From Paramacrobiotus metropolitanus (Eukaryota > Tardigrada > Eutardigrada > Parachela > Macrobiotidae), in the NCBI RefSeq assembly GCF_019649055.1, contig NW_026570299.1:602636-666635 (forward strand): a stretch of DNA of 64,000 nt, in the 5' to 3' direction. The notes under the pieces are model-generated. The model worked only from the letters and a program-made list of their open reading frames with translations. It searched no databases and was not told the DNA's origin. Both the position numbers and the translations under genes were made by a program. Positions 1-64,000 of the stretch are shown in pieces. Within the stretch, counting starts at the first letter, position 1; the number at the start of each line of letters is the position of its first letter.

Positions 1-3000
1 AGGTTTGTCCGTTTCCTTTGCCTTTCGCCCATTTCGTGTAGCGACTCTCGGGTGACTCCTCACTACCCGGATTCTCGTTGATGACCTTTCCGATTGATCG
101 GAGTTTGACTTTTCTTCGTCCGATTTTGGCTTTTCTATTCCCTCGAGGTTCGTTAATGGCTTTTCGGTCAACTCGACCGGCGGACCTTCCTCACCGTTAT
201 CGAGTGACCTTTCCCCGTTTTTTGCCTCAGTTACTGGGTTTTGTTGTTCATTCGATATCCTTTCGACCTCCTCTTTAAACTTCTTCCACATTTCTCCTCT
301 GTCCGTTAACATGTGTGCAATGTCGAAGGCCGATTTTGAACTTCCTTCTGTTTCATTCGATCCTCCTTCAGCTGTCTCTTTAGCTGTTTCTTCCTTCTCC
401 GCTTCTTTCATAGTCTCTTTATCCCCTTCATCCTGTTGGACCGTTTCATATCCTTTAGGTCGTTTAGGACCAACAAAAACGCAATTTGCCATCAGCTCTT
501 CAGTGACCCAGTCGTCACTTGGAATCGTTTCATACATGCACCATGTATCCCCGCCTCGTTCTGGGTATTCCACTCCATCTGGATCTGGTGCAAAGGTCAC
601 CTTTTTCTTTTCCATTAACCCCGGTAACCTTCTTTTCCGGGTTATTTGCAATTCTCGCATTTCCTTTGTATCGAATATAGGAATCTCCGCTTCGAATTTC
701 CTCCAGTATTTGTCGAATAACTCCCAGTTATCGTCTTTGAGTGCTTTACAGAATACCACCACCGATTCGTACACCGGTGTACCAAGTCCCGTTGGAAATA
801 TAATTGTTCTCCCTTGACCTTTATACATATGGTTTATGCGGAAGTCCCAGAACAATTCTATTCTCGCTTCTTCCCATAGCTGTACTTCCTCGTTCATTGA
901 GTCGATCTCCCTTTCAAGTTTCCGCTCAGTTGATACCGGGTCAAGAGGATCTTGGATTCCGTTATCCACTCGTTGCTGCCAATGGTTCAGCCATTTTCCT
1001 CTCCCCGTAATGAAGTTTTTCACACATGACAGCCAAGTCCGATATCTGTTCCAGTGATACCGCTCAATGTGTGGCTTCCACATTTCGTTTGTCCGCATGA
1101 TACTTTTCACTTCTTTTTGGACGTGACCTTTAAGATCTGCTAATGCAGCGTTACATCTCGGCCATTCTGAAAGGTCATCTTGGGAGGCGTCTTGGCAGCA
1201 TTCAGTGCATTCCCATTGTGGTTGCACTCTACACGGATCCTCGTAGTAACCGTGTCCGCAGCTCCCCATTCGTTCTTCTGGAGTTAATATCCTCCGATTC
1301 GTTTGCGGTTTGGTGATCTCCTTCTCCTGTGTTGTAGCTTTCTGCTCACATTCGATTTCTGTGCTACTCGCTTCGTCGGAGGATATTTCAATAATCTCTG
1401 TTTCATTGTTCAGTTGGTGACCTTTCAACTGTTCAAGCGCTTTGTTGCGGATTTCGCTCGCGAACATCTGTTCTTCTTCGGCTATTCGTTTCAATATCCG
1501 CAATCTTTCACTCTTTTTATCCTTCCCGACTTTGGCCGTCTTTATTCCCAGTGCCTCTGGTACTGGGATAGGCTTTGCCCACTCCATGCCAGGCACAAGC
1601 GATTGTTTCGCTGCAGCTGTCGCCTCTTTCTGTGTGGCAGCTATCTCTTCAAGTGTTGGTGACCTTTCGTCATTTCCGGTAGTAGATCGAGGTTCGAAAG
1701 ATTTCGGGGTACGCTCTGGTACTTTCTGCAAATCTTTTTCCTCCTTCTCATTTCCGGTAGCAGGTCGTGGTTCGAAAAAGGTCTTGCTGACGTTTTTCGG
1801 ATCCGACTCTGATGCCAAATTCTCAACCGGTGACCTTTCATCTTTCGTTCCCAGTGCCTCTGGTACTGGGATAACTTTTTCAACACATTCTCTTGCTGTG
1901 GCTCCTTGCTCACGGTTATCTGCGATCATACTTCTCCCGTCCGGGAGAAATATGATCGCCTCATCCATGTCTGGCGCGAGCGGTTCCTTTCTCCTTTCGT
2001 TGGCTTTTTTGACATTTCCACTTTCACTTTTCTTCTCCGGTGCCTCTGGTACCGGGATTATCCGTTGGTTGGTCTCGTTCTGCTGCACTCTCGTCATTCC
2101 CGGTGCCTCTGGTACTGGGATGACCTTTTCTCTTCCCTTTTGTGTCAGCATTGTCCGGTTTAGTGTGTTTTCAATCTCCTGTTGAATCATTTGCGGCTGC
2201 TCAAATGGTGACAATTCTTTTTTCGCCCTCATTTCCTTTGCCTTTCCCGGTGCCTCTGGTACTGGGATTAGCGTTTTATTAACCGCTTGAGCGTTTCCCG
2301 TCTGTTTTACAAGTTCGGTGACCTTTCCGACTTGAACTCTGGCGATCGGTTTCGGATCATCTTCTTTCTCTTCTTCGCCTTCGTTATCCATTAATACGAA
2401 CTTCTTCTCTAAGAAGTCGAATCCCAGTAGCACCTGGACGTCATCACATTTCGGTCGGACGTAGAATGAATGTTCGCTAGTCTTTTTCCTTAAGGTCACT
2501 GGTGCTACGCAATAATGCGTCACCATGAATCCTGATGTTCCGCTAATTCCATTTATCTTCACCAGTCTGTCTGGTGGCAATGGGAGCATATGAAGTCCAT
2601 TCTTCTCGCAAAACGGTTTGCTGATCAGCGACGTCTCAGCGCCGGTGTCCAACATTGCGTTGACCTTTATGTCTCCCACTTTCACTTCATGAGTGTACGC
2701 TTCAATTCTTTTAGGCAATTTTCCGTTTTGAATCTTCAATGTGTGGATCTTACATTTCACAGGGATTAACGATACTGGTCCCGGATCCATATCGGGAGGC
2801 ACTTGTCCTTTCGCCGGAGTGCTATGACCTTTCAGTATCTCCCTCAAATTGTCGATCCTGTGTGGCACGTCAGTTCGGACATCATAGAATTTCTGTGGCT
2901 TTTTCTTGTCTGCTTGTTTCTCTGCGGTAATTTTACCACTGGTGACCTTTTCAACGTTCTGCACTTGCGGATTTGCTTTTGTGCTATCCACGTGACCTTT

Positions 3001-4692
3001 AGTCAATTCGTTTATCGTCTCATGGATCAGTTCCTCTTTGCATTTTTCGTTTCGTTTATCTCGCAACTTCTCAATGACTCCACTTGTTATTTGGTCAGCT
3101 CGCTTCAATTCATCTGTTTCGCTATCTTTCATCTCGTTTGGTGACCTTTCATATGTAACCATATCATATCCCTTTTCGGTCATCCATTCAATCACCTTTG
3201 CAGACACTTCATTGTTCGTTTTGGTCGGGTCGATTTGTGAAGACATTCCATCGGTTCGAGCTGGTGACTTGTCATTGGCATCCTTCTGCAGTGCCTGTGA
3301 CAAGTCCCGTGACCTTTCGGCTGCGCTACTCTGTTGCATTTGCGCATTCTCATTTGACCCTCCTTTCTGTTCATTTTGCGCTAAGTCCTGTGACCTTTCA
3401 TTGCGCTTTATAACAAATCCGCCGTTTGACATCTTTTGTATGGGAACTTTTTCTCCATAATTCGACGGTTTGTCTTTCGGTGGTGCATTTCGCGAGTTAT
3501 TCAGGTCAGCTTGTGCATTCTTGTATTCAGTTGCGTTAAATACTGGAGCAAGGTTCGGTGACCTTTTAACTTCTTGCCCGGTAACTAATTCTTCCAGTCG
3601 TTTTCTCTCATGTCGCGTTCGCAATTCTCGCATGTCCCAGTAATCTTCTTGAGACATTCCCACTTTCTGTTTCGCTTTTGGCGTCACGGGTATCCATATC
3701 CCGTGATTCCCATTCGGTCTATAGGCTACTTTTTGCCATATTTCCTTCCGTTGCAGCGTTACTGCATCCACAAGTGAGTCATCGGAGTTCTGCTGTTCCG
3801 GTTCGCCATTCTTCTGCTGCGCTGTTCGCAGTGTCAAGTCTGTTTCTTGACCTTTTAACACGGTGCTTTCACCATGACCCTTAGCGTTCGCCCTCGCTCC
3901 TTGACCTTTCACTTGGACTTTTCCTACGGAAGGTGACCTTTCATCTTTTCTGTTAGTGATATTCTGCTCCATCCATTTTTGCCTTATCAACTTGTCCTCT
4001 GAACAATTCCAGAACTTTGGCTTCGGTTCTCCGTAACAATCGCAATTTGGCCCATTCACCTTATCGTTTTCTTCCAAGTATTTCCGGAATTTCGCATGTT
4101 GCTCATTTACCTCTTGCGCAGTATCGTTCTGCGGTTTCTTCTGGTTCAGCAGCGCCTGTTTAATCTTTGCGTTCCGTTGTGCGCGTCGTTGCGCTAACAC
4201 TTCTTCGCTGCAGTACGGTGACCTTTCATTTTGCTGCGCTGTTCGCAGTGTCGCGCTACCGTCACGACAATTTCCACTCGCAGTACCATTCTGCGGTGAC
4301 CTTTGGTCCCGTTGCGCGTTTCCACTCGCAGTACCATTCTGCGGTGGCCTTTTATCCACTTGAACATTTCCACTCGTAGTGCCATTCTGCGGTGACCTTT
4401 GGTTCTGCTGCTGTGACGGCATTCTTATAGCCGTTTCGATTTCTTTTTGCAATGACGACATCCATATAGCCGTTTCTTGTTGATTATATGACGGCATCCA
4501 TCTAGCCGTTTCCTGTGGTTGCGGCATCCATATAGCCGGTCCACTTTCGTTTTTCGCTGACGGCATCCGTATAGCCGTTGCAGTGGTCACATTCACTGCA
4601 GTACCATTCTGCAGTGGTGACCTTTCCCTTTTATCCGGTGGTTTAGGGTCGGGACGATCAGTAGGCTCACCGGTGCCTACTGATCTTGCCCG
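1..4692 (-). CDS. pol: Pol polyprotein of Gag-Pol LTR retroelement (5' part; runs off the window)
   Basis: This frame opens at 4761 and lies -1 to gag, so it should be translated by ribosomal frameshifting at 4698-4692. It stays open to position 1 with no stop seen. The first ~640 codons are hydrophilic and repeat-rich (recurrent ERSP, KGH and KVT tripeptides). A retropepsin-like domain follows: the active site DTG is encoded at 2649-2641 (LDTGAETSLIS context), and the flap and the second-half LLGFDFL segment are at about 2430-2410. The protease is followed by another ~800 residues with a Cys-rich cluster near 1270-1190 (CGHGYYEDPC, then CTECC) but no recognisable reverse transcriptase, RNase H or integrase. 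Those must lie beyond the left edge or be absent. Seen: frame, protease motif, missing RT. Known: retropepsins carry D-T/S-G. Inferred: LTR-retrotransposon or errantivirus-like element. Confidence 0.8.
1546..2272 (-). repeat. Five dispersed copies of a ~24-bp self-complementary repeat inside pol
   Basis: Near-identical copies of CCAGTGCCTCTGGTACTGG begin at about 1548, 1849, 2037, 2098 and 2246. Each has complementary ends (CCAGT...ACTGG, or CCGGT...ACCGG in one copy with a compensating change). In the first copy checked they encode a Pro-Val-Pro-Glu-Ala type peptide. The hairpin symmetry and the compensatory variation suggest nucleotide-level constraint, which is an inference. Confidence 0.7.
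4271..4414 (-). repeat. 48-bp tandem repeat (3 copies) in pol
   Basis: Units start at 4271, 4319 and 4367. Each encodes an RSPQNGTxSGN-type peptide in the pol frame and contains one copy of the GGTGACCTTT motif (GGTGGCCTTT in the middle unit). This minisatellite expansion may be one route by which the motif multiplied. Confidence 0.8.
4417..4580 (-). repeat. Degenerate ~30-bp repeat (5 copies) in pol
   Basis: Five copies of a GGCATCCATATAGCC-like block recur between 4417 and 4580. On the sense strand each gives a TAIxMP peptide in the pol frame. Spacing is irregular. Confidence 0.65.
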
Positions 4693-4698
4693 TTTCCC
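4656..4698 (-). promoter_or_regulatory. -1 programmed ribosomal frameshift signal (slippery heptamer plus hairpin)
   Basis: On the minus strand GGGAAAC (4698-4692) sits in the correct X-XXY-YYZ register of gag. A 6-nt spacer follows, then a perfect 11-bp stem (arms 4685-4675 and 4666-4656) with an 8-nt loop. The gag stop codon TAG (4679-4677) lies inside the 5' arm. A -1 slip leads straight into the open pol frame. GGGAAAC is an established slippery sequence in several retroviruses. Heptamer, register, spacer and stem are all seen directly; function is inferred. Confidence 0.9.
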
Positions 4699-7600
4699 TG
4701 AACCGGCGCCCCACCTTGTTGCGCGCCCTGCACATTTCCTTGCACATTTCCTTGTCCGTCGTTATTTACCGGGACATAGTTTTGTCCGCCTCCGTTATTC
4801 TGGCCACCACCATTATTTTGGCCACCACCCTGTTGGTAGTTTCCGCCTCCATTTGCACCGCCTCGGTTGCCGCCATTCCAATTTCCGCGGCCGAAGCCTC
4901 TGTTTCTTCCTCTGAAGCCGCCGCGGCCGAAGCCACCACGGCCGTAGCCACTATTCTGGCCACCGCCATTTCCATTATTCCCGTTTCCTTGTTGATTTGG
5001 GAAGTTTGCCCGAGCCTGATACCATTGCGCAATCAGGTCATATCCGTTTGCCACCGCCTGACGCCAGCCACCCGTGTTGCGCAGCCGTTGCCATTCTCTG
5101 AAGGCGAACAGATTTGGGTTCTGATCCGGCGGCGTATTCGCGAACTTGCATCCTTGCGTCTGGTGGTTGCCGTACATGCAGTATTGGCACATCTGTACGC
5201 CGTTTGCCACCCATCCGTCGATCATCTGGAACTTGAATTCTGTTCGTGACCCTTGATTCTGTTGAAAGTTCTGATTTCCTGTGTTTGGCTGGAAGTTGCC
5301 CTGACCTTGACCTTGGAAGTTTCCTTGACCTCCGTTCCAGTTCCCATTTCCGTATCCATTTCCACCGAAGTTGCCATTTGGCATTCCCTGTTGCGGTATC
5401 GCCACGTTCGGTGGTGCCACATTCTGGGGTGCTGGCCTCACTTGAGCCGCCGTTTGTATCGCCGCTACCATTGCGTACGTTATGGGTTGTCCCGTCTGAC
5501 TGTCGATAAAGGTCACCTTTTCTGTGACCTCTCTGACCGGAGTCTCCACGCGGTATTCAACCTGCTGTTGGACTGGCGCAGCCGTCATTCTCTGTTGTGG
5601 CACGTTTTCAACTTGGCCTTGGCGGATGGTTGCGTATTCCTGATTACGTTGACCTTTTGGCGCCTTGTACTTTTCTTCTCCCGTTGCCCAGTGTCGGAAA
5701 AAGTCCTTCACGTCGGTTGGCGTCCTGCACTTTTGTGTACGCAATGCCTTGTAGAGTTCGTTATCCACTCTACATCCTTCAATTAAGAATCCCACTGCTT
5801 GTTTTTCTGTAATGATCCTTTTTGCTTTGAACCGCATTATCGCCTGATAATATTGGTCGAGTGATTCTTTTCCCAGTTCAAATTTCCTTGCATAGGCCTC
5901 GCGTAAGCCTAAGACTTCTTCATCCCGGTCACCGTATTCATCTTTGAATTTATCCATCCATTCTGTTACGGAATACTCGATTCCATCCTCTGATGCGATG
6001 TCTTTTTCACTTTCAAACCAGGTTTTGGCAGGACCTTTCACCGCACTGGCTATCTCGATCATAATTTGGTCATCGGTAAGCTGGTAAGTTCTCTGCGTAT
6101 CTTTTACCAGTCTTGTCCAGCCATTCACTGTGTCGCGACTGCCATCAAAGGTCACGAGTGGCGTTTTTCGAGCCATGGAGTTAAGCGCCTTTGCTAATGC
6201 AAATCCCGATTGCGCTTTCTGATCCTCTTCCTCTTCGCCACTTTCGTCGTCGTTTGTATTTCGCCTCTCCTTTGCGTAGCGGGACTTCCTTGGGCGCTCT
6301 TGCCGACTAGATTGTTCGTCCCGTCGTCCTTCGTTGACAAAGACGTTCGTTTCAATGTGCGGGGGAAACTGTGAGGGATCGCCATGACTCGGATAACCTC
6401 CTGATGGTGGCTCTTTGTCATCTTTGCCCTTGTCACCGTTCGTTTCATTTTTAACATTTCCTTTGCCGGTACCAGTTCGTAAGGGCATTTCAAAATGGAA
6501 GCTTTTGCCCGTGCCCGTTTCATGCGCCTTGCTGTAACTGGGCGGGGGAGACTCCACTGTTGCTGACTTGGCTTCGTATCGCAACAGCTGTTCATCTTTG
6601 TGTTTGTTTGAGATGTTGAGCGCTTTATTCTCATCTTCTAGTCGTTTATTCCTTAGCTGAAGCTCCTCTCTCTCAATCCGCAAATCGGAGTTTTCCTGTT
6701 TGACCTTCTGCATATGGGCATGCAGTTTGAAAGTTTCCTGCTGGGTGACCTTTTCGTTATCTTGTTCCATCTTTTTGATGTGTTCGACCAACTGGGTCAC
6801 ATCTCCTTCGAGTTTCTGATACTCCCCAGCGGCTGATCTCAGCTGATTTTTGGTTGTAATCAACTCGTCGTCCTTCGCTAGTGCTGTAGTGGTCATCTCG
6901 ACGAGTTCAGTATTCAACCTCGCGATTTCCTCACTCTTTTGGTCAAGCTGCTGTTGCCATTCTGTATCCTTCAGCTCTAATGCTGTAACCATTGTGTCGA
7001 GCCGGAGTGCTTGAGTTTGCCACTTAAGGCCTTCCTTAGTGATCTTTTGAATTTCTGCCGTGACCTTTTCGTTTTCGTCGTTGGCCTCTTTAATCTCTTT
7101 TGCCAATCTTTCTCCTTCTGTTGCTGTGATGTTTCTCGCCTCGCGCATTGCTTTAATTGCCTCGTTGCGTAGCTTTTCAGCTTCGTCGGCGCGTTCCTGG
7201 TGACCTTTTGATTCACGCTGCAGAGTACCGATAGCTTCGTCTCTGAGCTTCAAGTCGTTTCTGAGTTTGAACGTCTCTGTCGCCAGCGCTGTCAATCGCT
7301 TCGTGACCTCTGTGAAATTGGTCGCGTACTCGTCTCTTCTAGCTTCAGCTTCGGTGACCTTTTGACGCAATTGGTCACACTCGTCCTTCAGTTCGGCTAA
7401 GTGCCGTGACCTTTCTGCTGACTCCTCGGACATGCTCTCGTTCAACTCGTTGACCGCAAGATGACCTTCCATTTCTCTGTCATCTACCATCTTCAAGTAT
7501 TCTTCTGCCATTTCTCTTTGTTTTTCATATTTCACCTTCCATTCATCTGCCATGTTTTCCAAATAACCCCGTTGCTGTTCCATCTCGAATAATCGGGTTT

Positions 7601-8420
7601 CAAGTGATACCAATCTCTCTTGGTATTCCTGTTTTCTCTTAACCATCTGTCCTTCCTTGGCGTCAAGTTCACTTTCCAAATCTTGGACGCGTCTCCTCAG
7701 TGTCAGCGTAGGGCTACTTGGTGAAGGTGGTCGTACGTTTATGACTTTTCCAGTCTGTGTCCGCTCGATGAGGTGTTCAGGTATTTCTTTAAAAGGTGTC
7801 ATCCCTTCAGCACGGTCGGCTTGTCTCATCGCAGACTGGAAGGACATATTCATCGTTGTTTCGTCATCCGTAAAATATGATTCATTCGATTCGTCTGAGA
7901 CCATTGGAGTCGCCCAAAGGTCATCGCTTGCAGTCTTATCGTTCAGTGAAAGGTCATCCAATCCGAGTTCAGCCAGTTCCTCTTCGGTGACCTTTGTGTT
8001 TCCCTCCATTTGAGCCAGGTTCACATTTTTATCCTGCTCATTCATTCCACTGATGGTAGCATCCAATTGGGATGCTACCACTGCTTCCGCTGTCTTTTCT
8101 GTGGTTCTGTCCTCCCCAGTGACCTTTGTCTGGTTCATCGGTTCACTTCCCGCCACGAGCGCGGGGGTTTGCTTTCCATCTCCGCTGGAGCTCTCTTCGT
8201 TCTCTGTAGCTCCCAGCGCCACTTTGTATGTATTATCACTGCCTTTGCTGTCCTTCCTTGCAAAGGTCACCGCTGCTCGGGTCTGTCTGTCATGTCCGAC
8301 TGGACGCGCGAGCGACTTGTATTCTTTTTTATAAGGATCCACTGCGCCTTGCTGTGATCCTCGGGAGCTCCTGCTTCCCTGGCTGCTGTTAGATGTTGGT
8401 TCCGCGTTGTCTTTGTCCAT
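4677..8420 (-). CDS. gag: Gag polyprotein of LTR retroelement (1247 aa)
   Basis: Structural protein that would form the element's virus-like particle and bind its RNA. ATG at 8420. Layout: Ser/Thr-rich N-terminus; long coiled coil at about residues 240-615 (heptad-rich Glu/Lys/Gln, many Leu); a capsid-like Retrotrans_gag domain at about 750-925 (VTFDGSRDTVNGW opening, then AxxW and a helical segment); CCHC zinc knuckle C-X2-C-X4-H-X4-C at about 1078-1091; and a Gly/Asn/Arg-rich RGG tail from about 1143 to the stop. Gags of Ty3-type elements are usually 300-500 aa, so this one is much longer, mainly because of the coiled coil. The last 26 codons overlap the open pol frame and carry the frameshift signal. 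The frame is uninterrupted, so the copy may be young. Confidence 0.9.
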   Translation of the reverse strand: MDKDNAEPTSNSSQGSRSSRGSQQGAVDPYKKEYKSLARPVGHDRQTRAAVTFARKDSKGSDNTYKVALGATENEESSSGDGKQTPALVAGSEPMNQTKVTGEDRTTEKTAEAVVASQLDATISGMNEQDKNVNLAQMEGNTKVTEEELAELGLDDLSLNDKTASDDLWATPMVSDESNESYFTDDETTMNMSFQSAMRQADRAEGMTPFKEIPEHLIERTQTGKVINVRPPSPSSPTLTLRRRVQDLESELDAKEGQMVKRKQEYQERLVSLETRLFEMEQQRGYLENMADEWKVKYEKQREMAEEYLKMVDDREMEGHLAVNELNESMSEESAERSRHLAELKDECDQLRQKVTEAEARRDEYATNFTEVTKRLTALATETFKLRNDLKLRDEAIGTLQRESKGHQERADEAEKLRNEAIKAMREARNITATEGERLAKEIKEANDENEKVTAEIQKITKEGLKWQTQALRLDTMVTALELKDTEWQQQLDQKSEEIARLNTELVEMTTTALAKDDELITTKNQLRSAAGEYQKLEGDVTQLVEHIKKMEQDNEKVTQQETFKLHAHMQKVKQENSDLRIEREELQLRNKRLEDENKALNISNKHKDEQLLRYEAKSATVESPPPSYSKAHETGTGKSFHFEMPLRTGTGKGNVKNETNGDKGKDDKEPPSGGYPSHGDPSQFPPHIETNVFVNEGRRDEQSSRQERPRKSRYAKERRNTNDDESGEEEEDQKAQSGFALAKALNSMARKTPLVTFDGSRDTVNGWTRLVKDTQRTYQLTDDQIMIEIASAVKGPAKTWFESEKDIASEDGIEYSVTEWMDKFKDEYGDRDEEVLGLREAYARKFELGKESLDQYYQAIMRFKAKRIITEKQAVGFLIEGCRVDNELYKALRTQKCRTPTDVKDFFRHWATGEEKYKAPKGQRNQEYATIRQGQVENVPQQRMTAAPVQQQVEYRVETPVREVTEKVTFIDSQTGQPITYAMVAAIQTAAQVRPAPQNVAPPNVAIPQQGMPNGNFGGNGYGNGNWNGGQGNFQGQGQGNFQPNTGNQNFQQNQGSRTEFKFQMIDGWVANGVQMCQYCMYGNHQTQGCKFANTPPDQNPNLFAFREWQRLRNTGGWRQAVANGYDLIAQWYQARANFPNQQGNGNNGNGGGQNSGYGRGGFGRGGFRGRNRGFGRGNWNGGNRGGANGGGNYQQGGGQNNGGGQNNGGGQNYVPVNNDGQGNVQGNVQGAQQGGAPVQGNGQDQ

Positions 8421-8494
8421 GTTGATCGGATAACTTTGACGCTCCTGCCAATTGTTCTCACAAACGCGTTATTGTATGGTTTATTCAATTGACC

Positions 8495-8962
8495 TAAAGG
8501 TCACTTTGTACTTTCGAAATCTTTCTAAGTCCCTGTTAAAGGTCACTTTTCGATTGAAAAATTTCGGCTAAGTCCCGTTTAAAGGTCACTTTTTTGATAA
8601 AAAGTTCGAGAGATTTGCCCTAAAGGTCACTTTCCAGACAAAACTTCGAAACCGTTCTTACAGTTCAAAACACGTTTACAAATAAAATCCTACAGCTGCT
8701 AATATCGCTGTACTACTATTCACTTCAATTGCACTTCGATAAAGGTCACCGTTTGTCGCTTTCAGATCGTAAAGGTCACTTAAATAGGTCAATTTAGTCA
8801 GTTCCAACTTTTTAGTAAAGGTCACTTTCCGAACTCAAAGGTCAACTTCTCAACTCGTTTTAAGTTAAAAGGTCACTTTCCAGCTCAATTAAATCAAAGG
8901 TCACTTTTCCTTTGTTTCAACTCAAAAGGTCACTTCTCATCTCAATTCAAGTTTAAAGGTCA
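8495..8962 (+). repeat. Array of 12 AAAGGTCAC motifs in the retroelement leader
   Basis: AAAGGTCA followed mostly by CTT occurs near 8496, 8538, 8581, 8622, 8741, 8771, 8817, 8837 (AAAGGTCAA), 8868, 8896, 8925 and 8954 on the plus strand. On the element's sense strand (minus) these read GTGACCTTT. This is exactly complementary to the motif orientation that dominates in gag and pol. AGGTCA is also the nuclear-receptor half-site. The repeats are separated by unrelated A/T-rich sequence of 20-110 bp, so this is not a simple tandem satellite. Confidence 0.9.
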
Positions 8963-9137
8963 CTTCCCGCTCAATTATCTCATCTCAAATCAAATTTCCC
9001 GTTACGACTCGAGTTCAATGGAAAATCCCCATTCGGGTTGTTTACTTCATTCCTATTGGTCAGCTAGCTCAAATTATTCTGTTCAAATTTCAACCAATCA
9101 CAGCTCAGATAACCGACCAATCACGTTACTCCTCTTA

Positions 9138-9263
9138 AATTTTATATCTGCCTGACGTCACGGTCAACGGCCAGACATGCGCGCCGTGTGCAAAACTCCG
9201 CCTACTGTTATGCTCAGCTCAGTATCGGCCAATAGAAATTACCAAATTTATCAACTAGCCAAT
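9138..9263 (-). promoter_or_regulatory. Probable promoter of the Gag-Pol element (CCAAT, CRE, TATA)
   Basis: Read on the minus strand: two inverted CCAAT boxes (9263-9259 and 9233-9229), a perfect palindromic CRE TGACGTCA (9160-9153), a 6-nt gap, then TATAAAA (9146-9140). Order and spacing suit transcription starting near 9110 towards gag. The leader would then be about 690 nt and contain the whole motif array. Inferred from motifs only; the LTR ends were not identified. Confidence 0.5.
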
Positions 9264-9264
9264 C

Positions 9265-10440
9265 CCGTAATTAATAACGGTTTTTCTACCTGTTAACCGT
9301 CCGTCCGTTCCACGTTCCACAGGGAAAATGATCCGAATGATCCAGATTCTTCTTCCAACTCCGCTCCCGCGTCGCCGCTGTTCCGTAGCGTGCCTCGCGC
9401 TATTAGTCTAGTACTGTGCCGGCTGTGCCGTAGCAACAGTAGTGCTCTACAACCAGTTTGGAGGAGTCTGATCTGTCTTTTCCCGTGCGCCCCTTTCGGC
9501 GCTTCGCCTCTTGTGGCCCACGGCTTAGGCTTCGCTGAAGCCTTGCCGAGTATCAGTGACACCAGTGTAGGTCTTCGCTGAAGACTCTACACCGAGGAAC
9601 ACTGACGACTGAACTCTTGAACTCTTTCACAGCTGAGGAAACAGCATAGGTCTTCGCTGAAGACACTGTACCGAAAACCAAAGCTGGTAATCCACGTCCG
9701 ATGAGACAATTTCACCGCTTGTGGTGTGCACGTTGCTGTCAAACAGACCTGCGCCTTGCTGGTCGCGGATAACGTCAAATAACAGGCTAACTTTGCCTGA
9801 CACAATTCAAATCAAATCAATCAATTCAGAGAACCGCTGTCGGCTCTGCTACCATCTAATGCTAGATCCAGAATGGATCCAGAGACAGAGACAGAAACGG
9901 GATCTATCCTGTGGGTGAGCGATACGACCTGGATCGCGAGCTATGCGGAAACACAAAACGTCGCACCGTAATCGCTGACTTTTTATAATATTGAAAGTCT
10001 GGAGACCAGAAATCAACAAGTGATCGGCACAGCTCGATCGTAAATCGTAGAACCAATTCAACAGTGTGTAACACTGTGCAGCACGTGCTAAGCCGCGCCC
10101 ACTAACACAACTCAAGCTAGCCAATCAGAGCGAGACACGTCACAGACCGTAATCCGAAGGCGTAGCGCCTAGCGCCACGGGCGTGAACGCTAGTGAGCCT
10201 CGTCTCACACACTGATATTGTCGCTCGTTACGACACTGACATTCTGTAGTACGGATTCTCAACAATTCTGACATACATGTCAACATTGTCCGCGCATACG
10301 AAGCAACCCATCCGAACCATTTTATGGCTCCGCGTTGTATCGTACACCGTGGTATGCTTGCAAGGTGAAACCTTATGCGTTGAAATAATGGTTTGTTTTT
10401 GACTTGTGTAAACAGTTTTTTAATGAATCGTCCTTGACAG
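9265..10440. other. Probable LTR/U3 or repeat sequence, no supported gene
   Basis: Short open frames on both strands lack protein-like composition. Three hairpin units lie at 9527-9664 (annotated separately), and several CCAAT and GC-rich segments are present. This could be the U3 of the retroelement, but with only one LTR in view the boundary cannot be set. Confidence 0.35.
9527..9664. repeat. Three hairpin units with a common GCT loop
   Basis: Perfect short inverted repeats with the same 3-nt loop: 9527-9543 (7-bp stem), 9571-9585 (6-bp) and 9650-9664 (6-bp). The core TTCGCTGAAG is invariant, while the outer pair changes on both arms (GGCTTC/GAAGCC against GTCTTC/GAAGAC), i.e. compensatory variation. 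Each is followed within about 10 nt by a CCGA-containing tail. Confidence 0.7.
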
Positions 10441-10441
10441 G

Positions 10442-11515
10442 TTACAAGCCCATCGGGGTTAACAGTTTCTTGGGTTCCTTAGATGTCATGCAATCCAGCC
10501 GCATATTTGTGTATTTAGGCCCTTTGTGATGGAAATGGATATTTTGGCATGATAAAATTTCCAGCATTCTGACATCAGCACAATGTTTTTCATTTACGCC
10601 TATGATCCACGTATCTACAGAGTACTGCACAATGGCAACACAGTGATTCAGCGTTATCGTTTGGAATATTGGTAATTTCTTTTCACTACAGCATTCTGAT
10701 TTGCTTGGTGCCTTCGCCAAAGATCTCAAATTACACTATTACGAAAGGCTGATTTTCCGGGCAGGGTGTAAAAACCTGGCACTGGCAAGTGCCTGTGGCG
10801 TTGCCACTGGCATGCAAGGGATAAAACCTGGTAAGTCATCCCTTTTGCACGCAATAAAATATGGCATATGCCAAAAAACTAGAATTATTAGACTCAAGAG
10901 GGCAATTTTTTCACATAATATCATAATAAGAGAAAATGACAATGCTGTACCCAGTGTGAATCAGATATCTTAATATCTTTTAATATCAGACTGAATATTT
11001 ACCACAACCGCTTTCTCTACTGAACAGGTTACGATCACAACTACCGGTACGAGTAGTGATTGTAACCTGTTCATGGTACTTCACGATCGTTTTTGCATCA
11101 ATCAGATGCACGCCGCTGATTACAGAATTTGAATGATGATGATAACAGTTAAAAGGTTGACCTTATTTTAACAGGTGCGTCTATTTAGTGCAGAATAACG
11201 GGTGGTTTTTGGCTTTTCAATGAATCACGTTACAGTCTTGCTTTGTGCTTCTTTTACCAAATCATACAGTGAGCGCATATCGTTGGGATGTTTGACTGCA
11301 TGTTTTGTGTGGATGTAATTTTTTATTGAGACCTTTGTACCATCGCGTATAGGTATCTGTACAGACGGCGCGGAATAATTCCGCACCGTCGGTACCTTCT
11401 GTAAAAAACGATTTTAAAATAAAAATTTTTACTAATTATTGCAGCGACTTTTCAGCGACATACTCCAGCAAACTTTGTCGGGGCGCCAACCGGTGTCCAT
11501 TAGGCGATAAGGATT
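10442..11515. other. Decayed repeat DNA, no supported gene
   Basis: A 95-codon minus frame at 10729-10442 begins at TTG and has no recognisable domain, so I do not call it. An imperfect inverted repeat around 11027-11067 and the dispersed repeat at 10750-10880 are the only structures seen. Confidence 0.3.
10750..10880 (+). repeat. Dispersed repeat, copy 1 (inverted relative to 12325-12465)
   Basis: The segment from GCAGGGTGTAAA to AAAATATGGCAT is about 85% identical to the reverse complement of 12325-12465. The pair flanks a retroelement remnant at 11.5-12.0 kb. They may be terminal parts of a decayed element. Confidence 0.6.
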
Positions 11516-11980
11516 TTGCATTACAGTATTAGGCGTACACGGCCCCTGCTAGAGGATTGCAACAATGCAAATCGAAACACGAAACACGATGGCTGCACAA
11601 CATTCGCCTGGCAGAGAGGAATGTGCTTGGCATGGGACGTCACTTGTGTGGACACGGTTGCGCCATCACACGTCAGGTCTACGGCAGCAAACGCAGGTGC
11701 AGCGGCATCGGAAGCGGAAGAGAAGTCCCGGCTTTATTTGTATCTAAGTGGCAGATACATCTTCGCACCGATAGCGTTCGAAACCATGGGCCCTTGGGGA
11801 CCGTCCGCTATCGCCATTATCAAAGCACTGGGTAAACGACTCGAGCAACACACAGGCGAAGCCCGTTCCCATGAATTTTTACGCCAACGATTGTCACTGG
11901 AAATACAGCGCGGCAACGCGGCATCGGTTATGCGAACGATGGAAGGAGCAGAACAGTTTAATGAAGTTTTGATGTTATAA
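11516..11980 (+). pseudogene. C-terminal remnant of a reverse-transcriptase-type retroelement protein
   Basis: The frame encodes a WDVTCVDTVAPSH segment, an Ala-rich AANAGAAASEAEEKS stretch, FETMGPWGPSA, and LRQRLSLEIQRGNAASV. This succession is familiar from the C-terminal region of polyproteins in many invertebrate retroelements, just after the RT. Only this ~150-codon tail survives, with no RT upstream, so it is a dead fragment. A second fragment of the same kind lies at 57.6-57.9 kb on the minus strand. The exact element class is uncertain. Confidence 0.6.
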
Positions 11981-12324
11981 GGAAATGTCGATGTTTTCAG
12001 TTATTATAAAATTACGTTGTACCACAGGTGAAATCAAGCACAGCACGGAAACAGTGTTTCGTGGAGCGGCGTGGTTTGCAGCTTAGTGTACGGTAATTCT
12101 CAAATTCATTCTTTTTGCAACACCGTTACGCTATCGATTGCTGATTGAGCCAAAATTCGTTAAGAAAATTAATAAGACCTTGTAATTCTTGTCATGTACG
12201 GGTTCAAGTACTAGCAGCTATTAATGTAACAGTTATTGTAAATGATGCCATCGCAATTCTATTTGCAACTAGTACAAGGTGACACCCGTCAACATTTTTC
12301 AATCTTATTACGTATTAAACGCTG

Positions 12325-12465
12325 TGGTACGTGTTTTCTGGCAAATGCCATATTTTATTGTGTGCCAAGAGGGAAAACATACCAGGTTTTATCCCTTGCC
12401 ATGCCAGTGGCAACGCCATAGGCACTTGCTAGTTCCATGTTTTACACCCTGCCGATTTTCCGTTG
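12325..12465 (-). repeat. Dispersed repeat, copy 2 (inverted relative to 10750-10880)
   Basis: Reverse complement matches 10750-10880 over about 130 bp with scattered changes. No target-site duplication could be defined. The rest of 11981-12919 shows no supported gene. Confidence 0.6.
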
Positions 12466-12919
12466 TTGAATAGGAATTTCTGAATTGTCTTCAACTCACT
12501 AAACGGTGAGCATGGTCACTAGAGAAATACGTAAAAGGAACATTAGTTACAGACTTACAGTACATCACAACGGCGTACATATGGGTTATTGCTGTGCGTT
12601 TAACTGGCAGTTTATCCTGTCCGAGAATTTAAGTCGACAGCAGCGATCCGATTAGAAATGGCTAAACGTACTTTGTACATATCTGATAAGAATCCAATAA
12701 TCGGAACAGCTGCTGCGTCCTGTTGCAGCGTGACACTTCCGATTATTAAGCAAGTAGATGTTCAACGAGCAAATACAGGCGGTTATTTGCTAACAGTTTC
12801 GCTACGCAGGAACAGGCCTTCTATTTCAGCACAGTTTATTTACACGATGCTCGTCCTTGCGTAAGAACATCCATTCTAAAACGGTCCGAATATTCGGTAC
12901 ACATGCTTCTTTTCCCGCA

Positions 12920-15301
12920 ATGAGTTCGACAGTATTCAGGATACACCCTATACCAACAATTCTAGCGTTGATGTGCATCTGGCCGATATTTCCCGCCAAG
13001 CACATTAACCCAGGCTGCGCTTACCGCGAAATGAACGTTTTTAAGTGCGACGCCGATGCTTTCCATATGATTGAAGCGCGTAACATTTCGCGCATTCCCG
13101 CAACAGTGGAGCGAATCCATTTTGCTTGCTCCGTTGCCAGTTCTCGCTCGTACTGCTACGGAATGTCACAAAATCCTACTGCTCTTCCACGCCGGCACTG
13201 GCTGTATAGCGTTGTCATGGAAGGATTCAAGGCCACTGATGGCGGCCGGATCCCGATAAATAGTTTTTTAAGTACCAATGCGCACCATATTGGCTTTGTG
13301 GCGATTTCCCACAGTCAGATCGGCTACCTAGATCGTGATTTGTTCGCTGGGTTTGCGTCTCTTCATACTTTAGTTCTGAACTATAACGACATTCATAGTA
13401 TCGACATAAACGCTTTCCAGAGTTTGACAGGCAACTCCGCCCGCAAGCCGGTGTTGGAGCATTTAAATCTGTTACACAACCGTCTCGAGGAACTCGACTG
13501 GAGCACCCTATATCCGTTGAGGGAGTCTGTGGTACGCCTATATTTTTTGGCGAATTTAAACTCAAACACATTTCGTTTTTGTAAAACATTAGGAAATTCT
13601 GTATCTTGCGGACCAGAAACCGGGACTGCGCTCCATTTACCGTAGCGGTTCCGCATTCGCAACTGTTATTCGAGATCTCAGTTTAAACAATAACCGACTA
13701 CCATCTATTCCTGACTTTATACTGAACAGCATTGGTCTGCGGAACTCCAATTATCGCTCATTCAATTTCCGTAAAAACGTCTTCTGTACTAACACATCCA
13801 AACTTAGCTACGATTGCGGTTGCTGTGATGTGCAGAATTTGGTGCAGTGGGCGAAAATCCATGCATCGTCGAGCGACATTTCGCCGGCATTAATCCGGTT
13901 GGATACAATGTGTGGATCAACACTGAGGCGGTTCACCAATGATGCAAGCGAAATTGCATCGCGTTACGCATATCCCATTGCGATGATCGAAAACACCTTT
14001 GAACACTGTAAGATATTTGTTGAACGGTTTGAACAGTTTACAATGGAATATGGCATACACATGTTGTTTACAACCGTCGTAATTTGCCTGAATTGCGACG
14101 GTTATAACATTCGGAACAAATGCGGGTGTGCTCGTAAAAAAATATCATTGAAAACCTTTTCATGCACAGTCATGAGTTGCTGCTGTTAGTACAGCCTGTA
14201 AAACCTGGTTTCTGCCACTTCATGCATTCTTCCAGTGTCGACAAAGCAGCTGTTTGTGCTTTCCAGTGCTCTATAAGAAAAGCAATTTCTACAAATACTT
14301 CTATGGACGTTTACCGAATTTCTTTTAACCTGTTTATTTTAGGTCCTTCCACAGTCTCAGCGCAACCAAGTCATGAGCCAACTACGGTTGCAGTGCAGAC
14401 AACTACGACTTCAGCGCAGCCAATCACAACGGCTTCTGTACTCGTAGCCACAACTCCAAAGAAAATCCACGCTGCCGCGTCTTCCGAGGTGTTATGTCCT
14501 GACTACAAACCAATCCAGATAAACTGTTCGGCAGGGCAGCTATTTATTTCTCAACCAGATCTCACTCAGGCTCAGGGCACTGAAACCGTTTTTCTTAGCG
14601 ATGGAACTTTCGGTTGTGTTAGCAAACTTTATGACTTGCACAGCATGATTTTGGAGCTGCTCGAAATATCTCCGGAGACAGATGCGCAGACGAGTGGACA
14701 AGGTGTAATACTTGCGGGATGTCGGAACCGCCTGACTAGCATCAACATACGTGATCCTGAAAGATCTGGTGCCAATATGCTAATCTACTACACTGATTTG
14801 CATCCGGAATGCTTCGGAAAATTTACACAGTTTCTTCGCTGTGTAAGTGACAATTTCCTGAGTGAGGGGGAAGGAAATGTACAAGCGCCTCGATTAGAAT
14901 TCGGTTTCTCCTTGTTGACCTTCAAGTCTTGTACTTCAAGGAAGATTCCCAGTGATGATCTAACGGCAAACTGCACAGACGGCAACTTCGCATTCTCCAA
15001 AACCAATGACTCCGCTTTGGCAAGCTTTGGTGTTCGTATTCGCAGTGACGAACACCTTGATTGCAGGACAAAACTGGCCTTGATACATGAATTTATTTTA
15101 AACGAACCAGTCGCTACTGTTGAAGTGCCCGATATGCCGTCACCCTCGTCAGTCGTTGCCGTCTGTCAGAAAAGTCAAGTGTTTGTATCCGACGGTCAAC
15201 CAAGGCGATCGCGAAAATTAAATTTGGAGTACTATGCAGCACCCAGCAAGTTTTGCCGGCAACTTTTCTCGCGGTTTCTGTCACATCTTTTTATGGTCTG
15301 A
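12920..15301 (+). CDS. Secreted leucine-rich-repeat protein with Thr-rich linker (three exons, 661 aa)
   Basis: Exons 12920-13531, 13593-14007 and 14343-15301 join in frame. Introns are GT-AG; the first is 61 bp. The ATG at 12920 is followed by a hydrophobic signal-like segment (IPTILALMCIWPIF). Residues ~110-245 contain LRR units of the LxxLxLxxNxL type (LHTLVLNYNDI, LEHLNLLHNRL, IRDLSLNNNRL), then a Cys cluster (YDCGCCDVQNLVQW) resembling an LRR C-terminal cap. Exon 3 opens with a Ser/Thr/Pro/Ala-rich mucin-like linker (~40 aa), then about 280 residues with regularly spaced Cys that I do not recognise. No transmembrane segment at the C-terminus, so probably secreted. Exon borders are my splice-site inference; the second donor (14008) is the least certain. 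Function unknown, likely extracellular binding. Confidence 0.7.
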
Positions 15302-15987
15302 ATTTTATATAGCCTTTATGTCAGTTGGGTTGTACTCGTAATAAAAGTGATGTCCGTTCTTGGGGCTATGCGAGAGACCAGAAACATTAAAGTTAAACCG
15401 GTTCTGAAATCAGTTGGTTGGTTATAGTTTTGCTGTGCTGGACGCGATTCATCTATTGTGTTGCAGGGCTTCGTACCAAATCTGTGTTGTACGTAGATGT
15501 TCAGTTTGCAGTATACATTGCCACACAAATCACAAGTTTACAGTGAATACACCGTACTCGACATGTTTACGCCGTACTCGGCAGTTTTGAGGTAAAGAAC
15601 CAGAACATCTGTTTTTGCTTCATTCTGCTTTTGCTAATTTTCTTGTGTAGCACATAATCCATGCAACCTGCTGCGTTTTGCATACAACCTTACTCATGTA
15701 ACACTGGTTCTGAACCTAACCGAACACTCAGGCCATGGTTGTCAGTGACTGTTACACGTGCTGAATTCGCTGCAGAGAGCATAACAAATTTTTGGCTTGA
15801 GACGTCTAGAAGTTTTACTAACCTGTGATTTTCGAATCATGTTATGTATATTGACGTCTTTACAACATGTTCTTAAAGATCTAACAAATTTACCAAAGAT
15901 AACGTACGAAACAGGCTTCAGCATTGCAAAAGAAAGAGATGTTGTACTTTTGCAGACATTTTCTTCACACATTTAAACCGTATTTGA
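15302..15987. other. Intergenic, nothing supported
   Basis: A/T-rich spacer between convergent genes. Short frames only; no repeat or RNA signal seen. Confidence 0.4.
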
Positions 15988-17028
15988 TTAACCAGTTAAT
16001 CGACGCCCAGCCGCATCGTTTACAATGGACGAAAACAGCTGCAACAAGCTCGTATTGGCATTGTTAAGAGCGCTGGCCGTTACGGAGCAGTCGGTAAAGA
16101 ACGCATGATAAGCCGGCTTGATGCGCCAATTGACTCGGCCGACGGCTTTTGACATGTCCTCCCTCCCGTACCAATTGGGATTCGTTGATATCATATCGTC
16201 CATGTAAACCGTGGCATTGTGCTTCGTCTTGTAGAGCTGCATGGGCACAAAGCCGGAATTATGTACCCACGCGTATGATCGATAATCTTTGATGTACTCC
16301 ATCAAGAAATCGCGTACATAAGCAGCGCCCTTCCGACACGCCAGAAATCCGATATTCATAAAATCCAGGTTCTCCTGGCTAGCAATGCATTCATATGTCT
16401 GCAGATGGCTTAACAAGTTGGTGATGTTAGGCATCATGTATACATCAAAATCCAGCGCGATACCGCCGTGTTTGACGAGAGCGTACAGCTTCCCGATATC
16501 CGCCTCGTGGCGGATGGCCCGCTCTTCCCGACTGAGGCCGAACCGGCCGATGACATAGCGCCGCCGGGCGGCCACCACCTGTACCGTACTCCAGTTAGAG
16601 ATGAGGGTGTTGCACGGGTCGAACGGCCAGAAATCGGGGTAGTTGGTGTGGAGGTAGATATGTTGCGGTTGGATGTACATCATCACCGACAGTAAACTGA
16701 GACAGTGGATCCAGCATAAGCTGTCGTTGACGCCAGGCGGGTTGGCGTAGAAGCGCACGAAATGGACGGGGTAGTCGTTGGGTGTGGCGTCGACGATCGT
16801 GTCGTCGGTGATGTCCGGGATAAAGGGTCCGTCGTCGGAAAGCGGCCGGGCGTCAGCATCAGGTAGGAAGTCGAAGTCGCTGACGTGCCAGGTGGGGTAA
16901 AACTCGGGCGCACCGCTGTTGAGGGATGCGATGAACAGTGCCGCAACGATGCCGCAGCCGATGGCGATGTACAAGGTCTTTGCCGATGCGTTACAAGGGA
17001 GATTCATAGCATACAATTTCTCCAGCAT
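15988..17028 (-). CDS. DXD-motif glycosyltransferase, type II membrane protein (346 aa, intronless)
   Basis: Likely a Golgi-resident sugar transferase of the Gly_transf_sug (GT32/alpha-1,4-GlcNAc-transferase-like) kind. ATG at 17028; a further in-frame CTG/GTG extension lacks support. Cytosolic tail ~17 aa, single TM at about residues 18-37, stem to ~85, then the catalytic domain: VHFVRFYANPPG, CWIHCLSLLSVM, HIYLHTNYPDFWPF, and the metal-binding block HEADIGKLYALVKHGGIALDFD with the DXD at about 193-195. The C-terminal half has MNIGFLACRKG and several N-glycosylation sites. It is about 40-45% similar by eye to the neighbour at 18904-20338, so the pair is an old tandem duplication. Acceptor and donor sugars cannot be told from sequence. 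Confidence 0.8.
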   Translation of the reverse strand: MLEKLYAMNLPCNASAKTLYIAIGCGIVAALFIASLNSGAPEFYPTWHVSDFDFLPDADARPLSDDGPFIPDITDDTIVDATPNDYPVHFVRFYANPPGVNDSLCWIHCLSLLSVMMYIQPQHIYLHTNYPDFWPFDPCNTLISNWSTVQVVAARRRYVIGRFGLSREERAIRHEADIGKLYALVKHGGIALDFDVYMMPNITNLLSHLQTYECIASQENLDFMNIGFLACRKGAAYVRDFLMEYIKDYRSYAWVHNSGFVPMQLYKTKHNATVYMDDMISTNPNWYGREDMSKAVGRVNWRIKPAYHAFFTDCSVTASALNNANTSLLQLFSSIVNDAAGRRLTG

Positions 17029-18903
17029 CGCTGGCACAATAAACTTATTTTTAGTCAGTTGGGATTGTTTTTAATGCGCTCAATCAAAAAACAACTGCTT
17101 ATGGAAACTTTTAAGATGGAAAGATTCGATAAGGTATGTAATCAGTTCGGGATTTGGCAAATCCCCGGCAGAAGCGGGAATAACGGCGCATAGTAGACGT
17201 TATTATTGTAGATACGTGGAGCTATTACTCTTTGTGTCATACGCTACCGCACGTGTTAGCAACAGTTCTCTAAGTCAAAAATGAAGAATAGCAATTTTGA
17301 TTTCGTCAGCTGGTGCTGACTGCATAATGTATTTGTCATTATACCAGAAGTCTGCTGCAAGGAATTTTCTTAACTGCAGCTAAATTATATTTGGTTCCCC
17401 TAAATAGCTATTTGTACAGATATGAACGCTGCGATAGTACCTGAAGAAGAAATAATAATATACAAACGTTAAAATAAAAACCAAATGTATATTCTTTCGC
17501 GTGCTAAATGGTATTATGGTCGGTACATAATTTAAAGATCGCTGGCGTCAGCTACGTCGTGCCACCGTTACCCGTTTCAATAACGGTTTCGAGTTGATGT
17601 ACAAATTTGAAGCACGCCGGTAGTGATTTATACAAATTTGTGCAATCTTGACGAATATGCAGCAGCTGAGTCTGTTTAACCGCTTGGCACTCTCAGACAC
17701 ATTATCGATATTATTAATGATATTATTGTGTACTGTACTACAGAATATTATAACCATGTATTAAATTGCATATTATGTCATAAAATTTCTGAAGTTTACT
17801 TAATTAAAGCTAGTTTAGTTTTTCTGATTAATTTCATGGTTTCTTATTTACTTCGCATTAAATACAAGATTCTTGATTTTGCGCAAAAGATTTTTTTTCG
17901 CGGAGACTGTTCAGAAAACAAACGTGCTGCTGGGTAGACTTACAGAGTAGGTGATAGAAAATATAGCCATTTTAGGTTTTTTGATAAATTATGCATTAAT
18001 AGAGTTCAAGTATCGCCCTTTTTTATGCGGTAATTATATGTTTAGGAAACAAATTTTTGGATAGTCGCTTTTGTTTCCGACAGAACCTTCGCGTTTAATT
18101 ATGGATAAACTGTCTGAAAAACAAGAAACAGAAAACAAGGAAGCATCTTCCAGCTACAGTTATGGAGATAAGACACAGAAAGAGTCAAAAATTTAATGAC
18201 GACAAATCGAGGGATAAAACTAGCAAACCGAAAAAAGCAGAATCGCATCGTAAACCACTGCGGTCCTCAGGAAAGGTTGTGCTTTTGCTAAAATTGTTCC
18301 TTATAGTAGATGCCTAGATGCCTTATAACACCGGTGCGTAGTTGTCACAGTTGTGAATTATACATACATTTGGTGTGTCATTAAGTGCGTTTCAAGAGGG
18401 CTGTTGAGTGCGTCCAGTGCAATATAAAATTTAATGATTATGAGTATTGTACCATACTCGCGCTTTTGCAGAAGGGGTGCATATGGCGGGAAATGCGCAA
18501 ATTGCATTTAAAAATTTCCAAATGTGGGCGTGCCATTGGTCGATCGGGTAAACATGAATTTTAAACACAAAAAAATACGAACTGACCGACGGCTATGTTA
18601 ATCTAAATAAAATAAGCACCAAAACAGTACAAAGTAACAAAGCGTGCTTTAAAACACAGCAACAGACAATGTTATTGACATTAATCTGCAAACTATAATC
18701 AACAGCTAAAACGAGGGTGGTTTCTACAGAAAGGCGAATTCAACCCCAAAAGCAGAGTCAGTGGTTTTTTTATCGCAGAAAAAACCCCATGTAACATGAT
18801 GACACATTCTGTGGCACCCAGGCCAAAAGGTCATGAGGTCTGACACCTGGCGCTTGTTTCGCAAGTTAGCGCAGCGATTCCAGTTCATGGTAGCCGACCT
18901 TTT
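17029..18903. other. Intergenic, low-complexity A/T-rich
   Basis: Contains a possible short Lys/Ser-rich frame starting at an ATG at 18101 (31 codons). The reading seems to continue in another frame to about 18318, but with no support beyond composition. No other structure seen. Confidence 0.35.
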
Positions 18904-20338
18904 CTAGCTTTCCGAACTTTTGACTGCTGTCGGCGTTGCTGACGGGGCGGTGGCGGTTGTCGTTGACAGAAAATACTTCCTGTTTTGCTCTTCCTTTAAA
19001 ATAAAATGAACCATTTCCCAGTACGAGGAATTGACGGCCAGACTGCGGCTGTTCTCCTCATTCTTCTCACACCAGTCGTTGAAGGAATGCCATGCCGGTA
19101 TGTCCTTGTAATGAACGGGTCCGTTGTATTCCATTAAATGGTTACTCATCACGTAGTCCACGTAAAAGTTCTTCTGGTATTCCGTGTTGTTTTTGTAAAT
19201 TACAAACGGGATGTAGCCGCTGTTGTACAGCCATGATGAAGGCGTGTAGCTAGTGGAGTATACTTGGAGGATATCTTTGATATAGGATTGTCCAGGATGG
19301 CACGCGATGAAGCCGGCATTCATCTTGTCTTCTTCTCTAGTCAATAAACATTGGTATTTGCCTTCTTGCCATTCTTTTATTAATCCTGAAAGAAATAGTT
19401 ATTTTTGGTGTTTGAATTTAAAAAAAGTCCACAAGTTACTATTAAGTAGAAGTGTTAAGTGTTAACTATACAACATAAGTATTAAGTAATAAGTTAAAAT
19501 AAGTACAAGCTACTTTTAAGTTACTATAATACGTGATTAAATAGTTTTCTCCAAAAACACCTCCGGTTTCGATAAAGAAAGCCTACGAAGTAAACTGTCT
19601 TAGTTATTCTAAATATTAGCCATTTAAAAAAGTTCATTACACAGCATTTTGCATTGGATTTGAATATATAGAGTTTGTCGCCATTAAAAGTTTATATGTA
19701 CCTATAATTTTTGGAAGAAAGAAAACGTCCTGGTCCATAACGATCCCACCGTACTGGTACGCTGTACTGTACTTGATAATATCCGCTTCGTGGGCAATGG
19801 AGGAAACGATAGCCGCGCCGAGGTAGAACCGCCTCCGCACCTGCACCAGCTGTATCATGGAATAATTGCTGAACATCGTACAGCGGCCAAATGGCCAGTA
19901 GTCGGCATGGTTGGTGTGTATGTAAATCTTAGTAGGACGAATATACAGCAGCGCGGATAAGATGCTAACACACTCCGTCCAGCAGAAGCTGCCGCGATCC
20001 CCGCTGGGTGGATCTGTATAGAAGCGCACGAGATGCACGGGCAAATGGCCATTTCCTTCCGGAATAACAATATTGCTCACAATGTCCGGGATGGGATTGT
20101 CGTACAGGTAGTGGTCACGGGGAAGGGAAACGGTCGAAGGTGGTCCAGAATCCGGCGGTTTGGGCGATGCAGTGTGCGGTACAGGATTGTGAATGATTTG
20201 ATAGCTCCGGAGATTTTTAGGGGGCGCTGCTGTAAATTCTGCAGGCTCCGAGCGCCAAAAGTCTAGAGTGAGTTTGAGTAAAGCAGCGAAAAGCAACAGG
20301 ACGAGGACCGCTTGGACAACACAAGCTGCACTTTTCAT
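18904..20338 (-). CDS. DXD-motif glycosyltransferase, type II membrane protein (two exons, 372 aa)
   Basis: Paralogue of the gene at 15988-17028. Exon 1 is 20338-19702 and exon 2 19385-18904; the joined length is a whole number of codons and the splice sites are G|GTACAT and TTTCAG|G. TM at about residues 5-25. Catalytic blocks match its neighbour: VHLVRFYTDPP, CWTECVSILSALLYI, KIYIHTNHADYWPF, and HEADIIKYSTAYQYGGIVMDQD with DXD at about 202-204. The intron falls a few residues after the DXD. The other copy lacks it there, so one was gained or lost since duplication. The tail ends in a Thr/Ala/Pro-rich stretch. ATG at 20338 preferred over an upstream in-frame TTG. Confidence 0.8.
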
Positions 20339-21531
20339 CGTGCACGCCGTTCGGCCACTAAGCAATGGCTATTTCTCGTCGTGTTGTATCCATTCCATTC
20401 GCAGGTTTAACGTGAACATGAATACAGCAACTAGAATAAAAGTGGAAGAGTGGCTAATAAGCGTGACTTTAGATTCACTAACTCAGCACATAATACATAA
20501 TGTATGTACATACGGCTTATGTATCTGTATAATATTGTAATGTATGTATCGATTCGGCAACATGTAGTGCTGATTTGGCGTTGCACGGTTTAAAAATGCC
20601 GGAATTATTGCTACATTTCAAGTGGTCCAAACGTAACTGTGAACTGCAACTGCATTACGCTCGTTTATGAAATGTTTTCCTTGATTTCTAACACTTAATC
20701 TAAGCTTTCAGTAAAAATTTTGTTATAACTGTCAAAAAGCAGATAAGCTGTAGACATAAAATTAAGTAAATACTAAATAAATCGCAGCAGTAAATAAGCC
20801 ATGACTATCAAATTTGCGGCTGGTTAGTAGCCGTAGTTGCAATCCTTACACAGCATCGCACGCACAGTAGCTGCTCGCCTCAGTTGTCTGTAATCTAGTT
20901 TGCGCGGCTGTAACAAACTGTTATTATATAGATCTTTCGAACCGATTATCTTTCGAATCTTTCGTTATTATCTTTCGAACCGATTCGTATCAGAGGTTCT
21001 ACGATGATCAACGAGCTGGATCAAGCGATCAAGAAAAAATTTGGCATAAAGTTAATAGATGTCTCGCAATGCATTTCCCGAAAAAGCACAATTAATGCGG
21101 CATCTACTTGGTTCAGTACTCTGTTATCTCCTGAGGTACAATCGAGTTAAATAAGAGCCATGGGATGAACAACACATATTTGATTAATTGCGGTTTGCAA
21201 CTTATTGCATCTTTCCGATGTAGTCGTTTCGCAAAATGCGCAAGTTTCTTCGTAATAACACAGAATCTTATATCATGCGAATGGCACAACATACACAAAA
21301 ATAATCCAGCAATTTTTGATTTATTCGGTAAAGATCGACTGTAGAAATCCCGTGAATCGATGTACAAATTTCGTGGATGGGCGGAGAAACAGAAATGCAG
21401 TCAGGGCATCGCCGATGCACACTGCCACAACTGATAATCAAATGAACTCGAATCAGGTACGTCTAAAGCGCCTGACAACACTTGGTTGATTGATTTGTTT
21501 GTTAAAATTTTGACAACAAAACTATTTTCAG
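20339..21531. other. Intergenic upstream region, nothing supported
   Basis: A short tandem echo of CTTTCGAACCGATT and related sequence near 20935-20990 is the only pattern seen. Confidence 0.35.
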
Positions 21532-21863
21532 GTCATTGTTCAGAGAGGAACGGCAGCAGCGACGGCTTCGAGCCAAAAGATTGACGATGGCACTCGATCG
21601 TTTCTATTCCTAACGCTACTTACGTTCAGCGTAATGGTATGTTGAACGGTGTACGGCAAGTGTATTGGACGCTAGACAGTTTCATGGACGTCTCTGGGTT
21701 ATTTCAGTTGCAACGGATCACGATGAATCTCTATCAGGTTCAGGGAATTTTGGATCCCATTCTTTTTGCGTTGTCTTTGAGTATTTTTCGTTCTGCGCTT
21801 GTGCAGTTTTGCAAGAAACCTGCCGTGCCCAATAGGCACGCTCCTCTGATTCGATTGAATTAA
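21532..21863 (+). pseudogene. GPCR family B pseudogene: second exon only
   Basis: After a good acceptor (TTTTCAG, 21531) the frame gives the TM6 start LFLTLLTFSVMVC as in the intact paralogue at 62853-63948. It then hits a TGA where the CWxP tryptophan should be. The TM7 part (VYWTLDSFMDVSG ... LDPILFALSLSIFRSA) continues in another frame, so about one base has been lost. No matching first exon lies upstream. Dead fragment of the two-exon rhodopsin-like receptor family. Confidence 0.8.
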
Positions 21864-22519
21864 TTCGCATATTGAGACGAATTGCATATCTGGAGTAATT
21901 TTAATTCGGTTCGGTTTATTTTCCTGTGGCTACCAATAAGTTTTGTTTGGAAAAGTCGCTTTTTTTTGCATTTTTTCATGTTACCCGTTTCGTAGACAAC
22001 TACAGTATGTCTTAAAATACAATTTATTAACAAAACTTGCTGTTCCTGATAATGCTCGAATTCTCATGCCCAGTATATTAAATACGTCGAATGGTTGTTT
22101 GATTTTCTTATATGTTATATCCGCTGCGTTGCTCTGTCCAACATTGCATTTACACACATTCAGCCGATAATAGTTAAGCTTCCGGTATGACGCAAACAGC
22201 GAGCTCATTCACATACTACAGTAATCAAGGATTACCTTACTAATTACAGTAATTAAGGATTACCTTACTACAGTAATTAAGGACAGATCAAAGAACGAAG
22301 CACCATCGCTCAAATTCTGACTTTATTTTGTCGATATTCACATACGGAATGTACGATAGAGCTAATTTTTCTTCCGATGACTGCGCACATTTCACTTCAT
22401 CGCTCGTATGTACTCGTATAAAGCCGAACGTATAATTATTATACCGATGTACTGTTTCTCACTTTTATAGCACGTGCTTGTGGACGTGCATTCGGTACTA
22501 TTACGATTTTAGCAACAAA
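21864..22519 (+). repeat. Intergenic with a ~28-bp tandem repeat (about 2.5 copies at 22213-22283)
   Basis: The unit ACAGTAAT(C/T)AAGGATTACC repeats with slight variation, with internal dyad symmetry between TAATCC-like and GGATTA blocks. The rest of the stretch is A/T-rich without supported genes. Confidence 0.6.
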
Positions 22520-23211
22520 ATGCCGATGTTTATGTGGATTCTTTCAGTTCTATCGGCATCTACTGTGGTGCTCGGTGTGTAAGGAAAGGAAAACATTCTT
22601 TAGCGACTGAGTAAATGAATTAAACTCTTCATGTTACAGGTGATACGGGTGGCAGCAGTGGTGGATCCGCAAAACGCTCAAGCCACCGAGGGACAAATTG
22701 ACCTCGACGTTCAACAGTCGCCTTCGCTAGACAACAGCAACCACCAGTCGCTGGCCACCGGACAGAGCAGCGTCGCAGGTACATCGATATCGTTCAACAG
22801 TAACACCAATACGGCTCTCCAGTTTGATCCCGCGCTTCCTGCCAACCCCGTTATTTCTGGAAGTAACTCAGCAAACTCCCATGGAAACGGCGTCACCGGT
22901 GTTATACAGAACAACGACCAAAGCCATTCCAACAGCACGAACGACGGTCAGCATCACTCGGTGGTCGGCCAGTCGCATATAACGGCAATGGCACGGGATT
23001 GTATTTGAACAATTACGCGAACGGGGAACTTTTTGCCTATCACGACACGACCGGAGCGCCGTATCGTACGACACCAGCGCCTTGCCAAGGTTATCCGTGC
23101 CAGGGTCGATGTTTCCCGGGATGGAATGGCGTGTCGTGTACGTGTTTCTGCCCACCCGCAACGGCTCCCGAAGGACCAGAATCACTAGTTGGCAGCAGAA
23201 GCGAACAGTGA
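22520..23211 (+). pseudogene. Secreted Asn/Ser/Gln/His-rich protein with EGF-like end; frame broken once
   Basis: Exon 1 (22520-22576) encodes a short signal peptide (MPMFMWILSVLSASTVVLG). Exon 2 starts at 22640 after TTACAG and continues in frame with a polar Asn/Ser/Gln/His-rich domain (about 115 aa). At about 22975 that frame ends. The continuing protein-like sequence is in the +1 frame: YLNNYANGELFAYHD, then an EGF-like Cys cluster (CQGYPCQGRC ... CTCFC), to a stop at 23211. No intron can bridge the shift, so either one base is lost or the assembly is wrong here. I record it as a broken gene; it could be intact in reality. Function unknown, probably extracellular matrix or cuticle-like. 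Confidence 0.5.
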
Positions 23212-24150
23212 AAACTGTCTCACGCGGCTGATCAGCGGCGGCGCGACGCAGCGCCCCGAGCAAAAACCGGTAACGCACAGAAGCGTGGACGGCCACAGGC
23301 TGGGAAACCTGGAAAGTCTCACGAAGCAGATCATCCCACCACGGCTCAACGACAAAGCTCGTGATAGAATCTGAAGAGTTTTTAAACGGCAAAATAACTC
23401 CGGTCCTTATACATCACTTAAATTACTGTATAAAGCATCTTCATCCGTTACGGTGTGTTCCAACCATTCCCTGCAGGACCAGAAAACTGTTGTAATAGTG
23501 ATTAAAAACGACATGTATTTATCATCATTCGTGACGGCCATCGGTGTAGCAAAGCTTACATAAAAGCAGAATTTAAATTTGAATTTCCTCTTTGAACAGA
23601 ACACTGAAAAGTAAATACCAGTAATAAATATTTAGCTCAACAGCCGAGCTGCTACAGAAAAAGGACAGGCGCAGAGCATGCATTAGTGACTATGTATAAT
23701 AATATTATTATTATCATATCGTATACCTAAATCAATATTTAGATTGTTCAGAAAATATCTCGGCTACATTATAAATAAATTTGCCGCGACGCCAACATTG
23801 AAATAAATTATCTGCGGACTGCGTAGACTAAAAATACATTTTTAACAGATGCAAATGTGAGAAACGCATAAGTGTAAAGGTTAATTATTTCTTTCTTCAA
23901 TGTTTAAATTCGGAATTTGTAATTAGTATCTGCCAGCGTAGGCTTGCTGTTCTGTTAATAGGCTATTGCCGGGATAAAGAATTATTTCTGTAACCGGGCC
24001 TACCACCGGCAGAATCCGAATACAAACTTTCCTTTCCGTGAAATTACAACAGTATTGCATGGTGCTCCTTATCAGCGTTCATTCCTTCCGGTGACGCGTT
24101 CTAGTGCAGAGGCAGGCACAACGGTTTCTGTTCCACAACTCCTCTCGGCA
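23212..24150. other. Intergenic, nothing supported
   Basis: Short frames only, A/T-rich, with no repeat recognised apart from an ATTATT microsatellite near 23700. Confidence 0.35.
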
Positions 24151-25463
24151 TCATTCGAAAACCGCCACGCATAATTCATAGCAGACAACCACAGTAATGC
24201 CGCTCAATAACAATAACACAGCGGGTAGCTGCCTGTTTTCTGGAAATGCGAATGCCACCACCGCGATGGGAAGGTACTTGCTGAAGTATGTACGTTGCAG
24301 CGTCAGCATGATGACGCCTTGGCATTCTCCCCACAGAGCACAGATGCAGAATCGCTTGGTAACCTTTGACTGGGCATTCTTCTTAACAGTCGGGACATCT
24401 TCGGGTTCTCCATCACTTGTAGAGTCATTGCTGTCCTCTGTGTCGTGCACATTTTGGTGCGCCCTGCAAAAAAAGCGAATGATGCACAACGCGCATTTGT
24501 ATTCCCCTTTTGCTTGGTGATCAAGGTTAGCTTTATAAAGAAGCAGGCAAATCTCTACGTCTTTTTACTTGTTTGATTCCAGGCCGGCACACAAAAGATT
24601 GGTCAAACCATGAAGGAAAATTTTTGAAACGATGACTATTTGCACTAGTCCAACACATGTAAAGGGCAACACGACCAGAAACAGGAGTGCCCCAAGCCTC
24701 AGCGTGTACACATATTCCGTCATCGGTAAAACGGATGACGAGAACAGCGAAAGCAGAGCCGGGTTGCTGGTACTCAAACGGGGATAATGCAGATCCATCC
24801 AGTACGACAACATAGCTGTAATTTGATTCATTCCCTGTAACAATGCACTGGGCACGATTAATAAAAACTATAATACAGTCAATACAAGAATTACGAAGAA
24901 TTATAAGCGAATGTTTAAAAGCCCTATTTATACATTTTGAGTTTGCATACCGTTGCGGAATTGTCGCAGTTTGCGAAGTTTGCGTACGACCAGTACTCGT
25001 CGTTCTTCTCAGAGGATACCCTGAATTTTTCTTGGGGAACTATGAATGCGGTCAGCCAGTGGAAAAAGGCTGGCACATAGAATATCAGATTCACTGCGTT
25101 GGTAGTGACACACTGGAAACCAGGAAGGAACAACAGGCTGATTAATGTTCGTGCGGTTGGCGGCGAAAACAAGGTTCGTGAGTTCTTCGTCGCGTTCGGG
25201 GATGGGTTCGTCGTTCACGACACGAATAATTCTTGTCCCGTTATTTCCCTTTCAATAACAATTTTAGCTTGAACTCAGATAATATTATCATATTAAGTAT
25301 GAATTATGAAGCGGTGTTCCTTGGCAATTATTATAATGCAAGTACAGTCATACGTTTTCTTACATACGAGTAATTCAGAGTAAGTATCGGGCAATGGTAA
25401 ACCATAAGAATAGAAGTTAAAATAATCTATCATATGGTGTCATGCATAAAAGAAATGACTTAA

Positions 25464-25907
25464 TACAGGGTACCAAATTCGGGTACAAGCATGAAAACTT
25501 TCTCTTTCGCCTTACGAAGTCCATGTCTTCGCCCCATCCCGAAAAGCTTTTTACAGTACATTGTCTTATGATTTGTGTAGCGAATAGCTTATACTCATAC
25601 ACGTGAATACCGTTTGTGCGCCAAAATGCGGTTGGGAAGTTCTAGCCGTAAGAATTTCCCAAAAGTTCAAATGCCATCTGGCGTACTTCTACCAAAAGAC
25701 ATCTGACTGGTTTAAACTTTTTGGAATTTCTTTACGGCTATAAATTCAGAACCAGATGTTGGGCGGAAAAACGGTTTTCACGTCAGTATGTACAAATTAT
25801 CGGGCTCCACAATGTCATTGGACACTGTAAAAGCTGTTTGAGTGTGCGCGAAAGTGAAAGTTTTCATGCATGTCCCGAATTTAGTATCATGTATCGGGTT
25901 ACTTCCC
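25464..25907. mobile_element. Foldback MITE with TTAA target site, diverged copy
   Basis: Inverted-repeat arms lie at about 25464-25680 and 25700-25907, flanked by TTAA (25460-25463 and 25908-25911). It is similar in sequence and design to the better preserved element at 35597-36261. The right end reads ACTTCCC|TTAA; the left end is eroded. It sits in intron 2 of family A copy 1, directly after the splice donor. Confidence 0.7.
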
Positions 25908-27540
25908 TTAAGCTTACTGGACATCTTTGTACAGGTCGATGAATAACATTCGTTCATCCACACTCCCCAAACTCTTCCCGTGCAGTGTACAGCCAAGAGA
26001 CAGAACACGATGGCACTTGCCGGGAACACAGCATCCTTTCCGCATAGGTAACCGCTAAAGAACACCACCACACCTCCGCCATGGACGAGGGGCAGAACAC
26101 ACAAGAACATCCATAATACGGTGACGCAGACCACCCCGAGAACGATGGCAACGGTATGTCTGGTGACAAACACCCACATGGGTGTCGCCGGGTTCTTAAC
26201 GGGATCACCTCTGTCCGCATCCCGATAGATGTTGTAGCCAAGGAACGATGTAATGCTGTCACAGTTACGGATGTGCAGCGTCCATCGGGTATGGGGCACT
26301 CCCCAGTGCCGATTGACAATGATGGACAAGGTTATGGAGACGCCCAACACGGCTGTGGCGGCGACGATGGCGACGGCAAAGTGGTAGCCCAGATTTATTT
26401 GGATTGGATTGGTTACGGCAGTAGCGGTCGCATTAGGGACCACGACGGTGGTCTACGGCTTCCAGGCGGATACAATGCCATCCCAGACGCACCCGTTCAT
26501 CTTCTAGTGAAGAAGCGTTGATTGAATAGCGGAAATATTACGCTGGAATAAAACTCGAAGAGTGGTCATAACTCACTGAAGCGTCCTTTTTATTCTGATC
26601 CCTTTTGTTTCACTTTTTGCAGATAAAAATCAGTTAGTTTTTTTCCAAAATACAGTTTTATATTTACGATGTTGTTTTGATAGGCTTGCGAAATCTAATT
26701 AACACTTCGTTGACTAGCAGTTTTGAGCAACGCGGCTGACTTTCTTGGTGGAAGTCCCCAGAAGCATCCTATTGGTCATTAAGATCTACTAACCAGTCAT
26801 TCTTTTTGTTTTGAAGAGGTTTGACCAATAACATTGCCCATTAAGACAAAAGAAATACACTCGCACCTGCGCCAGATTTAGTGGCGATGAAAGAACATGG
26901 GAACATCTTTTGATGAGATGTTCTGCTTATCTGCTAATTGATCGCATGGCTCCGCAGCTATTGTCTTTGCTTAGTCTATGCTGACCCGGATTCAACCTTT
27001 TATTGCCCTAGCGGTCTGCGCGCGCACCTGATTGTTAGCTGCTCTGGTCGTTTTCCATGTATGCCTGTCAGTCGAACAGCGGCTTCATTGGGCAGTCTTC
27101 CCAAACTTCCTAATGCGCCCGACTTTTTTGTAAGCCATCGGCAAAACATACATTGCTCAAAATTTTACAGTAGCGTGCTGATACTGTTTAGTACATGGCC
27201 TGATTTTTTCGACATCTTTCATTTGCGCAAACGGGCGGTGTAACAGCTTGAATGTACGGTAAGTGTCCCAAAATGATGGTGACTTCCACCATCCCAGTTC
27301 TGGACTTCCGGCTGCACTGCGTGTGTTGTAAAGAGTACTATTAGAAACTAGACGTTTTTTCACCCACACAGCCCAAAATTTGCTGTAAAATTATTTTTTT
27401 GAAATTAGTTAGTGATTTAATAAGGCCGGTTGTGGCGTGAGTAACCATGCTAGTCAACGAAGTTTGCACAATTCAAATGAAATTTGAAGGTTAAGTGTAG
27501 TAGTGTACTAGTTCCAGTCAATCAAAAGCAGATTTCGAAA

Positions 27541-27625
27541 TATCAAGAAAGTAATTAAAGTAATTAAAGTAATTAAAGCAATTAAAGTAATTAAGTAAGA
27601 GTAAGAGTAAGAGTGAGTTACTTAA
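27541..27625. repeat. Microsatellite (GTAATTAAA)n and (GTAAGA)n
   Basis: Five near-perfect 9-bp units followed by three GTAAGA units, inside intron 1 of family A copy 1. Confidence 0.8.
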
Positions 27626-27898
27626 AGTAGTTAATTCGGGAGTTAAAGTTAAGAAGCACTGCGTCATTTGAAAAAGCAGTTTTATACATACAATTTTAAA
27701 GATCAGCCGCATCAGACTATCGAAATCCGTGTAACTATCGTGGTCGACTCGTGTTGCATCCCATTCCGGAAAGAAACGTGAGCCGAACTTCAACGAAATG
27801 TGGCATCCGATCCAGAATACGACCAGGGTGTTAGGAGCGTGGCTCTGTTCGTGAGGTTGCCGGCTGTACGGAGAATATCTTACGATATTCTGCTGTAC

Positions 27899-27977
27899 GC
27901 CGATAGCCTAGTGGTGCCTCTCTCGGCCTTAGAGTATAGAGGACGCGGGTTCGATTCCCGCAATCGGCAGATTTTTT
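27899..27977 (+). ncRNA. tRNA-like block in LTR1 (A box, B box, T6 terminator)
   Basis: A box TAGCCTAGTGG (27904-27914) and B box GGTTCGATTCC (27948-27958) match the eukaryotic Pol III internal promoter consensus exactly. A 5-bp T-stem flanks the 7-nt T loop, the ends GCCGAT and ATCGGC pair, and TTTTTT follows at 27972-27977. The centre folds as an extended arm rather than a normal D plus anticodon pair, so it is tRNA-derived, not a working tRNA. Transcription by Pol III is inferred. Confidence 0.75.
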
Positions 27978-28319
27978 GCGAGTTATGTAGTCAGCAGCGG
28001 CCAGTCTGGCATGGTGGAGATGCGAGTCGTGTACGATCCTCGTACGCTACGATATTCATACGCGGTGGTGGATGCAGCGCACGAATACAATGCACACCTG
28101 AGCGCAGCCGCACAATCAACGATGCCCGCAAGGGAAACGATGCCCGTAAGGGAACTATACCCGCAAGGGAAACGATACCTGTACAAGGCAGCAGGCTGGA
28201 TCGCTCGCTGACGCAGGAGCTCGAGACGTGACGCTCGCTGAGGGAGGGGTGTTAGGAGCGTGGCTCTGTTCGTTAGGTTGCCGGCTGTACGGAGAGTATC
28301 TTACGATATTCTGCTGTAC

Positions 28320-28398
28320 GCCGATAGCCTAGTGGTGCCTCTCTCGGCCTTAGAGTATAGAGGACGCGGGTTCGATTCCCGCAATCGGCAGATTTTTT
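28320..28398 (+). ncRNA. tRNA-like block in LTR2
   Basis: Identical to the block in LTR1 shifted by 421 bp: A box 28325-28335, B box 28369-28379, followed by the same T6 run. Confidence 0.75.
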
Positions 28399-28638
28399 GC
28401 GAGTTATGTAGTCAGCAGCGGCCAGTCTGGCAAGGGCCTCCAGAAGTATATCATGATAGGGCCAGGTCAGAGGGCGCTTCAGCGCTAAACGAAACATCTT
28501 TCGCTTTTGTCCCAGGACAGAACCGAATTTAAGGTGCGACTAAGATAATGCGCAGCAAACACTAGTGTAAATCGTAATTTATATGAGATCACAGTCTCAG
28601 ATTGTGACTCGAATGTCCAACACGAGCTAAGGTAATAA

Positions 28639-28816
28639 CGGGATATACTCTAAAGGAGTAACATATAAAGCAGGGTACAATTAATTGGTCAATTACTGCG
28701 TTATAGCAAGATTCTTGTTGCAGAATTATGACGTTAGCCACGGAATCAGAGAACCTTAGCTAACAGTAGCGAGTACACAGTCCGTAATGAGATCATCTGA
28801 TGGAATCAGAGTAGCG
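28639..28816 (-). promoter_or_regulatory. Conserved upstream block of family A copy 1
   Basis: Contains CGGGATATACTCTAAA (28639-28654) and CAGAGTAGCG (28807-28816), preceded by GAGATCATCTGATG. The same pieces in the same order lie upstream of copies 2 and 3 (about 33200-33357 and 46092-46277) within otherwise diverged sequence. Shared promoter or 5' leader, inferred from conservation. Confidence 0.5.
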
Positions 28817-30125
28817 TCTTATAACAGATCCAGTGTCAGCGCTGTATATGGATTCCTTGCCCTTATAAACCTTTTGCAATCTTGACCCATATCGATCTGG
28901 GGGTAGTGTTATGAGCAGACAACATTCGGCTGTCTTACATAATATATCCGCCGTTTTGCCGGTTTCTATACAGTCTTACTTTATTTAGATTCGTTACTCG
29001 TACTGTGTATCGATTTTGATCGGGGCTATTTTCCGTGAAAAGCCGTTCATTTTTATTTAGCGGTACTATGTATCAGCTTCCCAGCCGGTAGTTAAAGGGA
29101 TCAATTCAGGCTGGCCAAATTTGTCACAAACGAACAATTAGTGGGAAGAAAAACTGCAATTTAATTGCACGCAGGACATGACCTTCTTTTGAAGCAAGCC
29201 AGGTAATCCTAGTAAACAAGCAAACGGTTTTACTGTGAAACTGGAGATGTTTGACAAACTACGTACAGTAGCATCACATTCCTTAAATCCCGTACCGTAT
29301 AGTGCGATCGGGTTTTCTGACAACCCAACGGAGATTATAAACGCTGATTTTACACGAACCAGCTTATGCATAATATTGCGGTACTTACCGAAATGCTTTT
29401 GCAGATGGGTATTAGTTCGCTGGTTCTCAAGTCTATTCCCGTTTTTATATTCTTCTGCATTTTTAAGAAATTAAGGGGACAGGCAAATACGATCAGCAGG
29501 AATTATTGCTTTAATTGCTAAGCACAAACGATAAACCACAGCCACAAATATTAAAACCACAGCCACAAATGCAGAAGAAAAGTTTTCGTTATTGTTCAAC
29601 AAGCGCTGGCATTTTGCAGCAAGCCTTGACAGTGCTCCTTATGGTGACAGCAATTAGCGTGGATTGTAATTAATTGTGTACTGTAAATAATTGTTGGATT
29701 TAGCGTGACATATGTTTCAAATAAATCAACTGCTTATGTCGAGAATTTGAATAACAGAGTAGCGATTAACTTGCTTACAGTGCATGGGCAATTTTGTTGT
29801 CGAATTTCAACCTCTAGCGGTTTACTGTTTGATGGTGCTTGAGGTTCTGTACGACAGCATGGCATTTCACAGGAAAACCGAATTTTTATTTGCATACCTC
29901 CTCATAACATTAAATTAAACAGTAAAGTACATCGACTCGGCCGATTGCAGTATGCGTGAACATTTTCCGCAAATGGACTAACAAACCTAAGCAAGAAAAA
30001 ATTATACCGGCTATGAGTACCGACATTTAAATGTGTGAAGCCAGTTTTATTCTAAAATACTAGTATCTAACACGTAATTAGCACAGATATGACAGCAAAT
30101 TACATAATGTACTTATGGAAATATT
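28817..30125. other. Intergenic, nothing supported
   Basis: Spacer between family A copies 1 and 2. Short frames only. Confidence 0.35.
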
Positions 30126-30353
30126 ATGATGTTACTATCAACTAAATTGGTACTGTTACTATCAATTACTGATATTAGTATTACGATTAGCAACTCTTCA
30201 CGTGAAAACTGCTCAAGTAATGAATCAAAAATACCCAAGAATTGCGATCAACCACCTGAAGAACCCGAGCCAGAACCGTTAGTACATTTTCTGATAAAGT
30301 TACTCCGGCATTCCGGGATGATCCTCAACGAGTCTAGGCTTTCGTTCGACTAG
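30126..30353 (+). CDS. Possible small secreted peptide (75 aa), unrecognised
   Basis: Two ATGs open a frame with a signal-peptide-like start (MMLLSTKLVLLLSI), then a Ser/Asn-rich and Glu/Pro-rich segment with two Cys. It lies antisense to, and just beyond, the last exon of family A copy 2, overlapping its stop by a few bases. No homology recognised and no splice sites tested. It could be chance. Confidence 0.2.
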   Translation: MMLLSTKLVLLLSITDISITISNSSRENCSSNESKIPKNCDQPPEEPEPEPLVHFLIKLLRHSGMILNESRLSFD

Positions 30354-33053
30354 TTAGTCTTTCGTTCTTTCTGAGAACACTTGCCAGTGGTGCAGGCACA
30401 GGTACATCCACCCCAGAATTCTTCTCGGAAAACTTTAAAAATCCCCACCAGTAATTTATACCACACGCCCACGATAAGAGCGGTTAGCAGCAGCAGCACC
30501 CCGGGCAATTGCAGGTGTTCTGGCAGGGCAAACGCCACCACGGTGAGGGGAAGATACTTGCAGAACAGTATGCGCTGAAGGGTCAGCGCGGACGAGCCTA
30601 GGAATTCACATCCCAGCGCGCAGATGCAGAAGCGTTCAGATACTGCTGGCGGGCCGTTCTTCTTAACCGTTCCAGCTGTACTTGCTCTGTCGTTATCCCT
30701 AGCGTTCCAAGAGTCATCAATGTCCTCGAGATGCTGTTGATTGCTGTCAAAAAGCACAGCAAAGAATATCGCATATATAGTTTTGATATTTTTATAATTA
30801 ATGAATTAGTGCCCCGTTTCTAGCAACGGAATATAAGCCTTACATGATACACATCGTTTGTAATTGCAGCATTTGTTGGAACTAATTGTTACCGAAATAA
30901 TAAACCAAAGAGCACTCGTGTTTGTTTATTATGTGTTTCAAAAATACCGATTCGTGCCGACACGGAAAAGTGATTCCAAATAGCCGATGAGCATTTTGCA
31001 AATCATGATGATTTCCGCCACAGCCACGCTTATAAAGGGCAAAGCGGCCAAAAACAGAATGACGCCCATCCACACAATGTACAGAAACTCCGTCACGGGA
31101 GAAAACTTGGACGAGAAGAGAGAGACCAGAGCGGGATTGCTGTCGGATGGCAACCGAGGATAACGCAAATCCATCCAGTACGATAACATGGCCGTAATCT
31201 GGTTCATTCCCTAGTTAGGCAATATAGACGAATAAACTTATACCTTGGACTTTGTAGCGCCGGTAGAGTATGTACGTTTTTGCATTGTGAATAAGACAGA
31301 CATTAAGAAAGGACATTAAATTTGAGCGCAGATGTGATTTTCCTGTCTGGGCTCTAAGGGAACTGGCAGCACTATTGTGAATATAATTATAAAGTCTGCT
31401 TACCGTTGCGTAGTTATGGCAGCAGTCGGTGCAGTTGACGTACAACCAGTAGCCTCGGTTTCTCGCTTCACTTGCTGCGTCCACGCTCAGCTCGCGAACT
31501 ACAACGGGTGCCCGTGCCCGAAAAAACAGATTGATGGAGTTGTGTACGGCACATGTGCAGCCGCAGACGACAAATAGGCTGATTGCCACCAACAGTTCCC
31601 ACCGAGCTGATCGTGATGAATCTCCCGCTGCGGTCTTGGTCGACGATTTGCCAGACGTTGGTTGCAGTTGCACGATTAACTCTAGTCCCGTTAGTCTCCT
31701 TTTAATAACATAATCATCATGTCCGTTAATTGACCTTAAGTTTATATATATTTTTATCAGCAGAATGCTAACCAGCTTAACGATATTTTCGTAGAGTGTA
31801 CCTCGCCTTTAACACCTATCTGTAATACATTCGCAAAAACGAGGCTCTACCTAAGATATTCTAAATGAAGCTTTACCTAATATACTCGCGAAGACGGGTG
31901 AAATAGCTGTCTTGCATCCACACTCCCCAAACTCGTCCTGTGCAGTGTGCAGCCAGCAGACAAAATACGACGACGCAGGTAGGGAACACAGCGTCGTGCC
32001 CGCATATGCGCCCGAAGATGAGGACTGTCAGTCCCGCGACCTCGATCAGTGGCAGAACGCAAAGGAAGATCCATAATGCCGGGAAGCATACCGCAGCGCA
32101 AACGGCGACGACGACCTGCTTAATAACAAATATCCACATAGGCGTGGCTGGATCTTTCCACGGGTTACACTCCCCATCAAAGTGAACATTATAGCCCATG
32201 AAGGATGTGATGCGTCCACAGTTGCGAATATGTTCCGTCCAGCGGATGCGGGGCATCCCCCAGTGCCGGTTGACGAGGATGGACAAGGTCACCGAGACGC
32301 CCAACACTGCAGTGGAAATGACGGTGGCAATGGCACTGTAATAGCCGAAATTCACCTGGGTCGGACGTGTGATATAGGTGGCGGCTGGATCGATGACGGT
32401 TGAGGCGCTTCCTGGCTTCCAGGCGAGGACAATGTCATCCCAAGTGCATCCGTTCATCTCCTAACAAAGAAATGGTTTACAGTCAGCATGTACTATCCGT
32501 TGAGATAAATATGTACTAGCACAGTACAGAGTAACTGCTCATGCAAGCATTCTTTATGTACATCTGTATGCAGAAGGCTTTTTCCTCACAGGCCTTAGGT
32601 TAACTGATGCTTCATTCCAGACCTAAATTGTCTTCCTGCGTCATTAATTTTATGGTTCTAATATAACGTATAATTGCGCTTCCATTAAGTTCAAAGAAGG
32701 TAATACTTTATATTTTTTTTGTGAAGTGCCAGTTTATATTATGTAATAGAAATTTTATAAAATCAAGAGACTGTGCTATGGCGGTAGGTAAAAAAAATGC
32801 ATAATTTGCAATCAGTGTTTGAGCACGCATGAATAAGTATTGTACAGATACATACACGACCAAGCATCAGCCAAAGCAGACTATCCAATTCTGTATAGCT
32901 GTCCGGGTCAACTCGCGTTACTTCCCATTCGGGAAAGAAACGCGTGCCAAACTTCAACGAAATGTGGCATCCGATCCAGAAAACAACCAAGGCCTCCAGG
33001 AGAATATCGTGATAAGCCCAGGTCAAGGTGCGCTTCAGCGCCACACCAGTCAT
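30350..33053 (-). CDS. Family A multi-pass membrane protein, copy 2 (five exons, 577 aa, intact)
   Basis: Exons 33053-32856, 32460-31877, 31698-31404, 31210-30948 and 30743-30350. The sum is an exact codon multiple and every junction keeps phase (0, 2, 0, 2). Start ATG at 33053 (MTGVALKR), as in the other copies. Several hydrophobic segments: one in exon 1, at least three in exon 2, one each in exons 3 and 4, two in exon 5. Exon 3 carries an apparently extracellular WLYVNCTDCC segment. Exon 5 is longer than in the sister genes and ends in a Cys/Lys-rich tail (CTCACTTGKC). I do not recognise the family. The topology (8-9 segments) suggests a receptor, channel or transporter. Confidence 0.75.
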
Positions 33054-33199
33054 TTTTCTTGTTTGTGTGGAGCTACAATGAAATTCGCGATCCGGTTCGA
33101 AAAACGAATACTGCGTCAATTCGTCCACAAAGATCAACAATTTCCATAGAGTTCAACCGAGAACAGGCAATGAAATGGAGAACAGCTTAAATGTAGAAA

Positions 33200-33357
33200 C
33201 GGGATATACTCTAAATGTTGAACGCAGACAATAATCAAGATCAATGCTGAAAATTCAGTAAGTCTGGTTACGGAACCCAGCGGTGCGCCTTGTTAAGAAG
33301 CTAACCTTGGCTTAAAGCGTTGAGACGATCAGATCACCGACCAAGTTTAGAGTAGCG
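33200..33357 (-). promoter_or_regulatory. Conserved upstream block of family A copy 2
   Basis: CGGGATATACTCTAAA at 33200-33215 and AGAGTAGCG at 33349-33357. Same order as upstream of copies 1 and 3. Confidence 0.5.
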
Positions 33358-34082
33358 CAATACATTTCACATTGCAAGCGTAGCACCGCTTTTAGCTAAC
33401 CTCGCCCTTAACGCACTTTAAGCATCCTCGTACAATAATCGATCGATCTGGTATGATATCATGCCTGACGACATTCAACACGGCTGTATGATTTGGTTTC
33501 CAGTTTTCCACATTACGGTTTACCGCTCGGCCCATGAAAATCCGGATTCCCAGTCCTACGACTATCGATTCATATCTTATCCATTTTCCTGAACGGGCGC
33601 GTATTTTAAGGCTGGAGGAACACGTCGGCTCAAAAACTGCAAAAGTAGATGCAAATTTAGCCACTTTAATCTGTACAGCAAATGGATTATCATGGAAGTG
33701 GGTGCTGCTAGCACGCATGGTTAGGTTTTTTTGCAACTTTGTCCAGGTAGTACTGGTAATCAGGCAAACCGCTTTTTGTGAAATGGCAATTGTTTAGAAG
33801 GTCACGTAAAACGACGCCATAATACCAGTGCAAGGAAAGAATAGTGTGATTCGCTTCTTCCGACAATGTTGCGGCGATTACTACCGCGTCAATTTCTTAA
33901 AGACCATCTTAACTGGGCAAACCGTGTTAAGATGACTTGATGAGATGAAAAGTAATTCATTTCTACCAGCCACGTCAGACCATGGAACGATAAAATAATT
34001 AGTTCACAGAATAATATGAGTGCTTCAGAGCGATACAACATAAATAGTTAAAATTAATACGGTGCATCCTAACTCAAACGTT
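33358..34082. other. Intergenic, nothing supported
   Basis: Partial similarity to 46380-46520 upstream of copy 3 (a CATGCCTGACG... block), so probably duplicated flanking DNA. Open frames on both strands lack support. Confidence 0.35.
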
Positions 34083-34707
34083 CTATTTCGACATCGGTTC
34101 CGGTGGTGTTCCCGGTAAATTAGGCAAGGGAGCAAAAGCCGAAGAAAGATAGGGATATCGTGCCGTTCCGCCTTTTTCAGCGAAGACCACCGCCGCTGGC
34201 GTAACTACGTGGACGTTGTGGGTGAACGTATTGTGCACCGTAACCCGCGGTCCACGCTTCGTGCAAGCCACAGTGATTCCAATGACGGTGGCCACTACCG
34301 CCACACATCCAATGACTATGCCGGCAAAAGCCCCGACGCTCAGCACATCGTTGGATACTGTGAACCATCAGTTCGTAGCACGAAAGTACAAGCAAGTTTT
34401 CCATTTTTCACTAACCGGAAATAGCTGTGATCGCTGATCTTTCTGTTGTAGTTGTGGCTGCTGAAACTGAGAAAATACAATGCAGCAGCAGAAGCGAAGG
34501 TGAACCGTTCGTTTCTTTATTATAAAACATTCGTTAACTATGTTTGAAACATGACATTCAAGAACTATACCGCAAATCCTGCCGTTACATCGTACTGAAG
34601 ATAAATTTTAACATTTTCCTAACCGTGCGCGGAATAATCAATGGCCGTAGTCGTTGCTCTTCGTGTTACCGTTGTCGGTGTCTTTGTTGTTACTGTTGTC
34701 GTTGTTA
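34083..34707 (-). CDS. Mucin-like single-pass membrane protein (3' three exons; 5' end not found)
   Basis: Exons 34707-34624, 34466-34416 and 34357-34083 are joined by GT-AG introns that are all in phase 1. The first two exons are almost wholly Thr/Ala/Val (VTTTTVTTKTPTTV, then SAATTTTERS), i.e. an O-glycosylated stalk. The last exon gives a TM (VGAFAGIVIGCVAVVATVIGITVAC) and a ~55-aa cytosolic tail with a basic stop-transfer and Pro-rich end (PLPNLPGTPPEPMSK). Symmetric phase-1 exons allow exon shuffling or skipping. The first exon lacks an ATG, so signal peptide and ectodomain exons must be upstream (above 34707) and were not identified. Confidence 0.55.
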
Positions 34708-35592
34708 CTGAAATTTTACAGAACGCGCGAAGAATGTAAAAGCCTAATGAGCTGTTTTGTCTACTGCTTACGAAAATTCATCTTGCAACTGGTTGAATTG
34801 TAGTATTTTCCTTTATGCAAAATGACACTATCTAACCGATTACAGCAACAGTACTTTCAGCGCATGAAGCTACTGTTACGCCAGGTTATCAGGTGCAGAA
34901 AATCATCCTAACATATTGATTGACACGTCCCATTATCTTAAATAGTTGTCGCGTGTGAAAAACTTAAGACAGTCAAGAAAGCGCTTGCTTAGTACGCGCT
35001 TCAGCTTTGCTAGTCGGTGACACGCTGGACATTATACAGGATGACCTTGATTTCTTTGCTATCCACCCATTGGCACCCAATACCGCTGTACGTAATTTCA
35101 TTGCATAGCATTACTTAAAGGTGGCTTCCCTACAATTCTGCTCTTATCAAGTGCAACTAACAGTACAGCACACCGTTTAATGCAGAAAAGCTCAATGTGC
35201 ATCGACTAGTTTATGCTTCGATAAGCTTAGATAAGCTTATAGCTCAACAAGCCTATCCTACAAAAGTAATGATTGCTAATATTGCTTTAGCGATACATTT
35301 CCAGAAAATTGCAGTCGCTGACGTTGCACCTTTAGGTTTCGTATTTTCCTGTTTGTAAAGAACGCGGAAGAGGTTAATGAGATTCTGATGATCAGCTAAT
35401 TCTGGCTAGCAACTTAATGCCATACTTCCGCTGCAGCCGCATTGGTGAAAATCCCAAGCGCTCCAAGTTGGGATTGTTTTCTGGAATCATACGTTATGAC
35501 AGACGTAAGCTGGAATTCCAGAGGTAGCAGACCAGGGGTAGTCAATCATCAGTCTTTGCTCAGTAAATATCAATTGCAGGTATTTTCTTGAG
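34708..35592. other. Unassigned; may hold upstream exons of the mucin-like gene
   Basis: A short AAGCTTAGATAAGCTTATAG-like repeat near 35220-35245 is the only pattern seen. Confidence 0.3.
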
Positions 35593-35596
35593 TTAA

Positions 35597-36261
35597 GGGA
35601 AGTGGGTCGGTACATGGTACCGAATTCGTATACATGCACGAAAACTTACACTTTCGCACTCCCAAACACATTTTTGTTTCGGTTTATGACGTTTTGTAGC
35701 CAGAAGATTTGTATACACAGAAGATTTATGCAACATCCGGTTCGGGAGTTATGGCTGTTACAAAATTCCAAAAAGTTTAAAGGCGTTCAGGTGTACCAAA
35801 AGTCTCATTATAGACCGATCTCTCTCAAATTTTGCACGTAAATGCGCATGTCCATGAAGATCGTTTTTACACCGATCCAGACTTCCATGATTTTTTTCAA
35901 ATTTTAAAATGGATTTTAAAATTTTTGAAATTCATTTTAAAATCTGAAAAACATGCTAGAACAGTGGATCGGTGTAAAAACGTTCTTCGTGGTTAAGTGC
36001 GTTTACGTGCAAATTCTGAGGGACATCGGTCCATAATGAGACTTTTGGTACACCTGAACGCATTTAAACTTTTTGGAATTTTGTAACAGCCATAACTCCC
36101 GAACCGGATGTTGCGCGCACAAACGGTTTTCACGCCAGTGTATACAAATCTTCTGGCTACAAAACGTCATAAACCGAAACAAAAATGTGTTTGGGAGTGC
36201 GCGAAAGTGTAAGTTTTCGTGCATGTATAAGAAATCGGTACCATGTACCGGCCCACTTCCC
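35597..36261. mobile_element. Foldback MITE with TTAA target duplication (665 bp)
   Basis: Flanked by TTAA (35593-35596 and 36262-36265). Ends GGGAAGTGGG...CCCACTTCCC begin inverted arms of about 240 bp (to ~35840 and from ~36005) around a ~165-bp A/T-rich centre. The centre has its own dyad. TTAA duplication and a GGG-starting terminus fit piggyBac-type mobilisation. Protein-like frames in the arms are mirror images of one another, so they are not genes. A diverged relative is at 25464-25907. Confidence 0.85.
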
Positions 36262-36419
36262 TTAAGCTAAACTGCGCCGAGAATTTTTGGTTACTTGCAT
36301 AAAATTTTCACTACGCGAGTTATAAAAGCCGTTGTCTTAGTAAATTTGACGATTGCCTGCAAAAAAACAGAAACTGTCGTGTTGGCAGTCCTGAAAATCA
36401 TCTGTCGGGATTAAGCAAC

Positions 36420-37558
36420 ATGAACGCTACTTTCAACAACAGCATGACCAACGCTTCCATTGGAGTTCCTCTGCCACCACAGTTTGGAGTTCCTCTGCCA
36501 TCCGACCACTGACATTCTTCATCCTGCAAATTGTTCTGAATGTTTCTATGCTGCTCTTTCTCATCGGACACCAAACGCTGCGCACCGGATTTAGCGTGTA
36601 CCTCATTTTTCTCCTCTCTTCCAACGTATGCTACGCTTTTGGGCAATACCCTATGGACTTTCTGCAGGCACTGTACGGACGTTGGTGGATGTCCAGAGCA
36701 GCCTGCAGCTTCTATTTATACAATTGCTGGGTCGTTGTCGCTGTGCCGATGCATATGCACGTTCTCATCACCATTAATCGCCTCTGGGCGCTGACCTTTC
36801 CTTTGGCGTATCGCACTCTGCACAACACTAAAGTGGCGTGAGTGGGGGGTCTGCTTTCTTTAGTCATGGTAGCGTATGTGCATATTGTGTGCTTTCCGAT
36901 GTTTGTTATCAATGAGCTCTATTACCGGCCAACACCGGAAACGCTTGGTTGCTATTTAAATATGGATAAGCAAAAGCTGTACTCCAAAATAGTAAACATC
37001 GTTGTATTTAATTTGCCCAATGAAGCCTTTGTTTTTTCTTATCCGTACATTCTGTACAAATATCTTAATGTACGGCGAATGAGAAATTCAATTGGAGCAT
37101 CGCCAGTTCTGGCTGAAGGATCTACTAACCAAACAAATTTGAAGAAGGTGCGTTGTAGTTTCCTCGTCGATATATAGCTTTGCTTTGTGGGTTTTGTGGC
37201 GCGTAGTTGAAACTAATCTTTTTAGGAGGTTTTTATACAGAACTTAACCGTATCAACCGCTGCGAGTCAGAAGATTGATGGTGGCACTCGACCTTTTCTG
37301 CTCTTAACGCTGCTCACATGCAGTATAGCCCTATGCTGGACGCCTGTTCAAGTGTACTGGATGCTGGACAGCTTCATGGACGTCTCCGGATTTACCCAGT
37401 TTCATAAAATCACGATGGTGTTGTATCCGGTACAGCCAGTTTTGGATCCAATAATTTTTGCGCTGTCTTTAAGCAGTTTTCGAACGGCTGTGATACGGTT
37501 TTGGAGAAAGACTGCAGTGTCTAATGGACATGCTCAGGAAATTCTTCAGTTAAGATGA
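36420..37558 (+). pseudogene. GPCR family B pseudogene (two exons)
   Basis: Exon 1 36420-37147, exon 2 37241-37558; splice sites intact (AAG|GTGCGT, TATACAG|AAC). Damage: the ATG frame ends in a TGA at the start of TM1 because the N-terminal part is one base out of register, next to an internal 24-bp duplication (36461-36508). An in-frame TGA at 36839-36841 replaces the Cys that opens TM4. The rest reads normally: INRLWALTFPLAYR after TM3, CWTPVQVYW in TM6, LDPIIFALSLSSFR in TM7. Recently lost. Confidence 0.85.
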
Positions 37559-39047
37559 TCATGCCTTTGGTGTCGACGCTTTTATCTATTTAAGGGTTTT
37601 TGAAATGTATTTTTTCTGAAATCATCATTTCTGATTCTCATGTGACGAGATCATGAATTTCTCATTTTGAACTTCGCAAATGTTTCAGAGACTGGTTATA
37701 CAGTATTGAGGTGCAATTTGCAAATAAATCTCAGGTAATCAAAAAAGCTGGTACATAAATGAGCCAAAAATGGTAGGCTTTGCCCATTATTTTAATCAGT
37801 ACCGCTTTAGGGATCAATATATTAATCGCTTTACCGAACTGACAGCCTTTTGGGGCGGGCGGGTACATAAAGATTTACAGCTGACTGTAATGCAGTCTTC
37901 GCACTGACTGAGTATTCCAGTCGCACGATATGCAATTGTGTTGAAATCCGCATAACGAATTTTATTAATAATTATCAAGAACCGCCGAGCTTTCATGCAA
38001 AATTTAGTATTTTACTAAATAGTATTTTACTAATTTGTTTAGTAGTATTTGCGTGCAATTTTTTTATATTATCTGCTTTGTTGTACTCCATGTTAATTTT
38101 GACTTTGAAAGCTCGTTTGCCACTGAAAGCTCGTTTTTGGACGCATTGGAAGAAAGAAAAAACTCCGCCCGTTAAAAAGCCGTCTAACTCTCAGAAGAAA
38201 TGATCTCTTTTTTTGGGAAAAGATATTGAGTGAAACAGATTTTTTAATGGAAACGTTTTTGTAAGACCGGTGCTGGTCGCCGGTTAATTTTATGACAAAG
38301 ATGTTAATAGAGCCGGTAGTCTTGTGATGGCTACCGAAATTTATGTATGTTCGAATTTTTAACTATTTCTGACGTTCTGTTTTTCTTAATAAATGTTCTT
38401 AGGAATTGCAATATCTGTTTATGAGAATCTAAAAATTATTTTTTTAAAAAGGCCTGCACGTCAAAAGTTAAGTTTCGGGTGATTAATATATTGGTCCGTA
38501 CAAGGGAAGTGATTGAAATAATGGGCAAAGCGAAGTATGCGACAGAAGGGCCCCTTCTGTCGCATATGTATACCATTCTGTCGCATATATTTCACAAGTG
38601 TAATACTGGTTTCATTTTACAACAGCGGCAGCAAAAAGTATTAATAATAAGCAATAAGAAAGCGCAGCCATCAACCACATACAAACAGTTAAAGCATGGA
38701 TCATATGCTGTATAGGGATGAAGACAATGTGATTAATTGAGTTTATAAGGGAATCTCGGATGCATACGTAAATCAGATGCTGCGACACAAATGGGTTATA
38801 TACAAAGTATGTACGAGTGTCGTATTTGCATGTGGCATACTCTACATGTATATGTCAAACTGCTGTCTAAGTAAAAAACTTCAAAACATAAACGATAATC
38901 CTCAAAAACGATAGATCACCTGAAAAAAACCCGAAACAAAACTGCATTCTTTTCTGCAAAATTTAGCTGTACGACACTTCATGGTTCTCTGTAACAGTTT
39001 TCACTCCTCCCGGTGACTCGTGCTCGTAGAAAGACGGTTGCCTCCTT
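37559..39047. other. Intergenic; contains a short hairpin at 38536-38566
   Basis: 14-bp perfect arms (TATGCGACAGAAGG and its complement) with a 3-nt loop. A third arm copy (TTCTGTCGCATATAT) follows at about 38577-38591. No gene supported. Confidence 0.4.
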
Positions 39048-42000
39048 TCAGACTTCCTCTCGGTACCATTTGAAAACCGCCACCAATAGTTCATAGCCGA
39101 CAGCCATAGTAATGCCGCTCAGTAGCAATAAAACCGCGGGCAACTGCGCGTGTTCCGGAAGTGCGAATGACACCACCGCGATGGGAAGATACCTCCAAAA
39201 GTATAAGCGCTGAAACGCCAGCATCCAGAAGCCTTGTCGTTCTGCCCACAAAGCACAGATGCAGAATCGCTGATCAGCCGTCGATTCGGCGCTCTTTTTA
39301 ACACTCGGAACGTCGGCGCTTGCCCGTTCGCTTGAAGAATTATTATTGTCTTGGAATTCTTGATGTGCGCTGCTAAAAAAAATAAAAAAATGAAATTACT
39401 ACGGTAGTGATTCTAGAGTAATTGCATTTGTTTGCCAGACATTGCTGAAAAGCTTCACTAGCAACGGTTAAACAATCTGAAGTTTTGTTAAGGGGAGACC
39501 TGATACAAATAAGGTGGTTTTGGTAGTTTGCTTTAATGAAGAGTAATTCCAAGTGTTGTTAACATTGTAATTGTAGCTTCTTATATACTCAGTAAAACAG
39601 TCAGATTGACTAAACTTCTGAGTAACAACTTCGCCTTTAAGGCCGGTGTATGACAAAGGGGCTGGGTGCCAACATGAGTAACAGACATTAGTAACGGTTA
39701 CACTCATTTATTCTAACACCCCCCTTCACCCAGTCCGCGGTCATTCAGTCCATGCATCCCGAGCAGTCCGGTGATGGATTTGACCTTGATCCCTCCGAGC
39801 GCCTTCGTCAGCATGTCCGATGGATTTTGATCCGTTGGAATATAGCTCACCTCGATCGATCCGGCTTTCGTTTCCTGGCGGATTCGGTGGTAGCGAATTC
39901 CGACATGCTTGGTCCGCTTATGGAATTCGGGATCCTTCGACAAGGCAATCGCGCCTTGATTATCCACATTCATCTGGGTGGCCTTTGTCATGTCCACTCC
40001 GAGCGCATCCAGAAACGGTCTGCTCCACTCATTCTGCTTAACTGCCTCGGCCAGTGCCATGTATTCGGCTTCCGTCGCAGAGAACGCTGTCACTTTTTGC
40101 AGCTGGGAACTCCAGGCAACAGGTCCGCCTCCCAGGGTGAATACATATCCGGAGGTTGATTTCCGCTCATCCGGATCACCTCCCCAATCCGAGTCACAAT
40201 ATCCGGTCAACTCCATACTTGCTGTACCAAACGTCAAAGCCATAGTTAATGTGCCTTTTAAATAGCGCATTACCCGTTTAACAGCTGTCCAGTGGTTGAT
40301 TCCCGGTTTCTTTTCAAACGACGCCAGGCGGTTCACTGCGTAAGTGATATCCGGTCGTGATATGGAAGAGATGTAGATGAGGCAGCCAATCGCTTCCATG
40401 TATGGACAGCTATATGGCTCTTCTCCATCCTCAGATTTCATCAGCTTGACATTCGGATCCAGAGGAGACGTATAAGTTTTACTCTCCTGTAGTCCAAATC
40501 GCTGCAGCATGCGATTGATGTATCCCTGCTGGTTGATGCTGATGGTGCCGATCTTCCTGTTCCGACCGATCTCCATGCCCACATAACAGTCTGGCTCATG
40601 AACCGTCAGTTCGAAATCTTCTTTAAGTTTCTTCAGGAAATCATCCACCACTTTTCGCGTCGCACCACATACCAGCCCATCATCAACATACAGACACAGT
40701 ACCATGTACTCCTTACTCGTACCTTTCTTCACGTAGACGCATGGATCTTCACTGCATGCAACAAATCCATGTCCAGTTAGTACTGCGTTCACTCGCTCGT
40801 TCCACAATCTTGGACTTTGCTTCAAGCCATATATTGAACGCTTCAACCGGCATACACGTCCACTACCGTCGTCGTACGTTGCCGGCTGGTCCATATATAT
40901 GACTTTATCCAAGTCACCATTCAGAAATGCAGTCTTCACGTCAAACTGCACCATTTCCAGGTTGCGTGCAGCAGCCACCGCTAACACACAGCGCACCGAT
41001 TCGTGTCGTACGACGGGGGCAAAGGTTTCGCCATAGTCGATGCCTTGCGCTTGTGAGTAGCCGCATGCCACAAGCCGCGCTTTCCGCTTATCCAGCTCGC
41101 CATCTGGAAGTAGTTTCGATTTAAAAACCCACTTACACTTCACAGTGCGCCGGTCTGCTGGTAGCTGTTCCAAAGTCCAAGTGCCCGTTTTATACAGCGC
41201 TTCAATTTCAGCATCCATTGCTTCCTTCCACAGGTGCCCGTCTGCTCTCGACAGCGCATCCTGAACATCAACTGGATCTGCGGCCGTGGCCATTGCGCTC
41301 AACGCAGCTCCCTTGGCTCTGGTTTCCATGGGATGCGGAAGAGGCGGATCCTTCACCAGATTCTTTGATCCCGGTGGTCGCCCTGGCCGTCGCTTCTCAA
41401 CTGCTGCCTTTTCTACAGCAGTCTCGCTTCCCAGCTCATCCTCCGCATCTTCCCACTCTTCGTCATCATCCCGCTCGCTCTCATCCCCTTTGAGGCAGGA
41501 TACCGTAGAGCAACTTCGGGAATCTCGTCGCCACCATCCGCGACAACCACATCTCCAACCCGCTCCACCTTTTTCGTTTCCCGGTTGAACACCCGGAACA
41601 CTTTCGTGGTATCCCAATCGTAACCTACAAACAGTGTTTTTACCGACTTGGGATCTAGCTTCCGTCTCTGATCCTCCGGAACTTTCACGTAGGCAGTTGA
41701 TCCGAACACCCGCAGGTGGTCAACTGTTGGCTTCCGGCGGTGCCACAATTCATACGGGGTAATTTCCAGCTTTCCCCGATTTGGCACAATGTTCCGTAGG
41801 TAGGCAGCGGTTGAGATGGCTTCATTCCACAGAAGATTTTTCTCACTTTTTGTGATGTCCGCATCGTAGAGCAGCGTTCGCGCACTGTCACAGAGCGTGC
41901 GGTTTTCCCGTTCTGCCATGCCGTTTGCTTGCTTCACGTACGCCGGACTTCTTTCGTGCTTTATCCTCTGTTCTGAAACAGCGTTTCAACCTCCTGGTTG

Positions 42001-45000
42001 ATGTATTCAGTCCCGTTGTCCGTGCGAATCGACAACACCTTTCTACCAGTTTCCTTTCTGCTGTGATAATCAACTCTTTGAATGCATTACCCACAGAGTG
42101 CTTACTTGGTAGTGTTCGAACCATTCTGTATCCGCTGCTTTCATCTTTGAACGTCAAGAGATATCGATGTCCTTCCCAGGAGTCTGCGCCCATATGACAC
42201 ACATCACTATGGAACCTCTCACCTGATAGACATTCCCTTCCAGCACTGCTGTCATGGGTGTTAGCCGTTTGCTTTCCCACATGACACGCTTCACAGTCAC
42301 CGCGCTTCGAGGTCACCACCTCCAGGCCGTCCACCACCTTGTTGCGGACCATGGAGTCGACCAATGCGTCGCTGACGTGTCCAAGTCGTTTGTGCCAAAT
42401 TCCCACAGGCTGCGCCTTCAGCGCACCTCCACTTGGCGGCACCACGCGTATGAAAGGTCGGTACGTTGTACCGTCACCTCGCACTCCACCCAGGAACGGC
42501 TTGCCATCTCTGCTGATTGTCATCTTGCCTTTAGCGTGGGAAAATGCGAATCCTTCTCGCTCCAAGGTCACCGTGGACAGCAGCGTAGTGTCACATGCAT
42601 CGGGTGCATAGAAGACATTCTTCCAATCCACTTCCCGCCACTGTTTCCCATCGACGGACACTTCGACGTCAATCGTGCCAATATGGGTAGCCTTGATGCT
42701 CTGATTGTTGCCAACCACGAACGATTTGGGAACATCTAGCTTAACTAGAGTTTTAAACCAGTTGTATTTATTCGTGATATGGTCACTTGCCCCACTATCG
42801 GCGATGATCACATCCTCACTTCCGGTCGCATGCATGGCTGATACCATCATCGATTCCTTCTTGTAACCGTGACCGGACTTGTCCTGTCGCTTGTTGGTGA
42901 CTGTTTCCCCTTTTGGCTTTGACCAGCAATCGGCCTCTTTATGGCCCGCTTTGCCGCAGTTGTGGCAGCTTCCGGTGAACTTCTTCTTCGCTCCAGTTGG
43001 TAGTCGCTTACCTTTTGCGTACAGCGACTCACCGGCTGGACTGGACCCGCTTCCTTCTCCCTGTCCCTTCATCATCTTTTCCGCTAGGAGCAGCTTTTCC
43101 CGGAACTTGGACATCTCAGGATTAGGACCGGCCATCATGTTCCACGACGACACAAATGACGCGTACTGTTTGGGCAAGCTGGCCAGCGTCTTACCGATCA
43201 ACCAGGTGTCGGTAACCTTTTCCGGCTTCCCGCACGCGTCTATCTTCGCCGCTAGAACATACAATGATGCCATGAATGTATTTGCGTCGTCTACCTCCTT
43301 CCACTTGACTTCGAAAAATTCGGTCATCGCCGACATCAAGTCGTTGTCAGTCTTCGGCTCTTTCAGCTCCTGGATCCTCTTCAGAATCTCAGCGGACGTC
43401 TTGCAGTCCCGACACTGACTGAAGGTGGTATCATCCACTGTTGCGCGCAAAATACTTCTGGCTTTTCCATCGGCAGCTATCCACTTCAGGTGGTGCTCAT
43501 GCGCCGCTTTATCCGTTGCCGAATCTATGGGCATCGTCAGTGTCCCATTCACAACAGACCACAAGGACTCACCAGTCAACACATCCTCCACCTGTACCCT
43601 CCATCGCGAGTAATTGGAGTCGTTTAACTCGGTGACCTTAATACTCTTCAACTGCGCCATTGTATTATCCACAACACAATGATAAAACAAACTTCACACA
43701 AACACTGCTTAGAGACAAGCAGGTCTCATAATCTGATACAATTAAGGTGGTTTTGGTAGTTTGCTTTAATGAAGAGTAATTCCAAGTGTTGTTAACATTG
43801 TAATTGTAGCTTCTTATATACTCAGTAAAACAGTCAGATTGACTAAACTTCTGAGTAACAACTTCGCCTTTAAGGCCGGTGTATGACAAAGGGGCTGGGT
43901 GCCAACATGAGTAACAGACATTAGTAACGGTTACACTCATTTATTCTAACAAGACCACATTTTCTAGAATTTTACCTGCTCCGGGCGTGGTCGGCACCGG
44001 CACGCAAAAGGGTTGCCAAACCAGAAAGAAGCACTTTGCAGGAAAACGCTATGCACATTATTGCCGCACTCGTGTAGGGCAACGTGGCCAACAGTAGAAT
44101 AGTTTCCAGCCACTGCGTGCACAGGCGTCCTGCCCCTGGCGAAAAAGTGGGCGAGAAGAGCGAGAGCAGAGCAGGATTAGTGGTCTCTGAGAGGGGATAA
44201 TGCAGGTCCATCCAGTACGACAGCGTGGCCGTGATTTGATTCAGTCCCTAGAGACGCATTGCGCACGATTAATATTGTCGCAAGTGCAATCAGCCAATCA
44301 CCTATATTACAAATTTTAATTGCAAATGTATTAGAACAGAGTTACACACCGTTGCGGAATTGTTGCAGTTTGAGAAACATTCGGTGCAGTTTGCGTAGGA
44401 CCAGTAGCTTTCGTTTGCGCACAATTGCGCTTGTTGTTCGCGGGCTACGAGCGCGCTCGCCCAACGAAGAGAAGCCGGCACATAAAAAAGCAGATTGCCG
44501 GCGTTGATCATGACGCAGTAGCAGCCAGGAAGGAAAAATAGGATGATTAAAATCAGCAGCTGAATTTGTGCTGACGGTGATGACAAAGATGTTGGTGAGT
44601 TCTTCGTCGTATCCGGTGAAGTCACGATGAATTCTTTTCCCGTTATTAAGCTATTAGTACCATTACCATGCCATTTGCTGAGATGTTGCGATAATTATTA
44701 TAAACCCACGAGTATCAGTAAAACACAAGCTCAAAAATGCAAGTTTTGCTTTTAATATTAGCGCAACAATTATTATATGCGTAATGTTGAAGTTTTACCC
44801 CATGTTTTCGGAAAGACTTGTGAAATAACTGGCCTTTGCCCACAGTCCCCAGACTCGTCCAGTGCAGTAAACAGCCAGCAAGCAAAATACGACGACACAG
44901 GCGGGAAACACAGCGTCCTTCCCAAATGTGCGGGCGATCAAGTACACCGCCGATTCCCCGGCAATAACCCAAAACAGAACGCAGATGATTAGCCAGAAGG

Positions 45001-45967
45001 CGCTGATGCATATCCCACCCAAGACGATGGCGACGGCCTGCTTGATGACAAACACCCACATGGGCGTTGCCGGGTCCTTAATGGGATCTCGTTTCTCCGT
45101 ATCCCGGTGGACGTTGTAGCCGAGGAACGATGTGATGCGGTCGCAGTTCCGAATATGCAGCGTCCAGTAGGTGGGTGGTACTCCCCAATGCCAGTTGATG
45201 AGAATGGATAAGGTCACGGAGACACCCAACACGGCCGTGGCGATGACAATGGCGACGGCACCATAGTAGCCTATATTCGTTCGGATCGGATTGGTTACGG
45301 CAATAGCGAGTTCATCGGTGACAGTGGCGGCGCTATTCGGCGTCCATGCAGATACAATGTCATCCCAAACACATCTGGGCATCTACAACAAAACAGCTGG
45401 CAATAGTAAAAAAATCCTTACACGGTTAGTTACTTTCGCCCACTGCGATTTTATTTGATTACTTTCGCCAACTCCGCTTTTCCCTTAAGAACATAAGAAT
45501 TTAGGTGTCGATTTAACACTAAGACCCTACTCATTACGTTGTTGATTGATCCGGTCAACAAAGCAATTTTTGTATTTGTAAATTGTGTGACATTAACATT
45601 GTTGGAAGCTTAGAGCGGTTACATGTAGAGATAAGTCCAATTTCTTAACAGCAATTCCGTGATATAAAAAATTCTTAAATTTAGAAAAAACTCGTGAATG
45701 GGAGCACAGAGGTGTCAGATACGAAAAGATTATTGTTTCGTTTCTTAAGCATGCCAGACTACATACACGGCAACCATATATGAACCATAACAGGTCATCC
45801 AAATCCGTGCGACTATCGGGGTCAACTCGCGTTATATTCCATTGCGGAAAGATCCGTGTACCGAACTTCAACGAAATATGGCATCCGATCCAGAACACGA
45901 CCAAGGCCTCCAAAAGCATATCGTGGTACGTCCACGTTAGGGCGCGCTTCAGCGCTGAACCTGACAT
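39048..45967 (-). CDS. Family A multi-pass membrane protein, copy 3 (five exons, 560 aa, intact, Copia in intron 4)
   Basis: Exons 45967-45767, 45382-44799, 44650-44350, 44247-43976 and 39372-39048. They sum to an exact codon multiple with the same intron phases as copy 2. Exon 1 starts MSGSALKRALTWTYHD with one hydrophobic helix. Exon 2 has WDDIVSAW, then three or more TM segments and a conserved HIRNCDRITSFLGYN loop. Exon 3 has one TM and an N-glycosylated Cys-rich loop (YWSYANCTECFSNCNNSAT). Exon 4 has NQITAxLSYWMDLHYP and one TM. Exon 5 has an acidic linker, FCICALW, and two TM segments ending WYREEV. Intron 4 is enlarged to 4.6 kb by a young Ty1/copia element placed about 24 bp after the donor; coding is untouched. 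Family unknown. Probably a receptor, channel or transporter. Confidence 0.75.
39501..39718 (-). repeat. Copia 3' LTR
   Basis: 218 bp, preceded on the sense strand by the purine tract GAAGGGGGG. Confidence 0.95.
39713..41617 (-). CDS. Copia reverse transcriptase and RNase H frame
   Basis: Reads in register from about 41490. RVT_2-type reverse transcriptase: CKWVFKSKLLPDG, FDVKTAFLNGDL, IYGLKQSPRLWN, and the catalytic CLYVDDGLV. RNase H: GYCDSDWGGDPDERKSTSG, ATEAEYMALAEA, NVDNQGAIALS, and RTKHVGIRYH. The stop lies at the edge of the 3' LTR. The first ~45 codons before 41490 are shadow sequence, not domain. Confidence 0.9.
   Translation of the reverse strand: MGYHESVPGVQPGNEKGGAGWRCGCRGWWRRDSRSCSTVSCLKGDESERDDDEEWEDAEDELGSETAVEKAAVEKRRPGRPPGSKNLVKDPPLPHPMETRAKGAALSAMATAADPVDVQDALSRADGHLWKEAMDAEIEALYKTGTWTLEQLPADRRTVKCKWVFKSKLLPDGELDKRKARLVACGYSQAQGIDYGETFAPVVRHESVRCVLAVAAARNLEMVQFDVKTAFLNGDLDKVIYMDQPATYDDGSGRVCRLKRSIYGLKQSPRLWNERVNAVLTGHGFVACSEDPCVYVKKGTSKEYMVLCLYVDDGLVCGATRKVVDDFLKKLKEDFELTVHEPDCYVGMEIGRNRKIGTISINQQGYINRMLQRFGLQESKTYTSPLDPNVKLMKSEDGEEPYSCPYMEAIGCLIYISSISRPDITYAVNRLASFEKKPGINHWTAVKRVMRYLKGTLTMALTFGTASMELTGYCDSDWGGDPDERKSTSGYVFTLGGGPVAWSSQLQKVTAFSATEAEYMALAEAVKQNEWSRPFLDALGVDMTKATQMNVDNQGAIALSKDPEFHKRTKHVGIRYHRIRQETKAGSIEVSYIPTDQNPSDMLTKALGGIKVKSITGLLGMHGLNDRGLGEGGC
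41413..41985 (-). pseudogene. Copia integrase C-terminal segment, shifted frame
   Basis: From about 41965 the integrase continues in a second frame (QANGMAERENRTL with the catalytic Glu, then NLLWNEAISTAAYLRN, and FVGYDWDTTKVFRVF). This frame is lost at about 41490, at a run of four G, where the next frame takes over. Confidence 0.8.
41888..43660 (-). CDS. Copia Gag-protease-integrase N-terminal frame
   Basis: ATG at 43660 (MAQLKSIKVTELNDSNY). Gag UBN2-type capsid, CCHC knuckle (C-X2-C-X4-H-X4-C, CHNCGKAGHKEADC), aspartic protease active site ADSGASDH, then integrase zinc finger (HKRLGHV ... CEACHVGK) and the first catalytic Asp region (FHSDVCHMGADSW). Integrase reading is lost at about 42035, where a one-base shift leaves a nonsense tail to 41888. 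Confidence 0.85.
   Translation of the reverse strand: MAQLKSIKVTELNDSNYSRWRVQVEDVLTGESLWSVVNGTLTMPIDSATDKAAHEHHLKWIAADGKARSILRATVDDTTFSQCRDCKTSAEILKRIQELKEPKTDNDLMSAMTEFFEVKWKEVDDANTFMASLYVLAAKIDACGKPEKVTDTWLIGKTLASLPKQYASFVSSWNMMAGPNPEMSKFREKLLLAEKMMKGQGEGSGSSPAGESLYAKGKRLPTGAKKKFTGSCHNCGKAGHKEADCWSKPKGETVTNKRQDKSGHGYKKESMMVSAMHATGSEDVIIADSGASDHITNKYNWFKTLVKLDVPKSFVVGNNQSIKATHIGTIDVEVSVDGKQWREVDWKNVFYAPDACDTTLLSTVTLEREGFAFSHAKGKMTISRDGKPFLGGVRGDGTTYRPFIRVVPPSGGALKAQPVGIWHKRLGHVSDALVDSMVRNKVVDGLEVVTSKRGDCEACHVGKQTANTHDSSAGRECLSGERFHSDVCHMGADSWEGHRYLLTFKDESSGYRMVRTLPSKHSVGNAFKELIITAERKLVERCCRFARTTGLNTSTRRLKRCFRTEDKARKKSGVREASKRHGRTGKPHAL
43722..43733 (-). other. Copia primer binding site, complementary to elongator tRNA-Met anticodon loop
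   Basis: Directly after the 5' LTR the sense strand reads GATTATGAGACC. Its complement GGTCTCATAATC matches the GTCTCATAATC anticodon-loop region of eukaryotic elongator tRNA-Met. Drosophila copia likewise primes with an internal half-tRNA, but from initiator tRNA-Met. No 3'-CCA-type site is present. The tRNA match is from memory of the conserved tRNA sequence. Confidence 0.6.
43734..43951 (-). repeat. Copia 5' LTR
   Basis: 218 bp. One substitution against the 3' LTR, near the inner end of the repeat (AATT against AAAT). Confidence 0.95.
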
Positions 45968-46606
45968 GCTTCTTGTTTGTCCACAAATCAACAAAGTTCG
46001 GGAATGACTTGTGGAATGAAAACAAGACTTAACCGTATGAGATCTCTATACAAACTAATAATAAAAAAAATCAACGAGATCGAGCTAAAAGGGGGATATA
46101 TTCTAATTGAAATGTTCAACAAATGTATCTTCCAGGATAAAATTTAAACATTAACCGCATAGCCTCGTTGCGGAACTATATATGCTGACTGCCACAGGAA
46201 CAAGAAAATCTACGAGATGCGAATTAGGTCGAGTAGACCGGCAATTATGAGATCATCGGAAGATTTTAAGAGTAGCGCCAAACAAATCTACATCTGCAAG
46301 CGCAAGGCTCGCCGTCATGTTAGCTAACCTCTGCCTAGCATTCTGTACGTTTAGTCTTACGATACATATACGACGTTATACTTACAATCGATCCGAGCAG
46401 GCCAGGTATGCCTGACGGCTGATACCGCTCCATTCTGCTACGTAATGTGGCCGCTACCGTTTTCAGTCCTAAGGGAACAGAAATCCCTAATATGTGGGTT
46501 GAAAACGGTGCAGGCTTCTCCGTGAAGAGTCACGTGTTATATTATGGGAAAAACGCCAGCTCGCAGCCGGCATAGAAAGCGATTGGGTCTACTATACATT
46601 AAACTA
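45968..46606. other. Upstream region of family A copy 3 with conserved block 46092-46277
   Basis: GGGATATATTCTAA at 46093-46106 and AGAGTAGCG at 46269-46277, in the same order as upstream of copies 1 and 2. No gene supported. Confidence 0.5.
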
Positions 46607-47120
46607 CAGTGAAACTTCTCTACAACATACACCCTCCGTTCCAGGCTTTCTGAATGTTACAGAGGGGTGTATGTTATACAGAAGCACTGCTCCCAGGGGC
46701 ACTTCCCTCAGGAGTTCAGGGGGGCAACCCCCGGGGGTGGTACTCAACCAAAAAATTAACAAAATATCAGAGTATGGGCATTTTTTGGTCTGAATGTCGG
46801 TTTTGCTGCCCTATTGTATGCTTGGAGTTGAAAGATCCGGTACTAAACAGATTAAAAACAGAAGCCGGAACTTTCTTTTAGAAACACCGAAATGGTTTTT
46901 TTCTCCAGCTCAGTCAACCGTATGTTACGCAGGGGTTGAATAAGCTGGTGAAAATGTTACCGGTTCCATAAAAGGTGTATGTTATAGCTGTAAAGGGGTG
47001 AATGTTATACAGAGAACTGCCCTTGTGTTATAGTCTACCGGACGGTTTGGTTCCCAGCCTCATGTATGCAGTAAAGAGGTGAATGTTATAGGAAGGTGAA
47101 TGTTAAGAGGAGTTTCACTG
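46607..47120. mobile_element. Pogo/Tigger-type MITE (514 bp, TA target site)
   Basis: Terminal inverted repeats CAGTGAAACTTCTCTA and CAGTGAAACTCCTCTT extend about 26 bp with mismatches, flanked by TA (46605-46606 and 47121-47122). CAGTGAAAC-type ends are characteristic of pogo-like Tc1/mariner elements. Several internal copies of GGTG(A/T)ATGTTATA are present. No transposase. Confidence 0.8.
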
Positions 47121-47122
47121 TA

Positions 47123-47999
47123 TAGGTGTACCGGATCTATGAGGGAAGACAGTCATAGACTCTGCGAAGTATTTTTTGAAATTTATCCAGTTAACCCCTT
47201 TACTGTAATCTAAAACGCGGCCTCTGTTATACAGTAAGTTACTGCAGAATCAAAGAATTGTAACATCTATTCAGAACTGCGCAAGCGTTCTTATAGACCT
47301 GTTAATTCCTAGTATTGGAAATTATTGGAATTTCGGTTTTGGAACATTTGATATTGAATGCGCCGCTTGTACGTGACACCAATCGGAAGTTCATTAAATT
47401 CCCCATTGTAGACATGTATCATTGTTCATGTATCACCATGTTGCTACAGTTGTGCGGCGCATGGAGCAAATTACAAACAACCGTCATAAATGCTTTCTTA
47501 ATGGTTCAGGCATAGACAGAAAATGTTCATCGTCGTTCGACGGACGCTGGTGCACAGATATTTTTGCAACGATCTCGGCAAAGCGCGTTGGATTGACAGT
47601 AAGACAAAATTAATGGATCTAACTTGACAGGCTTCTCCAACAAAATAATGACTGTTTGTGATTTGAAGCGAACAAAATGCACGTTGTTTATAGTGTATGC
47701 GCAATGCTTGTTATCGCACTTTAACCGTTAACGCTGTAATGATTGACCATAATTGGTATTTTAATTCTCTGAGTGAAAATCCAATAACACAACATTCTAG
47801 TTCTAAGAACCACTTAGCCGTATAAAGCGTATAAAGCAATTGTGTGACGGTACTTATTAGCCGCTGAATGGCGTGATCGTTAGCAATCCAGACGGTTTAC
47901 TGGCTCTACAATGGCATTCCGCGCTCTCATCATTCCCCTTGTAATATACAGCGGAATTATTCCTGGAAGACTATAATTTCCTTGTAACATAAAATTCCA
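47123..47999. other. Intergenic, nothing supported
   Basis: Immediate upstream region of the FAD-oxidase gene. No clear TATA box identified. Confidence 0.35.
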
Positions 48000-50474
48000 A
48001 TGATGTTTCAGGCTTTACTCGTATATTTCGTACTACTATCGAAGTATGCCGCAGCACAGTCGTACAGCAATATCAACGGCGGAAACTCCACAAAATGTCG
48101 TTGTCTTCCGGGTGATTCATGTTGGCCGAGTGATGCAGACTGGAATGCGCTCAATACGAGTCTAGCCGGTCGTCTGGTCATTCCACATCCAACCGGTACA
48201 GCAACTCTCCGTCAAGTTTATTAAACCAATGACATAGAACTGATTAATTTTGCTAGCTTATCCGTGTTACGCTGGTGCCGGCTTTAATTCCCGTGATTGC
48301 CAGCAAATCCAGAAATACTACAACCGTCCCGGCTTCCTGATCACCAAACCCGGCAGCATGCAGAACTTCAACTGGGAAGATCTGGGCGCGCAGCGCTGCA
48401 CGCTGGAAAGCGGTAACGAATGGGGCGTGGTGTGTCAAAGTGGTCGGACGCCAGCGTACGCTGTGGATGCGCACAGTCCGGAGGATATCCAGAGAGCAAT
48501 GAGTTTTGCCAGTAAGCACAATCTGCGGGTGGTGGTGAAAACGACTGGACACGATTATCTCGGGCGCAGCACGGCACCCGGAGCGCTGCTAATCTGGCTT
48601 CACAATTTCGAAGGACAACTGGAGACGAAGACGTCATTTACACTTAGTGGCTGCGATGCCAGCAGCCAGAGTGTCGGCCCTGTTATTACGGTTGCGGGTG
48701 GAAAAACATGGGATGATGTGTATCCAAAGGTAATAACTGCCTGTTTATAGCCCTTAATTAAAGGCCGCACATAAGAAACATTAAAAAATTAATGAAGTGT
48801 TTACTCGGAAATCGGAATGCGAAATCTTTATACGCGCTTAAAGAGAATTTCATATCAAGGACACGATTTAGCAATAAAAAAATCATGTGGTAAGCTGGCC
48901 AGTAGGCTAGTGAAGCAGCAAATTTATCCGCTTCGAATCATTAAACAGTATTTAACAGAAAAACATCCAGTCACACAAATCGCCAGCAGTGTGAACAGAG
49001 AAGAGAATATTCGCGCAATTCGCCTTAAAACGGTGCATCATTTTCCAATTTGTTATCTTACATTGTATAGACATATTTGTTCAGGTTGAGCAAGACTTTA
49101 ACGGAAAGTACGCCATCGTCGCCGGCAACTGTTTCGACATCGGCGCAGCCGGTGGATACATTCTCGGCGGCGGTCACAGCATCATCTCGCCGTCGTTCGG
49201 TCTGGCCGTGGACAGTGTCCTGGAGATGAAAATCGTCACCGTCGACGGGCAACTTCTAACGGCCAACGCGTGCCAGAACACGGACCTTTTCTGGGCGCTG
49301 CGCGGGGGAGGAGGCGGAACCTATGGTGTCCTCACGTCCGTCACGTACCAGCTGCATTCCGTTCCCAACGGCTTCACCAGTTATTCCATCCAGATTCTGG
49401 CGGCCAATAAGACTGGTGATTTGAATCCCAAGCAGTTGGAGGATGTGTTGGAGGTCCTGTCCCGGCGTACCGCTGATCTGGATGCGGTCGGATGGGGCGG
49501 TTATTATTATTTTAACGCAGCATTTGGGTTTAGTTTGATGTGGATTGTGCCGGCCGATTGGCCGAATGCACTGGTGCCGGTTGAAGCGATAAAGGACGAA
49601 TTGGTGGCGATGCAGGCGTCTTCGGGTTTTCTGGTCGGACCGTTTGCGAATGTCGGCGGGTTTGTCCAGCATTTTAACGGAGTGTCGGTACGCATGAATC
49701 CCGAAGAGTATTTGATTCGTTTCTGCACAGAAAACCGTTCAGTTTTTGACTCTATTCTGTAAAACCGTTAATTAACTTACTGATGTTTAGTTTATTTCGA
49801 AGTCTATCAGTTCTGCCAAATCAGTTCGAACTGACTGAATTTTTTAGTATCAAAAAACCATATTGAGCGGCAAAACGTTGATACCTGACGGCTGTTTCTT
49901 ACGTTTCGTTTAACAGGACTGGCGTTCGTGGGCGAACACCGTTGGTGTGTACGATGAGAGCCTATCCCCTGGAATCCGTACGACTCTCGGCACTCGTCTC
50001 ATCCCCGCAGCTGCGCTCAACCAATCGCGTAGCGTCGCCCAGAACATCATTGCGGCCGCGGCGAAGACCAACTTCCTGTTTGGCTTTGGCATTCTCCACG
50101 TATCCGGCAACGGCGTCCGCAGTAAGGATCCTCAATCGATAGAGACGTCGGTGACCCTGGCGTGGCGCAAAGCAGCCTGGCATGCCATTCTGGCGGTGGG
50201 GTGGCTGCCGACCACAACCGAGGAGGACGTGGCTCTTTTAAAGGGCATGCTGGAAAGCGGAGCGCAAGTGTGGCGCGATGCGTACCCGGATTCCGGAGCG
50301 TATTTTAATGAAGCCTCCACAACGGAGCCGCATTGGCAACAAGCCTTCTGGGGGAAGAATTACGACCGTTTGCTGCAGATTAAAAAGACGGTGGACCCAA
50401 GTGGAATGCTGGTGTGCAGCCAATGCGTTGGCAGTGAAGCGTGGGATCCGACAGGAAATTGTCGGCTACAGTAA
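48000..50474 (+). CDS. Secreted FAD-linked oxidoreductase, berberine-bridge/MreA-like (four exons, 609 aa)
   Basis: Flavin oxidase of the PCMH-type FAD-binding plus BBE family; substrate unknown (sugars, alcohols or alkaloids in relatives). Exons 48000-48195, 48257-48729, 49085-49687 and 49917-50474 join in frame (1830 nt); introns are GT-AG, the first 61 bp. Signal peptide [22 protein letters not shown] domain: [18 protein letters not shown] with the probable flavin-linking His at about residue 164; [30 protein letters not shown] with a Cys at about 238 placed like the second flavin link of bicovalent enzymes; [20 protein letters not shown]-terminal BBE domain: YFNEA ... [24 protein letters not shown], then CVGSEAWD. 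These motifs look fungal rather than animal, so horizontal acquisition followed by intron gain is plausible. Confidence 0.85.
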
Positions 50475-51737
50475 ATGAATGTGATGAAACTCTCTTGTAT
50501 CTTACGCAATGCTTACATTTGTACCACTTCGCGTAAACCGTAGTTTATTATTATGCTGATAGGGTCAGAATGTATGCAGTTGGGCATCGTTCTTATAAAA
50601 GCAGAAGAACACGAACTATGAGCGCGACAAATAATCGCCGCACTTTCAGTCTTCAGATTCGCCTGTTTTCTTAACGTTAGGGTGGGCAGTGCGTTCACCC
50701 ACGACGTCCAGTCAGTTGCCTAGCGGGCGCGGTCTTCGTTGAAAAAGGCGAACCGGCACCATGTACATATGCTGCTCCGGCTTTTGTTCCGTTGCGTAAT
50801 TTAACCTGAACAATGCCACAATCATCGAGGCAGAATTTCTGAGTTGGAACAAGGAATAATAGCGAAAATACAAAGTACTAGCCCTTTTTTAGTAGCAGTG
50901 AATGAAATCTAGCATTTGATTGTCATTGGATTTGAATACCGGTATGTCCGGGAACTGGTAACGCAATTTGCACCTAGCCGATTTATTCCGCATAATTCGC
51001 ACGGAGTCTGCCAGTCAGAAAATAACTCAGAACTCGTGAGTATATTTTTTGCATTTGGGAACCCATTGCTCATTTAATCCGTGCAGTCTGCGCGGGGTCT
51101 GCTAGTAATTATTTATAAAGACGTTAAAATTGTAAAATGTTGCGCACGTTAAAATGCTCTCTAGAAATCACCATGTTTTGTCGTTTTAGATGCTCAGTGG
51201 ATTCTGGACTTGGCATAGCAATGGCATTATGATAGCGTTCAGAAAGCTGTTTTGTTCTGCACCTTATCAGCGTTTTCACTGGAAAGTGCAGCCGTCAAAG
51301 CAAGTTATTTATTCTTTACATGCACCGCCGCAATGCGGGCTCGTGTTACAGTTATGACCTTAATAATCGGCACAGCGGTGAAATATTATCTCCGGTTGTT
51401 TTGAAATGGTACATGGGGCGTTTCGTAGTAAAAAACGTATCAATGTCCTTTCCAGTAATCTCATCCTGGGTATAGTTCCGGCAATCTGGTGTTGTTTTTA
51501 CACGGGAAACTTTCCTTGACCTTATTCGGCAACTTGCTCCTGTTTTTCCAGTATAATTCCTCCTGGCAATGTTTGCCCGGTTGTCGACAGGGCGCACTAC
51601 TTATGCCGTTTAACCATCATTTTACTGCACGCACATTTACAACCGTTGCTACGAATGCTTTGGATTTCTGCTTAGAGCCTGTGTAGTGTATGTTGCCCCT
51701 TTTTACAAAAGTGTATTTAAAACGGCGAAAGCACACG
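50475..51737. other. Intergenic, nothing supported
   Basis: Short frames on both strands without support. Confidence 0.35.
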
Positions 51738-52243
51738 TACCGTAATTATCGAATTTGTGGCCCTGGGGTGCAAATAGTTCGAATGCCATGGCGGAGGGGG
51801 GCTTATTTCGGGGAGGGGGCGCAATTTCGGGGGGTGGCATTATTTTTCAAACGATACATTTTGGAGAGGGGCATTATTTTTCAAACAACTGCGCACCGTG
51901 TTCTAGCGAAATTGAACGCAGTAGTTACCGGTATTATCGGCGGTATATGCAACTGCACTACCTTGGGAGCAACATTTTGGAGTGCATACCTCCTTATACA
52001 GCTGTTTGCCAACGAACACCGCATTATAATGATGTCCGTTAACTGTTTCTCATTAAATTACAACAACTTTTGCGGCTAAATTTTGCGGTATACCTATCAT
52101 TTTGCGGCGCTCGACATTTATTAACGGCCCCTGGGGCGTAATTTCGGGGGGTGGTCTTATTTTTCAAACAGGGTCGGGGAGGGGGGCTTATTACGGGGGG
52201 GGCTCTTATTGCGGGGGGGGCCCCAAATCCGATAATTACGGTA
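51738..52243. mobile_element. G-rich MITE with TA target site (506 bp including TA)
   Basis: Ends TACCGTAATTATCGAATTTG and, inverted, TACCGTAATTATCGGATTTG: near-perfect terminal inverted repeats of about 25 bp beginning CCGTAATTATCG with TA on each side. The interior has several ~30-bp sub-repeats (GGGGGTGGCATTATTTTTCA type) and long G runs near both ends. G runs at 52175-52220 could form G-quadruplexes. No coding. Confidence 0.75.
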
Positions 52244-52699
52244 TACTCTTACAGTATACGGATATGTATTAAAGGTGAGCCAAGTATATTTACAAAAGAT
52301 GTATTTACAAATGCATTATTTTGACATTTGATGTATGAATTTTTAGATTTAGAAGATTTCAATGTATGCATTTTTTCTGCTGAGTATATTGTCCAACAGT
52401 GTTATATTATTTCATACGCGGTACGCAGCAAGTGCAACAAGCAGTAATCAGAAGAAGACAAAATTCATCGCTATTTTAAGGCAGTAACCAACGCGAATCG
52501 GCATGGCAATGAATATGGCAAAACTGTCGAAGCAGGATTATGCCAAAAAAGCATAATAACCTGCACATGTGCAAGAGTAGCGTTTCGCGATTTCCACGAG
52601 TAACGAAAAAGGCGGAAGCGAAACGAGCATAATAAAAAAGTACACAATACAGTTTGATAGGTACCTGAAAATGAAGTCAAATTTTATACGAGTAGCCAT
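52244..52699. other. Intergenic, nothing supported
   Basis: A/T-rich spacer downstream of the GPCR at 52700-53890. Confidence 0.35.
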
Positions 52700-53890
52700 T
52701 TAATTTTTGCGGCAACACCACGAGCGATATGATTGTACGACATATGCTCTGAAACTAGCCAAAGACATGGCGAAGATGATAGGATCCATTACAGCCTGCA
52801 TCGAGTACAGCACCATTGTCAATGTTTCCACCGTCGGAAATTCCGTCACCGTAGTAAAGCAGGAAATAGTCCAGAATAATGTATCCGGAGTCCAGCATAC
52901 GAACACGCTGATGGTCAGGAGCGTCAGCACCAGAAATGGACGCACATTTCCCTTCCGGCCACCGTGGGGGTGAATACTGTTGGTTCTGGATCGATGCGCA
53001 TGCTAAAAGAATCGCCGTTCCTGCTTTCACTCTTTAGTAATTTTATTACTTTGACAACGCACTGTACTCATCTGCTCTATGTGCTAATAAATGGTGCAAA
53101 AAATATATTTCGAAGATAGCACAGACCAAAGCCTGTCTTACAACAAGTAACCTGAACGAGTAGTTACTCGTTACGGTTGTAATTACAAGCGTACCGAAAC
53201 TGATCCTCGCGTTTCAGAGGTAGGCAAGGTTTTAGAAGGTCCCGTTGTTGCTCCATGTACGCTTCTTCCCCGTTGTTTGTGCTTGTACAGAAGAAAAGGA
53301 TAAGCAAACACAACAAAAGCGATAGGCAGATCGTAGCCGATTAGCGCGACGAGCGTACTATATAAATTCTGCTCTTTTATATTCATCACACACCCGTGCT
53401 CTGATGCCGACTGATGAAAGTATAGCTGATCGCGAATGTATAACGGAAAACAGACAAGATGGACATAAGTCACCATCCCCAAACACATTAAAACCGCAAC
53501 CTTTGTGGTGTGGTTCTGTCGATAGGAAACAGGGAAAACCACCGCCCAGAGGCGGTTGATGGTGATGAGAACGTGCATGTGCATGGTGGCGCTGCAGACG
53601 ACCCAGATTTCGTACAGATACAGCCGACACGCGTGCTCGGACAGCCACCAGCGAGGATAAGTTTGGCGTATGACTTCCAGAGGATATTGGCCAGCGCAGT
53701 AGAAGATGTTGAAGGACAACAGGGCCATGATGTAGACGGTGAAAGTGGAGCGCAGCGCTGGACGGAATATAAACACACACAGCATGCCGATGTTCAGACA
53801 CAGCTGCAGAATACAAAAGGTCAAACGTCCGATGGCGCCGTATGTCCATGTTTGATGTAAAGGTTCCGTTATGTTGGAAACGTTCCACAT
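52700..53890 (-). CDS. Rhodopsin-like GPCR, family B (two exons, 332 aa, intact)
   Basis: Exon 1 53890-53195, exon 2 53002-52700; both phase 0, donor TCG|GTACGC, acceptor TTTTAG|CAT. Seven hydrophobic segments: TM1 LTFCILQLCLNIGMLCVFIF; TM2 with YIMALLSFNIFYCAGQYPL; TM3 after the conserved Cys (HACRLYLYEIW), ending in ITINRLWAVVFPVSYR where most class A receptors have DRY; TM4, ECL2 Cys (EHGCVMN) and TM5; TM6 VFVCWTPDTLFW (CWxP); TM7 MDPIIFAMSLASFR (DPxxxF variant of NPxxY). N-terminal NxS/T sites. Orphan: no ligand can be proposed. Closest relative is the broken copy at 56126-57080. Confidence 0.85.
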
Positions 53891-56125
53891 GGTGAGCGGA
53901 AACTCAAGAAATCTAACAGACACAATATACTGGATCAGGAAATCGCGCAGATTACTTTGCTTGTGAAAAACAGTTGGCGAAAACGTCTCTAGGCAATCCC
54001 AATCCGGTTAATGCAGTTTATAATTACGAATACCGTCATATCGAGCCTTTTAACAGCTTTAGTTGAAAGTAAACAACACGTCAGCGGGCGCCTTCAATTC
54101 ATCCTATCGATCGGTGAGGCTGTGAGAGCAACACTACATAGGGGCCATCGGCATATAACTTCCGAAATAACAGGAGGCTGAAGAATGTCAAGGGAAAATT
54201 CCCATGAAATTGGCATGGTGTATTGTAACATTCATTTAAAATATGACAGTTTCTTCTGGGACAGGAAATTAGGAAATGTTTTGTACGGATGTCGGTTCCA
54301 ACAAAATGGTCACGTATGACGGTAATGAAGTCTAAATGAACAGATCGCGTTTTCTTCTAGCCCTAATTTACGGCCGTACTCCTATGACAATGTTAATAAA
54401 CATCAGAAACCTTACGTTAATCTGCAGAAGGTCAATGAGTAATAAAATTAGTGTAATAATGAACAGTGCAACATAAAACAATGATTGTATTGTAGCGATA
54501 GTATTTGTACGAACGATAAGACCACCCGGCTATGATTTATCATTTCATCGCGTTATGATTTTCTGTCCATTTTACCGGCTACTTCTAATACTCACGAATT
54601 CCTAGAATTCCGTCTGGTAGTCTGCTTGCTACAGCTTGCATCAGCTTGCTTAACCTTGCCCTAAACCTTGCTCCGTTTCTTGCATTACTGTTGTCATTAA
54701 ACATGCCTTGAGCCACGTTGTTGCGTTTGACCGCTTGGGATGAACCTGTGTCATCCCAATCACAACCGCCTGTGTAACTTTGCTACATTAGCAAGAGCGT
54801 CCTCGGCCAGCATCGTTGCCGGCCGTGCCACCTTTCATCCTAACAGCCGCATAATCATTGTAAAGGCTGATCGTCACCCCACTAGAACAGCAGCCAGATA
54901 GGCTGTTGTTACAATTTATCTTACCACTACCTGTGGCTTGACAGCATTGATATTCTGCAATGCAAAATCTTGCATTGCTGCGTTTGTCATGGTCCCAGGT
55001 CAAACCAAAGTAGAAAAAGAAAGCTTAAGCCTCATCGTCGTCCGTTAACCGGGATTTCCATCAATTTGTGAATCGAAGCGGAACTTTAACCACCATGCAG
55101 ACTTTCTCTTGAACGGATGGCCCTTACGGTGTCACGCTGCCCCTTGGGAAAAGAGTACTGACCCGGGATGCCACTTGTGTACAACCTGCCTCAAAGCTGC
55201 ACGTCATTCTCCGCTAATGACTGTGCAAAAATGCCTTATTCAGTATTCGGTTTCGTCCTCTTTCTGGGCATCTGTCGTTTATTGGCTCGTGACGGTGCGT
55301 TTTCTTGTGGAGCGTGAATAATACTGAAATTATTGTTATTTGGTTCTGCTACACATTAATTCTGACTTTTTTGTTAATAATGCATTTAACCGAAATTGTA
55401 CGAGTTCGCTCCAAAGTGAGTGTCGGCCGAAAATAGTCGAAGCGGAAGTGAAACTGCCCCTATGCATATTTATACCTCCGTTGTTCACCAAGAACGCTGA
55501 ATTCTGATGAATGTAGGTACCAACTAGCTGCATTAAAATTTTCTGCTACAGCCTCCTCGGGAACAGCGACGTTTTCACAGCTGAAGACATATTATCCCTG
55601 TGCTCATTCCATATGCGCCCAGTTTATCCATAATGTCAAATAATTACGTACCAGTGTCTCGTTTTCTGTATTCCATGGATTTGGTCATGTTTACTTGTCT
55701 CTGTTTTGCCGGTTGTGGTGGAAGTGGCATGAATTTAATCGAAGCCAACACATCTTTTGTGCCCAGATCTCAGACATGGATATGAATCTTTTATATTTTT
55801 GTTAATACGAGTATATTGAGTGTTCAATATACGCGGCAAGACGAAATTAAATACAGGGACAAAACACTGCTGCAACCGAAACGATACAGATAAAAATGTA
55901 AAATCAGCTGAATATTTAAAGTGACAAAACATGCTGGTTTTTAATGCAACTTAATGGTGTGCGGAATTGTTGGGGGTTCTCTTACAATTTGTTCGCTACA
56001 TATAACAAAAAGCCAACTCGACTTCGTGTCGGGTCGTTGTTCGTGTCGGTTCGTAATTGACGGCTGACGAAATATCAGGGATGAAATGGCGGGTCACCGT
56101 TCCGATAAATTGCCATGTCAGCATT
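53891..56125. other. Intergenic; contains one Cys-rich frame on minus (55027-54788)
   Basis: The minus frame lacks an ATG. It encodes a short hydrophobic start, then FCIAEYQCCQA ... NCNNSLSGCCSSG to a stop at 54788. It could be the last exon of a small secreted Cys-rich protein whose first exon was not found. The rest of the interval shows nothing supportable. Confidence 0.3.
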
Positions 56126-57080
56126 TCAGTGTTTCCTGTAGAACCATGAACGGCATGTCTGCAGTATGAACGCTCTGAAAATAGTCAAAGACATGGCGAA
56201 AATGATAGGATCCATTACAGCCTGCATGGCGAACAACACCGTTGTCAAAGTTTCCACGGTCGGAAATTCTGTCACCGTCGTGAAGCAGGCGATGGTCCAG
56301 TAGACTTCATCCGGGGTCCAGCAGATCAGCACGCTGAAGGTCAACAGCGTTAGCACCACGAATGGACGTAGATTTCTCGGAGTGGACGTAGTCGACTGCT
56401 ACAAAAAAAGCAGTTTCTGTGTGCTTTGCTTCCTTAGCATTTTTAAAATGGTCAACTTTACTAATACTACAGTAATAATAATTATTATGTACAAGTACCA
56501 AAACTATCTTGCTGTTGATTGCTGGTAGTAATCAATATTCAAAGTACCACGAGTATGTGAGTGCGCGAAGAGAAAGGTTTGCAAGGGACGTGCAAAAAAT
56601 CTTGCTTTGACACACTCTTCCTTAGTAACAACAATAATTACCGAAGATTGGCCCCGCATGTCGAAGGTGGACACGGCTCTGGCGACTGCCATTGTAGATC
56701 GATTCAGCGCCAACGTCGATCCGTTCATAATTTTTCGCCGTTTTTTGTGCTTGTACAGAAGAAAAGGATAAGCAAACACAATAAAAGCGATTTGCAGATC
56801 GTAGCCGATTAGCGCGACGAGCGTACTGTATAAATTCTGCTCTTTTATATTCATCCGACACCCGTGCTCTGATGCCGACTGATGATATTCTCCTGTAGTA
56901 CAGGATGTTGAAAGATAGCAGGGCTATGATGTAGACTGTGAAGGTTGAACGCAGCGCTGGACGGAAGATGAAAACGCACAGCATTCCGACATTAAGACAC
57001 AGCTGTAGAATGCATAAGGTCAAACGACCGATAGCGCCGTATGTCCATGTTTGAGTGTCAACGGCGGTTATGTTTGCCAT
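56126..57080 (-). pseudogene. GPCR family B pseudogene with internal deletion
   Basis: Exon 1 57080-56642, exon 2 56398-56126, splice sites intact. Compared with the paralogue at 52700-53890, about 257 bp of exon 1 are missing: late TM2 through TM4 (after FNILYY). Because 257 is not a multiple of three, the sequence after the junction is frameshifted. TM5 and exon 2 (CWTPDEVYW, MDPIIFAMSLTIFR) still read well in their own frames. Dead by a single deletion. Confidence 0.85.
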
Positions 57081-57602
57081 GTCCTGTGCAGCAAGGGAAA
57101 CTGGGTACGGCAGTTGAGACGGTATGCGCTCTGTCTGGAAACTGAGTAAGACTACTGATTCTGGAAAGAGCGTTTGCGTGTTTGTTCCTTTTCGGTATAT
57201 ATGCGAATTTCAGATGTACATAGTTAATAACACGTCGGCGTCGTTTATCATAGAAACAGCGGGCGACAGCTTTTAGACGCCTCATTAATTTTGATAGAGG
57301 CTAGCGCAAAGCGCGGTTGATAAATCATTCAAAGCAGTGTCACACGCAAAGTGGGGATTTTATCTTTGATGAGCTTATTTATCTACAAACAGTACGAAAC
57401 AATCCCAGAAACCCCGATCTAAGTTTAAAAATGCCCTCGTTTTGTGCTGACCCACAGATAGAGGACTGTTCAGAAAGTTAAGGATCGTTCACTGCTGGGC
57501 TTTTCGTATGTCACAAGAACTGGCTTTATTCATTTTTCCGTTCAGCAATGGCCCATTCAATGGGCCAGTAATCGTTGATCCTTATCCTTAACAGAGAAAG
57601 TT

Positions 57603-57860
57603 TTATTTCAATAATAACAAAATCACAGCCGAGCTGAGCAGAAAAACAACATCGGGCACTAATCGTTCCCGATCAGCCAATCTAAAAGCTAAAAAAACGT
57701 CCTCGTTGTCTCGCACTTCAATAAATGTTCCGAGGACAGACACCGCACTTCCCCGTTGTATCTCAATGCTGAATTTCTGACGCAAAAACTCTCCCGACCG
57801 AGGGTTACCACTACATTCGCAAATCTTTCTTGGCAGATCTTTGAAAAACTTCTTGGTTAG
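57603..57860 (-). pseudogene. Retroelement protein remnant (C-terminal tail)
   Basis: The frame contains GEFLRQKFSIEIQRGSAVSVLGTF, similar to the tail of the remnant at 11516-11980. Only about 60-80 codons are left. Confidence 0.55.
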
Positions 57861-59120
57861 CGGAAATTATCCTTAACTATCCTTAACTTAACTTATCCTT
57901 AACTATTTTCCTTGTATTCTGTGATGCCGTAGTAACCGTAACCTTTGTTATTTATGACCTCTGTCCACTGTGATATTTAGCGATCTAGATTTGCATTGTT
58001 AGTCAGTCAGTTAGTTGATAAACCGGTGAGCGGCAAGTCGTGATATATTCATTGCAAATTAAAGACTTGAGGTGCTTACCGATGCTCTGCTTTAATGTCG
58101 ACACGTTCAAATATCGCAGACGTGAAGTCCTCGTTATAGTTTTATGCGGACTTCTGAGTTTCAGATTATTTAGCGATAGGCTTTAATTACGTACTTTCAG
58201 TTAATTTGTTAAATTTCAGTTTTGGGCATAACACCTTAGCCTGATTGTTAAGCATGTTCGCAGTATTACACTTTTTATTCTGTTTTCACTCGAAGACGAC
58301 AACAACTCAACGGATGACAAATAACGTTGCCAGCTCAATAAGGGATACGTTATTGCCAAGCGGACATTGCACAGGAAACATTTAATAATTATAATCATAA
58401 TCTCGGGACATAAAACATATATCCACTCGTCGTACAGCCTGTACTGGTGTACGTACGTAACAAGCACGCTCACTGAAAAGTGGATCAAAAACAGGATTTC
58501 ATGCGTTGGTTAGTTCCGCTCGGATTTGCTCTGCGCCCGATGGAGATCCGATTCAGAACACCACATTAAAATGAACCATTCGTAGCTAAAACATCTGCTC
58601 CCCTTTAAAACCAGGCGAAACTGACGAGCGTGCCATATGTTTAACTGGGGCAGGCGCACTGCCTGTTCCGTTTATATCGGATCATATTTTTGCTCTTCGA
58701 CGCAACGGAAACCAGTTTTGCAATAAGGTATTAACGCAGGATCGAGCTGGTTATTTTTGATTTAATAGGGATTGCCGGCAGATGCAACTAATATCCTTGA
58801 CGCATTGACGATGATGTTAGAAGACCATACTCATATACTGAGACCATTCTCGATGCGTTAAATTACTTAATTGAACACTTGAAAATCGTGTAAAAACTAA
58901 AAAAGTAAGATTGACGGCTTCCTTGTATTTTCATCAAAAGTTTCAATCGCTGGTGTGCTTTTTCCTGTATATGTAGTGTACATATACATACTGTACAAGT
59001 GTACATACGGCTTGCGTGCATGCCGATACTATTCAGAAACCGAATGGTCAGAACTTGGATTATCGTTGTTATTCATCGATGCGTGATCGTTTGAATTAAC
59101 TGACCGAGCAGTTAGAAAAA
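57861..59120. other. Intergenic, nothing supported
   Basis: Short (TATCCTTAACT)n repeat at about 57865-57910. Otherwise no pattern. Confidence 0.35.
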
Positions 59121-60497
59121 TGAATCACACGCCGCACGAAAACGCGACATTGCACCACGGAGTTTGGAGAACGGCTAACTGGGAATTCCCCTTGATTCCC
59201 GATTGCTTTTATTCATTTTGCAAACCGTGCTCAACCTGTGCATGCTGGTTTTCCTTCTCCGGCAGAGAACACTGCGCACCGGCTTCTGTGTGTATCTAAT
59301 TGCTCTCCTGTCGGCTAACATCTTCTACGGTGTGGGACAGTATCCTCTGGACATCCTGCAGGCGCTGTACGGCGGTTGGTGGATGTCTAGAGCAGCCTGT
59401 AGTTTCTACGTTTACCAGATTTGGGTGTTTATCGGTGTGCCGATGCATTTACACGTTTTAATTACCATCAATCGCTTGTGGGCGTGGACGTTCCCGGTGT
59501 CATACCGGAATATTCACAACACCAAAGTGGCATGTTGGATGTGTGCCGGGAGCGTAGCGTATGTTCATATTCTTTGCTTCCCGCTGTTTCTTATTGATGA
59601 AGTTTGCTATCGAAAGGTTCCGGAAACGTTTGGCTGCTATTTGGATACGGAAGATCAGGCTGTATACTCCAATATCGTGAACATGTTGGCGTTCAATCTG
59701 CCGGTTATTATTGTTGTGTTAGCATATCCATTGATAGTATACAAATATTTAGGGCGACGACGAAATCGTAGCAGATGTTTAGCACCATTTTCCACGGGAA
59801 ACAGTGGCCAGAATACAGTAAACAAGGTAAATATGTATCACGACCTTACGTAGAAGACAGCCTTACGTAGAACCCAACTAATATATCGAGAATGATCGTA
59901 TCGTAATAAGCAGTTGTGTCGCAGCGCGTCTCTGCAAATTTGCTTGAGGTAACATAGTATTACTTTTCATTCATTTGGGCTACTTAGCTTTTTAATAGAC
60001 CGAACCGAGATGTTTTAATATTTCCCTTCTCGCAGTTTGAACCTTTTATCAGCGTCTCACGTAGCTTTTGGCCTGCAGTGCAGCGAAGCGATTAAAATGA
60101 CCTTGTTAATTTATCCATTACCTTGGTGTTATCGTTATGCGATAAAAGTTGATCTCTGGCAATCCATAAGATTTGTCCTCATCTGCGTCAATACTTGTTA
60201 ATTAAATAGAGTCAACCGGCAACAACTGTTGCGAATGGCCGGGATGACGACAGCGTTCGATCGTTCCTCATGCTGACGCTGCTTACCTTCAGCGTACTTA
60301 TCTGTTGGGTACCATACCGAATCTATTGGACCCTGGACGGTTTCCTGGATGTATCAGAATTATCACTGATGAAACGGATCATCAAAATTGTGTATACGTG
60401 GCAAGCACTTTTTGACGCCATTCTGCTGACAATGTCGCTACGCAGCTTTCGTATCGCTGCAGCAGCCCTTTGGAGAAGACGCTGTCACAGTTCATAA
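59121..60497 (+). pseudogene. GPCR family B, two exons, one-base deletion near the N-terminus
   Basis: Exon 1 59121-59826, exon 2 60210-60497; splice sites AAG|GTAAAT and AAATAG|AGT, phase 0. From TM1 on, everything reads: TLRTGFCVYL, QYPLDILQALYGGWWMSRAAC, INRLWAWTFPVSYR, FGCYLDTEDQ, CWVPYRIYW. TM7 is atypical: FDAILLTMSLRSFR lacks the Pro of DPxxxF. The ATG frame (MNHTPHENAT) is one base short of joining TM1: between TGG and GATTG there are 18 bp where the intact gene at 62853 has 19. Either a recent pseudogene or a single-base assembly error. Confidence 0.75.
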
Positions 60498-60631
60498 AGG
60501 TCTTGCGAAAATGTTTTGGAAGGGCCGTGTCCCTGGCAGTTTTAAGCTCCGCTTCTGGTCTTTAGCATTCGGAATGATACCATAATTAGTTTTAAAGAAT
60601 TTTCTAAATGAAAGGTTAGGCCTGCTGGCGC

Positions 60632-60750
60632 CGCCCACTTTTCTACTTACAGGTACGTACGTGTAAGTAGAAAAGTGGGCGTACGTACCTGTAACAGAAA
60701 AATTCCTCAAAACAGCGAGTATACTCGCTGTTTTGAGGAATTTTTCTGTT
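60632..60750. repeat. Two adjacent large perfect palindromes
   Basis: Palindrome 1: 20-bp arms 60632-60651 and 60662-60681 with a 10-nt loop that is itself near-palindromic (GGTACGTACG). Palindrome 2: 58 bp (60693-60750), perfect with no loop, centred on GTATAC. Part of palindrome 1 (TTACAGGTACGTAC) also pairs with 60681-60694, so alternative folds compete. Lies about 150 bp downstream of a GPCR gene. Confidence 0.9.
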
Positions 60751-62852
60751 CTGAGCATTTTCAGTTACAGTATCTAATATGGATCTTCGGCACAGCTGCG
60801 CTAGGTCAATCTGTTGATTTAATTGGTTGGTTTTGGTTTTTCGACAGCATCTCGAATAAATGTTGATACCTGAAGGACGTATCTGCTAGCTACTACAAGT
60901 TTATTTTTGGATGGCGCTGCTCTTACGGTACTTGTACTTATGATTACCGGAAGCGAAACCTGCCTTATTTTAGTACAAAGCAGTCTGAAATGATCATAAA
61001 AACGAATGCGAAAGCTGAACCATTTTGCCGTCACAGGCTTTTGTTCCCGAATAACGTCTAAAACTGTGGCGTATTTATCGTTTAATTCGAGATGCCATTA
61101 ACAGAGCAACTAATTCAATTTGCCAAGAAACAAACTTACAGCAATGAATGCAAGTAGACATACAGTACAACTACAAGGTCATCGGTATACAGTTACAAGC
61201 AATGTGGTGCCATGCCCACTAAACGATATTTCCTGCTACAAATACCTTAAACCTAAAGCTGTTCATTAGGCAAGCTAGCTGGAAGTTGGGTTGCATTCAA
61301 TATTCCTGCGCAGGTGGTTCTTACGCACGTCATATAGCTCCGATTCCGCAAGATAATAATTGTCATGTAAGGCTAAAGTACACTAGCTTGCAGTCCTGTT
61401 GAAAGTGGCGGAGGGTTAACGAGCTTTCTACATGATCAACTAGGAGTCTAGGACTGTCGAACAGTAACGTGAAGTATCGCTTCTTTCGCATGGTCTGTGC
61501 AAAACCAGTCTCAGGCTTTCGAAGTATAAATCGAGACAGTTCTGCTAATTATTTGCAAATTAATGCGGATTACGGTAGTTCATTTTATTGAATCATAAAC
61601 AAACCGTAAGCTTTATAGTCTGAATACGAGTACGTCGGATAATGGTGCAAGCGAAGCAGTTTAAAGGGCTACTGTAGCAACACCAGTAACTTATTCAAAA
61701 TTTTAAAATAATTAATTAAATTTTCTTGAATAAATTTACATTTTTCTTAATTAAATTTTACACCATCCATACGATGCCATAGAGCCATTACGGAAAGTGA
61801 ATTTACGGTTAACCAACGTCGTTAGTTCAGGATCATACTAAACTGAAGAAGACTGTTCGAGAAACGACGGAAAAGATTTCCAGCTTGCTTTCAGCCTTTG
61901 CTGAGTAAGGCAGCTCATTAGCGAGGCCTCACAGGTAATTATACATAATTGTCAATTGTGCGTATTTATAATGGCATATTAGAGCTGCCTACTCCAAATC
62001 TCCCATCTATACAATATCTCAGCCTTTCGCGTCTTTTGCAACCTCGTAGTAGCTCTTTCCCGTAATCTCAATTTGCTGCAGCACGCTTGGTAGCACATGG
62101 ACTCCACTCGTACAGATACAGTCGCGTGGGAGCACGAAGATGAAAGCTATTTTCAGTAAGGATCATGGAAGGTCGCGTTAATTTCGGTAACTGCGAACAC
62201 AACCAGCATAAAACAATGCGGCGTAGGCGTCGCCTTATATTCTTGATTCAGTGCCATCCTTCCGCTGTTGCCGCTTCGGAGGCAGCGTAAATTGCACAAA
62301 CACAAAGTTTCTTTCTAAGATACACGTCCTCGCATCCGTAATCTAGGATTTTCAAAAAGAATTTTCTCAAATGATGAAGGAATGTAGAGAATGGCAACTG
62401 TAATCCTTGCTTTACTTATTTCGCAATTACAGTCAAGGAACAGTAGCACATTTTCTGTAACAATTAAAACTCAGTTAATCTTTTTCGTTCCTTCTATATT
62501 CCCGAGAACGGATGCACAATTTCTTCGATTGCGTGCGCCGTGAATGGGTACTGGTTTGTGGAGAATTTCTCGGAATTTGCTACGCGATCTAGGCAAAAAT
62601 AGGTGTACGTAGTACACATAGTAGCTTTTGCTTGATCAGTTCCATGCCGATAGCGTGCGTTTATTCGTTTCCATGCAGTTCGAAAAACAAGCACTGACTG
62701 CACATGTTCAAATATTTCATGTTCAGAATTATGAAACGATTTAGGCATTCTCTATGGCAAAAAGTTTGAGAGATTGAAGCAAAAGCTTGCACCGCATTTC
62801 CCGAATGAAGTTATATTGTGCTAATCTGTATGTGCATTGTACAATTAAAAAC
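60751..62852. other. Intergenic, nothing supported
   Basis: Upstream region of the last receptor gene. Scattered short frames, A/T-rich stretches near 61690-61760. Confidence 0.35.
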
Positions 62853-63948
62853 ATGAGCGCTAACTTCACTAACATCACGACTAAAGTTTCCTTTTCCGTT
62901 GCCGCTGCAACGTGGACTGCTGTGTGGAATTACTCTACCATCTCGCGATTGACATTCTTCGTCCTGCAGATCGTCCTCAACCTTTCCATGCTGCTCTTTC
63001 TTATCCATCACGAAGCACTGCGCATCGGCTTCAACGTGTATCTCATTGGCCTTCTGTCTGCCAATATATTCTACGCCTTCGGTCAGTATCCAGTGGAGAT
63101 TCTACAGTCACTGTACGACCACTGGTGGATGTCGAAGGCAGCTTGCAGTTATTACATATACCAATCCTGGGTGTTTGTCAGTGTGTCAATCCACATGCAC
63201 GTGCTCATCACCATCAATCGGCTGTGGGCGTTGACCTTTCCGTTGTCCTACCGGAATCAGCACAACACTAGAGTGGCGTGTTTGTTTTCAGTCTCCATCG
63301 TTGTCTATGTGCACATTGTGTGTTTTCCGCTGTTTCCCATTGATGAGTTATATTATCGGCCGCCCACAGAGCTTGGTTGCTTTTTAGATACGGCCCAACA
63401 GAAATTGTACTCAACTATCGTTAACATGGTGGCGTTTAATTTGCCGGTTGCAGCAGTGGTGTTTTCCTATCCCTACATTCTATACAAATATCTTCGCCGG
63501 CGACGAACGAAAAATGCGGTTAGGCCATCATCCATGTGGATCAATAACCAAACTGACCGGAACCAGGTTCGTATGAAACCGACCAACGTGAACACAGTTC
63601 AGCTGTTATTGGAGCCTTTTGAACCGGCAATTTCTTGCAAAATGTCGCACTTACTTCTTTTCACAGAGAAAAACAATCGCAGCGAGTCAAAAGAACGACA
63701 ACAGCGTTAGCCCGTTCTTTACCCTAACTCTACTCACGTGCAGTGTAATGATATGTTGGGCGCCCAGTCAAGTATACTGGACGCTGGACAGCTTCATGGA
63801 TGTCTCGGGACTATCCCAGTTCGATAAAATCGCGATGGCTCTCTATGCGCTCCAAGCAGTTTTGGATCCGATTCTTTTTGCCCTCTCTTTAAACAACTTT
63901 CGCTCTGCTGTTCTACAGTTGTGGAAAAAAATCTGCCGTTCCCCATAA
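62853..63948 (+). CDS. Rhodopsin-like GPCR, family B (two exons, 331 aa, intact)
   Basis: Best preserved member. Exon 1 62853-63566, exon 2 63667-63948; phase 0, CAG|GTTCGT and TTTCACAG|AGA. ATG at 62853 preferred over an upstream TTG in frame. N-terminus with NxT sites (NFTNITT). TM1 LTFFVLQIVLNLSMLLFLI; TM2 VYLIGLLSANIFYAF; Cys in AACSYYIYQ before TM3; ITINRLWALTFPLSYR at the DRY position; TM4; ECL2 Cys in LGCFLDT; TM5 FNLPVAAVVFSYPYILYKYL; a basic ICL3; TM6 MICWAPSQVYW; TM7 LDPILFALSLNNFRSA. The intron falls in ICL3 in all family members. Ligand unknown. Confidence 0.9.
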
Positions 63949-64000
63949 ACGTGCACGCGGGTTTCGACAGGGATAGGGTGATTGTTACGTGCATAACGCC

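Follow-up and report, generated by a model that had tools for sequence, protein, structure and literature searches.

A dense, exactly conserved 8-base word in the leader and genes of a giant tardigrade retrotransposon, a putative protein-binding site

Results

A Ty3/gypsy-type element carries 94 copies of one word

We analyzed a window of 64,000 nt, the whole stretch considered here, on contig NW_026570299.1 of the tardigrade Paramacrobiotus metropolitanus. On its minus strand lies part of a ~24.7-kb LTR retrotransposon of Ty3/gypsy type that holds 94 copies of the 8-mer AAAGGTCA (hereafter the word). The hallmarks of this group are present: an LTR pair (99.7% identical), a primer binding site and then, in order, PF13975, PF00078, PF17919/PF17917, PF17921 and PF00665. 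The succession of protease, RT, RNase H and integrase, read from Pfam matches on ORF pieces, is that of Ty3/gypsy; the last three domains are located in L010, past the window edge. The element is flanked by a 4-base target duplication (AGTG), and its primer binding site is presumably the complement of the initiator-Met tRNA 3' end. Gag carries one CX2CX4HX4C knuckle (5148-5189). Rfam and tRNA scans of the 64-kb window returned no matches.

9855-10209, minus strand: 5' LTR, 355 bases, without the word; 99.7% identical over 356 columns to L042:9192-9547 (G000:C79:583827-584182), same strand
9843-9854, minus strand: primer binding site-like TGGTAGCAGAGC, adjoining the LTR, placed by sequence
8496-8962, minus strand: leader array of degenerate 29-30-base tandem units with 12 exact words, by word count
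4677-8420, minus strand: gag ORF, 1247 aa, with 8 sense and 5 reverse words, by ORF and word count
1-4596, minus strand: protease/pol ORF, continuing beyond the window, with 23 sense and 2 reverse words; PF13975 at aa 637-730 (33.6 bits)
82-8127, minus strand: 32 sense AAAGGTCA (plus strand TGACCTTT), by word count, at 82, 205, 815, 1124, 1418, 1660, 1831, 2121, 2319, 2661, 2825, 2943, 2993, 3142, 3310, 3391, 3559, 3848, 3902, 3934, 4219, 4297, 4393, 4618, 5650, 6746, 7061, 7201, 7355, 7407, 7988 and 8120
592-8269, plus strand: 7 reverse coding words (plus strand AAAGGTCA), by word count, at 592, 1170, 5508, 6147, 7916, 7949 and 8262
8496-8962, minus strand: 12 leader words, sense strand TGACCTTT (plus strand AAAGGTCA), by word count, at 8496, 8538, 8581, 8622, 8741, 8771, 8817, 8837, 8868, 8896, 8925 and 8955

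An initial annotation of this DNA had counted about 32 sense and about 7 reverse words in gag and pol and 0 and 12 in the leader, and our recount agrees exactly: the gag and pol region (1-8495) holds 32 sense-strand AAAGGTCA against 7 reverse complements, and the leader (8495-8962) 0 against 12, mostly in the form AAAGTGACCTTT. One of the 32 sense words sits between the gag and pol ORFs. In the whole element, 75 of the 94 words fall in gag-to-last-ORF portions (including the one between gag and pol), and the noncoding words are oriented 18 to 1. The window outside the element, beyond 10209, has four words on both strands summed (18826, 36792, 53816 and 63232). The repeated unit had been described as an 8-9-mer; the 8-mer stands and a strict 9-mer does not, the ninth position being best described as "not G" (C 39, A 6, T 6 and G 0 across 51 words).

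As had been claimed, the coding words occur in all three frames. Sense words in frames 0/1/2 number 2/1/5 in gag and 7/12/4 in pol, reading KGH or KGQ; ERS, QRS or KRS; and KVT or similar, respectively, while reverse words read VTF or DDL because TGA makes a stop in the third frame. Exact 9-mers in coding sequence number 23 sense against 4 reverse, and 9-mers with three mismatches 127 against 30; the orientation bias in coding sequence is therefore close to that background and can be explained without a strand-specific function. Degenerate tandem units of 29-30 bases make up most of the leader, a structure from which the single orientation of its words would follow. Spacing is not detectably even (coefficient of variation 0.81, compared with 0.96 under uniform placement; 13% of simulations fell lower), and no helical phasing of leader sites was concluded because the spacings are homologous between copies.

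In gag, selection on the word acts at the nucleotide level

Chance, codon bias or repeated peptides could in principle make a word frequent, and some of the words do fall in short tandem repeats (D2, 4270-4411). We compared the counts with 1000 synonymous codon shuffles of gag and pol. In gag, 8 sense and 5 reverse words stand against shuffle means of 0.94 and 0.15 (maxima 5 and 3); in pol, 23 and 2 stand against 2.33 and 0.05 (maxima 7 and 2), the 2 reverse words in pol taken alone equaling the shuffle maximum. Similar counts in such a shuffle, named beforehand in the initial annotation as a refutation, were thus not produced.

The genome holds at least 42 matches to gag at at least 37 places, and the 37 places listed are 74-100% identical. 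We aligned 29 gag copies (mean amino-acid identity 81%) and compared third bases where the residue is kept: 95.0% are identical inside the word, against 63.3% for the same codons outside it. The excess is seen for sense words (0.957 against 0.673) and reverse words (0.936 against 0.550), and at 20 of the 22 testable word sites. Over 12 core sites the mean excess is 0.338, compared with 0.074 (sd 0.038) for placebo windows, none of which reaches it (0/300). Among 14 well-sampled 8-mers, exact conservation is highest for TGACCTTT, followed by AAAGGTCA. Conservation falls off at position 10, and variants that differ by one base at positions 1-8 show no enrichment (7 sense, ~8 expected). Four of the five reverse gag words are exact in 24-28 of the 29 copies, the fifth in 10.

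The word in gag is under exact, strand-blind selection at the nucleotide level. The claim that selection acts on nucleotides and not on protein is borne out by the shuffle and by synonymous conservation in other copies, and those copies, whose lack of the motif would have spoken against it, keep the words at homologous sites in gag. Codon shuffles and placebo windows, together with words in three frames and on both strands, speak against chance, codon bias or repeated peptides, to which we give practically no weight. There is turnover of word sites among copies, and the word count per gag varies about as much as independent sites would predict (SD 1.74 against 1.78). Leader arrays occur in all 29 aligned copies, with 7-17 words each and 0 in the other orientation; they vary in length and are built from similar units. 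Genome-wide, AAAGGTCAC occurs 19,414 times and its backward spelling 3,461 times, and a double-word pattern occurs 569 times against 1. In IMG/VR, the single double-word match (L001) has just two words and looks like chance.

A double-stranded DNA site fits better than an RNA signal

That the word is kept almost letter for letter suggests that a DNA-reading protein recognizes the element by it. We propose, with a probability of roughly one half, that AAAGGTCA plus a following C, A or T forms a putative site of a sequence-specific protein that would bind it as double-stranded DNA and act on the chromatin of the integrated copy. The element would have multiplied this site to ~94 copies, as arrays in the leader and near its 3' end and, within genes, through point changes to which the protein sequence gave way. 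Recognition may be by density, covering the whole element, so that a lone chance word in host DNA would count for little. By analogy with VANC and VANDAL elements (below), the site would probably counter silencing by keeping the integrated element's chromatin open or active. The reader may be encoded by the element itself, an option that is favored here without being more than that.

Pfam scans of 12 ORF pieces revealed no known sequence-specific DNA-binding domain. Among candidates for the reader, a linker-histone-like match ranks best; it sits at the curated threshold, with no stretch passing alone, and a PDB sequence search with this ORF end gave weak matches to other families, the best at 0.0025 (an Arc-derived protein) and none passing alone. 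A structure search with the one well-modeled extra domain (L010:787-1785) found no solved-structure match at E 0.001.

One reading in the initial annotation was multiple RNA pairing between leader GUGACCUUU and coding AAAGGUCAC, by which the genome would be condensed or packaged. Leader words are complementary to most coding words, and both coding orientations are conserved, as pairing would also want. However, the complementarity does not extend past the word: positions 10, 11 and 12 pair in 0.17, 0.13 and 0.18 of 384 combinations against 0.36 expected, position 0 also pairs below expectation (0.25), and positions -1 and -2 pair about as expected (0.40 and 0.35). Nor is wobble tolerated preferentially, single changes that keep a pair by wobble numbering 18 over 8 position types and pair-breaking ones 17 over 8. 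We rejected a pairing code on these grounds and consider it quite improbable. Conservation of both orientations, the lack of enriched one-base variants and the absence of favored wobble or extended pairing make a double-stranded DNA site the better fit.

An RNA-binding protein such as Gag could instead recognize the word in the transcript, where it would serve as a multivalent signal for packaging or export. A dense word along the full transcript suits multivalent binding, Gag has its CCHC knuckle and the noncoding words share an orientation, but coding words are strongly conserved in both orientations, which to a reader of single strands would be two unlike words; we hold this explanation to be improbable. 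The one-sidedness of the noncoding words (18 to 1) is also not demanded by strand-blind binding and counts against the double-stranded site.

Bacterial DNA uptake words are the model for a further idea, a self-recognition drive in which word-rich templates are favored in strand transfer, recombination or integration. An exact word in three frames and on both strands, with few near-misses and site turnover, would fit such a drive; against it, we know of no retrotransposition step that reads such a word, and the leader arrays point to a regulatory region. We hold it to be very improbable.

A host nuclear receptor as possible reader

The second reading in the initial annotation, a DNA-binding site, fits better in that the word is exact, has sharp edges and is indifferent to strand in coding sequence; the generic nuclear-receptor half-site AGGTCA to which it pointed is not itself enriched. 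Within the two ORFs, 31 of 38 sense-strand AGGTCA belong to AAAGGTCA, and only the full 8-mer is enriched. No receptor-dimer spacing was seen, the nearest coding words starting 32 bases apart.

The element might recruit a monomer-binding host receptor of NR4A type as a dense enhancer or insulator. The 8-mer is exactly identical to the NBRE, the monomer site of NR4A receptors, and the full AAA extension is required: variants at positions 1-3 are not enriched (3 sense and 1 reverse, ~2 expected together), and CAAGGTCAC, the form expected for FTZ-F1 or ERR, is absent from the two ORFs. The nuclear-receptor DNA-binding domain (zf-C4) has 63 matches in the genome, many of them single exons. Six short stretches read from these appear to us FTZ-F1-like, COUP-TF-like, ERR-like (two), tailless-like and, in one case, without assignment; none is NR4A-like. 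A fixed host factor alone would also leave unexplained why a sister clade of the same genome no longer has the word (below). We therefore regard an NR4A-type reader as possible and rather unlikely.

Comparison with known systems

The closest known design is that of the VANC/VANDAL anti-silencing motifs of Arabidopsis. VANDALs are plant DNA transposons with a known reader, VANC, and a family-specific short exact word, YAGTATTAY, in which single-base changes cut binding; a related family uses AGTTGTCC/AGTTGTAC (Hosaka et al., 2017, PMC5735166). These words are dense, lying in tandem repeats and arrays of one orientation that differ from copy to copy; their density is described as important, and they are mainly noncoding and absent from the coding probes tested (PMC5735166). 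The tardigrade element shares the dense, exact, family-specific word in same-orientation noncoding arrays (29/29 leaders). It differs from VANDALs in placing 75 of 94 words in gag-to-last-ORF portions, in being an animal LTR element and in having a candidate reader only. None of the 12 ORF pieces gave a Pfam match to a VANC-type protein (DUF1985/DUF287).

In the Drosophila gypsy insulator, the stretch of 5' leader that separates the primer binding site from gag holds about a dozen Su(Hw) sites. Here too, in a Ty3/gypsy element, 12 words (8496-8962) lie downstream of the primer binding site (9843-9854, minus strand). The gypsy core word is different and its reader is a host zinc-finger protein; to our knowledge, gag and pol of gypsy are not filled with Su(Hw) sites. 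Likewise, we know of no retroelement with tens of NBREs in its genes. Bacterial DNA uptake sequences are exact 9-10-mers that occur in all frames and on both strands of coding DNA, are maintained by biased recognition and form lineage dialects, but they are genome-wide and read by uptake machinery, whereas our word was seen in one element family. A literature search for P. metropolitanus with retrotransposon found no papers, and the best matches in literature listings, including passages of PMC11071193 and PMC13195034, contain nothing resembling this design.

If the proposed double-stranded DNA site is real, the protein-coding genes of a mobile element also serve as a regulatory address of high density, in which a DNA word takes precedence over amino acids. 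Escape of animal retroelements from silencing would become testable by simple binding assays, and codon choice in mobile elements could be set by a DNA reader and not by translation, which calls for caution.

Related subfamilies differ in their words

In a distant subfamily (gag ~40% identical), the same word is the top 8-mer in both copies examined, where 4 of 15 and 2 of 9 coding words occupy homologous positions. In a sister clade of the same genome (gag ~56% identical), it is absent from gag in the three copies examined, and three relic TGACCTTT remain in two of three leaders. These leaders bear arrays of AACGATCT, which occurs 77 times in the genome against 10. Presence of the word in the distant subfamily and its loss in a closer one with other leader arrays hints at dialects, and the loss is a modest argument that reader and element change together.

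In the sister clade, gag shows only a modest enrichment of the new words, and the extra ORFs of its copy L049 show none. At synonymous sites, GAGATCG is not clearly conserved (31/37, 0.838 against 0.788), and AGCTC fares better (99/124, 0.798 against 0.653). The dialect idea is weak in this clade because of that modest enrichment and unclear conservation. Searching for the sister-clade word from protein alone gave no answer; in the window gag, AAAGGTCA itself ranked 37th among 8-mers by this route.

We tentatively suggest, as a possibility that we rate on the low side, that an element-encoded DNA-binding protein reads the dense, exact word along the entire inserted element, coding regions too, and that lineages switch word and reader together (from AAAGGTCA to AACGATCT/GAGATCG-like and AGCTC-like forms). 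Giant retroelements of one genome would then have orthogonal dialects of self-recognition, an animal class I counterpart of VANC anti-silencing in which protein sequence is reshaped to a DNA code. A natural experiment on element-host recognition is provided by the 37 gag places listed, together with two subfamilies, of which the distant one has the word and the nearer one lacks it.

The extra ORFs track overall relatedness and not the word: ORFs C-G are 35-55% identical between the window element and L049 and 23-43% between it and L050. ORF pieces H, I and J (L011:5689-7876) had no match in this comparison with L049 and L050. A further match of L050, at 56% over 79 columns, is to the end of the integrase ORF.

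An LTR retrotransposon saturated with one word

The feature bearing the 8-mer AAAGGTCA is an LTR retrotransposon on the minus strand; the window (G000:C79:602636-666635) belongs to a 169.8-Mb assembly. The element's LTRs enclose a leader, gag and a protease/pol frame, followed by reverse transcriptase, RNase H and integrase and, behind these, several more ORFs of no assigned function; without a nested element, the internal part measures 23,949 b, and the whole with both LTRs about 24.7 kb. All 22 proteins returned by a protein search with the gag ORF come from Paramacrobiotus metropolitanus.

Features of the element (window coordinates unless stated; L010 and L011 are neighboring stretches of the contig)
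9855-10209, minus: 5' LTR, 99.7% match to the second LTR at C79:583827-584182
9843-9854, minus: primer binding site
Flanking the retrotransposon: target duplication AGTG, 4 b, read off the sequence
L011:759-5116: nested smaller gypsy-like element, 4.4 kb, 153-b LTRs 100% identical
L010:787-1785 (G000:C79:595422-596420), minus: extra ORF after integrase
L011:8438-10000 (G000:C79:593073-594635), minus: extra ORF ending in a linker-histone-like stretch (PF00538)

The linker-histone-like match reaches 22.5 bits against a cut-off of 22.4 (E 1.3e-4 for the whole protein, no single stretch passing alone); a low-confidence model gives this stretch a helix-helix-helix-strand-strand fold, and the ORF is 50% conserved in the sister clade. 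The ORF after integrase has eight relatives at 60-95% identity and a good-confidence model over about residues 31-220 (block pLDDT 81-92), and a structure search with it returned no match among solved structures at E 0.001. In the pol frame, the part between protease and reverse transcriptase (window 1153-2265, minus strand) has five peptide repeats of the PVPEA type at 1552-2265 and, on the same strand, a Cys-rich block at 1153-1260 that may bind metal.

AAAGGTCA is the commonest 8-mer when all pieces of the element are taken together, at 94 copies on the two strands. The stretch spanning gag through the last ORF carries 64 sense and 11 reverse copies; the leader has 12, all reverse; the 3' part, which lacks long ORFs, has 1 sense and 6 reverse; and the LTR has none. 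The hand counts of the initial annotation for coding region and leader proved exact on recount. Genome-wide, with all families pooled, AAAGGTCAC, which includes position 9, occurs 19,414 times versus 3,461 for its letters read backwards. The nested gypsy-like element has four copies of AAAGGTCA, all on its ORF strand and two at the same LTR position, either by chance or as a further family with the word. A Ty1/copia-like element (window 39713-43693, minus strand, by eye from the ORF list) has none on either strand.

The word is exact and, in gag, conserved at synonymous positions

Word abundance is not a codon effect. Synonymous codon shuffles, the control proposed in the initial annotation, average fewer copies than observed: 8 sense and 5 reverse copies in gag versus means of 0.94 and 0.15, and 23 and 2 in pol versus 2.33 and 0.05. 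Words that differ from AAAGGTCAC by one base at positions 1-8 show no enrichment in the two ORFs (7 sense and 1 reverse, where shuffles give about 8 sense). Position 9 tolerates C, A or T; G is found there in 0/51 cases in the window and in 0/303 at core gag sites, the latter from related, hence not independent, copies.

The annotation had also pointed to other genomic copies as a test, and homologous gag copies do keep the word at synonymous positions. A gag search of the genome gave at least 42 matches at at least 37 places; 30 loci were extracted and 29 codon-aligned, the incomplete L026 being left out (mean pairwise amino-acid identity 81%). Of 26 distinct word sites, 12, the core sites, keep the exact word in 20 or more of the 29 copies; four of these are reverse sites, exact in 26, 28, 27 and 24 copies. 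Where the residue is kept, third bases inside the word are identical in 95.0% of comparisons (25,453/26,788), versus 63.3% for the same codons outside it. The result is much the same for sense sites (0.957 versus 0.673) and for reverse sites (0.936 versus 0.550). These comparisons are not independent, owing to kinship, which placebo sets and per-site counts address in part: the mean excess at core sites, 0.338, was matched by 0/300 placebo sets (placebo mean 0.074), and 20 of 22 testable sites lie above expectation, the other two being present in 6 copies each; four of the 26 offered too few comparisons. Some word sites occur only where residues differ to suit the word: one fitting KGH has KGH in 16 copies versus YDH, QDH or QNH in 13, and one fitting VTF has VTF in 10 versus KAF in 15.

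Orientation and RNA pairing

The flip in orientation between leader and coding region, read earlier as a possible code, is real and probably not a code. Exact 9-mers in the two ORFs stand at 23:4 sense to reverse; 3-mismatch 9-mers, a gauge of what purine-rich coding sequence offers, stand at 127:30, and TGACCTTT, the reverse orientation, is excluded from one reading frame because it contains TGA. Leader copies lie mostly in tandem arrays of about 29-30-b units (up to 17 copies in locus L028), so their single orientation could stem from duplication. Against this account stands the 3' array, which has the same orientation as the leader (6/7 words); strand-blind binding needs no such match.

Pairing of leader and coding words in RNA, as the annotation had proposed, predicts often-pairable flanking bases and tolerated wobble changes. 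Of 384 combinations, position 10 is pairable in 64, position 11 in 51 and position 12 in 71 (0.17, 0.13 and 0.18), and position 0 in 96 (0.25), versus 0.36 expected; positions -1 and -2 are as expected (152 and 136; 0.40 and 0.35), and position 9, within the word, is pairable in 302/384. Single changes at core sites keep a wobble pair in 18 cases (8 position types) and break pairing in 17 (8 types); sense sites alone give 17 over 5 types versus 10 over 3, and reverse sites 1 over 3 versus 7 over 5. Neither count favors pairing overall, and we consider this reading unlikely.

Subfamilies with and without the word

We sampled three sister-clade gags (L046, L047 and L048) and two from a distant subfamily (L044 and L045), whose blocks are 35-48% identical to the window's gag. 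AAAGGTCA is again the top 8-mer in the distant subfamily (20 copies in L044 and 16 in L045, in 4 kb), with the leader again reverse; 4/15 and 2/9 coding sites (one unmapped in L045) are homologous in position to window sites. The distant subfamily's extra ORFs (L050) carry 18 sense words and 1 reverse in 5 kb.

In the sister clade, nearer at 56% gag identity (protein P0010), the copies examined firmly show that the word is lost: gag has 1, 1 and 0 copies in L046, L047 and L048, and 5 kb of extra ORFs (L049) has none. Proteins of this clade are without the tripeptides that would match the word: KVT is absent from P0010 and P0018 and occurs 2-7 times in the other 20 gag relatives. The L047 and L048 leaders carry nine AACGATCT each, plus three relic TGACCTTT; the AACGATCT double pattern occurs 77 times genome-wide versus 10 for a control, a number of matches lying directly upstream of sister-clade gag copies. 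The leader's new word, CGATCTC/GAGATCG, is also the top gag 7-mer (9 versus 1.3 in L047, 8 versus 1.1 in L048), and AGCTC is enriched in L046 gag (26 versus 10.7). GAGATCG shows weak synonymous conservation (31/37, 0.838 versus 0.788, L047 with L048); AGCTC, compared across three copies, does better (99/124, 0.798 versus 0.653). The top words of the L049 extra ORFs differ from these. A working replacement word is therefore a lead.

A candidate reader of the word

Exact, sharp-edged, strand-blind, dense selection in three frames is what one would expect from a reader that recognizes a specific sequence in double-stranded DNA, and we propose a reader of this kind as the candidate cause. It may be encoded by the element or be a host factor. 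AAAGGTCA is identical to the monomer site of NR4A receptors. The genome has 63 zf-C4 matches, and the six stretches examined resemble FTZ-F1, COUP-TF, ERR (two), tailless and one unassigned receptor, with no NR4A-like domain among these six. Since the sister clade lost the word within the same genome, a reader traveling with the element is mildly favored.

To our knowledge, VANC of VANDAL elements is the best-studied parallel. This element-encoded Arabidopsis protein binds a 9-base word, and binding is reduced by single-base changes; the words are arranged in tandem repeats and in arrays of one orientation, their density is important, and a related VANDAL family uses other words (PMC5735166). 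VANDAL words are described there as mainly noncoding (PMC5735166), whereas here coding genes are saturated. Among the papers listed from open-license literature, a source without most subscription papers, we found no comparable design.

Other features in the window

By eye, the ORF list shows related putative seven-helix receptor ORFs at window 36395-36841, 53183-54007, 56504-57209, 59179-59853 and 62778-63710, and split ORFs at 48244-50474 resemble a berberine-bridge/FAD-linked oxidase.
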